Virus record (IMG/VR): IMGVR_UViG_3300050026_000797
Location: 1 to 50,869 of that record
Reading direction: 5' to 3' (one strand)
DNA from: a virus
Length of the DNA stretch: 50,869 nucleotides
The first letter of the stretch is position 1. The number at the start of each line of letters is the position of its first letter. The position numbers and the translations under genes were made by a program. The notes beneath the pieces were generated by a model. That model made no database searches, was not told where the DNA came from, and worked only from the letters and a program-made list of their open reading frames with translations. Shown here piece by piece: positions 1-50,869 of the stretch.

Positions 1-655
1 GCTCGTCTTGCCCAAAGATGGCTGACAGGTTAAGGCCAACATGCGCCGGTTTAGCTAGATCAATTGCAGTATATAAGTCGTTTGTGATGGTTTGAAGGGT
101 GCTGATCGTCCCGGAAATGGTGGCCTCACCGGCTGCAAAATTAATTAAAGAGCCAGAATCGCTCCCAGCCACTTGAACGGAAATTTGTAGCGTGTTGCGG
201 TCTGTCGCGTCATAAACTCCGTTTCCAATTAGTTTGTATAGTTCCTGGACAACAATACTCTGCCCCGTATAGGCTTGGATGATGTTTTCTAACGTTACTA
301 CCCGACACCCTGTCTGGAACGCCTTGACCAAGTTCACCACAAGACTCAGGTAATCCTGATCATACTGACCTGGGTAGGGTGAGTTTCGACTGATAAACAA
401 CACATCTCCCCACTGCCTCTTCGCATCCGGAGGAGTTAGATTTGCAGGGTTCTTTCCAATGATGTCGTAGGTGTGGGCGTATTCCAGACGAGCCAATTCG
501 GTAGCTACATTACGCAGCAGGGAGCCCCAGATGGTCTGATCCGTCTGGCTGATGTAAAAGTTTGGAACGTTGCCAAGCAGATAGTTAAACTCTGAGTCCT
601 CGTATTGAATCAAGGCATCTCGGGACTGGTTGTAGAGTTGGTCAGGGTTCGCCAT
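1..655 (-). CDS. Baseplate/tail structural protein, 3' end outside window
   Basis: An open frame runs from an ATG at 655 (a second ATG sits directly before it at 658) to the window edge without a stop, so at least 218 residues are present and the C-terminus is missing. The visible N-terminus begins MANPDQLYNQSRD and contains the stretch WGSLLRNVATELARLEYAH, a pattern I associate with phage baseplate-type proteins. AAGG lies just upstream and best fits the inner ATG. It follows the 142-aa gene in the same leftward block as the baseplate J-like gene. The structural role is inferred from context and that motif; no catalytic motif is visible. Confidence 0.6.
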   Translation of the reverse strand, partial: MANPDQLYNQSRDALIQYEDSEFNYLLGNVPNFYISQTDQTIWGSLLRNVATELARLEYAHTYDIIGKNPANLTPPDAKRQWGDVLFISRNSPYPGQYDQDYLSLVVNLVKAFQTGCRVVTLENIIQAYTGQSIVVQELYKLIGNGVYDATDRNTLQISVQVAGSDSGSLINFAAGEATISGTISTLQTITNDLYTAIDLAKPAHVGLNLSAIFGQDE

Positions 656-687
656 CATTACCTTCAAAGAAGCATTAAAAAGTTCTA

Positions 688-1116
688 CTACAGAATCTGT
701 TCGCCTTCCACATTTTTATTTTCGTCTAAATGAAACACGAAAACTTCAGAGGGATAACTATTTTTCCATCTCAGCCCATTTATAGAAGCCTCACCATGCT
801 TCAACATGTTGGTCATACTGTACAAAGCTACCACTAAATATGGCTGCATGTAAGCCTGTTGAAGTGCATCCACTAAAAAGTAGCGACCTTTTCGTGTGGG
901 AATAGTGATGCTTTTGACTCTCTCAATTCCTCCACCCCGCATGAACTTACTAGCCATGACCAAATGTCCACTGAATAGGTGCTTTACTTTTTCCTCATCT
1001 GGATAGCCATCCTGCCACCCCCACTCATATGTAAAGCAAGAGTCTAGAAGGGCTTTTAGCCTCTCACTAAGAAGCCCCTTCTCAATTAGGGCTTTGAGAC
1101 TCTCGTTGCGTTTCAT
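688..1116 (-). CDS. Conserved-looking hypothetical protein in baseplate block
   Basis: 142 residues with a charged N-terminal helix region (MKRNESLKALIEKGLLSERL) and no signal peptide or membrane segment. I do not recognise the family. Its ATG overlaps the stop of the baseplate J-like gene (ATGA at 1113-1116), so the two are probably translationally coupled. The downstream structural gene starts 30 bases on. Co-translation suggests a virion or assembly role, but nothing in the protein proves it. Confidence 0.75.
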   Translation of the reverse strand: MKRNESLKALIEKGLLSERLKALLDSCFTYEWGWQDGYPDEEKVKHLFSGHLVMASKFMRGGGIERVKSITIPTRKGRYFLVDALQQAYMQPYLVVALYSMTNMLKHGEASINGLRWKNSYPSEVFVFHLDENKNVEGEQIL

Positions 1117-4100
1117 GAGGTTGTGTAAGAAATCGTTACCGAACCAAGAGTCAGATACTCGGTGGAGCTAAGGGTAATGTCTCGATATCCACCCTCACGC
1201 CATGCCTGATAAGTTACCTTAAAGCTGAAATCAGAGGGGGTCACATATTTGTTGGAGAGGTAGGATGGGAAAGTGGCAATGATACAGCCTTCGTATACGG
1301 AGGGAATGGGAGTGATGGAGTTAATCTGATCTTCTACTCCGATGATGTAGAACGCTCCATCCAGGGCCGTGGTGCTGGTAGGTGGGTTCTGAACCAAATC
1401 CATCACACTGCTTGCCCGTCTGAACTGGTCTCCTTCATACAGCATCCCAACGTATGCGTCTGGGAGGCCCCCAGAGGGGATGGTCTGATCAGGTAGGACG
1501 TTGGCCGTGGTTGAGAGTATCCATGTGTTAGCGGCGAAGGGAAGGCTGCCAAAGGTGGTGTCCTGGGTGATAGGTAGCCATGTAGTGCCGGTTGGGATGA
1601 TAATCCCAACATCGTATGACCCATCCGACTTAGCTAGTTTGGTCAGTGGGACGATGACATTGGCAATCCCCGGAATAGATTTCACTTGCCTGATTACCTC
1701 TGACTGGGTTACAGTGCTGTTTGCGTTACTCAGCACCACACCTAGAACCGTTCTAATCTGCCCATCCATGACCACTGAGGTCACATTTGGGTTAAGTTCC
1801 ACTGATAATATGATATCCACCGCATTTGCCATCATCTGCTTAATCAGCACATCTCCTCCCGCATTTTTGGTTTGGGAGATAGCGTTGGCCACTTGTTCGA
1901 TGTAGCCGGGGTAGCCGGTGGTGATTGAGAACATTTCGTTGTAGAAGTAAGAAACCAGAACAGAAGACTTGTCTGGGATTCGACCTGTTAGGACTCTAGC
2001 CACATATGCTTGGTAAGTGTTCTGATCAATGGTCAGATTGTAATCCTGTCCTTCCACCATTACAGTTGGTCCTGATCCATTATCATAAGTCACTTTAATA
2101 TAACGATTTTGTTTAGGAATGAAAGCAGAGATCAAAGTGGAGTCCATCGAAAGCATTGTGTAGCCATAGGACTCTGGAATCCATACATTTTGAATAAATC
2201 CTGGGTTAGCGAGGGGAACAAATGTGGACCCAGTGAGAGTTTGGGCTTCTCCGGTAACCAGAGTGCAATACTCATGCAGCGTGTATTTGTTGTAGCCAAT
2301 CAACAGGGCCTGACCCAGGGGGATGCTTCCCGTAGGGAGTCGCTGAATGCTGTAGGCGTTATAGTTGCAAATTGGAGCAACTTGAGGACTGATTACGGCT
2401 GGATTCCCAGAATACGCGCTAAGTCCAGTGGGGATGATGGTATAATCCACATTCAACTTGTAAACAGTGCTCAGATCCGCAGACCGCACTGAGTTGATTC
2501 CATATACACGACCCTGGTTGTCCAGACTTACTTGTATATCCGTGTCAATGGGCATGATGGAAGGGCCACCGGTTTGAAAGGCAAAGGGGACCAGAGAACC
2601 AGGAGCTACCCCAGGCATAGTGGAGAGGACGATTGGGGTGATATTTGAGTAGGTCGCATTTGCAGTGGTGTCAATTTGAACCAAATCATTGGCTTCATTT
2701 GAGAACCCGTTTAACAGGGGGTCTTGGCTATGAATTAGTCTTACCCCTAGCGGAGAAAGAGTCCCACTATTCCCGTTTCCTGTGACACTATAGACCGTTG
2801 AAACCGGCTGAGCCGTAGGGTACCGTTGAAGTGGAGTCTGCATTCTAAACCACCCCACAATTGAAATATTGGCAGCCTGGGGAGCCAGAAGGGCAATAAT
2901 CATCTGGTTGGTTTGATTCACCCCATTAAGTTGGAATATTTGATACTGTTCATTCGCCCCACCGGCATTGATAAGCTGGTAGCAAAGTTCTGTTGGGTTT
3001 AAGTATACGGTGTTAGTGAGAGGGTCCACCTTGCAAGTTTGCACACCAAAGAAAATCTGGTTTGCTCCCTGTGTGGCAACGATTTCTACGGGAGTGTAAA
3101 TAGCATTTGAAAGTGCAGTAGTGGGCTTGATAGCGAGAAGAGCTTTGCTAGAAATCTGTAATGGAACATAGCTGACAAAACTTCTATATGTTGAAGAGCT
3201 ACTCCCCCAAGTGAATACCTGTCCATCAGTCTGTTGAGAATCGCTTGCTCCCCTTACATAGATATCCACACAACCAAATATATGCTTTCCACCTCCGGCC
3301 ATTGTAGGCTGGATGAGCCAGTCTCGAAGCATTTCCACATCACCGGCAGCTACTACGTTTGCTCCGATGATCCCTGGAGTGGCCAACGCAGTGTTCAAAT
3401 AACCTAGCCGACTACCACTATCCACTCCAACAACCATACGATTCTTGATCATAACCGCATAAGATGAATTGGATTGTTGGTCTGTGCCATATGTGGCTGG
3501 CCCTTGGTTGATACAAAGCCAGCCGGAGGGTAACCCTGAAGCCTGTGTAATCGCACCCGCACCCACGTTTCCAATGGACCCCACTACTGTGCATTCTGCT
3601 GGGACATTCACACTCCACCAATTATTGGCCGAATTATAGATTGAGCTAATGCTCTGTGGGGTAACAACCGCTGATCCCACCGCAGAGAAGGTCACCGCTG
3701 GTGCCTGACTGTTACCAATAGAGGAAAAAGTCATTGCTGATTGGGTGAACGACACTTCCGTGGTGGGCTTGGTGTAGGTAAAGAGGGTCATCATGACCAC
3801 TGATTGAGTGGCCCCACCTCTTGGAACCCCCGCTCTTTCTCCAAGAATATCGAACTGTTTGTTAATCAAAAGCTGAGTATTAGACGCAGATAAGTTCCAT
3901 GCGGTAGCGATTTGAGATTTGAATGGACTGGTGTTGAATGGGTCTGAAATGCCATCCCCGTCATAGTCATCAATCGTTGCCATCGCACTGATTGATTGAG
4001 AGCAACGACCAAACCATTCCCTCACAGATTGCTGAGAAAGCTCCAAACTGATTGGGTCAATGTGAAGATCCCTAAGCTCGGATCTAGGAGTCAAATCCAA

Positions 4101-4973
4101 TTGTGGGTAGTTTGCCATCGCAGAACTAATTAAGCGTGAGGCGATGTCTTCTTTCTGCTGAAGATACTGGTAATCATAAGGACTTACTTGCCGCAAGTCA
4201 ACGAAACCTAATTGGAAGGGACCGTTGAAATTGGACTCGTAAACTGTGTTTGTTGTTGGATCCTGCACCACTGTAGAAAGAACAGCGTAGAAGTAACTAG
4301 CTCCTCCAGCAATCGACTGAGGAAATATGACCGAACTGAAGCTCACAGGAGTGGTAGTGGCAGTGGTGGTTGTGGTAGTCTGGTTATCCACCACTGCTGT
4401 GGAAGTGGTGGAGCTAGTAATGCTATTAATGGCTCTTGTTATTTGGGTTACCAATGGGCCATACTGTTGGTAGGGGACGTTGATCCCCGTTGAATCAGTG
4501 CTATACTGCACTCGAACACCCATGAAACCAGGAGTGGTGGGGAGCACCCATTCCAATTGCGCTTGATTCAACCCGTTATAGGTAGCTACCCCAGATGGGG
4601 GATTAAGAACTGGAAGAACCCCTGTGAGTCCTGTGTAGACTATTCCAAATGAGGCGGTGGGGGTTGCGAAGGCTTGACCTGGAAGCGGTGGGTTAGATAT
4701 ATCATAGTTCGTCCCAACAGCTAAAACCTGGATTACCGAAGATGAGGGAGTCAAACCCGTTACGCTTATAGTAAATTGATTGAAGCCTCCGATCAGGGTG
4801 GGTGAGGTGGAAGGAAAGGTGCCCCCCTCAATCGATACAGTTACTGCAATTACAGCCGTGGGGGCATTGTATACTAAATCTATTCCGTTTGTGTCTATAC
4901 CAAGCTCTTGACCGGTCACTATGGGGCTAATGAGGGTCAAGGGGCTTAGGGTAACTTGGGGTATGACTGTCAT
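1113..4973 (-). CDS. Baseplate J-like protein with N-terminal FN3-like domains
   Basis: 1286 residues. The first ~260 residues are Thr/Ser/Pro-rich beta-type sequence resembling two fibronectin-III-like domains (for example YNGLNQAQLEWVLPTTP). Around residues 300-385 are RDLHIDPISLELS, a calcium-loop-like DYDGDGISDPF and FDILGERAGVPR, a combination typical of phage baseplate J/gp6-like wedge proteins. The C-terminal ~150 residues (GGDVLIKQMMANAVDIILSV, then VIRQVKSIPGIANVIV) match the usual J-type C-terminal alpha/beta domain. It would form part of the baseplate wedge. The AGAGG upstream of the ATG acts as ribosome binding site. Family assignment is by pattern, not alignment. Confidence 0.65.
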   Translation of the reverse strand: MTVIPQVTLSPLTLISPIVTGQELGIDTNGIDLVYNAPTAVIAVTVSIEGGTFPSTSPTLIGGFNQFTISVTGLTPSSSVIQVLAVGTNYDISNPPLPGQAFATPTASFGIVYTGLTGVLPVLNPPSGVATYNGLNQAQLEWVLPTTPGFMGVRVQYSTDSTGINVPYQQYGPLVTQITRAINSITSSTTSTAVVDNQTTTTTTATTTPVSFSSVIFPQSIAGGASYFYAVLSTVVQDPTTNTVYESNFNGPFQLGFVDLRQVSPYDYQYLQQKEDIASRLISSAMANYPQLDLTPRSELRDLHIDPISLELSQQSVREWFGRCSQSISAMATIDDYDGDGISDPFNTSPFKSQIATAWNLSASNTQLLINKQFDILGERAGVPRGGATQSVVMMTLFTYTKPTTEVSFTQSAMTFSSIGNSQAPAVTFSAVGSAVVTPQSISSIYNSANNWWSVNVPAECTVVGSIGNVGAGAITQASGLPSGWLCINQGPATYGTDQQSNSSYAVMIKNRMVVGVDSGSRLGYLNTALATPGIIGANVVAAGDVEMLRDWLIQPTMAGGGKHIFGCVDIYVRGASDSQQTDGQVFTWGSSSSTYRSFVSYVPLQISSKALLAIKPTTALSNAIYTPVEIVATQGANQIFFGVQTCKVDPLTNTVYLNPTELCYQLINAGGANEQYQIFQLNGVNQTNQMIIALLAPQAANISIVGWFRMQTPLQRYPTAQPVSTVYSVTGNGNSGTLSPLGVRLIHSQDPLLNGFSNEANDLVQIDTTANATYSNITPIVLSTMPGVAPGSLVPFAFQTGGPSIMPIDTDIQVSLDNQGRVYGINSVRSADLSTVYKLNVDYTIIPTGLSAYSGNPAVISPQVAPICNYNAYSIQRLPTGSIPLGQALLIGYNKYTLHEYCTLVTGEAQTLTGSTFVPLANPGFIQNVWIPESYGYTMLSMDSTLISAFIPKQNRYIKVTYDNGSGPTVMVEGQDYNLTIDQNTYQAYVARVLTGRIPDKSSVLVSYFYNEMFSITTGYPGYIEQVANAISQTKNAGGDVLIKQMMANAVDIILSVELNPNVTSVVMDGQIRTVLGVVLSNANSTVTQSEVIRQVKSIPGIANVIVPLTKLAKSDGSYDVGIIIPTGTTWLPITQDTTFGSLPFAANTWILSTTANVLPDQTIPSGGLPDAYVGMLYEGDQFRRASSVMDLVQNPPTSTTALDGAFYIIGVEDQINSITPIPSVYEGCIIATFPSYLSNKYVTPSDFSFKVTYQAWREGGYRDITLSSTEYLTLGSVTISYTTS

Positions 4974-4983
4974 TCTCGGCCTC

Positions 4984-5763
4984 TTAATTCTGAATGTTGT
5001 TGTTGGTGGTTTGAAGTGTGAAACTCAAGGGAAGGGGACGAGGGGTGCCGTAAGAGGAGACCATCATATTTGTTGTAATAATAGTGGGGTCCTCAGTATT
5101 CCTTACTGAACTAATACTCTCAATATCCTTCAACACTTCCTGTGGGGTCAATACCTGCACATTTTTTTGAGCTAGCTGTATCCTCTTCAGATTATCCAGT
5201 GCGTTTGAACACTCATTAGAGATATCATCCTCAGTTCCTAGAAACTTTTGTCCAATGAAGTTTTTTAATTGAGAGGTAAAGGCAGGATAAAATATACAGT
5301 TGGAAGTTAAGAGAAACTTGTAAATGCGCTGAACAAGTTTGTAGAACTCCCATACATGTAGGAAGGATCCATTTTGGGCAATCGTGTAGTCATTTACTTT
5401 ATTGAACCCGTTGCACTTCAAACAGTAGGCTGCAACTGTGATATATTGAATCTCTATGACCGGGTTGGTCAACCGCATCGACTGTCGAAACATGATCTTA
5501 GAGAGTTGAGCGGAGGCGGGAAAAGAGGTATCAGGCCATACATCCCAACCGTATTGCGGATGATTTTGAGGAATCTCCACACCTGAAATGAACACCTTTA
5601 CCGAGGCTTTGGCACTCACCGTTCCCCTGATATGAATAGCATCCTGGTAGGCATTGGGGCTGGCATAGAGAAGAGTTTTAATATCCGTTAAATCAACCGT
5701 CATCCTCTCCTTCACTTGGAGGTGGTTGCAGGGGGATAGGCGCACATCAAAATCGTAGGACAT
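4984..5763 (-). CDS. Baseplate protein, gp25/W-like core with CxxC motif
   Basis: 259 residues. The middle part has CLKCNG, then VNDYTIAQNGSFLHVW and LVQRIYKFLLTSNCIFYPAF. A CxxCxG, an ND pair and then a leucine-rich helix ending in a (F/Y)xPxFG-like segment is the layout I associate with baseplate gp25-like proteins of large phages. Here the final motif reads FYPAFTSQLKNFIG. The N-terminal 100 residues are beta-rich and unrecognised. It lies 10 bases from the baseplate J-like gene, which supports a wedge role. The paired cysteines may bind a metal. Assignment is tentative. Confidence 0.5.
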   Translation of the reverse strand: MSYDFDVRLSPCNHLQVKERMTVDLTDIKTLLYASPNAYQDAIHIRGTVSAKASVKVFISGVEIPQNHPQYGWDVWPDTSFPASAQLSKIMFRQSMRLTNPVIEIQYITVAAYCLKCNGFNKVNDYTIAQNGSFLHVWEFYKLVQRIYKFLLTSNCIFYPAFTSQLKNFIGQKFLGTEDDISNECSNALDNLKRIQLAQKNVQVLTPQEVLKDIESISSVRNTEDPTIITTNMMVSSYGTPRPLPLSFTLQTTNNNIQN

Positions 5764-5802
5764 AGTTCTCTCAAAATAGCTCCGGATAGCCAGATAGTTG
5801 GA

Positions 5803-6495
5803 TTAGCTTCCGGCACCCGCCTGTTGAGGGGTACCCGGAATTGCAGCCCCACTGGATAGGTGGCTGAATTGAGAGAGTTCCCATGCGGTCGGCTGATCTA
5901 ACTGATTGACACGGAAGTAAGGCCCAGGAATTGAAATGTTGTTTACACCTACAACTGGAGTTTTGATGTCATCAACAAGAACATTCTGATACTCATTCTT
6001 TCCAAACATAGTGGTTAACTCAGTCTGAAGCAATGGGACTTGAATTTCCGCATCATTATGTAAATTGGCCATGTCTTCATGCCGCTCTATATGGTTCCGT
6101 AACCAATTCATCCAGAACATCCCCTCATCATCACGCTGTAACATATACTGATAATAATTTTTTATCTTGCTCATGTTTACGGCACTGAGTTGGTCATTCC
6201 CGTTCACATAGGTAAAGTGGCCACTCGGTCCAGGCTGCCACTCTGCTTTTTGAAAACTAGGAAGCATTGGCTGTGGGGCAGATATATCGGGATATTCAGT
6301 CGCATAATATTTTTCCAGCAAACCAGCCGACTTTCTCAACTGGTTCGCTCTGATTTGATACCATGCCATAGCCAGAGGTTGATTTGGGCTATTCCTGGTA
6401 ATCCAGGTGTTCAGAGAATCATTTTGAGTTTGGGACATGTGTCCCAAGAAATTGAAGGGAGGACCGGGCAGGGCGTAATTATACGGAGATGTCAT
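5803..6495 (-). CDS. Hypothetical structural-region protein
   Basis: 230 residues, rich in aromatic residues and glutamine, with no signal peptide, membrane helix or recognisable catalytic motif. The C-terminus is a low-complexity Gly/Ala/Pro/Gln tail (GAAIPGTPQQAGAGS). GAGGATTAA precedes the ATG and supports the start. Its position between the gp25-like gene and the large fibre-like genes makes a tail or baseplate component likely by context only. Confidence 0.7.
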   Translation of the reverse strand: MTSPYNYALPGPPFNFLGHMSQTQNDSLNTWITRNSPNQPLAMAWYQIRANQLRKSAGLLEKYYATEYPDISAPQPMLPSFQKAEWQPGPSGHFTYVNGNDQLSAVNMSKIKNYYQYMLQRDDEGMFWMNWLRNHIERHEDMANLHNDAEIQVPLLQTELTTMFGKNEYQNVLVDDIKTPVVGVNNISIPGPYFRVNQLDQPTAWELSQFSHLSSGAAIPGTPQQAGAGS

Positions 6496-6505
6496 TTAAT
6501 CCTCA

Positions 6506-8584
6506 CTAATAACCCCGACCATTATCATTATATGGAGGAGCGGGGGCAATCTCCACAGCTTCCACGGCTAGTAATACGTTGAGAGGTGCATCAAACATGC
6601 CGGATTTGGCGTGAATGGTGATATTGTAGCCTGGGCTGGGTGGCGCACCATTGGCCGTAGCGGTCAGTGTGGTAGTCAATGCGGTCCCCCCTGGCAGTAA
6701 GCTGAGGGTGGTGGGTGCGAAAATGAAAGTTGTTCCAGAAGGCTGACCTGTGACAGTGAAATTCAAGGTGCCGACGAAGAGGAAGCGGGGGGTGTATTTG
6801 AGCACCCAAGCAACAGAAGAAGTCCCATCCTGGACAAACGTCTGGGTTGTTGCAGAGGTGGTGGAGACGGTGTAGTCTGGAATGGTACCACCGATAGCAC
6901 TCTGATCCGTAGAGAAGGCGATAGAGCCAGTCTGCACCTGTGTTTGCGAGGCTCCGGGGTCCAAATCGGTTGTCAATTTCCATGCGATTGTATGATTTCC
7001 AGTCGGAACAGAGAACTGAGTCGTATCGATAGATGCAAGACCCATAGCAATGTCTCCGTTCACAGGGTTGGTATAAGTTGTAGTCAGATTAGCAGTAACA
7101 AAGGATCCGCTATCAATCTGATACTGAATCAAGGAGACAACTTCTGGAGCCGCATTTACCACATTCTTTGGGTTCCAGTTGGGGGAGATATAGAAAAAAA
7201 CCGTGCCACTGAAATACAGATTGGTAGCTGGATTTCCCATATCATCAAACCACACGCCTGACGAATAGGAGTATTCATCCCCACCGACCAGAGCGTAAAT
7301 AGTGTAGGCTGTAGTGCTCCCAGTTAGGTTTCCATTGATATAAAAAGATCCAAACCAATTTGTATAAGGAACAGTTGGACCAGTTGCTGAATAGCCAATT
7401 GACCACTCTGGGTAAGCGTTCCCTGAGGGGTCTAGCAGCAGCGTGGATGTATCAAAATTTGCATAGTATTGCTGCTGATAAACATTGTCCTGTTGAGCAT
7501 TAATTACTATGGTTGGGGCTCCAACTTTTTCCATAGCCATAACGATTGTCCGATTATTGATACTCTGGAGTTTAGGACTAGAGTAAGAGGTTCCCGTAAC
7601 AAAATTGGCAGGCATAGCTACAATATTTACCGGAGCGGTCAGATCTGACAGAGTTCCAGAAGTGAGGGTTATCTGAGCTGTCAATCCTCCAGCGATGACA
7701 CTAGAGGTAGCGGTTACGATGCCGTGAATGACGTCAGTTCCGGAGCCCCCGACCAGTGTAGCAGCCGTTGTGGCAATGGGGATGGCTGAGGAAACTTCTG
7801 AGACAATACTGAAACTCCAACCACTAGATGGGTAGGTTAGAGCCTGGGTTACAATTGTGTCTCCACTCAGGTAAGTGGCATTCTCAGTGAAAGCAAAAAC
7901 GAGGCTCTGCATGGAGGAAGGTTGAGCAGCAATTGCCGTAGCGGTCATGCTCCACCCCGTGATCTGCCCATTCGCATTGGTGATTGGGGTGGGGGCTCCT
8001 AGAGTGACACCGCTCCCAGTAATGGAGGGTGAGAAGGTGGGGGACTGTGAGCTGTGCAGCCTTCTAACTAGAGACACCGTGATAACATGAGTCGCCCCAT
8101 CAGCTACGATGCTAGTCGGAGAAATGGAAGCAACTTGGGGCTGACAGAGAGCCCACACATCAAAAGTAAATTGAGAACCACCGGACCCAGGTCCATTTGC
8201 TCCAGAAGCTGGGGGGATAAATGTATAGAGGTCATACTGATTAGAATTACTTATAAAGGCGATATCAGTCAATGCGATTGAGACTGGAAAATTATCTGCC
8301 ATCGCTGGGTCCCAAGTGAATGGGGAGGTGGGACTCCCACCAATATATTGAAGCTGAGTGGTATCACTTACTGAATCATAAGCTATTTGTAATCTACCCT
8401 GCCCAGATCCCAGTGCCTTTGAAAACCCAATTACGTTATTTTGAAGGGCCAGTGGCTGTGTGGCGGATTGATTGGCTCCAGTTGCGTAAACTATCCCCGC
8501 CACTGTAGTGCTATTTGTCAAGTAAACATACCCCGAGTAACCTTCGAGGAGTGGAATGTATGGAACTGGATTAGTGGAAGACAT
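6506..8584 (-). CDS. Large Ser/Thr-rich virion protein
   Basis: 692 residues, almost entirely Thr/Ser/Gly/Pro-rich beta-strand-type sequence, as expected for Ig-like tail or fibre domains. A segment near residue 150 (ASISPTSIVADGATHVITVSL) looks like the start of an Ig-like fold, and the last ~100 residues (LNFTVTGQPSGTTFIFAPTT ...) resemble another. No catalytic motif is seen. GAGGAATTA precedes the ATG. It sits in a run of similar proteins and probably decorates the tail or contacts the host surface. Confidence 0.65.
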   Translation of the reverse strand: MSSTNPVPYIPLLEGYSGYVYLTNSTTVAGIVYATGANQSATQPLALQNNVIGFSKALGSGQGRLQIAYDSVSDTTQLQYIGGSPTSPFTWDPAMADNFPVSIALTDIAFISNSNQYDLYTFIPPASGANGPGSGGSQFTFDVWALCQPQVASISPTSIVADGATHVITVSLVRRLHSSQSPTFSPSITGSGVTLGAPTPITNANGQITGWSMTATAIAAQPSSMQSLVFAFTENATYLSGDTIVTQALTYPSSGWSFSIVSEVSSAIPIATTAATLVGGSGTDVIHGIVTATSSVIAGGLTAQITLTSGTLSDLTAPVNIVAMPANFVTGTSYSSPKLQSINNRTIVMAMEKVGAPTIVINAQQDNVYQQQYYANFDTSTLLLDPSGNAYPEWSIGYSATGPTVPYTNWFGSFYINGNLTGSTTAYTIYALVGGDEYSYSSGVWFDDMGNPATNLYFSGTVFFYISPNWNPKNVVNAAPEVVSLIQYQIDSGSFVTANLTTTYTNPVNGDIAMGLASIDTTQFSVPTGNHTIAWKLTTDLDPGASQTQVQTGSIAFSTDQSAIGGTIPDYTVSTTSATTQTFVQDGTSSVAWVLKYTPRFLFVGTLNFTVTGQPSGTTFIFAPTTLSLLPGGTALTTTLTATANGAPPSPGYNITIHAKSGMFDAPLNVLLAVEAVEIAPAPPYNDNGRGY

Positions 8585-8593
8585 TAATTCCTC

Positions 8594-11500
8594 TTAATAG
8601 GTTGGAAGAGCGACCAAGAAGCCCTGCAATATTGTTAATACTCCAGGATTAATGGTTTGGAATGAGAAGGTTCCACTGGCCTTGGCCCCATTGGCAGTAT
8701 TAATTAGTGTAATATCCAAGGAATTGCTTTGGATTCCAAGAGGAGCATTGGTCATATAACCATTTTGAAGCCCCTCAAATACTAGTTTAATAACGACAAT
8801 TCCAGTGCTGCTAATTGACTCGATAACCCCCACCATATTTGAGTAGGCTCCAGTGTTGCTATTGACAGTGGTAGTGACCTGAAGCTGAGAAGCTGTTACC
8901 CCGGCTGGGATGCCGCTTCCATAAATATAGAAGCTCTGGTTGGGTCGGGGATTGATGGCTTGAATGTCGCCAGGAACTAAACCGATTGTACCCAAGAAGC
9001 CGGTTTGCGACCCACTGATAGAGTCAGGTCCAGTTTGTAGCGCACCCAAAGGAGTGATGGTTTGCACCTGGAGATTCAAGGTTGCGCTGACGGTAGCTCC
9101 ATCCGAATCAGTAACGGTGAACTCAACTGGTTGATTGAAGAGCGCAGTTGTCCCTGTAGTGGCGAGAACCCCACCCTCTGAAAGACTAACTCCGGTGGGT
9201 AGCACAGAGGCTAGATTGCAACTGTTACTGAGTGACTGAGAAGAAGAGACTGTTTTTGGCAGAGTATCGGTTGGGGAAAGCTGGAAGGGGATGTTGATCA
9301 CGCCTCTGATGGTCTGGTTGGTAACCGTGTCGGTAACCTGGACGGTTCCAACGTAGTTGTAGAACAATGTCTTGGTCAAACCAGAAACGGCAGGAACGGT
9401 ATTTGTCAGAGTTGACCAAGGGAACAGACCGGTTCCAGAGTAGAGACCACTACCTCCCGTGGCTGACACTGTGTAGGTTCCGGTTGCTCCAGTAGTAGCC
9501 AGGGTTCCTGTTGCCGCAACCGTAACGGTCCACCCATTTGCCAACAGCCCACCACTTGCGGGGTCAGAACATTCCCAGACATAACCTGTTCCGCTCCCTC
9601 CGGTCGCAGCTAGCGTGTAACTAAAAGGCTGCCCGTTGGGGATAATGGGGAGTGAAGAGGTGGTGATGGCTAATGTAGTGTTAACAATAGTGATGCTAAA
9701 GGTTGCAGTGGTGGTATCACTGATCCCATCAGTCAGTTGGAAAGTGGTGTTGTAGGTTCCGGTCCCCGCCGTGATGTTACCAGCCGTGATGGTTCCGGCA
9801 GAGTTCATTGACATCCCAGACGGGAGGGGAGTAGTTGTGGCCCAGGTGAGAGGTAGGTTGTTACTAAATCCAGAAAGATTGAAGGAGTAGTTGGATCCCG
9901 TCTGGCCTTGTGGAAGATTTGGACCAGGGGTGAGGATATCCACGCTTTCGATAGAATTGAGAATGATATACCCATTAACCAGTCCACCCGCACTATCAGC
10001 CAGCGTGACTTCAACTGACACGTTATTCAACACAGCCGTGGTGACCCCGCTGATAAAAGCGGTTCCCCCCTGATCCACGCCATTGGCGTTGATCTGTAAA
10101 CCTGCTGGGGCTGAGGCTGGGTTGGAAAACAACCAAGTGTAGGGAAGGACTCCAGAGCCGGTGGCGGTCAGAGTGGCGGAATAGTTGCCACCTCTGGTGA
10201 TTGGTCCCACCCCCGATACATTAATTCCCAAGGGTGGGGGCTTGGGGACAACCGATAGATTAAACGGGGAGGAGGTTGTGTTGCTGCCTGAATCGGTAAC
10301 AGAAATGGTGATACCATACAGGACTGAAGCAGGGATTGGAAGGGTTGCCCCCGCTACGGTCCCGCTGATAATTCCGGTGCTGGTATTTAACGAAAGTCCG
10401 GTTGGTAAAGAAGGGGACACTCCCCAGACATAACCAGTTCCAGTGCCACCCTGTGCCAACAACTTGAGGCTGTAAGGGACATTCAATTCCACATTAGGTA
10501 GTGGGGAAGCATTGATTATAGTCAGAGCAGATTCCACCGTTACCTGAATGGCCTGATTAAAGATGTTGTCATCTGAGTCAGTCACGGTAAACGTGATGGA
10601 CTGAGCATAGCCTACATTTGAGGAGATACCACTTAGCAAACCGGTGGCACTTAAAGTAACCCCGCTTGGAAGAGTTCCCGAAGAGACGGTCCATGTGTAG
10701 CCACCCACCCCACCAACAGCGGTGAGTTGCTGGGAGTAGCTTTGAGTAGAGATGACGGAGGGGATGACAGTAGAGGTGATGGCAAGGGGGGCGATAAACG
10801 TTACTTCCAATCGCTTATAAATGTAGCCCTTCTTTCCAGTGCTGCTGATTGAGTTAACCCAGAAGTCAAAATAACCAGCTTCGGTGGGAGTGCCGGTGAT
10901 AAGCAGAGTGTTACCACTCGTTGTAATGGTGAGACCGGCTGGCATATTTCCGAAAATCACGGAACCGCTAGTCAGAGCATCGGTTGAGGTGGAGGTGATG
11001 AACCCATTGTAGACTGATCCCAGCTTTCCGATTGGAAGGCTCTCGATCAGTGTGTAGTCACTTGCAAAGAAGTTGAAGTTGATAGTGAAGGTTCCAACAA
11101 CAACGCCGCTCTGATTAACAAATTCGATGATTGCGGGAGAGGTGTTGGCACTTTCGACTGGTCCGTATATCAATCCGGTATGTTGATCCAGGCTCAATCC
11201 AGTGGGGAGAGAGGAGCCTGCTTGGACTCGAACATACCATGTCGCATCCCTGTCGTTATCTGGGGAGTTGAAGTAGGGCTTCTGGACGTTTAGAGTGAAG
11301 AAATCTCCTACGACCGCCGGAACGGTCATAACTGTGTTTGCTCCTAGATTTTCAAGGCTGCTCCCCGCATAGGGGATCGTGACATACGAGCGGTTGAGGG
11401 TGCCGATGACTTGGCTTGCTCTGATGAGAGGGATCTTTACATTGGCAATCGCGTTGATAGAAGTAGTTGGGGGTCCGGAAACTTCGATAAACTTGGATGG

Positions 11501-13747
11501 ACCATCCACATATACCGTCAGGCCATTGGCTAGAGTGACCGCTGGAGAGGTCCCGATTACCACACCGGACTGACTTCCAGATACCTGGAAATCGTATGGG
11601 GTAGTATCTGAGGTGGCCCAGTATTTGTTTATTGCATAAGGAATAGGAGCAATGACAGAAGTTGTAGTGTTTAAAAGATAGTTGTAGGTTCTGGTTGTTA
11701 TATTACTTGCACTATCTGAAATTCCTATATTGAACTGATGAGAGCCAGTTTTGATTCCAGCTTCATCTACAAATAAGATTTCGATCTGCCCATCGACCAG
11801 CTTGTAACCTGTGTCGGAGGTGGCAATAACGGCGATAATTTTGGAAGTGGTATTTCCCAGTGAGTCTACCGCAACCAATCCAATGTGGTAGGTGCCAAAT
11901 CCATTCACCGTATAGCCTACTGTACCCTCCTCAACCAGAGCGGAGGCTACAGTAGTCGAAGCGGGAAGCACATTCCAAACTACATTTCCAGAGCCCCCAT
12001 ACTGCTCTAGCTCTAAGTAACCTAGGTATGGAAAAACAGTGGGAACAACAGCAATGGACTCGTTAAGAATGTTAAATGTCGTGTTGCTTAAGACATTGAT
12101 AGGGACAATCTGGTCATTGGAATCCCCCGCCGTATCCACCACATGAACACGAATTGTGTATGTTCCGGCTGGAATGTAAGACCCACTCACCTGAAGGTAA
12201 GGCTGTCCACTGATGTTTACAATGCTTACATTGCTTGTTGGATTGGGGAGGGTGGTCTGGGGGTCATCGTAAACGATGGAGAAGCCGTATGGAGCCGTCC
12301 CCCCCACTGCCACAAGCTCAACTGTTGTGCTTGGGGTAGCGATTCCACTCCCCGAAATAGAAGCAGAACTCAATTGGTAATCAATCTGAGCCAGCACATC
12401 TAATCCGGTCCAATCCGACCCATTCTGCACATCAATTTCAAGGATGTTAGTTCCTTTTTCGAATCCAATTGAAGTCGCATATGTTGAAGGAGGTGCAACA
12501 GGATTGGGGTTTGGGGCGTTATTGGTTATGGCTGGCTGAGGAGCCCCTATTACATTACTATTCAAGGCCACTCTTGGGGAATAGTCTGAGCAGAGTAGGG
12601 CCAGATTAAGAGTTGCTGTAGAAAAGTTGCTAGGCAGAAGGAAGGTGGTATGGTAACGATAGCGAGTGTTCAGCCCACCACTGGGTGTAGAGGAAGTGGA
12701 GGGAGTGGGGCCGTCTCCCGCATTGACCCAGGTAGTCCCAGCCAACGTCCCCCAGTTTGGGTTAGGCTGCATAGCCTTTGCTGGGATGTAAGTCCCAGTC
12801 ACCACGTTACCGGTCATTGTGGCTACCTGCCAGTCAAGATCAGACTGTCCGTATGCTCCAGGCCCAGTGGTGATGGTTACTGCGTTGACTGGTCCAGAGA
12901 TTCCAGTGGTGCCAGTGGCTGAGCTAGGGGGGACCGCCTTCACACCCGCCTCTGTTAAGCTAATATCGGCAAGCTGCCAACCCGTTCCCACATAATAGGG
13001 TGCTCCGTTTGCAGAGTAGGGGTAACCCACTGGAAGAACAAATCCGCCTGAAAGGGTGAAGCGAACCAAAATACTGGCCGCTTCAAGGGCTGTAATGCCG
13101 GGTATGGTGGTATCATATTGATTTCCTGATGTGATGCCCCACCAGGGTTGGACAGCCCCATTCTGAAGGCTTGTGCCGTGGGAAATAGCCGTGTTCGGCC
13201 CTAGAGTTTCCACCAGATAGCACCAAAAGAGTCCTCCACTCAACCCTGTGTTGTCAGAAGTGGTGGGCCAAGATAGACTGGTGATGGACACCCAGGTATT
13301 CCCACCATCAGTGGAGTAGTCTAAAGCCATAGTTGGAACGGTGTCATCTGTTTTTAGAGCAGCAATTGCGTTGTAGCCGCAGACTACTGAAAGAAGGCCG
13401 TCAGCCCAGCTATCGGTTAGAGTTGGGAACGCTCCATATACCACGGTTTTAGTGTTCATTCCCTGCGCTGAGGCAGGAGCCGCCAAGGCTTTAAACCCAG
13501 TATGGTATTGTTGAACCAGAATGTTCGAATTGGAGTTGGTGGCCCAAGGATTTATGATTTGCCCATTAACCCCAAACGGTGAGACCTGTCCCGCTGGGAG
13601 AGATGAACTATACCACCACCCCCCACTGGTAAAAGGAAACTCATTCCCTCCCGAAGGGCTGACTACTACACTCGCTGGATGCAAGGTAGGATCAAAATAA
13701 AACCCATCGTTAGTGGTTTCAGTTACTGGGCGCAAAATCTGAGTCAT
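8594..13747 (-). CDS. Giant tail-associated protein with repeated putative Ig (He_PIG-like) domains
   Basis: 1717 residues. The C-terminal half carries at least five repeats of the putative-Ig type: each has a LPxxxxxxxYSxxLxAxGGxGxYxWxV opening and a LPxGLxLxxxTGxISG core (for example SLPTGLSLNTSTGIISGTV). The first ~500 residues differ and contain a possible galactose-binding-like region (YRYHTTFLLPSNFSTATLNL). Such repeats are common in phage tail fibres and bacterial adhesins and often bind surface glycans. Ten bases separate it from the downstream 692-aa gene. Exact repeat boundaries were judged by eye. Confidence 0.65.
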   Translation of the reverse strand: MTQILRPVTETTNDGFYFDPTLHPASVVVSPSGGNEFPFTSGGWWYSSSLPAGQVSPFGVNGQIINPWATNSNSNILVQQYHTGFKALAAPASAQGMNTKTVVYGAFPTLTDSWADGLLSVVCGYNAIAALKTDDTVPTMALDYSTDGGNTWVSITSLSWPTTSDNTGLSGGLFWCYLVETLGPNTAISHGTSLQNGAVQPWWGITSGNQYDTTIPGITALEAASILVRFTLSGGFVLPVGYPYSANGAPYYVGTGWQLADISLTEAGVKAVPPSSATGTTGISGPVNAVTITTGPGAYGQSDLDWQVATMTGNVVTGTYIPAKAMQPNPNWGTLAGTTWVNAGDGPTPSTSSTPSGGLNTRYRYHTTFLLPSNFSTATLNLALLCSDYSPRVALNSNVIGAPQPAITNNAPNPNPVAPPSTYATSIGFEKGTNILEIDVQNGSDWTGLDVLAQIDYQLSSASISGSGIATPSTTVELVAVGGTAPYGFSIVYDDPQTTLPNPTSNVSIVNISGQPYLQVSGSYIPAGTYTIRVHVVDTAGDSNDQIVPINVLSNTTFNILNESIAVVPTVFPYLGYLELEQYGGSGNVVWNVLPASTTVASALVEEGTVGYTVNGFGTYHIGLVAVDSLGNTTSKIIAVIATSDTGYKLVDGQIEILFVDEAGIKTGSHQFNIGISDSASNITTRTYNYLLNTTTSVIAPIPYAINKYWATSDTTPYDFQVSGSQSGVVIGTSPAVTLANGLTVYVDGPSKFIEVSGPPTTSINAIANVKIPLIRASQVIGTLNRSYVTIPYAGSSLENLGANTVMTVPAVVGDFFTLNVQKPYFNSPDNDRDATWYVRVQAGSSLPTGLSLDQHTGLIYGPVESANTSPAIIEFVNQSGVVVGTFTINFNFFASDYTLIESLPIGKLGSVYNGFITSTSTDALTSGSVIFGNMPAGLTITTSGNTLLITGTPTEAGYFDFWVNSISSTGKKGYIYKRLEVTFIAPLAITSTVIPSVISTQSYSQQLTAVGGVGGYTWTVSSGTLPSGVTLSATGLLSGISSNVGYAQSITFTVTDSDDNIFNQAIQVTVESALTIINASPLPNVELNVPYSLKLLAQGGTGTGYVWGVSPSLPTGLSLNTSTGIISGTVAGATLPIPASVLYGITISVTDSGSNTTSSPFNLSVVPKPPPLGINVSGVGPITRGGNYSATLTATGSGVLPYTWLFSNPASAPAGLQINANGVDQGGTAFISGVTTAVLNNVSVEVTLADSAGGLVNGYIILNSIESVDILTPGPNLPQGQTGSNYSFNLSGFSNNLPLTWATTTPLPSGMSMNSAGTITAGNITAGTGTYNTTFQLTDGISDTTTATFSITIVNTTLAITTSSLPIIPNGQPFSYTLAATGGSGTGYVWECSDPASGGLLANGWTVTVAATGTLATTGATGTYTVSATGGSGLYSGTGLFPWSTLTNTVPAVSGLTKTLFYNYVGTVQVTDTVTNQTIRGVINIPFQLSPTDTLPKTVSSSQSLSNSCNLASVLPTGVSLSEGGVLATTGTTALFNQPVEFTVTDSDGATVSATLNLQVQTITPLGALQTGPDSISGSQTGFLGTIGLVPGDIQAINPRPNQSFYIYGSGIPAGVTASQLQVTTTVNSNTGAYSNMVGVIESISSTGIVVIKLVFEGLQNGYMTNAPLGIQSNSLDITLINTANGAKASGTFSFQTINPGVLTILQGFLVALPTY

Positions 13748-13785
13748 CGGGTGCCTTCTATTAAGGATGTCGAAAATCCGTTTGT

Positions 13786-16700
13786 TTAAGCCACAATCAG
13801 GGTGATGATGCTGGTCCCGCTGGTAGAAACCCCAGTTGAATCAGTAACAGTGATGCCAAGAGTGACGGTGTAAACCCCTGCGGTAGGAGCCCCTGCATAT
13901 GCCGGGATGGTGAAACTCTGCCCAGTCTGACCGGATAGCTGTAACCCTCCGTTCCAAAGTCCAGTGATGTTGTCAGTTGGGGCATAATCCTGATAAGTCA
14001 CAGGATAGGCAGAGTTATTTACCACAAGAAGTTCGTTGGATGGACTTGACTTGATGAAGGCGCTAGCCCCAGAACTCATCGAAACAGAGGTTACGTTCCA
14101 AGTGAAAGGTGGGTGGCCAAGCTGAACATGAATGCACTCAGCCGTCGAATAGGAGACAGATTGACCAGCGGTAAATGCGTGAGCGGTAGAGACAAACTGC
14201 ACGGTATTCATTGTCTCGGCCTGCACATAAACTGAGATGGTTGCGACCACACTAGTCACCAACGGGGTTCCACTGCTATCCGCCACCTGATAGGTAATGT
14301 TAGTCGTGTAAGTATTCCCAGGAAGCCCCATAGCCACGTTGAAGAATGGCTGTCCGTTACTGTTTATACCGAAGTAGGTTGGGTTACTCACAACCGTGCA
14401 AACTGCTCCGTAAGGAGCGGTCCCACCACTGATGGATAGCGGGGGGGTGGAAATGATGAAGTTTGCAGAAGTGTACTCGGATACGGTGAAGGAGACCGTA
14501 TTTCCTTGTGCCGCAAGGGCTGGGGGTGAAACAACAAAGCTAGCAGAGCCAGTTAAACTCCCGGCATTCTGAATAGAGAAGGTTCCGGTTCCTCCAACCG
14601 AAGCAGTAGTGAAAGTGTAATACAAATCATAAGTCTGGGCATAGGAGGAGTTATAGTGGTTGGTCACGTTTACAACCACTGGATTACTCAGAGTGCCAAG
14701 ATTGGTGATGAGCCCAGGAGCCGGAGAAGCAGCGGACAGGAACCCTTCAACATGCAGACTGACGAACGGGCTGCCTTGAGCAAGGCTGTAAGTTGTATTC
14801 GGCTGAACCTGACCTCCACTGGTCAGATTGATAGTAGCGGTTTGTGGGTTAATAGTCAGTGGGATGGCAACGGCGAAGGCTGAATACCCCGGTGCGGTTG
14901 CGGTCAGATTTACCGTCACATTAGCTGTATTGATTGGAGTCCCAATCAGTTGAATAGTCTGGTTGTAGATGGCAGTGGCATTACCCCCACCAGAGATGGA
15001 AGTTCCATGCATCAAGACTGTTCCGCTTGGATCCGCAAGCAGCAATCCAGCCGGAAGCTGGCTATCCAGAGTCCAGGTAGCATTCGTGCTCAAAGTGATA
15101 GACTGTGCGAGTGGGGTGACGCTCACACCGGTCCAGAGAGGCCCGCCCGTTAGTGTGTTGGTCAGAGCCTGAAGGGCCGGGGCCAGCCCGGAACTTGAGG
15201 TTGTCATCGGGATAACCGTGAAGGGCACAGTTGCAACCGTAGACTGGTTACCATTCGCATCTGTCGCTTGAACTTGAACCATGTAATTCAGAGTTGAGTT
15301 CAAGGAGTTGGCAGACACAGTGGGGAGGCTGTTAACCAACAGGAAACACCCGGTATACGGGGTCTGTGCGGAAGTCCCGGTAGGACTGAGGAACGTGGTG
15401 GTGGTCTGATTGTTATGGACCGTTACACCTGGGAAAGTAGTTCCATTCACCAGTGAGAAGGTATAGGGTGCAGTGCCACCAGTTGCATTCAGGATATAGA
15501 ACCAATTTACGTAGGTTGTGTTAGCCTGATAACCTAGAGCCGCTGCGTTTAATGTATCTCCCTGCACGGTAGTTACGGTGACGACTGGAGTTGAGGTCCC
15601 GCCGCTGCCACCCCCCGCGACTGAGCAGTGAACGCTCATCTCCTTGGATAGATTATTGTTCGTTACCACAGTTCCCAGCGTGTAATTTCCAAGACTGCTG
15701 ATAGCGGAGTTTGAGGGTGAGGTTCCCGTATCATCCAAGATGATGAACGTATAAGGGTTAGACCCTAAAGCAGTTGTGGTGACACCTTGAGTTGGAGTGA
15801 CGGCGGCGGTATCGGCTGCTCTCATCTGTGTATGGGCGAGGTTTGAGTAATCACCTTGGTAGTAAGCGACACCCATAGGGAAGTAAGGGGTGGTGATCCC
15901 ACTCTGTTGGGAAGTCACGCTTTGAGCAACCGCACCTGAGCTAATCGCACCAGCCTCACTGGGGGTTAGTAAGGAGATTCCAGGGAACACCTCGTTAACC
16001 ACAGTGGTTCCGCTGGCCTGGGTGCTGGTGATGGTGCCACCGGCAACTGAGTAAAAAGCAAAATTGGTGGAATAAGTGTTAGAGTTTGTATCAGTTGCAA
16101 TAATCTCTAGCACGTATGGGTTAGAGGCAGCGAGTGCAGGGGTGGTGAACTTGCTGGTTAACAGGGTGGTGGGCACCAGAGTGACGGTTCCAGTTGAAGT
16201 GGTTACAACCGGGCCTACGACTGTTTCACCCGCAGAATTGATTCCGGTGAAAGTGGGGTAGGGAATCGTGGTGGCCCCACCGATGCTCCATGTATAGACT
16301 TGCTGGTCTGCTGGGAGATTGGGCTGATGGACAGTGATGATAGGATCATAGATATCCTGCCACTGAGCGGGATAGGGCTTACCAGTGGTGGGGTCCACAA
16401 GATTGCTGTTTGAGGTAGAGAAAAGGGATTGCAGGATTCCAGAGAGCCCTGAACCAAGACCAGCGGTGGTTGCATCCACAATAAACTTGCTGTTATTAGA
16501 CTGCCCCGCTCCGCCAACCGTGGAATAGAGATTAGTAAATTGGATTTGAGTCGCTTCGGTTCGCAGATCATATATTTGATTAGAAGTTGGGTTCCAGACA
16601 GCAATTCCAAAGAAAGACCCAGGAAGAGATGGTGGGAGGTAGGGAGACCCCTGCTGAGCGTCTGGTAGATTATTCAGAGGAGTGAAGGTCCAGTCAGTCG

Positions 16701-19700
16701 TGTAGGAACTACTGTTCTTGTTAATGATGACATATTCAAGAGCAGAAGGTCCGGTACCACCAGATCCACCCTTAAGAGTGGAGGTGAGGTTAATGACCTT
16801 GGAGACAGAAGCTCCGGTCTGGTCCACTACATGAGCTACGATTGAGTAGGCTCCATCCGCAAGGAAGGTTCCACCGGCCAGAGAGGCACTAACAATGGGG
16901 CTCAGTATCGTGTTGAGTGCAGGGACGGAGATGTCTAGACTCCAAACATATGGGGCAACCCCACCCGTAGCAGAGAGGGGGAAGGAGACGACATATGGGT
17001 AAGCGGTGGGGCTGAAAACCTGATCTCCGGTCATGATGGTAAGGGGGGGAGTTCCCAGACCAGAGACTACATCTACTGCCTCTGGGGAGATGATGGATAG
17101 TGCGTTTCCAATGGAACTATCGGAAGTGAAAGAGGAGATGGTGTAGGGGCTTCGGCCACCAAAGACTGGAATGGCCATTTTGAAATCCATTCCCTCAGAG
17201 ATGATGGTTTGGTCCATGTTTCCTAGAGTCAGATTCATGGGAAGCAACCACATTTGGAAACTCACTGAAGAGTAAGAACCAATGGAGTCTACTACTTCGG
17301 TGACGAATACAAACTGATTAACAAAATCGGAGTCGGAGTTATAGGTGACCGGATAACCACTGATCAGGCCAGAGCCAGCATCCAGGGAAAGTCCTAGTGG
17401 AAGCGCACCGTCCACGACACTCCAGGAGTAAGGAGGTAGCCCGCCCGTGGCGGTAAGCTGTGATTGGTAATATGCACCTACAGTGGCTGCGGGAGGCGTA
17501 ACAGTCTGGACAGCAATATCTGACTCAATGGTGAGCATCACAGTGGCTTCAGCAATGAAAGCTGGGCTTGTCGCATCCTGCACAGAGAAGTTGATGTTAT
17601 ATACCCCCACTGCTAGCGGTGTCCCGCTTAGGGTTCCATCTAGAGATAGGTTGAGCCCGAACGGGAGGGAGTCGGAATACCAATCGTAGGGGGTGGTCCC
17701 ACCTGTAGCTGAAAGCTGAGTCTCCTGCATTGGCTGCCCCACAATGGCAGTTGGCAGAGCCGTGGTGGAGATTGACACTGGGGTGACCAATGCCAGATTT
17801 GAAGTGAAGTTCAATGCCGGAATAACCAGATCCTTCAAGTTAGGACGATAGACCAAGGGAAATACATCTGCCGACATGGTATTCAACAGAGAAGAGGCGT
17901 TGTTGGTTCGGCTGGTGGCCACTAAAATCTTCAACTCTTGAGTCATATTGTCCTGCACTAGGGCTTTTACAATGACCATGTAAGGTTGAGGTTGGTAGGT
18001 GGAACTACTGGAGGATGCGATTTCGAATCCGGCCTCGCCTCCCAGACCTACGTTACCGGTTCCAATCACGCCTGCGGTAGTGGAATTATACACTTGATTC
18101 TGAACAAAGACACTGAAGGTCAATGAACGACGAAGGTAAACTGGGGGAGTCAGAGTGGAGTAATCGTATTCAAACTCAACTAGAATAGCCTGACTGCCAG
18201 GGGTGCTGAAAGTCGTGGCCTGCGTCTTCTGACTGATTGGAAGCCAGCCAGTATTTGTGCCATTACTGTAGGTTATACGCCAGTAATCGGCTGCCGCATA
18301 GGACTGGCTCAGAGTGATGGTGAGAGATTGCCCGATGGAAAGGGTAGACTGACTGACCCCCACCAAGGAGTTATCGATTGGACCAGGGAACGCTAAGAAA
18401 TTGGACCAGGGGTTAGAGTCCAGAATAGCCCCACGGTTGGATGACAAGGCCGTCATATTCATGGTATAACTATCGTTATTGGCCAGTTGGTAGGTGAAGA
18501 GCCTGGAATCATTTGAAGTGTTGCTTACTTCTAACCCAGTTGGAGGAAGACCAGCCAAATTAAATAGCTGAACTGGGGTTGCCCCATTGTCGGACAACTG
18601 GATGTTCCAACCTGAATAGAGGCTGTAAGTGTTGTTTACTGGCAGAGGATTCCAGATAACCGTCAACAAGTCGGAGTCATCAATCTCTGCGATGGTGGGG
18701 GCTCCAGAAAGCTGGGTAGCATTCACAGAACTATTGGAGACCACAACAGAAGGGATGGAATAGACACTGGTGCGATAATCTGTTCCGATGAGGGTGTATA
18801 CACTGGTCCCCACGATAGTCTGAGTGCTCTGTACCGAATTGAGGACGCTAAGAGGGACATCAGCGTTTCTTTGGAGCATCAATGTTACGGGGGATCCCGT
18901 GACTCCCCAATTGACATTAAACTGGATGTTGTCAGGAGTCTGAGTAACGGCTGGACCGAAACTGGTTATGGTGAGTGGAGAGGCCGAGCCGGTTACGACC
19001 AAAGACACGTTCGTGAAGGAATTGGAATAGTTGGGCTCCGTTCCCAGCACCTGGAAGTTAAAGCTCCCCACTTGGGGGACCGCTCCCACGATCTGATTGT
19101 TCACGATACTGAGTCCTGGAGGGGCATTTACCAAAGAGAACTTGACATCAGTAATAGGTTGAAGAGTTCCGCTGTTGGTTGCGACTAGGGAAACGGGGGT
19201 GATGCTGCTTCCAGTGACTTGACTCAAGGTAATGATGGCGTTATTGTTTATGCTGAATGTTGGCAATCCGGTCGAGAGTAACACTGCACTCAATTGGCCA
19301 GTTCTAGTGGGGGAAGTTAAACTATTGTTTGCCGTCACCACCACTGTCCACTTGCCTTTGAATTGAGCGGTGGTAGGAATGACTAGATCAAAGGTGTTGG
19401 AAGGGGCTACAGAGGTCAGTGAGAAGGTTGTTGGAGGTGTGATGGAGGGCTCACCATTCGCAGATACCAGTGCTACCGTTACGTTGATGGTCTCCCCAGC
19501 CTGGAACTCGGTTGTGGGAGTGGCAGGGACAGATACGGTAAAAGGAACGGAACTTCCAGCAGGGCCAGTCTTAAAGGGAGCGTCAATCTGAAGTTTTATT
19601 GCACTCGTAGAAGTCCAAGTTCCAGTGGCCTGCCCGACTTGGAAGGGACCAAAGTTGAGGTTTGAAATGGTATTTCCAGAATCTTGGATTGCCACCTGGA

Positions 19701-20589
19701 ATTGCACCGTTCCAGCCGTTTCCGGAGTCCAGTTCATGGAGGAAGAAGTGGTAGTCCTCCCCTCAGTAATCACATCCGTAGCGGTACCGGAAACGTTCCA
19801 GTTGAAGGCAAGCCCCCCACCCAGTCCATCCAGATAATCAGATTGAATATTAAGCACCATGTAATCTTGGGTATTGTCGAAATAGCAAGACATTGCGGCA
19901 TCTAGCATCCCCACCTTGGTTGCTAGAGTCCCTATCACAAGGCTCAGATCATACGGATAGGTCAGGGAGTCATACATGGTTCCAGGGCAGAAAGCCAAGA
20001 AATCATAGGTTGCGGGGGAAGAGGCTGCCATTCCTCCGGAGATTGAATTGATGTTTGGCTGTGCGACTTGAAGGGACGCAGAGTTTCCATCAGCCGTGAT
20101 AAGCGAAAGACCGCCAGGAAGACCGACCGGGGTGATGTAGCTTACCTGTCCGTTGGAGATGGGGGTTCCGTTCAACCCCAGTGCCTGTAGGGTTACGGGA
20201 ACTGCGGTGGAATCGTATGCTAGATAATTATTTGTCCTACCTGAAACTGAAATAGAAAGAGGTTCAAGAACCTCTATGGCCAACGGGTAGTAAACTTGTG
20301 TCACTCCATCATCAGCTTTAACATAACACTGGAAGAGTCGAGTATCTGCACTAGGGCTGATGAACTTCACCTGAGCCGTGTTGGTTGCAGAATTAGTCTC
20401 TAAGGTGAGCCAAGAGGGGTTTAGAAACAAGCCCCAGCTAACGGTACTGGCAGGATTCACAGCCGTCAGGGTCACCAAATTAGCCGTTTGAAGGGCTGCG
20501 ATACGTACGATTGCCCCCTCATCATCAGCGTTCAGAGTAAGAAGCACGTTTTGTTGGTCAATCGTTGCGGCAGAGAGTGTTAAGGCCAT
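13786..20589 (-). CDS. Giant (2267 aa) multi-domain Ig-like virion protein
   Basis: The largest gene in the window. It is made mostly of beta-sandwich-type repeats, including clear He_PIG-like units near residues 900-1120 (QLSATGGTTPYDWYSDSLPF; LPLGLSLDAGSGLISGYPV). Other units are more divergent. No signal peptide, membrane helix or catalytic motif is visible. GAGGA precedes the ATG. Its size and repeats suggest a long fibre or tail decoration protein acting with its 1717-aa neighbour; the two share repeat style but not obvious end-to-end identity. Confidence 0.65.
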   Translation of the reverse strand: MALTLSAATIDQQNVLLTLNADDEGAIVRIAALQTANLVTLTAVNPASTVSWGLFLNPSWLTLETNSATNTAQVKFISPSADTRLFQCYVKADDGVTQVYYPLAIEVLEPLSISVSGRTNNYLAYDSTAVPVTLQALGLNGTPISNGQVSYITPVGLPGGLSLITADGNSASLQVAQPNINSISGGMAASSPATYDFLAFCPGTMYDSLTYPYDLSLVIGTLATKVGMLDAAMSCYFDNTQDYMVLNIQSDYLDGLGGGLAFNWNVSGTATDVITEGRTTTSSSMNWTPETAGTVQFQVAIQDSGNTISNLNFGPFQVGQATGTWTSTSAIKLQIDAPFKTGPAGSSVPFTVSVPATPTTEFQAGETINVTVALVSANGEPSITPPTTFSLTSVAPSNTFDLVIPTTAQFKGKWTVVVTANNSLTSPTRTGQLSAVLLSTGLPTFSINNNAIITLSQVTGSSITPVSLVATNSGTLQPITDVKFSLVNAPPGLSIVNNQIVGAVPQVGSFNFQVLGTEPNYSNSFTNVSLVVTGSASPLTITSFGPAVTQTPDNIQFNVNWGVTGSPVTLMLQRNADVPLSVLNSVQSTQTIVGTSVYTLIGTDYRTSVYSIPSVVVSNSSVNATQLSGAPTIAEIDDSDLLTVIWNPLPVNNTYSLYSGWNIQLSDNGATPVQLFNLAGLPPTGLEVSNTSNDSRLFTYQLANNDSYTMNMTALSSNRGAILDSNPWSNFLAFPGPIDNSLVGVSQSTLSIGQSLTITLSQSYAAADYWRITYSNGTNTGWLPISQKTQATTFSTPGSQAILVEFEYDYSTLTPPVYLRRSLTFSVFVQNQVYNSTTAGVIGTGNVGLGGEAGFEIASSSSSTYQPQPYMVIVKALVQDNMTQELKILVATSRTNNASSLLNTMSADVFPLVYRPNLKDLVIPALNFTSNLALVTPVSISTTALPTAIVGQPMQETQLSATGGTTPYDWYSDSLPFGLNLSLDGTLSGTPLAVGVYNINFSVQDATSPAFIAEATVMLTIESDIAVQTVTPPAATVGAYYQSQLTATGGLPPYSWSVVDGALPLGLSLDAGSGLISGYPVTYNSDSDFVNQFVFVTEVVDSIGSYSSVSFQMWLLPMNLTLGNMDQTIISEGMDFKMAIPVFGGRSPYTISSFTSDSSIGNALSIISPEAVDVVSGLGTPPLTIMTGDQVFSPTAYPYVVSFPLSATGGVAPYVWSLDISVPALNTILSPIVSASLAGGTFLADGAYSIVAHVVDQTGASVSKVINLTSTLKGGSGGTGPSALEYVIINKNSSSYTTDWTFTPLNNLPDAQQGSPYLPPSLPGSFFGIAVWNPTSNQIYDLRTEATQIQFTNLYSTVGGAGQSNNSKFIVDATTAGLGSGLSGILQSLFSTSNSNLVDPTTGKPYPAQWQDIYDPIITVHQPNLPADQQVYTWSIGGATTIPYPTFTGINSAGETVVGPVVTTSTGTVTLVPTTLLTSKFTTPALAASNPYVLEIIATDTNSNTYSTNFAFYSVAGGTITSTQASGTTVVNEVFPGISLLTPSEAGAISSGAVAQSVTSQQSGITTPYFPMGVAYYQGDYSNLAHTQMRAADTAAVTPTQGVTTTALGSNPYTFIILDDTGTSPSNSAISSLGNYTLGTVVTNNNLSKEMSVHCSVAGGGSGGTSTPVVTVTTVQGDTLNAAALGYQANTTYVNWFYILNATGGTAPYTFSLVNGTTFPGVTVHNNQTTTTFLSPTGTSAQTPYTGCFLLVNSLPTVSANSLNSTLNYMVQVQATDANGNQSTVATVPFTVIPMTTSSSGLAPALQALTNTLTGGPLWTGVSVTPLAQSITLSTNATWTLDSQLPAGLLLADPSGTVLMHGTSISGGGNATAIYNQTIQLIGTPINTANVTVNLTATAPGYSAFAVAIPLTINPQTATINLTSGGQVQPNTTYSLAQGSPFVSLHVEGFLSAASPAPGLITNLGTLSNPVVVNVTNHYNSSYAQTYDLYYTFTTASVGGTGTFSIQNAGSLTGSASFVVSPPALAAQGNTVSFTVSEYTSANFIISTPPLSISGGTAPYGAVCTVVSNPTYFGINSNGQPFFNVAMGLPGNTYTTNITYQVADSSGTPLVTSVVATISVYVQAETMNTVQFVSTAHAFTAGQSVSYSTAECIHVQLGHPPFTWNVTSVSMSSGASAFIKSSPSNELLVVNNSAYPVTYQDYAPTDNITGLWNGGLQLSGQTGQSFTIPAYAGAPTAGVYTVTLGITVTDSTGVSTSGTSIITLIVA

Positions 20590-20620
20590 TGTTTCAAGTC
20601 CTCATAAGAGCGGTCGGTAT

Positions 20621-23600
20621 TCAGGAATTGGAGTTGTCTGTCAGTTGGGTAGAACTGCTATCAATCAGAACTCCTCCTGCAAATGGGGTTGCGTTGGCCG
20701 ATCTTACAAGAGTTGAATTGGTAGTAATTGTGGCAGATCCCTTTGAAGTCCATGAGGACTGGCCATTACAAACCACCGTGGAGTTTAAGGAAGCCAGAAC
20801 AACTGGAGTCACATTGGTCACATTGGTCTCTTCACCAAACCCATGATTTTCAAGGGTCAGGTTTGAAGTAAGCTCGATGTCAAAGAAAACAGGGCTGTTT
20901 GGTGTGCCCGTGGCTACTAATTTCAACCCCGAAACTGTCATTGATGTATCGCTGAGGAAGAAGCCCACACCAGTTCCAATCGAAAGAGTGCCGTTACTTA
21001 CATTGACGGAGCAGTCTAAGAATCCCCCGGCCTGCTGGTTATTTGTCCATTTGCAATCCGAGAAATCGACCTGAGAATCAATTCCGTAGACTGCTGGGTT
21101 TCCCGCAGGGAAAGAGTCAAAAGTTACTCCGTTAAACAACACCCGAGAATTGTTAACAATAAAAGCGGATAATGGGGCGTTACTTGGGGTGTAACCCACA
21201 GCCGTGATGGTCATATACCCGGAATCACCAGGGGCTCGTCCAATATAAAGACGACCCTCATCTTGCACCGTGTAGGATAAACCGGCCACACAAGTATTTG
21301 CCACAGGGGAAATTGTTCCGTCTCCAAGGTAAACATCCCTAAGACTGGAGGTGTTAAACAAATTCTGGATGACGAAAGGGGTTCCCGTCTGGACCAAATA
21401 GATGGCACAGGGATGACGGAGAATTGGAGGAAGCGAAGACAGAGCACCATAGATTGTCAACTTAGGTGTCTGAGCGGTTAATCCATCGTTGCCATCGTTG
21501 CCACTAACATTATTGACATAAAGATTGATGGGGGCAACGGTCATGACCCCCCCACTAGAGAGTGAGGACTCTGGGGTGGGGGAGGTAATAGCGAAGCCTA
21601 CGTGGGGTGCAATTTTTGCAAACCCGCGACCCGAGGGGTAAGATAGCTGAATTAGCTTACGCTTCCATCCACCTACCGGTTCAATAAAATCGTTAGTATG
21701 CAGGGGGGTGAAGAAAGTGTGTTCAACGTTATTGAAACGCTTTGCCTCATAGTTGTTATCAAAGTAATTCCCCACGGCCTGATTGGTCAGATCTGAGTCA
21801 TTCCAGGTAGGTTGAGATGGGAGCGTAGTAATAATGGGAAGCTCTCTATTATAAGGATACACATCCTTTAGTCCGACAATTGGGGCAGCCCCGGTTCCAT
21901 TGGTTGTCACCATGGCTGTATCTTCTGAATGAAGGAGTGTGTAAGTGTGGGTCGCATCCCCTTCTCCCTGATAAGGCAGATACTCCATTGCTACGGCCAG
22001 AGCGGAGTCTACACTGAATGAGGGGTTGATGGACCCGGCCATGAAGTAAGGGTATATGGCAACATTTGCTTCGCTGGGGACGGTGACAGTGGTGATGCCA
22101 TTGAAAAATTGTACATCCAGTAAAGGGTAAGCCTTGAACCGCTGGGGGTAGGAAGGGTCATCAGCGACAAAGATGAACTTATTTAGAGTGCTCCCACCCA
22201 CACCAGTTAGGGTTCCATTAGTGGTCCCAAAGATAAGGGAGGTGGAGGCAGTAGAGCCAGAACCAATCAGCGTGGAGCTTAGGAGTTTAATTCTAGGGTC
22301 AAGTGGGAACAGGCTGCTTGCAGAGTTCTGATAGTTGCCAAACAAAACAGTCTCGCTGATAGAGGAAACCGCCTTGACGGCTGAATTATAACTAAGTTGG
22401 GCCGTCTGGTTCAATACCACTGTGAAGACGATGTTTACTGTAGCAGGGACTTGCTGGATCATCACGGTGAAGTTAATTGGATCGACTGCCGTGTAATAAA
22501 TTGAATAACTGACCCCCGAAGCCAAGTCTGTGGCCCCTACGACAAAAATACCGTTGAAGTTGGCATACCCGTTGATACTAGTCCTTGGGATAGTGAATTG
22601 GAGAACACTTAAACTATCATATGTTGTAGGTGTTCCACTTGAAGCGGGCAAGGGGATACTGACCCTGGTTCCGAATACTTTATTGGAATAGAGCGGGTTG
22701 TAAGCATTTAATGTGTTTTTTTGGTTGGTAACTGCTCGGAATGTTGAGTATTCAGATATACCAAAGACCGGAAAGGTCTTGTTAATCTGCCCATCGTAGA
22801 GCGACCCACCCATGATATTGATTGGAATCTGCTGCAATGAGTAGTTGGATCCGGCTGGGTAGAGAACCCCAACCGTCACATACAAATCATTTACCCCCGG
22901 ATCAAAAGCAGTTCCGGACAGATTGCTGTTAAAGGTGGCCGTAGCGGTGCGACCTCCAATCCCAGTAGCGGTTATCTGGCCACTTAAAAGAAGAACTGGA
23001 TTGATGGAGCCGTTGGATTGTGTGACCTGGGCCTGAACCATCAGGTAGGAGATGGTGGCTCCAAGGCGTGTATTTGAACTATCAAGATTGATAGTGATGC
23101 TATCACCTTTGCTCCATCTTACTCCATTGGTTCCAGTGACTTTGTTGTTTATCGAGATTGCTTGAATCGAATAGAAAGTTCTGAGGTCTGCCCCAAAGCC
23201 ATTCATATACCCATCAAATGCCCCCAGATAATCGGTGTTAGGAATAGCCTGGGGGCCGAGAGCGATTGTATAGGGAAGGATGGAACCCATGATGGAGGGG
23301 TCTGCACCGGGAATCTCTCCCCTTCCAATCTTCTGATTGATATTTCCATTCACTAAATCTACGAAACCACTCTGAAGTAGCTTGTCCCAGTCGTAGCCAT
23401 TCAGGCTCACCGATAGCCGAGTGTCCACCACATCTTCTGGGTAAACTGCATCCGCATACTTGTAGTCATAACGACCTGACACACCCGATGCCAGGAGACC
23501 GCTGTTGGCAATCTGAGAACTAGCGCAGCCATTGGGATTCACCGATGGGTCGAACACCCCTAGATTGCGCTGGAAGACCACTGCAAGAGGCATAGCGTAG

Positions 23601-24427
23601 CTGTAGCCATCAAGTGTGGGGATGGGAGGGGCGAAGGATCCGATGCCACTACCGGCCTGCCAGAGGCCAAAGTCACCATTAATTTGACCCATGTTCACGA
23701 ATGGGTAGCCCGCATCCTGACCCACGACAATCTGAGACGGGGGGGTGGATAGCATAGCTTGCCCAAAAACGGCATCTTCAATAGTTCCCAATGAATCCAG
23801 CCCAAACCTACGCTGGGTAAAATCATAACTGAGCGGAACTCGAACGACACGAATGTTCCATTGAATCTGAGCCCGAGAAGTGGTGTTTAATCTCTGAAAG
23901 GGATCCAACACATCATCAGCGATCAAATTGGAGGGGTCGCAATTGATGCATCCCAATGCATAAATCCATCGGGCTCCCGTCACATCTACAAAATACCCTT
24001 GGCCATTACCAGGATCTAAAGCCTGATACCACAACTCTGCAAAGACTACATAGATGGCCGCAGAGTCTGCACCCTCCCCATAGGACCAACTGCTGGGGGC
24101 CGGGAGGACTACCTTATTCATAGTCAGATCTGTGGAACGACAGCCTCCTAGGGTGACGGTCTCACCGTTGAACATTACATCAAAAGCCGGGATGAGAAAC
24201 ACCTGTTCCTGGGCTTCGTTGAAAATATAGGGCTTTGCCTGAAGTGCTCCGGAAAAGACCATATTCTCCGTGAGCAGGTATCTTTTCATATCTTGTAAAT
24301 CCTGGATCAGGTTGATATCCGCATCAGTGATGCGCTTATCATGTTTGCCGACTACCGTTGTAAAACTTCGTCCGCTGGGGTCCAAGGTTCTGCTGGTAGA
24401 TCCTAATGGGTAAATCTTTTGGGACAT
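20621..24427 (-). CDS. Large tail protein with C-terminal beta-helix (tailspike-like) domain
   Basis: 1268 residues from MSQKIYPLGS. This ATG is chosen because AAGGTGG sits 5-6 bases before it; an in-frame start 27 bases upstream lacks this. The N-terminal ~100 residues look like a virion-attachment region (KHDKRITDADINLIQDLQDM). The C-terminal ~290 residues begin YVNNVSGNDGNDGLTAQTPK, the hallmark opening of right-handed beta-helix tailspike/pectate-lyase-like domains, followed by strand-rich rungs with regular asparagines. It probably binds or cuts a surface polysaccharide; no catalytic residue can be assigned. It is divergent from the plus-strand gene 62 bases away. Confidence 0.65.
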   Translation of the reverse strand: MSQKIYPLGSTSRTLDPSGRSFTTVVGKHDKRITDADINLIQDLQDMKRYLLTENMVFSGALQAKPYIFNEAQEQVFLIPAFDVMFNGETVTLGGCRSTDLTMNKVVLPAPSSWSYGEGADSAAIYVVFAELWYQALDPGNGQGYFVDVTGARWIYALGCINCDPSNLIADDVLDPFQRLNTTSRAQIQWNIRVVRVPLSYDFTQRRFGLDSLGTIEDAVFGQAMLSTPPSQIVVGQDAGYPFVNMGQINGDFGLWQAGSGIGSFAPPIPTLDGYSYAMPLAVVFQRNLGVFDPSVNPNGCASSQIANSGLLASGVSGRYDYKYADAVYPEDVVDTRLSVSLNGYDWDKLLQSGFVDLVNGNINQKIGRGEIPGADPSIMGSILPYTIALGPQAIPNTDYLGAFDGYMNGFGADLRTFYSIQAISINNKVTGTNGVRWSKGDSITINLDSSNTRLGATISYLMVQAQVTQSNGSINPVLLLSGQITATGIGGRTATATFNSNLSGTAFDPGVNDLYVTVGVLYPAGSNYSLQQIPINIMGGSLYDGQINKTFPVFGISEYSTFRAVTNQKNTLNAYNPLYSNKVFGTRVSIPLPASSGTPTTYDSLSVLQFTIPRTSINGYANFNGIFVVGATDLASGVSYSIYYTAVDPINFTVMIQQVPATVNIVFTVVLNQTAQLSYNSAVKAVSSISETVLFGNYQNSASSLFPLDPRIKLLSSTLIGSGSTASTSLIFGTTNGTLTGVGGSTLNKFIFVADDPSYPQRFKAYPLLDVQFFNGITTVTVPSEANVAIYPYFMAGSINPSFSVDSALAVAMEYLPYQGEGDATHTYTLLHSEDTAMVTTNGTGAAPIVGLKDVYPYNRELPIITTLPSQPTWNDSDLTNQAVGNYFDNNYEAKRFNNVEHTFFTPLHTNDFIEPVGGWKRKLIQLSYPSGRGFAKIAPHVGFAITSPTPESSLSSGGVMTVAPINLYVNNVSGNDGNDGLTAQTPKLTIYGALSSLPPILRHPCAIYLVQTGTPFVIQNLFNTSSLRDVYLGDGTISPVANTCVAGLSYTVQDEGRLYIGRAPGDSGYMTITAVGYTPSNAPLSAFIVNNSRVLFNGVTFDSFPAGNPAVYGIDSQVDFSDCKWTNNQQAGGFLDCSVNVSNGTLSIGTGVGFFLSDTSMTVSGLKLVATGTPNSPVFFDIELTSNLTLENHGFGEETNVTNVTPVVLASLNSTVVCNGQSSWTSKGSATITTNSTLVRSANATPFAGGVLIDSSSTQLTDNSNS

Positions 24428-24489
24428 GAACGCCACCTTAAAAATCAGCTTCAAGAAAGAACTCTGTATTCCTTTTATGTGGAGAGCAC

Positions 24490-25563
24490 ATGATTACCCA
24501 GCAACTCATCGTAAATCCAGGATTCGAGATTCAAAACAATCCTGATGGCTCATCTCCTTCGGCCTGGATGGTGGAATCCCCCTACATTTTAATGAATCGC
24601 ACCGAAGCCTATTCTGGGCAGTGGTGTGCTTCTCTGTGTGGACATAGCTCAGATAATCAAATTGACACAATTTACCAATCCTTCACTATCCCGGCGAACT
24701 CCACAGCTTCTTTGTCTTTTCTCCTGCAAATAGATGACAGCCTGACACAACCTGACAGCCTGCTCACCCCTTCTTGCAGCCTTACCGTAGAGGTGGAGGA
24801 TCAGTATAGTAGTTACACTACTGTGGCCACTTATAATGTGGGAAGTCCCTTGGTGGGAAAGGGGTGGGCTCAGCAGGGGGCTTACGATCTATCAGTTTTT
24901 GCGGGTCAAACCATCACACTAATCTTCACATCTACTCAGGCACGGTTTAACCAAGGGATGACCTTTAGTATTGATAACGTGTATGTTACCTCAATTTTGA
25001 ATCTTCTCGTATCCTCCTATCCCCCCCTAATATCCAACCTCTCTCAAGATCTTCTGGGAGATATTCAGCTTTATGGGAGTAATGTATACTGCTCCTGTCT
25101 GGTTCCCGCACAAAGCACGGATTTATTCTATAATCCAACATTTGCTGGGGGCCTCACCGGTTATGCGGCGGATGGGTTCAAGTATACATCTGGAGTCCAG
25201 AACCCAACCCTGATAGCCCCTTGGTTCTCTGAAGCTCAGGGTGGGGGTGACCAGATGACCAGAGGTGACACGCAGGGGTTCCCAGCCGCTGCTTTAGTTC
25301 TGGTCACTGATGAGTCCATTGCCATTCTTGATCAAGTTGATAATATGAGCATGTGGATGATATTTAAAAAGGGTAGCAACAACGCCTATTCAGATACTTT
25401 TGGCATCGTAGGGGCTGCGTTTGTCCCCAGCAGTGCTAACTTCAGCTCTGGGGTCTTGTCGGTTACTTTCTCTCCCGCCCCTGGCACGGGCTCCACGGCC
25501 TTGGTGATCCTTAATATAGATTTCGTTAAGGACTACATCTTTATAGACACTGCAACAACTTAA
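24490..25563 (+). CDS. Structural protein with carbohydrate-binding-like N-terminal domain
   Basis: 357 residues. The N-terminal ~165 residues (LIVNPGFEIQNNPDGSSPSA ... AYSGQWCASLCG ... IDTIYQSFTIPANSTASLSF ... FSIDNVYVT) follow the jelly-roll pattern of CBM/galactose-binding domains: an NPGFE start, a YSG...A strand and a DNV(Y/S)(V/L) end. The C-terminal half is unrecognised and has two or three cysteines. GGAG lies 6 bases before the ATG. It is the first gene of a short rightward operon that continues into the lysis genes. A fibre or adhesin role is likely. Confidence 0.65.
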   Translation: MITQQLIVNPGFEIQNNPDGSSPSAWMVESPYILMNRTEAYSGQWCASLCGHSSDNQIDTIYQSFTIPANSTASLSFLLQIDDSLTQPDSLLTPSCSLTVEVEDQYSSYTTVATYNVGSPLVGKGWAQQGAYDLSVFAGQTITLIFTSTQARFNQGMTFSIDNVYVTSILNLLVSSYPPLISNLSQDLLGDIQLYGSNVYCSCLVPAQSTDLFYNPTFAGGLTGYAADGFKYTSGVQNPTLIAPWFSEAQGGGDQMTRGDTQGFPAAALVLVTDESIAILDQVDNMSMWMIFKKGSNNAYSDTFGIVGAAFVPSSANFSSGVLSVTFSPAPGTGSTALVILNIDFVKDYIFIDTATT

Positions 25564-25593
25564 ACTTTCTGTTTCCAGGGTGAGGAGTCTCAA

Positions 25594-26028
25594 ATGAATA
25601 AGTGGTTAAAAAGTTTGTTCAAAGACCTGTTTGCAGATAGTTCAAAAATAGATCCCCAGCGAAGAGCCCAAATTAATAAAATATTGATGTGGGGTGCGGG
25701 TGGACTTTTAGTATGCTTTATCGCGCTAGCTGCCTATGCCTCTCACACTCCGGTTAGTTCAGATAGCGCATGGTGGCAGGCTGTTGTTAGCGCCCGTCTC
25801 ACTCTAGTCAGACTGTTGATGGCCCTTCCCGTTATCGCTCTAGGGTTTCTTTCTGCTGCAACCCTTTTTAACGTGGCAGAAAACTCGCGTTTGGGTAAAA
25901 AATATTTGGAGCCCCAAGATGGGGAGTCAGAAGAAATTAAGAGTAGAAAAATCTCAAATGGTGGAATTTTACTAGCGGCATTGGTGGGTAGCCTCCTCAA
26001 CGCTTTAGTGCAAAGCCTGCTTAAATGA
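25594..26028 (+). CDS. Small three-helix membrane protein, possible holin
   Basis: 144 residues with three hydrophobic segments: about residues 30-50 (WGAGGLLVCFIALAAYAS), 68-92 (LTLVRLLMALPVIALGFLSA) and a C-terminal one (GILLAALVGSLLNALVQSLL). Charged linkers separate them. Its stop overlaps the start of the lytic transglycosylase (ATGA at 26025-26028), the usual order of a phage lysis cassette, so a holin or lysis-accessory role is plausible. No holin family signature is recognised. GAGGAG precedes the start. Confidence 0.6.
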   Translation: MNKWLKSLFKDLFADSSKIDPQRRAQINKILMWGAGGLLVCFIALAAYASHTPVSSDSAWWQAVVSARLTLVRLLMALPVIALGFLSAATLFNVAENSRLGKKYLEPQDGESEEIKSRKISNGGILLAALVGSLLNALVQSLLK

Positions 26029-26501
26029 AATGGCAAGGATTACTTCTGGGTTTGATTCTCCCCCTCCCCTACCAGGGGCAGTTTCAGCAGATAGATGGTA
26101 TCAGATGGGTTGACCGTATCAGCCAGTGTTATCAAGAGTCTGGGTTAAGTCCAAAGGCTGTCAGCAGTTGCGGAGCAAAAGGTATCGCTCAATTTATGCC
26201 AAAGACTGCGAAACAATACCATCTGACTGACCCTACCGATGTTCCAGCGTCTATCCGAGCCAATTCAAAATATATGCTCAGGCTGGAGGCGCAATGCCAT
26301 CAAGATTGGGATGCGGCTCTGTGCTCGTACAATGCCGGATTCGGAAATTATCAGAAGGCAGAGTATTTGGCTGAACAGTTGGGCGGAAACATGACTTGGC
26401 AGCAGACCATGCCCCACGTGATTAAGGATGCCCAACAGCCAATTCAATACGTGGTTTTGATACATAAATGGAAGTCCCAGATTCAAAAACAACTTAATTA
26501 A
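26025..26501 (+). CDS. Lytic transglycosylase (SLT-type), plus-strand copy
   Basis: 158 residues. A short hydrophobic N-terminus (WQGLLLGLILPLP) could be a signal-arrest or secretion signal. The SLT fold follows: catalytic Glu38 in CYQESG, then GAKGIAQFMPKTAK, and a late CSYNAGFGNY motif, all in the family's normal order. It would cleave peptidoglycan glycan strands in the periplasm, for lysis or virion entry. It overlaps the putative holin by ATGA. Its stop codon shares the palindrome TTAATTAA with the stop of the convergent gene at 26498. Confidence 0.9.
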   Translation: MKWQGLLLGLILPLPYQGQFQQIDGIRWVDRISQCYQESGLSPKAVSSCGAKGIAQFMPKTAKQYHLTDPTDVPASIRANSKYMLRLEAQCHQDWDAALCSYNAGFGNYQKAEYLAEQLGGNMTWQQTMPHVIKDAQQPIQYVVLIHKWKSQIQKQLN

Positions 26502-26758
26502 TTCCTTCCAACTTCACTGGCTGGTAAGGACATATCCCCCTCATGAACGATCTGGAGGGGTCCAGGAATCTGAATCACTTCTGGCTCTCCTTTCTCCTGT
26601 GGTGGAGGAGGTAGAATCTCCCTGGAGTTCTTTAGAAGACCCCACACCTGTCCCGCAATCGCCAACTCTTCCGGGTCCAGACCGCCCCCCACATGTTTAT
26701 GGAAAACGAACATTAGGTATTCGTAATGTTCTTTATTCGGAAGAGTGACGATATGCAT
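26498..26758 (-). CDS. Hypothetical protein, 86 aa
   Basis: A soluble protein with a His-containing N-terminus (MHIVTLPNKEHYEYLMFVFH) and a Pro-rich middle (EILPPPPQEKG). The family is not recognised. GGAG lies 8 bases before the ATG, and a GAGTAATAA element sits about 19 bases upstream. It is convergent with the plus-strand transglycosylase and follows the second transglycosylase gene on the minus strand. Confidence 0.65.
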   Translation of the reverse strand: MHIVTLPNKEHYEYLMFVFHKHVGGGLDPEELAIAGQVWGLLKNSREILPPPPQEKGEPEVIQIPGPLQIVHEGDMSLPASEVGRN

Positions 26759-26787
26759 AGGTAAGACTCCTTCTACTTATTACTCGG

Positions 26788-27453
26788 TTACAGTCCCATC
26801 GCTTTATACAGCTTTGCTGCTTCGAGAACGTCTCTGGAGTATGCTGAGGGCTTTACTATCCTAGGTCCCCCCTGATACATAGAAAGTGAGATTTCAAACT
26901 GACCCGGCTTCTCCAGGCCCAGGTCTACGGCCATATCATGATAGTCTGCCAAGGTGCCGATCCCAGCGATGATACTGTTAATTGGGTCCATAAGCGCCTT
27001 CCTCGTTGGATCAATTCGCTCAGTTCTCAAATAGGGCTTTGCGGTAGCGGGCATGACTTGCATAATACCCACGGCCCCGGCTGAACTAGTCATATCGGTC
27101 TTCCAGGTTCCTCCTGTCTCAACATGAATTAAACCGCAGGCAAGGGATAACGGGATTTGCTTGACTGTGACCATGTTCTTCAAAGTTCTAGCGATGAGGA
27201 CTTTGGTCTCCATTGGGAGAGAAAGTTTTTCATCAACAACTTTGAGCAGTATTGCTTCCTGATTATTTTGACTCAGTGCCGCGACCAGTTCCATATGGTC
27301 CTTTTGGGCATTCCGAATCATGGTGTAGACTCCAAACAATCCGGCAATGACGACCAACGCGCTTACCAGCGCAGAGATGATGCTGGCAGGAATGTGGGAA
27401 GTCTTGAGGATTGAGACGGGGACTACTTGGTGAATCGTTGGTTCTTCGCTCAT
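26788..27453 (-). CDS. Membrane-anchored lytic transglycosylase (SLT-type)
   Basis: 221 residues. An N-terminal membrane helix (about residues 21-46) is followed by a helical linker. The SLT domain has catalytic Glu112 in LIHVETGG, then GAVGIMQVMPATAKPYL and SLSMYQGGP in place of the usual Y-N-A/G-G motif. The N-in/C-out topology places the domain in the periplasm. AAGGAG precedes the ATG. It is distinct in sequence from the transglycosylase at 26025; one may serve entry and the other lysis, but the sequence does not decide which. Confidence 0.85.
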   Translation of the reverse strand: MSEEPTIHQVVPVSILKTSHIPASIISALVSALVVIAGLFGVYTMIRNAQKDHMELVAALSQNNQEAILLKVVDEKLSLPMETKVLIARTLKNMVTVKQIPLSLACGLIHVETGGTWKTDMTSSAGAVGIMQVMPATAKPYLRTERIDPTRKALMDPINSIIAGIGTLADYHDMAVDLGLEKPGQFEISLSMYQGGPRIVKPSAYSRDVLEAAKLYKAMGL

Positions 27454-27465
27454 GGTTCTCCTTAA

Positions 27466-27497
27466 TTGGAAAAGAGCAAGGATGCGACCCCTGCTCT
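27466..27497 (-). terminator. Probable intrinsic terminator
   Basis: Read on the minus strand, 27497-27473 forms a 9-bp stem (AGAGCAGGG paired with CCTTGCTCT, one G-U) with a 7-nt loop, followed by TTTT. It lies after the 109-aa gene and before the membrane-anchored transglycosylase. The U-tract is short, so termination may be partial. Confidence 0.4.
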
Positions 27498-27551
27498 AGG
27501 ATTATACTTTGATTTGCGCAGTTTTGGGTAGGATTATTTCACAAAACTATT

Positions 27552-27881
27552 TCAAATCTCCGTAAAGTTGATGTCTGAAACGAGTTGCTTGATCACTTCA
27601 GACATTGCGCTGTTGCGGACTTCATTGTCCACTTTCTGGAGCAGATCGTTCTTTGCAACGTCCACTCGTTTGTCAATCTCCCCGTTTATTTGGTCTTTGA
27701 TACGGGGGTCCACACCGTCATGGAATACGTTCCTCATGAAAAACTCGGATTTGGACTCCGGGCTGAGGTTGTTCCATTCGATTTTATTCATATTTTTGAA
27801 GCTAAGTTGCCCTTCGACGTTGGTCTGGAGCATATTGAGCAAATCATTGTTGAGCAGATCTGATTTTTTGGTAATTTCCAT
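27552..27881 (-). CDS. Hypothetical helical protein, 109 aa
   Basis: Charged, Asn- and Asp-rich, predicted mostly helical, with no cysteine and no membrane segment. The C-terminal half (INGEIDKRVDVAKNDLLQKV) may form a coiled coil. GAGG lies 5 bases before the ATG. The family is not recognised. It sits between the Dps-like gene and a probable terminator. Confidence 0.65.
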   Translation of the reverse strand: MEITKKSDLLNNDLLNMLQTNVEGQLSFKNMNKIEWNNLSPESKSEFFMRNVFHDGVDPRIKDQINGEIDKRVDVAKNDLLQKVDNEVRNSAMSEVIKQLVSDINFTEI

Positions 27882-27913
27882 TGCGGCCTCTTAGAGATGT
27901 TACTGCGTTCTGG

Positions 27914-28642
27914 TCAGTCGCCAAGAACCTCATTGAAGTTCTCCTGCAACCACCGCTGAGCCTCATCCTGCTCAGAGGGGTCTTTAGCTTTTGAGGTTGG
28001 CATGACATTCTCATCGAATGCATAAATGTGCCCAGATGCCGATTTAACTAGAATAGATTTAGCGGTTACAATGGCAGAGAACTCTTTCAACTGGGGCATC
28101 TGAGGGGTCAGCTCCCCCTCTGTTATGAATCTACCAGGACCATCCTTTTTTGAAACTACTGCCTCCTCAGCGACCTCAGTCTCCGAGTTACCCTCGTCCA
28201 ACCGTTTGAACTCCACCAAATGAGCTTCAATCTTCCAGACCCACTTTTCAAGTTCTCGACCAAACTCAATCAACACATCCTTGGTGGTCTCATCGTCTCC
28301 TAGCTGAGGGATGGTGGTGTGGACGATGGTCGCTAACGCATTTCCTGCAACTGCAATACTCTCCAGCAGGAACTTCTCATCTCCTAGGAGTGGGGGACCA
28401 GAGAAGCCCTCTAGCGCACAGGCGGCTCCACCTTGTTGAACGATTCGTTCGGCCAGCGTATCGGCCCAATCGTTCATAAAATCGTAGAAGTCCCCAAACA
28501 GTTCATGCAATGGGAGAAAGCTTGGTCCCTTGACATTCCAATGAGCCTCTCGGCAACGTAGGGCAAGGGTTGTGGCCCCACTTACTAATGGATGGAGTAG
28601 GGTCAGGGCTGCTCCATCGAGATTAATTTTAGCTTGTTTCAT
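27914..28642 (-). CDS. Dps-like ferritin with ~90-residue C-terminal extension
   Basis: 242 residues from the ATG at 28642, which has GGAGG 5 bases upstream. Residues ~10-150 are a Dps/ferritin-like four-helix domain. The inter-subunit ferroxidase residues are in place: His34 in REAHWNVKGPSF, His46 in LHELF, and Asp61/Glu65 in ADTLAERIVQQGG. Dps proteins form 12-subunit shells that oxidise iron with peroxide and often bind DNA. The extension after residue ~150 is acidic and then ordered (SAIVTAKSILVKSASGHIYAF), unlike standard Dps tails. A phage copy may protect DNA or withhold iron; the extension's role is unknown. Confidence 0.85.
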   Translation of the reverse strand: MKQAKINLDGAALTLLHPLVSGATTLALRCREAHWNVKGPSFLPLHELFGDFYDFMNDWADTLAERIVQQGGAACALEGFSGPPLLGDEKFLLESIAVAGNALATIVHTTIPQLGDDETTKDVLIEFGRELEKWVWKIEAHLVEFKRLDEGNSETEVAEEAVVSKKDGPGRFITEGELTPQMPQLKEFSAIVTAKSILVKSASGHIYAFDENVMPTSKAKDPSEQDEAQRWLQENFNEVLGD

Positions 28643-28678
28643 CGTAGCCTCCACTTCTAGAAGTGGAAAGTTGTTTGA

Positions 28679-29086
28679 TTAGACGACCCCAGGCTGATTG
28701 GGCTTCCGGTTAGCCTTTGATTTATCTGCTATCTCTTGAAACTGTTCAGGATGAACTAGTAGTTGTGCCGCATCTTCCCTGACGGTTTCTGAGAAATGGT
28801 GAAAATCTGAGCCGTGCCCTATACTGAGGTGATGCTCTTCCGTGGTCCCCATACACAAGGTTATTAGGTTACTGGGATCTAGCTCTTTTGACGGATCATC
28901 GTTAAATGGTAGACAGTGGTGGCATTGGAGTAGGGTAGTCCCTCCGCAGGCAGCACATTTGGGGTTCTTTTCTAGAAAGTGTTTACGAACCGTAGGCCAT
29001 CTATCACTTCGGGTTGCCGGTTTGGTAAGGGATTCCCTGATAACCGAATGGACGATTCGGGCCAAGTGCAGTATGTGTTTAATCAT
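28679..29086 (-). CDS. HNH endonuclease family protein
   Basis: 135 residues. The core contains Cys44-x2-Cys47, the His56-His57 pair in LQCHHCLPF, Asn73 in SNLITLC, Cys78 and His85-His86, the expected beta-beta-alpha-metal HNH layout with zinc-binding cysteines. Activity on DNA is likely (homing, packaging or restriction-like), but the substrate is unknown. Its ATG shares a base with the stop of the upstream peptidase (TAATG at 29084-29088), so the two are coupled. Confidence 0.8.
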   Translation of the reverse strand: MIKHILHLARIVHSVIRESLTKPATRSDRWPTVRKHFLEKNPKCAACGGTTLLQCHHCLPFNDDPSKELDPSNLITLCMGTTEEHHLSIGHGSDFHHFSETVREDAAQLLVHPEQFQEIADKSKANRKPNQPGVV

Positions 29087-29856
29087 TACTGTTGCTTACC
29101 GGCTTCTTCAACCGTGTAGAGAGCCCAAAGGTCATCAGCCAAGTTTGCGTTGAGCAGATAGTCATAGGGCATATAGAAATAACCCTTGTCACCCCAATCG
29201 GCCCCCCAACTGTTGCGAATGATGAACGTTCTTTTGGAACGCTCGTACCCGACACAGAGAACTGCGTGACCCCCTAGACACTGTTCAGTGGGACTGGGCA
29301 TTGCCATAATCCCAGTCTGAGCAACTGCCTCTGACTCAAAGGAAGAGTAGACGGTGAACCCAAAAATGACCGGATAACCCTTGAATAGACATTCCTCAAT
29401 TCCAGCTTGTGACTGTTCAACCCGAGCATACTGCAACGCTAGGTCCTGAGCCGCTGCTTTGACATAGGCATCAGGAGGGGCGGTAGCAAACTTGGCTGGG
29501 ACGTATGGCCACAAGGCTTCTGAAGCAGCACCATTGGTGGCCAAAACTTTCACCGCATCACGAATCTGTGCCCCGGAATCTGAGGGTACCGTCCCTTCGA
29601 GAAACCGTTCTCCATAATAGATGGCGAGTCGGCTGGGAGTCCAACTAGGCAGTCCTTGCCTAATCAAATCATATTCAAATGCTGCCGCACTGGATTGACT
29701 AGTGCAACTCCCTAACGTTGTCTGATCGTAAACAGCAGGCATCTTTGGTCTTAGGTCAACCGTGTCCGGAGCTGCAATTGGAGCGGTTGCTCTGGCTAAA
29801 CGAAAATCACGAAAATCTGGCAAATCTGGGTGCCACCCACCCTTAAAAATTCTCAT
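29086..29856 (-). CDS. Papain-like (C1 family) cysteine peptidase
   Basis: 256 residues from the second of two adjacent ATGs, which is better spaced from GGGAGGG. The papain triad is visible: Cys51 in TLGSCTSQSSAAAFEY, His197 in CLGGHAVLCVGY and Asn215 in IIRNSWGADWGDKGYFYMPY. The N-terminal DLPDFRDFR resembles the start of C1A-type prokaryotic peptidases. No signal peptide or long propeptide is present, so it could act in the cytoplasm or in the virion. Possible roles are maturation of virion proteins or attack on host proteins; the substrate is unknown. Confidence 0.85.
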   Translation of the reverse strand: MRIFKGGWHPDLPDFRDFRLARATAPIAAPDTVDLRPKMPAVYDQTTLGSCTSQSSAAAFEYDLIRQGLPSWTPSRLAIYYGERFLEGTVPSDSGAQIRDAVKVLATNGAASEALWPYVPAKFATAPPDAYVKAAAQDLALQYARVEQSQAGIEECLFKGYPVIFGFTVYSSFESEAVAQTGIMAMPSPTEQCLGGHAVLCVGYERSKRTFIIRNSWGADWGDKGYFYMPYDYLLNANLADDLWALYTVEEAGKQQ

Positions 29857-29899
29857 CATCCCTCCCGAGATTCTACTAAAGGGATGGGGTATTATATTT

Positions 29900-30268
29900 T
29901 TAGGGTTCGTCAGGGTTCATTGAAACGAGGGATTTTAGACTTCTGATTTGTAAACTAACTCTATTGATTGAATCGTTTAAAGTTGACAAGACATTTTCAA
30001 GATTATCTTTTATTCTCTCACAGCCCACCACTACTCGGGCTTGACTGACCTGGATGAGGGCTTGGCTTATTTTGATATCAGCTTGACTGAGCTTAATGTC
30101 AGATTGGTTCTTTTTAATCGTATCGGTCGCAGTCTTCACCGCAATCAGTTGATCCGCAACCACATCGTTGACTTCCCTCAACTCCGCTAATTTTGCACTC
30201 AGTATGTCTCCGAGACTGACAATCTCAGCCTGAATCTTTTCAATGTTGAGTTTTCCTCCGTCATCCAT
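29900..30268 (-). CDS. Coiled-coil protein, 122 aa
   Basis: Almost entirely heptad-like. The middle repeats an 8-residue-like unit (SDIKLSQADIKISQALIQVS), typical of a long parallel coiled coil. There is no membrane segment and no enzyme motif. AAGGGGG precedes the ATG. It may be a structural spacer or scaffold; the family is not recognised. Confidence 0.65.
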   Translation of the reverse strand: MDDGGKLNIEKIQAEIVSLGDILSAKLAELREVNDVVADQLIAVKTATDTIKKNQSDIKLSQADIKISQALIQVSQARVVVGCERIKDNLENVLSTLNDSINRVSLQIRSLKSLVSMNPDEP

Positions 30269-30317
30269 AAAACCCCCTTCAAATGAATTAAGAAGTCAGA
30301 AAGGCAAATCACTTCAA

Positions 30318-30347
30318 TTGAGGCAGAACGCCACACTCAACTATGAC
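30318..30347 (+). promoter_or_regulatory. Possible sigma70-type promoter for the secreted cationic protein
   Basis: TTGAGG (30318-30323) and TATGAC (30342-30347) are separated by 18 bases, about 95 bases upstream of the ATG at 30443. The match is moderate, and no better pair was found in the gap. Confidence 0.3.
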
Positions 30348-30442
30348 TTCTATTTCTTAAGCGCAGGTATTCCAATATTTCTATTCTGGCACGGAACCTG
30401 CTTATTCTTCAGTCTCAACTTCATTTCTTTTAAGGAGATAAT

Positions 30443-30682
30443 ATGAAGAGATTCTCGCTCGTCGTTCTCGCCCTCGCCTTCGGAGCCATCGGTTTCGCAC
30501 AGGCTCCCGCTCCAGTGGCACCCGCAGCCCCCAAGGCCGCAGTGGTCAAGACCGTCCCAGCCCCCAAGGCAAAGAAGGCCGTCAAGAAGGCAAAGGTAGC
30601 CCTCAAGGCGACCAAGGCCCCCAAGACTGCCTCTCAGAAGAAGGAAGTCAAGCCCATCGTCCCCAAGGTCGTGAAGCCCTAA
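30443..30682 (+). CDS. Secreted Lys/Ala/Pro-rich cationic protein (moron-like gene)
   Basis: 79 residues. A signal peptide (MKRFSLVVLALAFGAIGFAQ) with likely cleavage after Ala19 (GFA) leaves a ~60-residue chain made almost only of Ala, Lys, Pro and Val with no acidic residue except one Glu. This resembles histone-H1-like tails (PKAKKAVKKAKVALKATKAP). Every Lys codon is AAG and almost every third position is G or C, unlike neighbouring genes. AAGGAG sits 6 bases before the ATG and a strong terminator follows. It is transcribed against its neighbours. Function is unknown; a cationic periplasmic or surface-acting peptide is possible. Confidence 0.75.
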   Translation: MKRFSLVVLALAFGAIGFAQAPAPVAPAAPKAAVVKTVPAPKAKKAVKKAKVALKATKAPKTASQKKEVKPIVPKVVKP

Positions 30683-30700
30683 AGGCTTGCTAGACAAAGC

Positions 30701-30726
30701 AAAGGCCCCCTTCGGGGGCCTTTTTT
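30701..30726 (+). terminator. Strong rho-independent terminator
   Basis: A GC-rich hairpin (AAAGGCCCCC, TTCG loop, GGGGGCC) followed by six T's, 18 bases after the stop of the secreted cationic protein gene. It insulates that gene from the leftward genes beyond. Confidence 0.9.
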
Positions 30727-30738
30727 ACTAGTTTCAGA

Positions 30739-30993
30739 TTAATCTCTTCCCTTACTCCATTTCCTCGCTTGCATTTCGTTTAGTTTCATCACATCCCGAG
30801 CATACCAGTAGGCCCGCTCCGGATCAGTCCGAATCATCGGCTCCGCCTCCGGCCATCTTTGTTTCATCACACTCCGAGCATACCCGTAGGCCCACTTTGG
30901 ATTGATTATCACCTTTGATTCTAAGGCCTGTCGGAGCGGCTTAGAATAAAGCCTTGTGTCGGATAAACTTTTAATGATATTGTATGCTAACAT
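30739..30993 (-). CDS. Short WPEAEP-repeat protein
   Basis: 84 residues with two copies of a ~22-residue unit around YARSVMKQRWPEAEPMI and YWYARDVMKLNEMQARKW; the second is degenerate. The same unit recurs in the gene at 41456. These (Y)A..VIKGRWPEAEP units occur in many phages and are predicted helical repeats of unknown function. GAGG lies 7 bases before the ATG. Confidence 0.7.
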   Translation of the reverse strand: MLAYNIIKSLSDTRLYSKPLRQALESKVIINPKWAYGYARSVMKQRWPEAEPMIRTDPERAYWYARDVMKLNEMQARKWSKGRD

Positions 30994-31016
30994 GTGATGC
31001 CCTCAGCTAACCCTCA

Positions 31017-31679
31017 CTAGTCACCGCTGAGCCAACGCTGATAGGCTGTCTTTGGTTCCAAGACCGCCTCCTTCCGGGTGAGCAAATCAGCAGCGGTGAT
31101 GGTCTTCTTCAGTTGGGCTGAGTTGGGATCGAATACGGCGATGTCCCCGTTGTTCTCAAACTCCAAATGCTTAATCGGCACCGGCCCATCTACAAATGAA
31201 TCAAAATACTTTTCAATATACTTATCCGCCATCCCTTTCTTCAAGTAAGCCAGTGTGGTGTGGGGCTGGTAATCGGGGAAGCTGTTTGCATTATCCGGAT
31301 AGAGTGCCATTAGGTCTGAGAAGAGTTCCTGCGCCTCCTCCGATTCTATCAGGATGACCAGAACATCATTCTTCTCCGCTTCAAACTTACTCAGACCGAG
31401 CCACTCGACATGGTTAAGTGCCGGGTGGTTTTGAATCAACTGTTCCAATTTAGGAATGTCTGGCTTGCACTGTTTGATTCCATACAGCAGGGTGAGATGA
31501 GGCTTCCGCTCTCGACCCTTGATCCCATCGGATTCATCCACATACACATCCTCATCTTGTATGGTATTGTGGATGAAACCCAACAAGTCCCTGGTAGTGG
31601 CCCCATCGTATACGGCTTGGGTGGTACTGAATTCATATTCAACCGCAGTCTTGCTTCGTTCAAAAAGGGGTGATTTCAT
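31017..31679 (-). CDS. 2H phosphodiesterase / 2'-5' RNA ligase-like protein
   Basis: 220 residues from MKSPLF; GGAG 5 bases upstream favours this ATG over an upstream in-frame start. Two HxT motifs define the 2H fold: His61-Leu-Thr in KPHLTLLYGI and His140-Thr-Thr in QPHTTLAYLKKG, spaced ~79 residues as in LigT/ThpR and related enzymes. Members open 2',3'-cyclic phosphates or cleave or join 2'-5' bonds in RNA, some acting on tRNA halves or on cyclic oligonucleotide signals. It lies 2 kb from the tRNA cluster. The substrate cannot be told from the sequence. Confidence 0.8.
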   Translation of the reverse strand: MKSPLFERSKTAVEYEFSTTQAVYDGATTRDLLGFIHNTIQDEDVYVDESDGIKGRERKPHLTLLYGIKQCKPDIPKLEQLIQNHPALNHVEWLGLSKFEAEKNDVLVILIESEEAQELFSDLMALYPDNANSFPDYQPHTTLAYLKKGMADKYIEKYFDSFVDGPVPIKHLEFENNGDIAVFDPNSAQLKKTITAADLLTRKEAVLEPKTAYQRWLSGD

Positions 31680-31705
31680 AGCTTCTCCACTAGAGAGAAG
31701 CAAAG

Positions 31706-32020
31706 TTATTTTTCAGTCTCCCGATCCTCACCTATAAAATAATCCAGCATAAGTTCGTGGTAACTTTCCTCCAAGCCCAAGTATTTTACTTTTGCTATCT
31801 CAAGTTGGTTCTCGGCCTCAATTTGTTCACATGGAGTCCCATGACGACCATCAAAGAACCCCGCCTCATAGGCTTTGATTACTCGCTCTTGGGTATCAAT
31901 ACTATCTAGCTGAAGCTCCGCTACATCCGCGAGCAACGCATCCGTCAGGGCTTCCGCCTTTTCACGGGTCTGAGGCTGCATGAAAAGTTGAATCATTTGT
32001 TCTCTTGGGTTATTTGACAT
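31706..32020 (-). CDS. Hypothetical acidic protein, 104 aa
   Basis: A soluble, Glu-rich, mainly helical protein (AEALTDALLADVAELQLDSI). The family is not recognised. It overlaps the end of the 122-aa gene by 11 bases and has CGGAG before its ATG, so both are in one transcript with the 2H gene downstream. Confidence 0.7.
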   Translation of the reverse strand: MSNNPREQMIQLFMQPQTREKAEALTDALLADVAELQLDSIDTQERVIKAYEAGFFDGRHGTPCEQIEAENQLEIAKVKYLGLEESYHELMLDYFIGEDRETEK

Positions 32021-32378
32021 TCTGTCTCCGCTCCATTTCCATCGCCATCTCTCCCTTTACCCGCTCCAAAAGGATGTCCTCCTGGTCTTTCATTTCTTCT
32101 TCGTACACATCACGCAGGATGTGGCGGAACACACAATCAAGATAGTGTCTCACCATATCTGGCCTATTCTTGATCAGTTCATATTCCACCGGCTGACTAA
32201 ATCCGTAGAGCTTATGTGTCAGAGTGGAGTAGTAACTGATCACCAGTTCGGCCATTCCAAACAGGCTTTGTGGGCGTAGTTCGAACCGCTCCAGCATCAA
32301 CGCCCCCATCACCGTGGGAACGTGCTTTGCCAGAAGGTATTTAGCCTCCTGGATGGATATGTACTTCTCCGATACCAT
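32010..32378 (-). CDS. Hypothetical helical protein, 122 aa
   Basis: A soluble protein with a charged, Met-rich C-terminal helix (ERVKGEMAMEMERRQNVK). No domain is recognised. AAGGAG precedes the ATG. A TGAGTAATAA element lies ~30 bases upstream, as at several other gene starts in this arm. Confidence 0.7.
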   Translation of the reverse strand: MVSEKYISIQEAKYLLAKHVPTVMGALMLERFELRPQSLFGMAELVISYYSTLTHKLYGFSQPVEYELIKNRPDMVRHYLDCVFRHILRDVYEEEMKDQEDILLERVKGEMAMEMERRQNVK

Positions 32379-32417
32379 GCTTGCTCCTTGAGACCCCTCA
32401 AGGATTATTACTCAGAT

Positions 32418-32681
32418 TTAGTGAGGAGTCGGCAAGCCGCCTGTGAGCCCCGCAGTCGCGCCAATCACTCCAGTGCTCACCATAGAGGCCACAACCGGCA
32501 ACGGCACGTACAGGAGCACCCCATAGGCTCCAGCGGAGGGGTAGAGGGAGAACTTCAAGGAGGCGTTGTCGTAGCTCCCATAGTCCCCAGTAGACATAAA
32601 AATGGCGGCAGGCTGGCTGTTATCTGCCTGCTCACCACCAACGTAGATATACTCATTGAAGATATAGGCTTGTGTGGACAT
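32418..32681 (-). CDS. Hypothetical protein with hydrophobic C-terminus, 87 aa
   Basis: The N-terminal half is polar (MSTQAYIFNEYIYVGGEQAD). Residues ~52-80 are hydrophobic and Gly-rich (GVLLYVPLPVVASMVSTGVI), compatible with one membrane helix. No family is recognised. GAGGAA lies before the ATG. Confidence 0.6.
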   Translation of the reverse strand: MSTQAYIFNEYIYVGGEQADNSQPAAIFMSTGDYGSYDNASLKFSLYPSAGAYGVLLYVPLPVVASMVSTGVIGATAGLTGGLPTPH

Positions 32682-32717
32682 CGTGGTTCCTCTGAAGAGG
32701 AATCAGATAGTCATTTA

Positions 32718-33113
32718 TTACAGAAGTTTGAGGTGTCCGGTGATTGGCTGAAGTTGTTCATCAGTGGCCGGTCCTATCGCACAGCAAGTTTTGGTTGGCA
32801 CTCCGTTGAACTCGGTCAGACCACAGTCGGTTATGAGAGTGCAGAGCAGGCCTGCTTCTTTAGCTTTGCCGTATACTTCCATAAGCTCTTCCTCGGAGTC
32901 TACGGAAACACAAATTTTGGTGAATAACCCCCTTATCCAACAGTAAAGTGGATCATCTTCAGTTTCGAAATGAAGGGTAAAATCAACGGGACCATCGCCA
33001 CCGAACTCTCCGGCGTTTAGCAAAACAGCCACAGAGGCATGAGCCCCCTGAGCCACCATCTTGCCCTTACGCATATTGAGATCTTTTCGCATTACAATCA
33101 TTTGTTTAGTCAA
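32718..33113 (-). CDS. pth2: Peptidyl-tRNA hydrolase 2 family protein
   Basis: 131 residues starting at a TTG (33113) with GGAG 7 bases upstream, inside the end of the preceding gene. The family signature is complete: MIVMRKDLNMRKGKMVAQGAHASVAV at the N-terminus with the conserved Lys and His, and TLITDCGLTEFNGVPTKTCCAIGP at the C-terminus. Pth2 releases peptides from stalled peptidyl-tRNA. Bacteria normally use the unrelated Pth1, so a phage Pth2 probably salvages tRNA during infection. The tRNA cluster starts 260 bases away. Confidence 0.85.
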   Translation of the reverse strand: MTKQMIVMRKDLNMRKGKMVAQGAHASVAVLLNAGEFGGDGPVDFTLHFETEDDPLYCWIRGLFTKICVSVDSEEELMEVYGKAKEAGLLCTLITDCGLTEFNGVPTKTCCAIGPATDEQLQPITGHLKLL

Positions 33114-33360
33114 AGGGCTGCTCCTTAATACCTAGCACAATTCGAATGTATGCTCGACATTCTTCAAAGGAAAAACCATGATGGTTGTCGAACACCTCGA
33201 AAAGTTGATCAGCCAGAGCCGGGATATTGACAAAGAAGACACTTCGATCCGTCCCCTCTCGCTGATACAAATCCAGCGTCATTCCCGTCTGGATCAATGA
33301 AGAGTCCTTAAGACAGGTGAGACGCTGGATGATGTGCTGATGCTTATCCTCTTGACTCAT
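33106..33360 (-). CDS. Hypothetical protein, 84 aa
   Basis: A soluble, His/Gln-rich N-terminus (MSQEDKHQHIIQRL) with a mixed alpha/beta remainder; the family is not recognised. It overlaps the start of pth2 by 8 bases. AAGGAT precedes the ATG. It is the first protein gene after the tRNA cluster. Confidence 0.65.
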   Translation of the reverse strand: MSQEDKHQHIIQRLTCLKDSSLIQTGMTLDLYQREGTDRSVFFVNIPALADQLFEVFDNHHGFSFEECRAYIRIVLGIKEQPFD

Positions 33361-33376
33361 GCGTTGATCCTTTAAA

Positions 33377-33451
33377 TGGAGCCCAAGAACGGAATCGAAC
33401 CGTCTCTGAAGGAGTACGAAACCTTCGTGCTACCGTTATCACTACTTGGGC
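33377..33451 (-). tRNA. tRNA-Thr (CGT)
   Basis: A cloverleaf read on the minus strand: acceptor GCCCAAG/CTTGGGC, T arm with TTCGATT and encoded CCA. The anticodon loop TTCGTAC gives CGT. The 31-39 pair is T-T, so the anticodon stem has four good pairs. Confidence 0.85.
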
Positions 33452-33454
33452 ATT

Positions 33455-33530
33455 TGGTACACCCGGAGGGGATCGAACCCCCGACCAGTTGGTTCGAAGC
33501 CAACCACTCTGTCCGCTGAGTTACGGGTGC
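33455..33530 (-). tRNA. tRNA-Arg (TCG)
   Basis: A cloverleaf on the minus strand with acceptor GCACCCG/CGGGTGT (one G-U), anticodon stem GTTGG/CCAAC, loop CTTCGAA (anticodon TCG), T arm GGGGG TTCGATC CCCTC-type and encoded CCA. Confidence 0.88.
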
Positions 33531-33531
33531 A

Positions 33532-33607
33532 TGGTATCCGGAGTGGGATTTGAACCCACGTGTTTCTCCATGTGACAGAGACCTGATACCGCTCCAGGCA
33601 TCCGGAT
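33532..33607 (-). tRNA. tRNA-Val (CAC)
   Basis: Acceptor ATCCGGA/TCCGGAT is perfect. D stem CCTG/CAGG, anticodon stem TCTCT/GGAGA (one U-G), loop GTCACAT (anticodon CAC), T arm GTGGG TTCAAAT CCCAC, encoded CCA. Confidence 0.85.
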
Positions 33608-33632
33608 ATATAAAACTAGACTCGTATTTCGG

Positions 33633-33710
33633 GACTGCTGCCTTTTCCAGTTTGGCCACTCCGCGCAAGGCGCAGAGGTGGGAATCGAACCCACAAATCG
33701 CAGTTTGAGA
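33633..33710 (-). tRNA. Circularly permuted tRNA gene (anticodon probably CTC, Glu)
   Basis: Reading the minus strand, the 3' half comes first (33710-33670): TCTCAA loop end, anticodon 3' strand ACTGC, variable GATTT, T arm GTGGG-TTCGATT-CCCAC, acceptor 3' strand CTCTGCG and C73. A CTT linker (33669-33667) follows, then the 5' half (33666-33633): an extra G, acceptor CGCGGAG, T8 G9, D stem GCC/GGC around AAACTGGAAAA, A26, anticodon 5' strand GCAGT and C32. Rejoined, all stems pair (acceptor 7 bp with one G-U, plus G-1:C73; anticodon 5 bp; T 5 bp). U33 must come from the 3' half, giving CUC. Leader TAGACTC (33732-33726) is complementary to trailer GAGTCTA (33623-33617). No CCA is encoded, unlike the neighbouring tRNAs. 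Confidence 0.75.
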
Positions 33711-33751
33711 TAGGTGGTGCTGTTAGAGTCTAAATGAGAAATATCTGGAAC

Positions 33752-33826
33752 TGGAGCGGGTAAGGAGAATCGAACTCCTTCGTAAACCATGGCAAGGTTT
33801 CAGGCTGACCATTACATCATACCCGC
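33752..33826 (-). tRNA. tRNA-Gly (GCC)
   Basis: Acceptor GCGGGTA/TACCCGC is perfect. Anticodon stem AAACC/GGTTT, loop TTGCCAT (anticodon GCC), T arm AGGAG TTCGATT CTCCT, encoded CCA. It is the most upstream member of the cluster, 41 bases before the permuted gene's first exon. Confidence 0.9.
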
Positions 33827-33863
33827 AGTGCTCTGTATAGATGATACTCGATATTTCGAATCC

Positions 33864-34283
33864 TCAGTCTTCTTTTTTCCTGGGAACGTGAATCAGCTTC
33901 AAAAGTTCTACAAAAGCACTCAGACCGGCTTGGGAATCGATGTGGTAATTTCCCGTCCCAAAGCCCTCGTTCCAGAACAGTGGCCCACGGCATCCACAAT
34001 CTCCCTCTGCCCTTACTTCCTTCCCCCATCGCTTGTTGAAATCCTCGGCCCACTCCACGGGGATTCCAGGCCCCTTGGCGACCCAGTAGTACCACGCCCG
34101 TCTGAAACTCCAGTGACACGCCACTCCCATAATAGAGGTGGGGACTTCCCCGCAACTATCGAGCAGGAACTCGTGCTCCTCTATCTTGACTCCCGCCTCC
34201 GTCAGTTCAGCCCTGACGGTCTCCTGAACCTCTGGGTCAGCCACGGGGTGTTCACGGTCAAAATGCCTTGCAAGGTTGATCAT
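33864..34283 (-). CDS. Conserved phage hypothetical protein, 139 aa
   Basis: A soluble protein of a type I have seen in many tailed phages: FRRAWYYWVAKGPGIPVEWA, then CGCRGP and GFGTGNYHIDSQAGLSAFVE. The paired CxC and conserved His/Asp suggest a metal site, but the function is not established. ATG overlaps the stop of the 64-aa gene (34280-34283). Confidence 0.75.
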   Translation of the reverse strand: MINLARHFDREHPVADPEVQETVRAELTEAGVKIEEHEFLLDSCGEVPTSIMGVACHWSFRRAWYYWVAKGPGIPVEWAEDFNKRWGKEVRAEGDCGCRGPLFWNEGFGTGNYHIDSQAGLSAFVELLKLIHVPRKKED

Positions 34284-34474
34284 CTGACGCTCCTTAGATC
34301 GAAAAGAAGTTCCCTGATGTTCTGGTCCTCGACCAGGGGGTTGACAAAGGTAGGGTCCTTCTGCCTTCGCATTTCCAGTAGGGCTTGCACGGCTGGGTTA
34401 ATTGCTTGAGGGGCTACGGCCCAGCTTAGCTCAGCCCTAAGTCTGCTGATGAGGTCCAGGTTATTCATTAGCAT
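34280..34474 (-). CDS. Hypothetical protein, 64 aa
   Basis: Small, helical and soluble (NLDLISRLRAELSWAVAPQA). AAAGGAGG lies 4 bases before the first ATG, which decides the start. It is the first gene of a leftward pair behind a promoter-like GGGTATACT at 34492-34500. The family is not recognised. Confidence 0.7.
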   Translation of the reverse strand: MLMNNLDLISRLRAELSWAVAPQAINPAVQALLEMRRQKDPTFVNPLVEDQNIRELLFDLRSVR

Positions 34475-34491
34475 GAGTCCTCCTTTGAACT

Positions 34492-34521
34492 AGTATACCC
34501 ACCGCTCAGTCTTTTTGTATA
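34492..34521 (-). promoter_or_regulatory. Promoter-like element upstream of the 64-aa gene
   Basis: Minus strand: -10 TATACT (34497-34492) preceded by GGG. A TATACA hexamer stands 18 bases further upstream as a weak -35. Transcription would begin just before the AAAGGAGG of the 64-aa gene. Confidence 0.4.
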
Positions 34522-34769
34522 GCGAAAACTGTTCCTGATGCAAACTCTGCTCGTTGGCAGATGCCATTCAGGAACCAGCCCTGGTAGCCCTCACAACAGA
34601 TGGCAGGGCCATCCTCACGGTGGAGCCGCCCCTCCCGGTACCAAGCGGTCACCCCATCCGAACAGATAATGGCAGGGCCATCCTCACGGTGGAGCCGCCC
34701 CTCTTCTGTATAGTCGGTTCGAGTGACCTCCTCTCCACGAGGGGAATGGTAGGTCTTAGTCCTTATCAT
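34506..34769 (-). CDS. MORN-like LHREDGPA repeat protein
   Basis: 87 residues with two near-identical units (EGRLHREDGPAIICSDG and EGRLHREDGPAICCEG) followed by a partial third (FLNGICQRAEF). Such HREDGPA repeats occur in phage and bacterial proteins of the MORN/toxin-WG-like repeat type, and their function in phages is unknown. At DNA level a 34-bp segment is exactly duplicated (34601-34634 and 34670-34703). Confidence 0.75.
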   Translation of the reverse strand: MIRTKTYHSPRGEEVTRTDYTEEGRLHREDGPAIICSDGVTAWYREGRLHREDGPAICCEGYQGWFLNGICQRAEFASGTVFAIQKD

Positions 34770-34968
34770 TGAGCCGCCTCTCCAACTCTTTGATGCGCTC
34801 TTCCAGAGGCTTGATCACTTCTCGATGGTAGGTCAAGATTCCAGCCGCTACCCCGTTCATGAACGCTGGACTATAATCGGGATTCTGGCTAATCATACCA
34901 TGAACTACAGCGTGTTTGATGGGACGATTCTTAATCACGATGGTCACGACCCTTCGGCTTGGCGACAT
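34756..34968 (-). CDS. Hypothetical protein with C-terminal coiled coil, ~70 aa
   Basis: The C-terminal half is a leucine/glutamate helix (KPLEERIKELERRLNDKD), a likely coiled coil. The first ~12 residues overlap the end of the upstream zinc-motif gene, so the true start may be a GTG inside the overlap (GAAGGGTCGTG) rather than 34968. It overlaps the MORN-like gene by 14 bases. Confidence 0.55.
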   Translation of the reverse strand: MSPSRRVVTIVIKNRPIKHAVVHGMISQNPDYSPAFMNGVAAGILTYHREVIKPLEERIKELERRLNDKD

Positions 34969-35113
34969 GCTTCTTGTAGGGGCCAGAGTTCTCGCCCTTG
35001 TGGTAGCGGCAATAAGAGCAGTGGATCAAGCCCCTGTTCTCCAATTCATGCTTCCGTGCCCGACGATACACCATGCGGTTGGTGGTGGTGTCCATCTCAG
35101 CTTTGAAACGCAT
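34931..35113 (-). CDS. Small CxxC-H zinc-motif phage protein
   Basis: 60 residues from the ATG at 35113, with GGAGGG 4 bases upstream. The upstream in-frame ATG at 35125 lies at the predicted transcription start and is rejected. It contains RRARKHELENRGLIHCSYCR followed by YHKGEN, a small zinc-binding-like motif seen in many phage hypothetical proteins. The function is not known. Confidence 0.7.
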   Translation of the reverse strand: MRFKAEMDTTTNRMVYRRARKHELENRGLIHCSYCRYHKGENSGPYKKHVAKPKGRDHRD

Positions 35114-35130
35114 CGGTCCCTCCATGATTT

Positions 35131-35159
35131 ATAATACCCAGATCAGGGAGCTTTGTCTA
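35131..35159 (-). promoter_or_regulatory. Sigma70-type promoter for the 60-aa zinc-motif gene
   Basis: Minus strand TAGACA (35159-35154), 17-base spacer, TATTAT (35136-35131). The spacer ends in GGG as in the promoters at 39118 and 45096. The predicted start of transcription is about 10 bases before the chosen ATG. Confidence 0.6.
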
Positions 35160-35168
35160 CAGGTAGTT

Positions 35169-36179
35169 TCAAGCCCTGATGATCCGTGGGTCGATTCCAG
35201 CGTTCCAAGCCATCAGCATCCCAGCCGCTTCAAGGTAATTTTCAACAAAGATTACCCTGGAACTTTCAAGAGCCACCATCGGATACTTGAAATCTTTGAA
35301 ACATGTGGTGTTTTCTTTGACGATTAGAATGGGAATGTGGTTCTGAAGGCAGGCATCATGGGGTCGGCCCCAACAGTCTGAGGGAGAAATGAGAAAATCC
35401 ATGTCCTGATTGGATAGGTTACGAGGATTACGATCCGGGTCTATCATCGGGGCTCGGTGGGTTCCCTTGAACATACACCAAGCAAACGTATTCGAAATTA
35501 CTTCAGCGGCCTCGGACGGTTTCACCGCAATTCTGTTAAAGAGTGGGTCAGCCAAGAACTCCACTGGAGAGTGGACAGCCTGTTTGTCTAGTGCGAAGGA
35601 AAGAAATTTACTTAATAAGGCTTCGACTCGACCCCAGGGATTGACCAGAATCTCTTGTCGCCAGTAAGCATTGGCGATTTCATCCGGACAGTCAATTAGA
35701 GTATGCACCGTAAGGATATCATAATCAATATTTGCATCCTTAATCTGCTTAACTAACTCGTGGTGGCCAGAGAGTTTACCCCCAGCCGTTCCGTCTGGAT
35801 TGATAAATGCTGTCATCCGCAGCGGAGTGTCAAGCTCCAGCAATTCGATATCCGCACCCAACGTCCAACGAGCCGCATTGACAGCATTTTGAGATGCGAT
35901 GGACATCGGCTTATTTACCACACAGAGGATCTTATTGTAAGTTCTGCATTCTTTAAGGTTAATAGAACCCTCAAGGAAGCGATCAATCGTGGACCCTTCG
36001 GTGTAGAGCACGTTGTCAGCCCAGGCTACTAAGTCACTCGCATTCACTCCATTTGGATTGACTATTAACTTTTTCGAACAAGAAGCAAGTAATGGGATAA
36101 CTGCACCAGCCGAAGCATCTCCTCCAATGGACAGTCCAATGCCAGTTGGAAAAATAGCGGCACCAACTAGTTTATTCAT
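35169..36179 (-). CDS. DUF3326 family protein
   Basis: 336 residues. The N-terminus (AAIFPTGIGLSIGGDASAGA) and LIVNPNGVNASDLVAWADN, VLYTEGSTIDRFLEGSINL are the signatures of the DUF3326 family, known mainly from cyanobacteria and plastid-bearing organisms and of unknown function. The family is often full length near 340 residues, so this copy looks complete. Its ATG overlaps the end of the GIY-YIG gene by 8 bases. No membrane helix. A role in host metabolism takeover is conceivable, but nothing shows the reaction. Confidence 0.8.
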   Translation of the reverse strand: MNKLVGAAIFPTGIGLSIGGDASAGAVIPLLASCSKKLIVNPNGVNASDLVAWADNVLYTEGSTIDRFLEGSINLKECRTYNKILCVVNKPMSIASQNAVNAARWTLGADIELLELDTPLRMTAFINPDGTAGGKLSGHHELVKQIKDANIDYDILTVHTLIDCPDEIANAYWRQEILVNPWGRVEALLSKFLSFALDKQAVHSPVEFLADPLFNRIAVKPSEAAEVISNTFAWCMFKGTHRAPMIDPDRNPRNLSNQDMDFLISPSDCWGRPHDACLQNHIPILIVKENTTCFKDFKYPMVALESSRVIFVENYLEAAGMLMAWNAGIDPRIIRA

Positions 36180-36867
36180 GTGCAGACCCCCTCCAGGTTA
36201 TATTTAAACAGATATTTCTAGCAATAGTATAAGTAGTGTCATATTTGTTTTTTAACTGATTATATGTCATTCCCAATCTATAATCAGTTCTTATACTTGT
36301 TACAATTTTTTCTGTAACTTTTGCATTAGGGTTTTTCTCGCCCGTTGTTGCTTTAGATATACTATTGCAATGGTTTGTAGGCCGCTTCATTCCCTTTTGA
36401 CGTAATGAGTTAGCTTCACAAAAAGCCGCAGACCGCTTCAAACCAGTACGAGATTTTGCACTATTTGCTACCCATTCCTCACTCTGTTTTCTCCCTTTTA
36501 ACCTTAATGGCATTCTATATAGTTGTTCTTCAGTTAAATGCCTCCCACGCATTGGACATGTGGCATCTTTTGATATATTATAACAACTTTCACAGTTATC
36601 CCAATATTTGTCTAAAAGTTCCTGTTCTTTGTCTTTTAATAAAGAAACTTCGCAATAAGTAATAACACAGAATTCAAATGAACTCCCCCCATAAAGATTC
36701 CAGGCATTCTGTAAATAGCGGTTGGGGTGAATCCCCCTTCCCAAGTAAAGTTTATGCCTATTCCATCTAACTCGTATACTCTGAGAAGACCCAATATAAA
36801 ACTTTCCATCTATAATGTTAGTTATTCTATAAACACCAGAAGTGGGATGAGGTAGGTCTTTACTCAT
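36172..36867 (-). CDS. GIY-YIG homing-type endonuclease with NUMOD3-like repeats
   Basis: 231 residues. The GIY-YIG catalytic domain has Gly11-Val-Tyr, Tyr24-Ile-Gly-Ser-Ser, Arg34 and the metal-binding Glu81 (KDKEQELLDKYWD). The C-terminal part has DNA-binding-type segments: KGRKQSEEW and KRSAAFCEANSLRQKGMKRP, then an HTH-like YNQLKNKYDTTYTIARNI. The gene is clearly more A+T-rich than most neighbours. It overlaps both flanking genes (ATGA upstream, 8 bases downstream), so it sits seamlessly between the decarboxylase-like and DUF3326 genes. It is probably a free-standing mobile element. Confidence 0.88.
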   Translation of the reverse strand: MSKDLPHPTSGVYRITNIIDGKFYIGSSQSIRVRWNRHKLYLGRGIHPNRYLQNAWNLYGGSSFEFCVITYCEVSLLKDKEQELLDKYWDNCESCYNISKDATCPMRGRHLTEEQLYRMPLRLKGRKQSEEWVANSAKSRTGLKRSAAFCEANSLRQKGMKRPTNHCNSISKATTGEKNPNAKVTEKIVTSIRTDYRLGMTYNQLKNKYDTTYTIARNICLNITWRGSAHE

Positions 36868-37304
36868 TTTCTGGTGATCACATGTTCAGAGACAATATCA
36901 CCACCCCAAGTTTTAATTACAAAATCTCGGGCAATTTTGTCGTCAAAAGATTTACAACTAAAAATATTTATAAAAACTTTACCTATTTTATCTAAACAGT
37001 GCATGGTAATAGAGGAACTATGTACAAACTGCAAGTGGGATATCCCCATAGCTTTAGGGTTCTTCATTTCGTCTTTATTAGAGTCTGTCCCCCATGTAAA
37101 CGCTGGTCCTTTTTCCATAGATATTTTATCACACAGGTCAGAAGCAAACCTTCTAATTCTCTCAACTGTTATAAGCTCGCTACGGATATTATGCAAGTCA
37201 AAAATGGCCTCCATTCCATAATCTTCATTTTTATCTTTTTCGATAAGTTTTTCTTTTGTGTCTTCATCGGCTGTTTTACACAGCAACTTGGCGTTGAGTC
37301 GCAT
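36864..37304 (-). CDS. S-adenosylmethionine decarboxylase-like protein (SpeD family)
   Basis: 146 residues. The C-terminal half follows the AdoMet decarboxylase proenzyme pattern: MGISHLQFVHSSSITMH aligns with the usual G-x-S...E-S-H-x-x-x-H, so Ser97 would become the pyruvoyl group, His102 and Cys117 (FINIFSCKSFD, usually FTCG) matching the other catalytic positions. The residue before the serine is Ser rather than Glu. The N-terminal ~40 residues are charged and unusual. Product would be decarboxylated AdoMet for spermidine synthesis, helping polyamine supply for DNA packaging. AAGG lies before the ATG. Confidence 0.6.
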   Translation of the reverse strand: MRLNAKLLCKTADEDTKEKLIEKDKNEDYGMEAIFDLHNIRSELITVERIRRFASDLCDKISMEKGPAFTWGTDSNKDEMKNPKAMGISHLQFVHSSSITMHCLDKIGKVFINIFSCKSFDDKIARDFVIKTWGGDIVSEHVITRK

Positions 37305-37313
37305 TAGACGGCC

Positions 37314-37526
37314 TTAATCCCCATTTCCAGGAGTCCCAGCCGATCCAGTGGGCTGCCAGCAGTAATGGCCTACTAACTGGCCGGAATAGATCAATGGCTC
37401 ATTCGTATAGAGGTTGGTGCTGACTGTAGAGGCGGCGGCAGTCAGAATTGCAGCCACCTGTGTGGTGGTTAGATCTGAACCGGCAGCGTTCGTGAGTGAA
37501 ATATTTAATTGGAAATTGGTATACAT
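37314..37526 (-). CDS. Small paralogous protein A, 70 aa
   Basis: It shares a pattern with the next gene: FQLxxxLTxAxxxxL at the N-terminus, AA...(Y/N)xNxxLIYS in the middle and VGHYCW..P...G.P at the end. This indicates a tandem duplication. Soluble, Thr/Ala-rich; the family is not recognised. GGAG precedes the ATG by 7 bases. Confidence 0.7.
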   Translation of the reverse strand: MYTNFQLNISLTNAAGSDLTTTQVAAILTAAASTVSTNLYTNEPLIYSGQLVGHYCWQPTGSAGTPGNGD

Positions 37527-37556
37527 GAGTGGTCTCCTATCTGAGAATTTGGTAGC

Positions 37557-37772
37557 TTAGTTTAGTGCTGGGCTACCTTGGGGTGAAGAGGGCTTGAACT
37601 TATAGTCCCCCACCATTCCCATATTCTGGTATATCAGGATTTGGTTTTGATACCCATATTGGAGAAGCTGATTGGCTGCATTCTGAAGAACCGTGGCGAT
37701 ATCCTGGGGGGCCAGAGCCTGATCGGTCCCTGCGGTGGTCAGGTTCAGAGTTAATTGAAAAATTTCAGGCAT
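37557..37772 (-). CDS. Small paralogous protein B, 71 aa
   Basis: Paralogue of the 70-aa protein (FQLTLNLTTAGTDQALAPQD ... NQILIYQNMGMVGDYKFKP). Its start codon and first five codons lie in the left arm of an 18-bp perfect inverted repeat, and GGAG of its ribosome binding site lies in the loop. Translation may therefore depend on hairpin opening. Function unknown. Confidence 0.7.
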   Translation of the reverse strand: MPEIFQLTLNLTTAGTDQALAPQDIATVLQNAANQLLQYGYQNQILIYQNMGMVGDYKFKPSSPQGSPALN

Positions 37773-37814
37773 ATGGGCTCCGTCTACTTAAGGGCTCCAT
37801 ATGCCTGAAATTTT
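37759..37814. repeat. 18-bp perfect inverted repeat around a start codon
   Basis: Arms 37759-37776 and 37797-37814 (AAAATTTCAGGCATATGG and its exact complement) are separated by 20 bases. The left arm holds the ATG and first codons of the 71-aa gene; the right arm repeats those codons (MPEI) in the opposite direction. As RNA it would hide the start codon. Confidence 0.9.
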
Positions 37815-37821
37815 GCTATCG

Positions 37822-38082
37822 CTATTCTTTGGATTTGAAATCAAAGACCAACGGAGTGTTTCTGGCCTCCGCCTCCATCTGTTTGGCCCTTTCCTCACAC
37901 TTAATGAACTTATCAAACTGCTCTCGCACCTGATCTCCAATACGATGGAGTTCGATAATGTGCTCCAGAAGGTGCCGCTCTCGATCCAAAATCGCATAGG
38001 TCAGAGCATCTGCCCTCTCCTTATCGAATGGGACCGATCCACCCGGCATCATCTGTCTGAGAAGAACCACATCAGGTAGCAT
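37822..38082 (-). CDS. Hypothetical coiled-coil-like protein, 86 aa
   Basis: The start at 38082 is chosen because GGAGGGG precedes it. Highly charged and helical (DRERHLLEHIIELHRIGDQV, then KCEERAKQMEAEARN). The family is not recognised. It overlaps the end of the 57-aa gene by 11 bases. Confidence 0.65.
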   Translation of the reverse strand: MLPDVVLLRQMMPGGSVPFDKERADALTYAILDRERHLLEHIIELHRIGDQVREQFDKFIKCEERAKQMEAEARNTPLVFDFKSKE

Positions 38083-38245
38083 TTGACCCCTCCTCTTTTC
38101 TGGCCATATAGCCTTCGCTGTAGCCAATATTCCGTGCATACCGGATCAGGGCCAGGAGATCATATTGGGGTGCAGCTTGGAGTCCTACCAATTGATTCTT
38201 GGTGATTGCATCCCACAGGATCTCACCCTCCGTTTTTTCTTTCAT
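38072..38245 (-). CDS. Small hypothetical protein, 57 aa
   Basis: An ATG at 38245 opens a frame reading MKEKTEGEILWDAITKNQLV and ending GYMARKEEGSNAT with TGA at 38072. The ARNIGYSEGYMARKEE segment looks like a helix common in phage small proteins with a GYxxGY-type motif. A 16-residue frame ends on its ATG (ATGA). No strong ribosome binding site is seen, so coupling is likely. Confidence 0.55.
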   Translation of the reverse strand: MKEKTEGEILWDAITKNQLVGLQAAPQYDLLALIRYARNIGYSEGYMARKEEGSNAT

Positions 38246-38339
38246 GAGGGCTGGCCCTTCTCGTAGACCACATCATCGAACCACTGGGACATGAGATATG
38301 CCACAGATTACTACAATTTTTGGGAACATAAGATGGCCT

Positions 38340-38720
38340 TTAGTGAAGATCGTGATAGTGAGCCGCCTCTCCCAGCCAAGGTTTCCATTCGGTAGGGTAG
38401 AAACAGTTTTCCACGGGTGAGAACAGCGGGGCCATCTGGTCATCCGCATAGCCTGCGAGACCACATCCAATCCGGGTGACATTGAATGTCAGTTCTGGAT
38501 GACGAGCCGCATAAGAGAGGAAGTTGGTGATGTAATCCCCAATCTCCTCCAGACCCAACACTTCCAGATGACAGCCCTTGGTCGGAATCGCATAGCTATC
38601 CCCATGGTGGCCTATCCCACAGCCCCACACAGCCCCTCGGTTCCGCACAGCGTACAGGGCGGCTCCAGCCCCGTGGCGACCCGCGAGGTTGGAGCCAAAG
38701 ACAAAGACAGGTTCAGCCAT
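38340..38720 (-). CDS. A1S_2505-like phage non-structural protein
   Basis: 126 residues. FVFGSNLAGRHGAGAALYA at the N-terminus, then GDSYAIPTKG, VTRIGCGLAGYADDQMAPLF near the C-terminus. These are the hallmarks of a widespread phage family (A1S_2505-like) with a macro-domain-like nucleotide-binding look. The function is not established. Its ATG shares a base with the preceding gene's stop (TAATG at 38720). Confidence 0.75.
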   Translation of the reverse strand: MAEPVFVFGSNLAGRHGAGAALYAVRNRGAVWGCGIGHHGDSYAIPTKGCHLEVLGLEEIGDYITNFLSYAARHPELTFNVTRIGCGLAGYADDQMAPLFSPVENCFYPTEWKPWLGEAAHYHDLH

Positions 38721-39100
38721 TACTCCCCACCTTCAACTGGCTCACATTCGAAGCACTCGTGCAGGGCCTGGATGACCTCCGGCATATCGCTGAGGTGCCT
38801 GAACTCCACGGTGAACGGGCGGATGAACTGGCCCTTAAGCTGATCGGTCAATTCTTTGGCCTCCTTCAGCCCCATGTAGCACCCGCCTGGGGCACAGGAA
38901 GCGTTACGCAGCGTCTTGATGCAGTCCAACTGCCCCTGCTTCATCGCCGTGAACCGGATGAACCGGTAGGTCTGAGCCAGACGGGTGTTGAGGATCGTGC
39001 TGATCTGCTTGATCTCGTAGTCCAGGTCGTTACGTTTCGCCTGCTTTCCATCCAGCAGGGCCTTCAGTGCATCGGTTTCGTAGACGTTGTAGTCGGTCAT
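38720..39100 (-). CDS. Hypothetical protein, 126 aa
   Basis: Start at 39100 is chosen because GGGGGAT lies 4-5 bases before it. The N-terminal half is helical (ALKALLDGKQAKRNDLDYEI) and the C-terminal half carries five cysteines. The family is not recognised. It is the first gene behind the TATAAT promoter at 39118 and is coupled to the A1S_2505-like gene. Confidence 0.7.
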   Translation of the reverse strand: MTDYNVYETDALKALLDGKQAKRNDLDYEIKQISTILNTRLAQTYRFIRFTAMKQGQLDCIKTLRNASCAPGGCYMGLKEAKELTDQLKGQFIRPFTVEFRHLSDMPEVIQALHECFECEPVEGGE

Positions 39101-39117
39101 GTGATCCCCCATATCTT

Positions 39118-39126
39118 ATTATACCC
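39118..39126 (-). promoter_or_regulatory. Promoter -10 element (GGGTATAAT)
   Basis: Minus strand TATAAT (39123-39118) preceded by GGG. No good -35 is seen at 17 bases (GTATAC/ATACCC region), so it may act as an extended -10 or use a phage factor. The leader to the ATG at 39100 would be about 10 bases. Confidence 0.55.
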
Positions 39127-39157
39127 TAAGTCAGGGCAGTTTGGGTATACTTTTGTT

Positions 39158-39337
39158 TTATCTAGGGGGCTCTTCTGGGTTGAGTTCTACATCAACGACC
39201 CGATGAACCCGTCCCTCCACATCCACCCAGACTGATTTAGCCCAGACGAATCTGTTGCCCCTCAACGAAAAATATTCACCTTCAGCGTTTTCGTTACTTC
39301 TCAGAACTGCTTCAAGTAGTGCGATTGGGATTCGCAT
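39158..39337 (-). CDS. Hypothetical protein, 59 aa
   Basis: The start MRIPIALLEA at 39337 is decided by a perfect AAGGAGGT 5 bases upstream. Soluble, Val/Glu-rich (FVWAKSVWVDVEGRVHRVVD). The family is not recognised. It overlaps the end of the 93-aa gene. Confidence 0.7.
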   Translation of the reverse strand: MRIPIALLEAVLRSNENAEGEYFSLRGNRFVWAKSVWVDVEGRVHRVVDVELNPEEPPR

Positions 39338-39593
39338 TGGACCTCCTTGGACCATGTTGACTCCAGTAAGTGGTGTCAAAAGCTGTGCAAAAGGCCAAGA
39401 AATCTCCTAGCCTCACATCTGCGGCGAACTGAAATAACATCCTCTCTCCGGTTGGTAAAGTAGGGTCATTACTACATAGATGACCTTGCTCTTTAGCCAA
39501 TTTTTCTAAACTGGCACCCCGGAACATACATATTTGAACTCCACCATCTTCGGTGGGAGTGAAATGTTCAAGTTTTAAAATCGGTCCTGACAC
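39312..39593 (-). CDS. Hypothetical protein with GTG start, 93 aa
   Basis: Begins at GTG (39593) with GAGG 6 bases upstream. Mixed alpha/beta, three cysteines, no recognised motif (ILKLEHFTPTEDGGVQICMF). The end overlaps the 59-aa gene by 26 bases. Confidence 0.65.
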   Translation of the reverse strand: MSGPILKLEHFTPTEDGGVQICMFRGASLEKLAKEQGHLCSNDPTLPTGERMLFQFAADVRLGDFLAFCTAFDTTYWSQHGPRRSNANPNRTT

Positions 39594-39601
39594 GAGCTAC
39601 C

Positions 39602-39733
39602 TCATTTGGATTTATGATGTGTCATCCGAACCCACACTTCACTCACACCCCAAAACAGCCCCGCCACCAATGCAGCAGCACATGTGGCGGAGGTGAAAAT
39701 GAACAGGGTGTTGAAAAAAAGAAGGCTACTCAC
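39602..39733 (-). CDS. Small single-helix membrane protein
   Basis: A GTG at 39733 inside the end of the 89-aa gene opens a 43-residue frame with one hydrophobic stretch (LFFNTLFIFTSATCAAALVA) and a basic C-terminal tail (MTHHKSK). The frame stays open further upstream, so the start is uncertain. A coupled small membrane protein is likely. Confidence 0.5.
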   Translation of the reverse strand: MSSLLFFNTLFIFTSATCAAALVAGLFWGVSEVWVRMTHHKSK

Positions 39734-39995
39734 TGGATTCAGGCTGAGCGGCCAATTCTTTAAGCTGTTGCAGGGTCTCGCGGGTCTGCTTGCTGGTTTC
39801 AAGTTTAGTTCTCACACTCAAGCGCATAGCCTTAAGAGCCTCGTCCACTCTCTTCCATCCACTCCAGCAGTTCCGCTCCTCAGATAGGCGGTAGGATATC
39901 TCAGTCCCCTTAACTTCTATCTTTAGAGTCGTTCCGTCAATATCAATGGATGAATTTAAAATTCCGTTGTCTTCAATATTAATTTGTCCACTCAT
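39726..39995 (-). CDS. Hypothetical protein, 89 aa
   Basis: An N-terminal beta-rich region (INIEDNGILNSSIDIDGTTL) and a C-terminal charged helix (TKLETSKQTRETLQQLKELA). GAGGAG precedes the ATG and a TGAGTAATAA element stands just upstream, overlapping the stop of the preceding gene. The family is not recognised. Confidence 0.7.
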   Translation of the reverse strand: MSGQINIEDNGILNSSIDIDGTTLKIEVKGTEISYRLSEERNCWSGWKRVDEALKAMRLSVRTKLETSKQTRETLQQLKELAAQPESSE

Positions 39996-40019
39996 GCCTA
40001 GCTCCTCAGCATTTATTAC

Positions 40020-40229
40020 TCAGGTTTCGTAGAATCCCGTGACTCTTAAGGTCTTTACCTGAATTCCTTTTTCAACAAATACCATTCCCTTGAGCTTCTC
40101 TTCTACTTCTTCCTTGCCCATCCCGATGGTTTCGATAGAGCATTTCCCAGAAAATGTCTGGCCATCGTAGCACACACCCTCGAAGCGAACTACCCCCTCA
40201 GTTCCGAACATTCTGGTGAACCACCCCAT
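40020..40229 (-). CDS. Hypothetical protein, 69 aa
   Basis: The start MGWFTRMFGTEG at 40229 has GGAGGGG 4-5 bases upstream; the open frame extends further back only as a shadow of the zinc-finger gene. Contains GKCSIETIGMGKEEVEEKLK. The family is not recognised. It overlaps the zinc-finger gene by 32 bases. Confidence 0.65.
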   Translation of the reverse strand: MGWFTRMFGTEGVVRFEGVCYDGQTFSGKCSIETIGMGKEEVEEKLKGMVFVEKGIQVKTLRVTGFYET

Positions 40230-40413
40230 CCGACCCCTCCAGTAGCTTATGAAATTGTTTCGCAGTTTCTTCAATGTTATGCATTCCGCAATCAAAACAG
40301 ATAGACTGACCCTGCGGTCCATATGGTCTAAGCTCTGCCACCCTATGACAGAAGAAGCATGTGGCAGGTTCGGTCTGCTCGATGATGAGCTTTGCATCTT
40401 CCCTACGAGTCAT
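40198..40413 (-). CDS. Small zinc-finger protein, 71 aa
   Basis: From ATG 40413 (AGGAG upstream). A four-cysteine zinc motif CFFC ... CFDC spaced 20 residues, flanked by helices (EDAKLIIEQTEPAT before, HNIEETAKQFHKLLE after). Probably nucleic-acid- or protein-binding. TGAGTATTAT lies about 20 bases upstream. Confidence 0.7.
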   Translation of the reverse strand: MTRREDAKLIIEQTEPATCFFCHRVAELRPYGPQGQSICFDCGMHNIEETAKQFHKLLEGSDGVVHQNVRN

Positions 40414-40436
40414 TTCGATCTCCTGATACATAATAC

Positions 40437-40682
40437 TCAGTTTTGAAGTGGGGCTTCAGAATTTAGTCCCAGTAATTCGTCTTTCAGATTGTTCAAATCT
40501 CTGCCAAAATCGAATTCGTAGGGGTGTACCGGTCGATTCAGTGTGGCCTCTACCGCCTCATGAAACACTCCCCAGGGCATACAGAGACGCGCTTCGAACA
40601 TTTGGAAGTTAGCCCGCTCCCGCATGGTCATGCCTTCCCAGAAATGGGTGTCGAGTAAATTGGTGGCCCCTGCTTGATTCAT
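40437..40682 (-). CDS. Hypothetical protein, 81 aa
   Basis: A soluble, acidic, helical protein (NFQMFEARLCMPWGVFHEAV; PYEFDFGRDLNNLKDELLGL). AAGGAGAG precedes the ATG. The family is not recognised. Confidence 0.65.
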   Translation of the reverse strand: MNQAGATNLLDTHFWEGMTMRERANFQMFEARLCMPWGVFHEAVEATLNRPVHPYEFDFGRDLNNLKDELLGLNSEAPLQN

Positions 40683-40744
40683 GACTCTCTCCTTTTATTT
40701 GGAGCTAGCAGAGCTTTAGGTAAGGGCCGCTAGCTTTTATCCTT

Positions 40745-40800
40745 GGTTCATTTCGCTGGTGATGATAGCCACCACCACGACTCTATTAGAGACATGCCAG
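40745..40800 (-). pseudogene. Decayed C-terminal remnant of a His/Gly-rich protein
   Basis: Out of frame after the stop of the 50-aa gene, the minus strand still encodes ESWWWLSSPAK, matching DSPWWWLSPAM in the paralogue at 40997. This suggests that the first copy was once longer and was shortened by a frameshift or nonsense change. Confidence 0.45.
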
Positions 40801-40806
40801 TCTCCC

Positions 40807-40959
40807 CTAGCCCCGACTATCGTGATAGCCACCACCATGGTGCCAACCGCCACCCCGATGACCCCATCCAGGACCGAGACAGCTTATGCTACTTAGTATA
40901 GCTCCAGCCAGAATTAGCCCGACTAGCCATACAGGAATTTTAGAACGAAGTGTTTCCAT
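40807..40959 (-). CDS. Small His/Gly-rich membrane or lipoprotein, copy 1
   Basis: 50 residues from ATG 40959 with AGGAG 7 bases upstream. A basic N-terminus and hydrophobic helix (VWLVGLILAGAILSSISC) precede a tail of Gly, His and Trp (GWGHRGGGWHHGGGYHD). Cys27 at the helix end could be a lipobox cysteine, though the preceding residues are not ideal. It is paralogous to the protein at 40997, including the ribosome binding site region. Metal binding by the tail is plausible. Confidence 0.6.
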   Translation of the reverse strand: METLRSKIPVWLVGLILAGAILSSISCLGPGWGHRGGGWHHGGGYHDSRG

Positions 40960-40996
40960 GCGAGTTCTCCTTTAAACAGATGGCAAAAGCGATTCA

Positions 40997-41194
40997 CTAG
41001 CCCATCGGCTTCTCATTAACCATTGCCGGTGAAAGCCACCACCACGGAGAGTCAAACCATGCATGGTGGTAACCTACACAACTATGAGAATGCCCCCCGC
41101 TCCCGCCCCAATCTGGGCTAAGGCAGATGATTGCAGCCCCAAATAGACTTAACGTAACTAACCACACACGCATTCTAGAACAAAGCGTAATCAT
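40997..41194 (-). CDS. Small His/Trp-rich membrane protein, copy 2
   Basis: 65 residues. The N-terminus MITLCSRMRVWLVTLSLFGA parallels METLRSKIPVWLVGLILAGA of copy 1. The tail contains GGSGGHSHSCVGYHHAWF and PWWWLSPAM. Exported or inner-membrane-anchored by one helix. AGGAG 7 bases before the ATG mirrors copy 1. Function unknown. Confidence 0.6.
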   Translation of the reverse strand: MITLCSRMRVWLVTLSLFGAAIICLSPDWGGSGGHSHSCVGYHHAWFDSPWWWLSPAMVNEKPMG

Positions 41195-41455
41195 GCAAAC
41201 TCTCCTGCGAACACCAGAAGTAATGCATCTTACATGCCACTTACGCCGATGTTGGGACTGCTATGGTTAGGTGCGTTGAGATAGAGACTCAGCTTCCAAA
41301 CCTAATCAAAATGGATGTGGTGGGTAATCAGAATGGTGCCTTTCTGACCCTATGGTGAGGCAGAGCGGGAAATGGCACAAACGTGGAATAAGTCGCATTT
41401 TACTTGGGGGATGACAATCTGTCTGGCACAGAACAATCTCCTTCCAGGGGGTATC
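41195..41455. other. Divergent intergenic region
   Basis: 261 bases between the leftward His-rich gene and the rightward repeat-protein gene. An open frame continues upstream of 41456 but lacks a ribosome binding site there. No convincing promoter pair, RNA gene or repeat was seen. Confidence 0.4.
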
Positions 41456-41803
41456 ATGGATATCATACTGGCCAATCCCTGGGCCTGCCTAATGTATGCT
41501 AGGCGAGTAATAAAGGGTCGATGGCCCAAGGGTGAGCCAACAATTATGAAAGACCCCTATGACGCTCAAGTTTATGCCACTCAGGTAATAGGAGGTAGGT
41601 GGCCAGAGGCGGAACCCACTATCGCAACCGAACCCTACTCGGCTGTTGACTATGCCCTATTCGTCATCAAGGGGCCATGGCCCGAAGCCGAACCGGCCAT
41701 CCGATCAGAGCCGTATTGCTCAGATGTGTATGACCAGTTCCTGCGTCGAGCTTACTATAAGATAGAGCCAGGAGACCCCTTCGAAGAGATTGGTAACCGA
41801 TAG
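41456..41803 (+). CDS. WPEAEP-repeat protein
   Basis: 115 residues from MDIILANPWA, chosen because AGGGGG lies 4 bases upstream. About 3.5 copies of a 22-23-residue unit: YARRVIKGRWPKGEPTI, YATQVIGGRWPEAEPTI, YALFVIKGPWPEAEPAI, then a degenerate end. Same unit as the 84-aa protein at 30739. Helical-repeat proteins of this type are widespread in phages without known function. It is a lone rightward gene among leftward ones. Confidence 0.75.
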   Translation: MDIILANPWACLMYARRVIKGRWPKGEPTIMKDPYDAQVYATQVIGGRWPEAEPTIATEPYSAVDYALFVIKGPWPEAEPAIRSEPYCSDVYDQFLRRAYYKIEPGDPFEEIGNR

Positions 41804-41818
41804 AGTCCCAGGCTAACC

Positions 41819-42178
41819 TTAAGTCAACTTACCCTCTGAGGGGTAGAACGTATCCCACCATTCCAAATCGTAAGCCAGGGCCTCATCCTCCATCATCGTT
41901 CCGACGAAGTAATCATCATGCTCTTGACAGACAAAGCAGGCTTTTTCTTCGGTGCTGAATACCCCGATGATTTCCCATGCTTCATCCGAGTCCTTACCTA
42001 CCACCCAGAGAGTTCGGGGCTCCAACGCAGGCTTCAGCAGGTTGGCATTGACCCAACTGGCAAAGCCCCGGATGTTACCGGCCACAAGGGTCTTTTCATA
42101 ATCTGAAGTGCCAAAACTCCAATGCAAAGAATTGATGTAAGCTTCAACCCAATCGGTAAATGGATCAATCTGTGTCAT
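41819..42178 (-). CDS. Hypothetical acidic protein, 119 aa
   Basis: Aromatic- and Asp/Glu-rich (DPFTDWVEAYINSLHWSFGT; WVVGKDSDEAWEIIGVFSTE). The second half looks like a small alpha/beta 'display of daily-value' type domain often seen in phage hypothetical proteins. GGAG stands before the ATG. The family is not recognised. Confidence 0.65.
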   Translation of the reverse strand: MTQIDPFTDWVEAYINSLHWSFGTSDYEKTLVAGNIRGFASWVNANLLKPALEPRTLWVVGKDSDEAWEIIGVFSTEEKACFVCQEHDDYFVGTMMEDEALAYDLEWWDTFYPSEGKLT

Positions 42179-42187
42179 TATTACTCC

Positions 42188-42442
42188 TCAGTTTAACCCC
42201 GGTAGGGGAATGTGGTGTTCTCTGGCAAATCGCTGCATCTCTTCTGGAGTGCGAAACGGCCCATACGTATGCTTCAGTTCCATGGAGGACTTGTGGAACC
42301 CAAAAATACACATTGGCCCAGACCCACAAATATTCAAGGTGCGGTCCCATTCAGCCGTATAGAGTGGCATTGGAGAGCAGACCCAGTTAATCTGTTCAGG
42401 GATTCGGTGGTAGATGAACCGGTGGTGACTCAGTCCTTCCAT
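42188..42442 (-). CDS. Hypothetical protein, 84 aa
   Basis: Contains four cysteines, and RTPEEMQRFAREHHIPLPGL at the C-terminus. The start lies inside the end of the preceding gene, with GGAAAG upstream. The family is not recognised. Confidence 0.6.
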   Translation of the reverse strand: MEGLSHHRFIYHRIPEQINWVCSPMPLYTAEWDRTLNICGSGPMCIFGFHKSSMELKHTYGPFRTPEEMQRFAREHHIPLPGLN

Positions 42443-42966
42443 TTCTTTTTCCTTTCTGGTTTGGATATCTTAGGGAACATTTCTATTACTGCTAATCGAA
42501 CCGCTCGTTTCAGTACATCGTAGCGTCTCTCAACGAGTTGTTGCTTAAATATTTTAAAGTGGACTGAATGTCCTTCACCAACGAGAAGCACCGTTATTCC
42601 AAACCCCACTAAAAAATCCCCACTAGTATCGCTTGTAATCGTCACATCGGGGTTCTTAACTCCCTGCTCTGCTAGGGTCTTAAGAACTTCATCAATGACA
42701 GTAGTTTTGTAAGACTCACCCGGCTCTGAGTTTTCCTCGGATTCTGGCTCTGGGGGTGGAGGTGGGTTCTGCTCCAAATATTCAAACAACTGGTCGAACG
42801 GATCTTGCCGTTCTTTGCAGATAGCCACTGGAACTCTCACCCTATAACTTCCCCACATACTGGACCATATGCCACTGTAATACTTGTCCTTGTAGACGAG
42901 TCTCACCTCGTGAATACAGGAACCAGGGGGAACGTTCTTATACTCCGCAGTCGTCATCACATCCAT
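42430..42966 (-). CDS. Hypothetical protein, 178 aa
   Basis: The start MDVMTTAEYK at 42966 is decided by AGGAGGTGAGT. The N-terminal ~60 residues are beta-rich, followed by an acidic Pro-rich linker (NPPPPPEPESEENSEPGES) and a C-terminal alpha/beta domain with a basic tail (KISKPERKKKWKD). A TGAGTAATAC element lies 18 bases before the ribosome binding site. No family recognised. Confidence 0.65.
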   Translation of the reverse strand: MDVMTTAEYKNVPPGSCIHEVRLVYKDKYYSGIWSSMWGSYRVRVPVAICKERQDPFDQLFEYLEQNPPPPPEPESEENSEPGESYKTTVIDEVLKTLAEQGVKNPDVTITSDTSGDFLVGFGITVLLVGEGHSVHFKIFKQQLVERRYDVLKRAVRLAVIEMFPKISKPERKKKWKD

Positions 42967-42993
42967 ACTCACCTCCTGATACGTATTACTCAA

Positions 42994-43191
42994 CTACTTC
43001 TTCCGTCTGGTTTTGTTTCTTTCAGTGTTACGCTTATGCCATGCGTGGACTTCAGCCAAGGAGAGTTCACGACGACGAATCACTTCCTCACCGGGTCGGA
43101 GGGCAGCAATCATCTTCTCCCTGACCTCATCCTGATCCTTACCCGAATAGACCTTCTGCTCCAATACACCTTCGTACCTGGTCTCTTGCAT
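42994..43191 (-). CDS. Small basic protein, 65 aa
   Basis: Charged with a strongly basic C-terminus (WHKRNTERNKTRRKK). A central helix (EVREKMIAALRPGEEVIRRR). Possibly nucleic-acid-binding. AGGAG precedes the ATG. The family is not recognised. Confidence 0.65.
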   Translation of the reverse strand: MQETRYEGVLEQKVYSGKDQDEVREKMIAALRPGEEVIRRRELSLAEVHAWHKRNTERNKTRRKK

Positions 43192-43193
43192 CG

Positions 43194-43427
43194 TTAGTCT
43201 CCTCTAGTGATGATTTGTTTAACTTGTTCCAGCGTGAGAATGCTAGGGTCTACTCGGCAGCAGTGGGTGAAAGTTACTTCCGTCCCATCCGCAAACTTTA
43301 ACTCGGTTTCATTCTCGCAACCTCGGTCCTCCTCGACCCCGTTCTCATCATAAGATGGACCACCACAATGAAGGCAATGACGGGTCTCAGGGTGAATCAT
43401 ATCATACTGGTAACAGTAAAGATGCAT
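43194..43427 (-). CDS. Small CxxC protein, 77 aa
   Basis: CLHCGG near residue 18 and later C...CC cysteines (GCENETELKFADGTEVTFTHCC) suggest a zinc-binding fold. The C-terminus is a short helix (TLEQVKQIITRG). AAGGAG precedes the ATG. Function unknown. Confidence 0.65.
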   Translation of the reverse strand: MHLYCYQYDMIHPETRHCLHCGGPSYDENGVEEDRGCENETELKFADGTEVTFTHCCRVDPSILTLEQVKQIITRGD

Positions 43428-43448
43428 TCCTGCTCCTTATGGGAAGGG

Positions 43449-44015
43449 TTACTGCACCTCGAACTTTTGAATGATGGTGCCGGGAGGAACGTTAAGGGTA
43501 AGGTTTTCATTCCTCCAAGTTTCCTGCACGTACCACTTCGGCCACCATTTATAGCATTTACGGTTGGTTTCCAAAGTGGTATCGTAGGATAGGTTGGGCT
43601 TCTCCCCGGCAGTCTCTCGGATCAACGATTCCCCAGTATTAATCTCTCCCCTCCGATAGGTCTGGTGCCCCAAATCATATATGAAGTAGTATTTTTCATC
43701 TGCTCCGATATGACCACAGCCCAGAAAGAAGTCCCCACTGACCTCGGAGGCACCCCGCAGGGAGACGATAGGGCAGACGTTGTGCTGGACCACTATTTCA
43801 GTCCTACCGTTGCTGCTAAAAATTGCCGCAACAACTAGAGTGAATATACTTGTTAGCACTCCACCGACTATAAAGGTCACAAAACCCACGTGCTCACCGG
43901 GGAGATCAATACCGTGGTGTTCCGCCCATTCTGGAACGTGCCCCCCAGTGTGAGATTTGTAGGAAGCGATTATGACCCACACCAGCCATGCGGCAACTAT
44001 GATGTAAAAAAGCAT
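43449..44015 (-). CDS. Phage membrane protein with extracytoplasmic beta domain
   Basis: 188 residues. Two N-terminal membrane helices (LFYIIVAAWLVWVIIASY and HVGFVTFIVGGVLTSIFTLV) and a C-terminal domain with SLRGASEVSGDFFLGCGHIG, KYYFIYDLG and a final LNVPPGTIIQKFEVQ. The latter pattern is a known phage/bacterial family (VSLRxxSxxxGxFFLGxG ... YEFHVPxGTI) of unknown function. TGAGTAATAA stands upstream of GAGGAG. Confidence 0.7.
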   Translation of the reverse strand: MLFYIIVAAWLVWVIIASYKSHTGGHVPEWAEHHGIDLPGEHVGFVTFIVGGVLTSIFTLVVAAIFSSNGRTEIVVQHNVCPIVSLRGASEVSGDFFLGCGHIGADEKYYFIYDLGHQTYRRGEINTGESLIRETAGEKPNLSYDTTLETNRKCYKWWPKWYVQETWRNENLTLNVPPGTIIQKFEVQ

Positions 44016-44077
44016 TGCTTCTCCTCAGTTGTTATTACTCAATCAGTTATGATACTAAATCCCCGGCTGGGAGTAGG

Positions 44078-45076
44078 TCAGATGTGGCAATCAACCAGAG
44101 TCAGAAGGGTGTTGGCCGGGAGTTCGTCCAGCATAGCATTGAACTCTCGATTCCACTGCCCCCGATCCTTCTCGTTGCTCACACAGGCCCACCAGCCCAT
44201 CTCACCTCGCTCATGCCACTTGCCATCCCTCACATAGGCGAAGGGAACGCAGGCCGCATTCTTGGCTCGCTCCACATAGGTCTGTTCGTCGCACTGGAAC
44301 TCTTCGATATTCTTGGGGAGCTGATCATCGGCCTTCATGGCCTTGAGCCTAACCAGGGCAGGCTGAGCGTGGTAGAAGTCCCGCCTCGCATCGATGCCCC
44401 CCAGTGACTTGTCTTCGACCACATCCTTCCACAGATGTTCAAGCTTTGGCATTTCCCCGCCGAACGCCTTGGCCACATCCTCATACCGTTGGAATGCGCT
44501 GACCGCCGCTTCGGTACGCATCCCTTCCAGGTCCACATCTCCGACCATCAGTTGATCCGCATGTCCAGCTTCAGCTTCAGGGGTCATCAGGCCAGGGGTT
44601 CCCAGCAGTCCACCGATATGAGCGACCGCCTCTTTCAGCTTGTAGAAGCCGGTCCACCGACCACCCATCTGGTACCAGTCCCATTTGGCGTGAGTGTCCT
44701 CCCAGTAACCATAACGATTCATCTGGGGATCCCGTTCCTTGGAGCCGTGCCAGTCCGTGGCGTAGTCTTCGAACGTGGGGTAGAGTTCGGTGAATCGCAT
44801 CTCCCGCTGCTCCAACTCCTCGGGAACCGCATACTCGCTACCGATATGCCCCTTATGGTATGGAACCCTGAAGCATTCGTCATAGCGACTCTTGAAGGAG
44901 CCATCCGGCATGACGACTCGCTTGTCAGTTTCGGTCTGGTACTTCTCCAACATCTCGTCTTCCTCATCGTTGAAGACGAGGTAATCCTTGGGGCAATCCC
45001 CCATGTTGTTCTCCTGGTAGGGAGCGAGCTGCTCCTCCGGATTAGGGCCGATGACGAGTACGGTGAAATGTGAAAT
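44078..45076 (-). CDS. Conserved phage protein (SHFTVLV family) with AUU start codon
   Basis: 332 residues. Homologues known to me begin MSHFTVLVIG; here that sequence is encoded as ATT-TCA-CAT, so the initiator at 45076 is ATT. GGAGGT sits 5 bases upstream (45087-45082) and a TTGACG-17-TATCAT promoter just beyond. In-frame codons further upstream lie inside the promoter and the next in-frame ATG would remove the conserved start. Other conserved features: AKWDWYQMGGRWTGFYKLK and GLMTPEAEAGHADQ. Function unknown; widespread in phages. Confidence 0.8.
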   Translation of the reverse strand: MSHFTVLVIGPNPEEQLAPYQENNMGDCPKDYLVFNDEEDEMLEKYQTETDKRVVMPDGSFKSRYDECFRVPYHKGHIGSEYAVPEELEQREMRFTELYPTFEDYATDWHGSKERDPQMNRYGYWEDTHAKWDWYQMGGRWTGFYKLKEAVAHIGGLLGTPGLMTPEAEAGHADQLMVGDVDLEGMRTEAAVSAFQRYEDVAKAFGGEMPKLEHLWKDVVEDKSLGGIDARRDFYHAQPALVRLKAMKADDQLPKNIEEFQCDEQTYVERAKNAACVPFAYVRDGKWHERGEMGWWACVSNEKDRGQWNREFNAMLDELPANTLLTLVDCHI

Positions 45077-45095
45077 GGTACACCTCCGATAAGAT

Positions 45096-45124
45096 ATGAT
45101 ACCCGAAATTGGGGAGTTCGTCAA
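45096..45124 (-). promoter_or_regulatory. Strong sigma70-type promoter
   Basis: Minus strand TTGACG (45124-45119), 17-base spacer ending GGG, TATCAT (45101-45096). The predicted transcript begins near 45089, immediately before GGAGGT, leaving a very short leader to the ATT start. Confidence 0.75.
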
Positions 45125-45133
45125 CAAAACTTT

Positions 45134-45535
45134 TTACTTTTCTACTCTGGACAGAGCAGCTTCAAACCACATTCCCTGCCGCCCAGTCAATTGGGCCGCA
45201 TGATCCAGAATGACTCCGCTGAACCATCTGCCCCGCCATTCAAAACTCTCCAACCAATGTGGGTCAACAATTTGTAAGTCGGTTCGACCCAGATGTTTAG
45301 CCAGATCCTTGGGGTAGTAGAGGTGGAAGTTGCACCAGATGTATACCGCACACGCTGGGGCCATACACATCTGTAAACTAGTCCTCCCACCCTGCCGTTC
45401 ATCCGAATAGCTATACAGATAAGCTAGATTTTCGTATAACGCCTTGGCGGCTACCGGGTCCATCTGCTTTTGTCTGGCCTGAAGCTCTTCATAAAAGCTG
45501 GCTAGTTCTTTCTGGAACTCACTCTCTTCACTCAT
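45134..45535 (-). CDS. Hypothetical protein, 133 aa
   Basis: A charged helical N-terminus (EFQKELASFYEELQARQKQM), then an aromatic alpha/beta region (WCNFHLYYPKDLAKHLGRTD). No motif identified. Its ATG overlaps the stop of the 70-aa gene (ATGA, 45532-45535). Confidence 0.65.
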   Translation of the reverse strand: MSEESEFQKELASFYEELQARQKQMDPVAAKALYENLAYLYSYSDERQGGRTSLQMCMAPACAVYIWCNFHLYYPKDLAKHLGRTDLQIVDPHWLESFEWRGRWFSGVILDHAAQLTGRQGMWFEAALSRVEK

Positions 45536-45744
45536 CTGATGATTCGATTCAGTAAGCCCTGAAGAGCTAGATGCAGATCAGAGGTGGTGAAATCGACCGG
45601 ATGTTCTCCTGGCCGATTTGCAATGATCTGATATTGATTGGGCAGGGACTCTCTTTCGGAGTTTATATACTGCCGAACCGTCAACGTCACCTCGTTAATT
45701 TTCACATTAGTTTTGGGGTCCGAACCAAAGATTGGAAACTCCAT
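45532..45744 (-). CDS. Hypothetical protein, 70 aa
   Basis: Begins MEFPIFGSDPKTNVKINEVT at 45744 (GGCGGAG nearby); upstream in-frame codons have no ribosome binding site. The protein resembles a small beta-rich domain. The family is not recognised. Confidence 0.6.
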   Translation of the reverse strand: MEFPIFGSDPKTNVKINEVTLTVRQYINSERESLPNQYQIIANRPGEHPVDFTTSDLHLALQGLLNRIIR

Positions 45745-45820
45745 CACTCCGCCTCTGTCTTTGCAATTTCTAATGCGGCATTCAGCAGGAGACCCATTCG
45801 ATCCTTCGCATGAGGGCTGA

Positions 45821-45913
45821 TCAGATGATCCAACTCTGATCCTTACGTCTCGCACAAACTAGGGGCAGGCCCTCCTCAACAGAAATCTTTTCCAACTTCT
45901 CTATCTGATCCAT
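45821..45913 (-). CDS. Possible coupled small ORF, 30 aa
   Basis: The ATG at 45913 shares a base with the stop of the 103-aa gene (TAATG) and GAGGAG lies upstream. Reads MDQIEKLEKISVEEGLPLVC and stops at 45821. A second short frame (LDHLISPHAKDRMGLLLNAA...) follows in another phase up to the 70-aa gene, so this may be one gene with a frameshift. Confidence 0.35.
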   Translation of the reverse strand: MDQIEKLEKISVEEGLPLVCARRKDQSWII

Positions 45914-46224
45914 TAGCTCTCCTCGGGTGTTTCTGGAACCCCCATCTGGTGCAACACTAAACTAGAGTGCCCCTCCTTACGGGCTGTCTTTGCCACCCAG
46001 AACATGTATTTGTCCACGTTGACCCCGCCACCCGCCGCACACTGGGACAGCGCACGGTAATGTTCGATGATCGGATGGCCCGTATCAATCGCTGACGTAC
46101 AGAATGCCCCATCCGCGAACTCGAAGGATGCGAAGAATGGAATCTCCTCTTCCTTACAGATACGGATGATTTCGGTCATCAGAGGGCTGAGCCGCTTGTC
46201 GTAAACCGATTCCTTATTTTCCAT
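45913..46224 (-). CDS. Hypothetical protein, 103 aa
   Basis: Soluble, with LSPLMTEIIRICKEEEIPFF near the start and a Gly-rich segment in the middle (SQCAAGGGVNVDKYMFWVAK). A mixed alpha/beta phage protein of unknown function. A TGAGTATTTG element precedes it. Confidence 0.65.
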   Translation of the reverse strand: MENKESVYDKRLSPLMTEIIRICKEEEIPFFASFEFADGAFCTSAIDTGHPIIEHYRALSQCAAGGGVNVDKYMFWVAKTARKEGHSSLVLHQMGVPETPEES

Positions 46225-46239
46225 TTCTCACTCCATTGA

Positions 46240-46611
46240 TCAAATACTCAGATTTTTCACTTCAGCTAAGGCAGCCTCGATAGAATCATAAGTGTGCCAA
46301 AGGGGATGATGGCGGAACACAGGACTCAGCGATTCACAATCCCCTACGCAGTAGATGGGCTTCCCTAGAGCTAGAGCGGCCCCGACTTCCATCAGGGCTC
46401 CTTTGAGGATCTCCCCTGGCAGGCAGTAGAGTAGAATGACATCCGCTTCGGCTACTTCCCGAAAGCATCGATTTGTCAGATCCGCAAAATCTAATGTGAC
46501 CCCCTTTTCGGCCTCATCAATCCAGGTGGACATGATATTGATTCCAGATGCTCTTAGGCTTTGCCACATGGGAGCATGTTTAACTTTGCTTGCTCCATAC
46601 ACCTTTGCCAT
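46240..46611 (-). CDS. Nucleoside 2-deoxyribosyltransferase-like protein
   Basis: 123 residues from ATG 46611, with GGAG 5 bases upstream. Rossmann-like: MAKVYGASKVKHAPMWQSLR, STWID, ADVILLYCLPGEILKGALMEVGAALALGKPIYCVG. The GALMEVGAALALGKPI segment with Glu75 matches the catalytic-Glu helix of the NDT/DUF4406-like family. It could exchange bases on deoxynucleosides or hydrolyse a nucleotide. The overlap with the 109-aa gene suggests one operon. Confidence 0.7.
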   Translation of the reverse strand: MAKVYGASKVKHAPMWQSLRASGINIMSTWIDEAEKGVTLDFADLTNRCFREVAEADVILLYCLPGEILKGALMEVGAALALGKPIYCVGDCESLSPVFRHHPLWHTYDSIEAALAEVKNLSI

Positions 46612-46613
46612 TC

Positions 46614-46943
46614 TCACTCCACAAAATGTATGGTTTGGCTGGCTGGCATCGCCCACCATTTCGACCAGTAGGCTTTGGCTTCCTTCCACGGCTGGTCTGG
46701 ATCAAAATAACCAATCGTGCTGGTTTCAGAACTCTGTTTGGTTATTTCTTCAAACCACACATGCTCCTCTAGGTTATTCCAATCCGGCTCCTTGAAACAA
46801 AATTCATATTTTGAATCAATCCGGTTGCCCTCGTCATCAAAAACCAGATAACCGTTCCGCAGTGAAGCATTGATCCGCTCACAGATGGCTCGGCATTTCT
46901 GATAGTTTTGTCTAACCTGTCTATCACTAATCGGTTTAGCCAT
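46614..46943 (-). CDS. Hypothetical protein, 109 aa
   Basis: A basic N-terminal helix (DRQVRQNYQKCRAICERINA) and a Trp-rich C-terminus (QPWKEAKAYWSKWWAMPASQ). No family recognised. Overlaps the 96-aa gene by 8 bases upstream and ends 2 bases before the deoxyribosyltransferase-like gene. Confidence 0.65.
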   Translation of the reverse strand: MAKPISDRQVRQNYQKCRAICERINASLRNGYLVFDDEGNRIDSKYEFCFKEPDWNNLEEHVWFEEITKQSSETSTIGYFDPDQPWKEAKAYWSKWWAMPASQTIHFVE

Positions 46944-47226
46944 GCAAAACTCCTCTGACTACTTCTCTAATGGTTGCAAGTTTCTCTGGTGTGTTCAGAT
47001 CCGCATCATAGAGATGGTCTTCGATCTCCAGCAGGGCCTTCCCCGCTACCGATTCAGCCGTCACATCTTTACGTTTCAGGATCAGCACGATAGGGAGGGC
47101 GGGGCCTCCTTCCATGACACAGAGTTCCCAGCCATCCTTCCCCATGAGGTTCAACTCATCAACTGTTTCCTTGATGGTGGGATAGGTTTCAAATCTGATG
47201 GGGGTGTATTCCCACAGATCATGCAT
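46936..47226 (-). CDS. Hypothetical protein, 96 aa
   Basis: A small alpha/beta protein with KETVDELNLMGKDGWELCVM followed by a strand (PALPIVLILKRK), the DUF4177-like pattern 'LN..G..GWEL.....' of small phage/bacterial proteins. Function unknown. Coupled to both neighbours by 8-base overlaps. Confidence 0.65.
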   Translation of the reverse strand: MHDLWEYTPIRFETYPTIKETVDELNLMGKDGWELCVMEGGPALPIVLILKRKDVTAESVAGKALLEIEDHLYDADLNTPEKLATIREVVRGVLHG

Positions 47227-47416
47227 GAGATGTCTCCAATGCCCTGATTAGAATATCCACCTCTTGAGCAGCAAGATCAGCAAGTTGTTCTGTGGTGAGT
47301 TTAGGTGGGAACCCCATACCCATATCCACTATCCCATGCTTTGGGATATAAGAATCGTAACGAAGAATCAACGGCTCAAACAATTGAGCGTCGAAGTCTG
47401 AGAGGTTCTGGTCCAT
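47219..47416 (-). CDS. Hypothetical protein, 65 aa
   Basis: A small acidic protein with a helical C-terminus (TTEQLADLAAQEVDILIRAL). AGGAG precedes the ATG. The family is not recognised. Confidence 0.65.
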   Translation of the reverse strand: MDQNLSDFDAQLFEPLILRYDSYIPKHGIVDMGMGFPPKLTTEQLADLAAQEVDILIRALETSHA

Positions 47417-47428
47417 TCTGACGGCTCC

Positions 47429-47707
47429 TTAAAAAATTAATTCATAACCTTTGGTAGCGGGAATCAGACGGCTCATCCGAATCGGGATCCCATGGATCCA
47501 GCCCATCAGACCCTGCTGTAATAATACTCGTGAGCCGCAACGGATCAGACTCCCATCAGCTTCGATATGAGCTAGTTTACCATAAACGACCGGATGCATC
47601 ACGATTTGTTTTGGTCGGAGCAACTCAGCCTCCGCACACATTCGTTCATATGACGACTGGGAGTCCAGTTGGTTATGTGTTCCTAGAGTTAGGATGACGG
47701 CTCTCAT
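47429..47707 (-). CDS. Hypothetical protein, 92 aa
   Basis: Contains SYERMCAEAELLRPKQIVMHPVVYG, reminiscent of phage major-capsid-like 'P..IVMHP' segments, but the protein is short and sits in the early arm, so that similarity is probably superficial. ATG shares a base with the preceding stop (TGATG). Confidence 0.6.
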   Translation of the reverse strand: MRAVILTLGTHNQLDSQSSYERMCAEAELLRPKQIVMHPVVYGKLAHIEADGSLIRCGSRVLLQQGLMGWIHGIPIRMSRLIPATKGYELIF

Positions 47708-47925
47708 CAGACATACCCCTCAGCAACGAGTCGCGCCCTGACCAATCTCCAATTCGCTCTCAGCAGGAGTCGGTCTTCCTTGCTTAATCCCGACTCTGCT
47801 TTCTTCACCTGTCGGTCCATATGGTTCAAATCAGACCCACCGCAGAGCATTAGTCCCAGACGGATATGCTGGTAGAACAGTTCCGTATCTTTCAGTCGGT
47901 CGGGTAACGGATAAGTATGCTTCAT
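47707..47925 (-). CDS. Hypothetical basic protein, 72 aa
   Basis: The start MKHTYPLPDRLKDTE at 47925 lies 1 base after the MazG-like stop with GGAAAGG upstream. Helical and basic (GLSKEDRLLLRANWRLVRAR). The family is not recognised. Confidence 0.65.
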   Translation of the reverse strand: MKHTYPLPDRLKDTELFYQHIRLGLMLCGGSDLNHMDRQVKKAESGLSKEDRLLLRANWRLVRARLVAEGYV

Positions 47926-47926
47926 A

Positions 47927-48298
47927 TTAGAAAGCCTTTCCGCCATGCCGGAAGGAACGGTTGCGATTAAACTCTTTCTTCGCAAGGATAGCTTCGGGGA
48001 GTCGGTAACCCTTACGAGCCGCATAGTTCATGATCCGGATCACCACATCGGCCAATTCTTCCTCCACCCCACTGAATTGAGGAATATGAACTGAGGGAGG
48101 ATTACCATGCCGCACAGCCTCTAACGCTTCGGACAGTTCGGAGTGCATGAGACAAATCGACTCCCCATCGTTCTGATTCGGCTCCTCCCACCCATGGTCT
48201 TTGGCGATTTGTAACGTCTCCATCGCCACCTCCCCCCAGGTGAGACTAAACTGAACGCATCTAAACTCTAATCCTTCCACATCAAACGGTTCTTCCAT
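47927..48298 (-). CDS. MazG-like nucleotide pyrophosphohydrolase
   Basis: 123 residues. The all-alpha NTP-PPase signature is complete: HSELSEALEAVRHGNPP with Glu54/Glu57, then EEELADVVIRIMNYAARKGY with Glu81 and Asp84 binding Mg2+, and a C-terminal AILAKKEFNRNRSFRHGGKAF. Such enzymes hydrolyse NTPs or dNTPs to monophosphates; phage copies may clean modified nucleotides or alter alarmone levels. A TGAGTATTAG element and GAGGAG precede the ATG. Confidence 0.88.
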   Translation of the reverse strand: MEEPFDVEGLEFRCVQFSLTWGEVAMETLQIAKDHGWEEPNQNDGESICLMHSELSEALEAVRHGNPPSVHIPQFSGVEEELADVVIRIMNYAARKGYRLPEAILAKKEFNRNRSFRHGGKAF

Positions 48299-48312
48299 CT
48301 TGACTCCTCTGA

Positions 48313-48897
48313 ATGCTAATACTCAGCGGGGCGGAACTTCTCTTATCAACCCTGTGGGCACCAAAAAATTTGTTCAGACGCGAAACGGAGAATGGTAACC
48401 AATGGGATACGCAGAAGTTTATGATCGGAGACCTGGATGGTGATTTTGATGCCCCGGCCTATCTCTTCGGCTCCAAACTGAATCAGCAGGTATGTGGCCT
48501 CCTCAACCCCAGCCGGGTGGAGATGGAGGACTGGGACGGTCAGACCATAGCGATGTGTTATGCGTATAATCCTGAACTTGTCAGAGCAATGCAATCGTTA
48601 TCCTGGACGGAGTTGTGCCCTGGCTGTTGGTCCAACCTGAACCGAACAAGGTATATCAGCGAGGATGACCCAGATATGGATATGTGTGGAGGGGGTGGGG
48701 GAGTAAGGCTTACCGACTCCACCGGACACCACAAGGTTTGTCCCACCGACCGCTACAGTAAGGGCAGTTCTCCGATTCTTTCGGCATCATCAGCTTGCAC
48801 TCTTTGCACTCTTTCCACTCTTCAGGACTCATGCAACGCCGTATCTCTTCATCTTCTTCAAAGCTATGGGTGGACATATGGACCTCCGCTAACATAA
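48313..48897 (+). CDS. Possible rightward gene, C-terminus doubtful
   Basis: The plus strand between 48360 and ~48700 is purine-rich and reads like real protein (MIGDLDGDFDAPAYLFGSKL; EDWDGQTIAMCYAYNPELVR). It may start at 48421 or earlier; no strong ribosome binding site is seen. Beyond a G-run (48690-48702) the frame is only the complement of the leftward zinc-ribbon gene. A one-base shift in the G-run would end it at a TAA near 48703, just before that gene. No family recognised. Confidence 0.35.
   Translation: MLILSGAELLLSTLWAPKNLFRRETENGNQWDTQKFMIGDLDGDFDAPAYLFGSKLNQQVCGLLNPSRVEMEDWDGQTIAMCYAYNPELVRAMQSLSWTELCPGCWSNLNRTRYISEDDPDMDMCGGGGGVRLTDSTGHHKVCPTDRYSKGSSPILSASSACTLCTLSTLQDSCNAVSLHLLQSYGWTYGPPLT
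48710..48877 (-). CDS. Small zinc-ribbon protein, 55 aa
   Basis: From ATG 48877 with GGAGGT 4 bases upstream. Four cysteines in CKECKLMMPKESENCPYCSG form a zinc ribbon; the N-terminus is acidic (STHSFEEDEEIRRCMSPEEW). It is the first leftward gene after the repeat region, with CTCAGTATTA and a 12-bp repeat element just upstream. Confidence 0.7.
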   Translation of the reverse strand: MSTHSFEEDEEIRRCMSPEEWKECKECKLMMPKESENCPYCSGRWDKPCGVRWSR

Positions 48898-49199
48898 TAC
48901 TGAGGCCGGTGCCGAATTTTGTAAAACGCCGAATCGAAAATTGAGAAAAAATATGCGCGATTTTTTTTGATGGCCTATTTTGCCGAACCAAAAACTCGAA
49001 AAATTTTAGGAAAATGGTCCGACCCATAGGCCCCTCCCGGCATTTTATGCCTACCAAACCTTTGGGGGGGCTGTTTTTACCCATCGGTCATTCCTGCACG
49101 GTGCAAAACTTACACTGCGAATTTTTCCTGGGAAAGAATTAATCGGCACCGGCCTCTCTGGTCAGCAAGCCGACTTCGCTGACTTTCCATTCCTATCGT
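48878..49199. other. AT-rich non-coding region with two 12-bp elements
   Basis: No convincing gene. It contains the 12-bp element at 48904-48915 and 49143-49154 (opposite orientations) and an AT-rich tract (48915-49015, including eight consecutive T's). This is compatible with an origin unwinding region or leader, but unproven. Confidence 0.5.
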
Positions 49200-49466
49200 A
49201 TGCGACTCACCCCGTTCTACGCTCTCACCCTCACCCGCTCCAGGCTCTGTTCCCCCCAGCTCCGCGCAGCCCTGGAGCGGGTCATCAGTGCAGGCACCGG
49301 CTCTACAGAAACTTACATGGAGGAGCAGGGGTTGATCAGTAGCGTCTCCGGGCTCAGCATGGCTCAGCATCGGAAGCGTTGGCAGGTGGTGAACGAATGG
49401 AGACGACAGCATGGCTGCCCTGAGTGGCGGATACAGCGTGGGGATGCTATCCGTTCAGAACGGTAG
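49200..49466 (+). CDS. Possible small gene, 88 aa
   Basis: The plus-strand frame reads well in its second half (MEEQGLISSVSGLSMAQHRK; VVNEWRRQHGCPEWRIQRGD) with a basic helical character, but no ribosome binding site precedes 49200. Its last codons lie in a perfect 13-bp palindrome (49451-49463). A DNA-binding role is only a guess. Confidence 0.35.
   Translation: MRLTPFYALTLTRSRLCSPQLRAALERVISAGTGSTETYMEEQGLISSVSGLSMAQHRKRWQVVNEWRRQHGCPEWRIQRGDAIRSER
49451..49463. repeat. 13-bp perfect palindrome
   Basis: CCGTTC-A-GAACGG. A possible operator at the edge of the non-coding control region. Confidence 0.6.
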
Positions 49467-49658
49467 ACTAAGGTTTATTCATTGGGTTTTCTGACGTTAT
49501 GAACCCGAATCTGAACCGTTCATCAGTCTGATAGATAAGTGTAATGATGGTAGCAGGATACGCGGTATAAACGATGTAACATAATTACCCTTATCATAAC
49601 TAACCCTATCAGTCAGATAAGAAGTCGGCACCGGCCTGGGAAGAATTCCCTGCTTAGT

Positions 49659-49719
49659 AGACGCATTACGTCACTTTCTGACTATTTTTCAGAAGTCTCA
49701 AAAGTGACGCATTACGTCA
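49659..49719. promoter_or_regulatory. Twin palindromic operator-like sites
   Basis: AGACGCATTACGTCA (49659-49673) and TGACGCATTACGTCA (49705-49719), the second a perfect TGACG/CGTCA inverted repeat. A 6-bp inverted repeat (TTCTGA/TCAGAA, 49676-49694) lies between them. Confidence 0.6.
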
Positions 49720-49722
49720 GTG

Positions 49723-49758
49723 GGCCGGTGCCGATCTGATAAGAAGTCGGCACCGGCC
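49723..49758. repeat. Perfect 12-bp-arm hairpin made of two opposed repeat elements
   Basis: GGCCGGTGCCGA, 12-base loop, TCGGCACCGGCC. It could form a cruciform or an RNA hairpin. Confidence 0.85.
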
Positions 49759-49764
49759 TTTGTG

Positions 49765-49782
49765 GTGTGACCAGAGTCACAC
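49765..49782. promoter_or_regulatory. GTGTGAC palindrome
   Basis: GTGTGAC-CAGA-GTCACAC, a perfect 7-bp inverted repeat resembling a regulator binding site. Confidence 0.55.
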
Positions 49783-49861
49783 ACCGAAATAATTACATTT
49801 ATTAATCGTTTCATTTCATACATTTACGTCAATTAAAATCTGTAAGTGATGGAGCGTCCCC

Positions 49862-50224
49862 CTAGTTATCTTTGCTGAGGCCGGTGCCGACTTTCTTACT
49901 GAGCCACTGTTCCAACTCCGCAGCCTTCATCCGCTTGAAGTTTGACAGCAGAGCGGTGCGGCTGATGCCGAGCCATTTGGCTGTTTCGGTCTGACCTGAA
50001 ACACATATCCGCTCCTCCAACTCCTGAACGGAGGGCCAAACAATATCCAAGGCCGGTGCCGGTTTCAGATACTTCGCATAATTAATCTTTCCTTGACAGC
50101 GGTGACATCGGGTGCCCGGTCGAGTCACAGGTTTCCCACAGTCCAGACAGGTGCCTTTCTTCGCCGCACAGGTCTTGCACAGTAAAATTTGCCCACATTG
50201 TCCACACACTCCGAACGCTGCCAT
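49862..50224 (-). CDS. Zinc-ribbon/HTH DNA-binding protein
   Basis: 120 residues from ATG 50224 (AGG 5 bases upstream, AGGAGG further back). Eight cysteines in four CxxC pairs (CGQC, CKTC, CLDC, CHRC, residues 7-43) form two zinc ribbons. Residues ~78-98 (QTETAKWLGISRTALLSNFK) are a helix-turn-helix. Two copies of the 12-bp repeat lie inside its coding sequence (49879, 50051) and others flank it. It may bind those repeats as replication initiator or regulator; this is inferred from position only. Confidence 0.7.
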   Translation of the reverse strand: MAAFGVCGQCGQILLCKTCAAKKGTCLDCGKPVTRPGTRCHRCQGKINYAKYLKPAPALDIVWPSVQELEERICVSGQTETAKWLGISRTALLSNFKRMKAAELEQWLSKKVGTGLSKDN

Positions 50225-50386
50225 TTTTGCCTGTCTCCTCCTAAGCGGAATAGGTAGATAGAAAATGCCGGGCAATTAGGAGTGGGTAAAATGTGCCGGT
50301 GCAGACTACGAGCCTGGGATTTTTCCACTTTTGGCCATTCTGACCCACTCTGGTCCACCTGATGAGGAATTCTTCCCGACCCCAAA

Positions 50387-50560
50387 TCGGCACCGGCCTG
50401 CGAAGGTTCATATTAAAAGGCCGGTGTCTTCTCCGTAGAGTCGGCACCGGCCTGCGAAGGTTCATATTAAAAGGCCGGTGTCTTCTCCGTAGAGTCGGCA
50501 CCGGCCTGCGAAGGTTCATATTAAAAGGCCGGTGTCTTCTCCGTAGAGTCGGCACCGGCC
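50387..50560. repeat. Three 54-bp tandem repeats plus a fourth partial unit
   Basis: Units start at 50387, 50441 and 50495, with a partial copy at 50549-50560. Each holds TCGGCACCGGCC and, 20 bases on, GGCCGGTGTCTT in the opposite sense, so every unit can form a hairpin with an AT-rich loop (TTCATATTAA). Confidence 0.95.
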
Positions 50561-50612
50561 TTTTAATAAACTATTGTTAGACTTTTACTTTCTTGAAATG
50601 TCTCAGAAATTT

Positions 50613-50645
50613 TTGTATCCAAACTCTCGCAAGATGTGGTATTAT
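50613..50645 (+). promoter_or_regulatory. Promoter-like element for the last gene
   Basis: Extended -10 TGGTATTAT (TATTAT at 50640-50645) with a weak TTGTAT at 50613 (21-base spacing). The leader is about 40 bases to the ATG at 50691. Confidence 0.45.
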
Positions 50646-50690
50646 CCCTATAGATGCTCATCGCAGCACACGCTCAAAGGAGAGCCAGAC

Positions 50691-50869
50691 ATGACAAAGG
50701 AGTTGAGTGGAGTAAGAGTGATCGAACTGAAGACCGATCTGGGGAAGGACCAGTTCTGGGATCGGTATGAGCGGTGCTTCAAGACATATCATGCACTTTA
50801 CAATGAAGTCCCCTGCTGGGGGCTGGATTGGGTGGAGCAGAAGACCCAGAATCAGACCAGCCGAGAACT
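50691..50869 (+). CDS. Rightward gene, 5' part only
   Basis: ATG at 50691 with AAAGGAGAG 6 bases upstream. 59 complete codons are visible (MTKELSGVRVIELKTDLGKD ... YHALYNEVPCWGLDWVEQKT) and the frame is open at the window edge. It begins the rightward transcription unit on the far side of the repeat region. No domain recognised. Confidence 0.85.
   Translation, partial: MTKELSGVRVIELKTDLGKDQFWDRYERCFKTYHALYNEVPCWGLDWVEQKTQNQTSRE

What the first reader, a model, noticed from the sequence alone, without database searches (positions are those of the whole stretch)
45074..45124. AUU initiation codon directly behind a consensus promoter
The conserved protein start (M)SHFTVLVIG is encoded with ATT at the Met position, with GGAGGT 5 bases upstream and TTGACG-17-TATCAT beyond. 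Upstream in-frame starts lie inside the promoter. AUU starts are rare (E. coli infC is the classic case) and are discriminated by IF3, so the gene may be expressed at low level or under IF3-dependent control.
Basis: partly seen in the sequence, partly recalled or inferred. Interest (0 to 1): 0.5.

Follow-up and report, generated by a model that had tools for sequence, protein, structure and literature searches.

The report
Phage gene with AUU start codon
A gene of unknown function in a large bacterial virus appears to begin with the very rare start codon AUU, backed by an unusually strong ribosome-binding site, and a diverged relative has the same arrangement, so it is probably a real, low-efficiency start and not a sequencing error.

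Summary
On the minus strand, ATT (45076-45074) sits where relatives of this phage protein (phrog_10079, unknown function) have Met. A 7-nt Shine-Dalgarno match GGAGGTG (45087-45081) lies just upstream. A diverged relative (313.6 kb phage contig; 56% of synonymous sites differ) keeps the ATT and 31 of 32 bases from GGTATCAT to ATTTC, so sequencing error is unlikely. Codon-periodic constraint is clear after the ATT and not seen over the upstream in-frame TTG extension. Starting at the next ATG (45004) would delete conserved codons and the first predicted beta strand. Of 80 viral family loci examined, 72 have ATG, 4 GTG, 2 ATT (identical copies of that one relative) and 2 are truncated; AUU looks like a rare derived state of one lineage. 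The TATCAT element belongs to a promoter-like motif recurring in the relative's genome. The TTGACG -35 is not conserved. Low expression and IF3 sensitivity are inferred by analogy with infC, pcnB and S. aureus cvfC1, and were not shown here. No IF3_C match was found in either record. This is a new phage member of a known kind, of modest interest.

The parts
44078..45076 (-). Gene of the phrog_10079 family (332 aa, unknown function, MSHF...DCHI) read from the ATT start to the stop codon
   Evidence: phrog_10079 E 1.1e-67 over residues 1-332; orthologue dN/dS 0.156; AlphaFold2 model pLDDT 94.9, pTM 0.87
45074..45076 (-). ATT (AUU) initiation codon at the Met position of the family
   Evidence: kept in the diverged relative; ATG or GTG in 76 of the 78 viral loci that are complete at this end (in one, L091, the ATG stands one codon later, directly before HFT)
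45081..45087 (-). Shine-Dalgarno GGAGGTG, 7-nt match, 4 nt before the ATT (aligned spacing 6 in the script's measure)
   Evidence: duplex with an assumed common bacterial anti-SD -13.4 kcal/mol; 2 of 56 other hand-chosen window genes equal or exceed it
45096..45102 (-). GTATCAT: -10-like element of a motif (GTAWNAT) that recurs in the relative's genome just before RBSs
   Evidence: invariant in the relative
45119..45124 (-). TTGACG, -35-like hexamer, 17 nt before TATCAT; not conserved in the relative
45125..45127 (-). Rejected alternative start TTG (17-codon extension)
   Evidence: No SD; extension shows no codon periodicity (5,4,6 differences by codon position) and dN/dS 0.78
45002..45004 (-). 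Rejected alternative start ATG (codon 25) with AGGAG, perhaps an internal secondary start
   Evidence: codons 2-24 are constrained and hold strand E3-9 and helix H13-20 of the model
45134..45535 (-). Upstream co-directional gene (133 aa, no Pfam or PHROGs match) whose stop lies 57 nt before the ATT

Best explanation
The gene is translated from the AUU at 45076-45074, most likely by the host's ordinary fMet initiator tRNA. Its CAU anticodon pairs with the first two bases, and a 7-nt Shine-Dalgarno pairing holds the 30S subunit over the weak codon. A short phage transcript probably starts a few nt after GTATCAT and gives a leader of about 10-14 nt, with read-through from the upstream gene also possible. 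Expression per mRNA is probably several-fold to tenfold lower than with AUG, and AUU is of the codon class IF3 rejects. Shown: the codon, its place, the SD, conservation in one relative, and reading-frame constraint from about this codon on. Inferred: actual initiation there, the transcript start, low yield and IF3 sensitivity.
For: (1) Homology puts Met at this codon: phrog_10079 matches residues 1-332 to profile 1-344; of 80 viral loci 72 have ATG and 4 GTG, 15 of 15 genome loci read at this position have ATG, and both named phages fetched have ATG. (2) Relative G001 keeps ATT while codons 2, 4, 5, 8 and 10 carry synonymous changes. (3) Codons 2-25 differ 3, 2 and 11 times at positions 1, 2 and 3; the 17 in-frame codons before ATT differ 5, 4, 6. 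(4) The SD is among the strongest in the window, and about 0.2% of ATT triplets have one like it. (5) The 32-base block GGTATCAT...ATTTC has 1 difference against 14 of 30 in the adjoining upstream stretch (Fisher p 6e-5). (6) The ATT lies 19 nt after GTATCAT; 27 of 44 motif sites in G001 have their start 15-20 nt after it. (7) Precedent: S. aureus cvfC1 AUU with a very strong extended SD gives about 10% of AUG expression (PMC13009471, section 10 read).
Against: No expression data. Only one independent relative shares the ATT: G001 and G002 are identical over the two stretches compared and come from the same metagenome. ATT unchanged between two sequences is weak evidence for selection on AUU itself. 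The in-frame TTG at 45127 is also present in G001, the frame between is open in both, and the last nine codons of that extension (GIISYRRCT) give the same residues in both, with one synonymous change. An ATG with AGGAG exists at codon 25. The anti-SD used was assumed, since the host is unknown. The G001 copy carries a 549-nt in-frame insert, so its own gene may be altered or spliced.
Confidence: 0.85

Rival explanations
1. Translation starts at the in-frame TTG 45127 (from a transcript begun further upstream), giving a 17-residue extension, and the ATT is an ordinary Ile codon.
For: TTG is present and the frame open in both window and G001, and the last nine extension residues are the same in both; no terminator-like site was listed between this gene and the upstream gene, so read-through is possible.
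Against: No SD at TTG; extension codons as a whole show no periodicity, dN/dS 0.78; relatives have their Met at the ATT place; it would leave the strong, conserved GGAGGTG unexplained.
Confidence: 0.06
2. Translation starts at ATG 45004 (codon 25) and the upstream part is no longer translated.
For: ATG with AGGAG at spacing 5.
Against: Codons 1-25: pS 0.66 against pN 0.09, ratio 0.064 against 0.166 in the rest of the gene; S2, H3, F4 and V8 invariant in 8-row A1, H3 invariant and S2, F4, V8 nearly so in 67-row A2; strand E3-9 and helix H13-20 would be lost. G001 has the weaker AGGAAAAC there.
Confidence: 0.03
3. The ATT is a sequencing error or a start-codon mutation that silences the gene in this isolate.
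For: Every more distant relative read has ATG or GTG. AUG to AUU switches are extremely rare in prokaryotes: 1 of 61,358 (PMC5622118, passages).
Against: The same ATT is in a separate contig with changed codons on its 3' side; the reading frame has stayed under purifying selection since the split (dN/dS 0.156); the SD is conserved.
Confidence: 0.04
4. AUU is a regulatory switch: the gene is kept low while IF3 is plentiful and rises as infection lowers IF3 activity or raises initiator tRNA. (A regulatory layer on top of the best explanation, not exclusive with it.)
For: AUU is the codon of E. coli infC, which is under IF3 feedback (stated in PMC5472188, passages); relative G001 carries a tRNA-Met gene with an A1.C72 mismatch that resembles an E. 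coli tRNA-Met; a mismatch at the acceptor end is an initiator feature (PMC2268962, passages).
Against: No IF3_C match in G000 or G001; the other initiator feature named there, three consecutive G:C pairs in the anticodon stem, is broken by a C.C mismatch in the G001 tRNA, which also has no encoded CCA; the leader RNA fold is ordinary (z 0.23); no expression data.
Confidence: 0.15

Closest known systems
S. aureus cvfC1 (AUU) and ccpN (AUA) starts with extended Shine-Dalgarno (PMC13009471, section 10 read)
   Same: AUU start (cvfC1) with a very strong SD, non-canonical codon and SD conserved in relatives; gene of little-known function
   Different: Bacterial genes shown by ribosome profiling and reporters; here a phage gene, sequence evidence only, conserved in one relative
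E. coli infC (AUU, IF3; passage of PMC5472188) and pcnB (AUU; title seen in a reference list)
   Same: Same codon, same class of IF3-discriminated starts
   Different: infC encodes IF3 and feeds back on itself; this protein had no Pfam match and no IF3_C match was found in either phage record
Y. pestis RcsD-Hpt internal AUU start (PMC10191623, passages)
   Same: AUU with RBS; that study reports stronger function with AUG in its place
   Different: Internal start in a frameshifted bacterial gene
phrog_10079 family (Pseudomonas phage MP1412, Myxococcus phage Mx1 and others)
   Same: Same protein family over its full length, same N- and C-terminal motifs
   Different: Apart from G001/G002, the members read here start with ATG or GTG
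Salmonella phage f18SE, reported to have ten CDSs starting with AUU (PMC4599075, passage)
   Same: The only printed claim of AUU starts in a phage among the papers listed by my searches
   Different: Its deposited record has 46 ATG, 5 GTG, 2 TTG and no ATT among 53 CDSs, so the claim is not borne out by the record

Membership tests
Genes with a non-canonical (AUU-type) initiation codon | AUU occupies the position of the initiator Met by homology | tested here: met
Genes with a non-canonical (AUU-type) initiation codon | Strong SD at proper spacing | tested here: met
   GGAGGTG, -13.4 kcal/mol with an assumed anti-SD, 2 of 56 other genes as strong
Genes with a non-canonical (AUU-type) initiation codon | Non-canonical start conserved in relatives | tested here: inconclusive
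   Conserved in G001/G002, which count as one independent relative; others read have ATG or GTG
Genes with a non-canonical (AUU-type) initiation codon | Ribosomes initiate there; AUG replacement raises expression | not testable with these tools
   Needs a reporter or profiling
IF3-regulated starts (infC type) | Expression responds to IF3 | not testable with these tools
   Only the presence of a phage IF3_C match was tested: 0 of 2 records
phrog_10079 | Full-length profile match | tested here: met
   E 1.1e-67, profile 1-344 of 344
Sigma-70-type promoter | -10 element in a conserved position | tested here: met
   TATCAT conserved and part of a recurring motif
Sigma-70-type promoter | -35 TTGACA-like at 16-18 nt | tested here: inconclusive
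   Present in the window, not conserved in G001

The most novel reading that the evidence does not exclude
A large-phage lineage has put one gene under initiation-fidelity control. The AUU start with a compensating SD reads the ratio of initiator tRNA to IF3, and the phage's own initiator-like tRNA (seen in relative G001, with a mismatched 1:72 pair) shifts that ratio during infection and switches the gene on. It would be a phage version of infC-type control without encoding IF3.
Probability: 0.06. Interest if true: 0.75.

Novelty: new member of a known kind. Interest (0 to 1): 0.42.

Why it matters
AUU starts are very rare: PMC5622118 reconstructs 1 AUG to AUU switch among 61,358 ancestral AUG starts (passage). 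A gene finder that accepts only ATG, GTG and TTG would misplace this start, for example at 45127 as the ORF list does or at 45004. A phage case with a compensating strong SD, conserved in a diverged relative, adds a clean natural example of SD strength offsetting a weak codon, and can be tested in a laboratory reporter.

Tried and rejected
Sequencing error: made unlikely by the diverged relative. Start at TTG 45127 or ATG 45004: see rivals. Phage-wide use of AUU: among 57 hand-chosen window ORFs only this one lacks a canonical start at the place fixed by homology, but the other 56 were only required to have a canonical codon near their 5' end, a weak test. Among motif sites with an SD in G001 and the window, 37 have a canonical start and 29 do not; of the 29, five offer one of the eight near-cognate codons tried with an ORF of 60 codons or more, two being this gene in the two genomes; the other three were not examined one by one. 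Leader RNA switch: fold not better than shuffles (z 0.23) and the hairpin differs in G001. Function by fold: no solved chain matched the family profile by sequence at E up to 1; Foldseek had no PDB match at E 0.001 or better; the VIA-align second look had best Z 3.2 over residues 182-276 only, not informative; six viral models matched at E 0.001 or better, all uncharacterized or unnamed. No Pfam match at E 0.001, no NCBIfam or PADLOC match at E 0.1 for this protein. Near-identical phages: no megablast match in 'phages' for positions 1-25000 or 25870-50869 (25001-25869 not searched). The 20-base upstream block was found in viral contigs only in G001 and G002. Literature on phage AUU starts: searches in the open-licence library; one search listed 40 of 69 papers. 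Among those listed only f18SE claims AUU starts for a phage, judging by titles and abstract starts, and its record contradicts the claim. Absence from print is not claimed.

Full report
What is there. The window is a virus record of 50,869 bases. On the minus strand, after an upstream co-directional gene ending at 45134, come TTGACG-17-TATCAT, GGAGGTG, four bases and ATT at 45076-45074, followed by the codons for SHFTVLVIG and a 332-codon reading frame whose stop ends at 44078. The protein matches phrog_10079 over its whole length (E 1.1e-67). This is a family of unknown function with relatives in, among others, Myxococcus phage Mx1 and Pseudomonas phage MP1412.

Is it an error? A pattern scan of viral contigs for the SD-ATT-SHFT arrangement gave 31 stretches, of which two encode the same protein: L013 and L040, on contigs of 96 and 313.6 kb from one metagenome. 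The two stretches of these contigs that were compared are identical, so they count as one relative, G001. Much of the window aligns with G001 in order, at 69-99% nucleotide identity by block. In this gene 56% of synonymous sites differ and dN/dS is 0.156. The ATT is kept while codons 2, 4, 5, 8 and 10 carry synonymous changes. An error, or a recent loss of the start, would not look like this.

Where does translation begin? Codons 2-25 differ between the two phages 3, 2 and 11 times at codon positions 1, 2 and 3. The 17 in-frame codons between TTG 45127 and the ATT differ 5, 4 and 6 times, with dN/dS 0.78. The last nine of those 17 codons do keep their residues, with one synonymous change, but they overlap the conserved -10 and SD. 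The protein constraint thus seems to start at or very near the ATT. The TTG has no SD. The ATG at codon 25 has a moderate one (-7.4 kcal/mol), while the ATT's SD is -13.4 kcal/mol, equalled or beaten by 2 of 56 other window genes (anti-SD assumed, host unknown). 3 of 1816 ATT triplets in the window have an SD match of 7 nt or more. In the AlphaFold2 model (mean pLDDT 94.9, pTM 0.87) residues 3-9 form the first strand and 13-20 the first helix; a start at codon 25 would remove both.

Family census. Of 193 relatives matched in viral contigs the best 80 were kept. My script read a start for 69 of them; one of these (L091) was a wrong assignment and eleven were left unread, so twelve were settled by eye. 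Result: 72 ATG, 4 GTG, 2 ATT (the identical G001 and G002 copies) and 2 cut off before the start. In L091 the ATG stands one codon later; L055 has an ATG but an in-frame stop further on. Near-duplicate rows were not removed from this count. Of 32 loci in genome contigs, the 15 whose match began at residue 1 were read and have ATG; the other 17 were not read. Of 48 named phage records only Mx1 and MP1412 were fetched, and both have ATG. AUU therefore looks like a derived state of this lineage.

Promoter. The hexamer match is not above chance by itself (10 sites in 41000-50869 against 9.6 in shuffles). In G001, however, GTAWNAT occurs 44 times in the 45 nt before RBS-bearing ORFs, against 15 for its reverse complement (the 44 were made non-redundant, the 15 were not; the ORF set is mechanical). 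GGTATCAT is counted 6 times in the 40 nt before such RBSs where 0.64 is expected. In 27 of 44 sites the start lies 15-20 nt after the motif; here it is 19. The 32-base block from GGTATCAT to ATTTC has 1 difference between the phages, while the 30 bases before it, holding TTGACG, have 14 (p 6e-5). So the -10 and SD look constrained and the -35 does not. A transcript starting a few nt after TATCAT would have a leader of about 10-14 nt; this is inferred. Its predicted fold is ordinary.

How it most likely works. The host's initiator tRNA pairs with AU of AUU, and the long SD pairing compensates for the third-base mismatch. In vitro, AUU read by a CAU anticodon gives full-length peptide, but its share fell to 31.1% when IF3 was raised to 1.5 uM (PMC10158994, passages). 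In S. aureus, AUU or AUA starts with extended SDs give about 10% of AUG expression in poor medium (PMC13009471, section 10). Low yield here is an inference from these. IF3-dependent control is possible, but neither record has a match to IF3_C (the control search found it in 12 of 14 known genomes, 10 over the cut-off; IF3_N was not searched and the window record is a fragment), and the protein itself has no Pfam match.

A side observation bears on the most novel reading. G001 carries 49 tRNA genes, one of which (205404-205478) resembles an E. coli tRNA-Met gene (76% over query bases 2-72). It has an A1.C72 mismatch, a kind of feature that marks initiators, but the three G:C pairs of the anticodon stem, the other mark, are broken by a C.C mismatch, and no CCA is encoded (features as given in PMC2268962, passages). 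That the E. coli gene is the initiator (C1.A72) is my reading of its sequence; the annotation says only tRNA-Met. The window does not cover the corresponding region.

Comparison with what is known. AUU starts are known from E. coli infC and pcnB, S. aureus cvfC1 and Y. pestis RcsD-Hpt. For phages the papers listed by my searches held one claim, Salmonella phage f18SE with ten AUU starts, but its deposited record holds 46 ATG, 5 GTG, 2 TTG and no ATT in 53 CDSs. This gene is like those known cases by anatomy, and the expression criteria remain untested. I rate it a new member of a known kind.

Noticed in passing
L040 1246-1794 (G001 249163-249711): In relative G001 the AUU gene carries a 549-nt insert between GYWE and AKWDW that is open in the gene's own frame (183 codons; about 1.5e-4 by chance with equal codon use) and holds, in another frame, an Endonuclease_7 ORF (Pfam E 4e-20). 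No Rfam match at E up to 1.
   Followed up: partly
L001 1192-2388: A family member has an in-frame TAA at codon 23, after MSHFTVMVFGENVEEQLAPYDE, with the frame otherwise open to the usual DCHI end.
   Followed up: no
G001 9368-17456, 201446-214276, 223627, 261983-262432: 49 tRNA genes, including a tRNA-Met with A1.C72 mismatch at 205404 that resembles an initiator in part, and a CUA-anticodon tRNA at 223627 that ARAGORN calls Pyl.
   Followed up: partly
G001 whole contig; window 45096-45102: Recurring promoter-like motif GTAWNAT, in 27 of 44 sites 15-20 nt before a start codon, implying very short leaders.
   Followed up: partly
window 32418-39592: Three adjoining blocks 95-98% identical to G001, around tRNA genes and a GIY-YIG homing endonuclease (36172-36867), while other blocks range from 69 to 99%: looks mosaic, with recent exchange.
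   Followed up: no
window 50241-50555: ORF with three tandem copies of a TLRRRHRPFNMNLRRPVP peptide: a short DNA tandem repeat near the end of the record.
   Followed up: no
PMC4599075 / KR270151: Published statement that ten f18SE genes start with AUU is not borne out by the deposited record: 46 ATG, 5 GTG, 2 TTG.
   Followed up: yes
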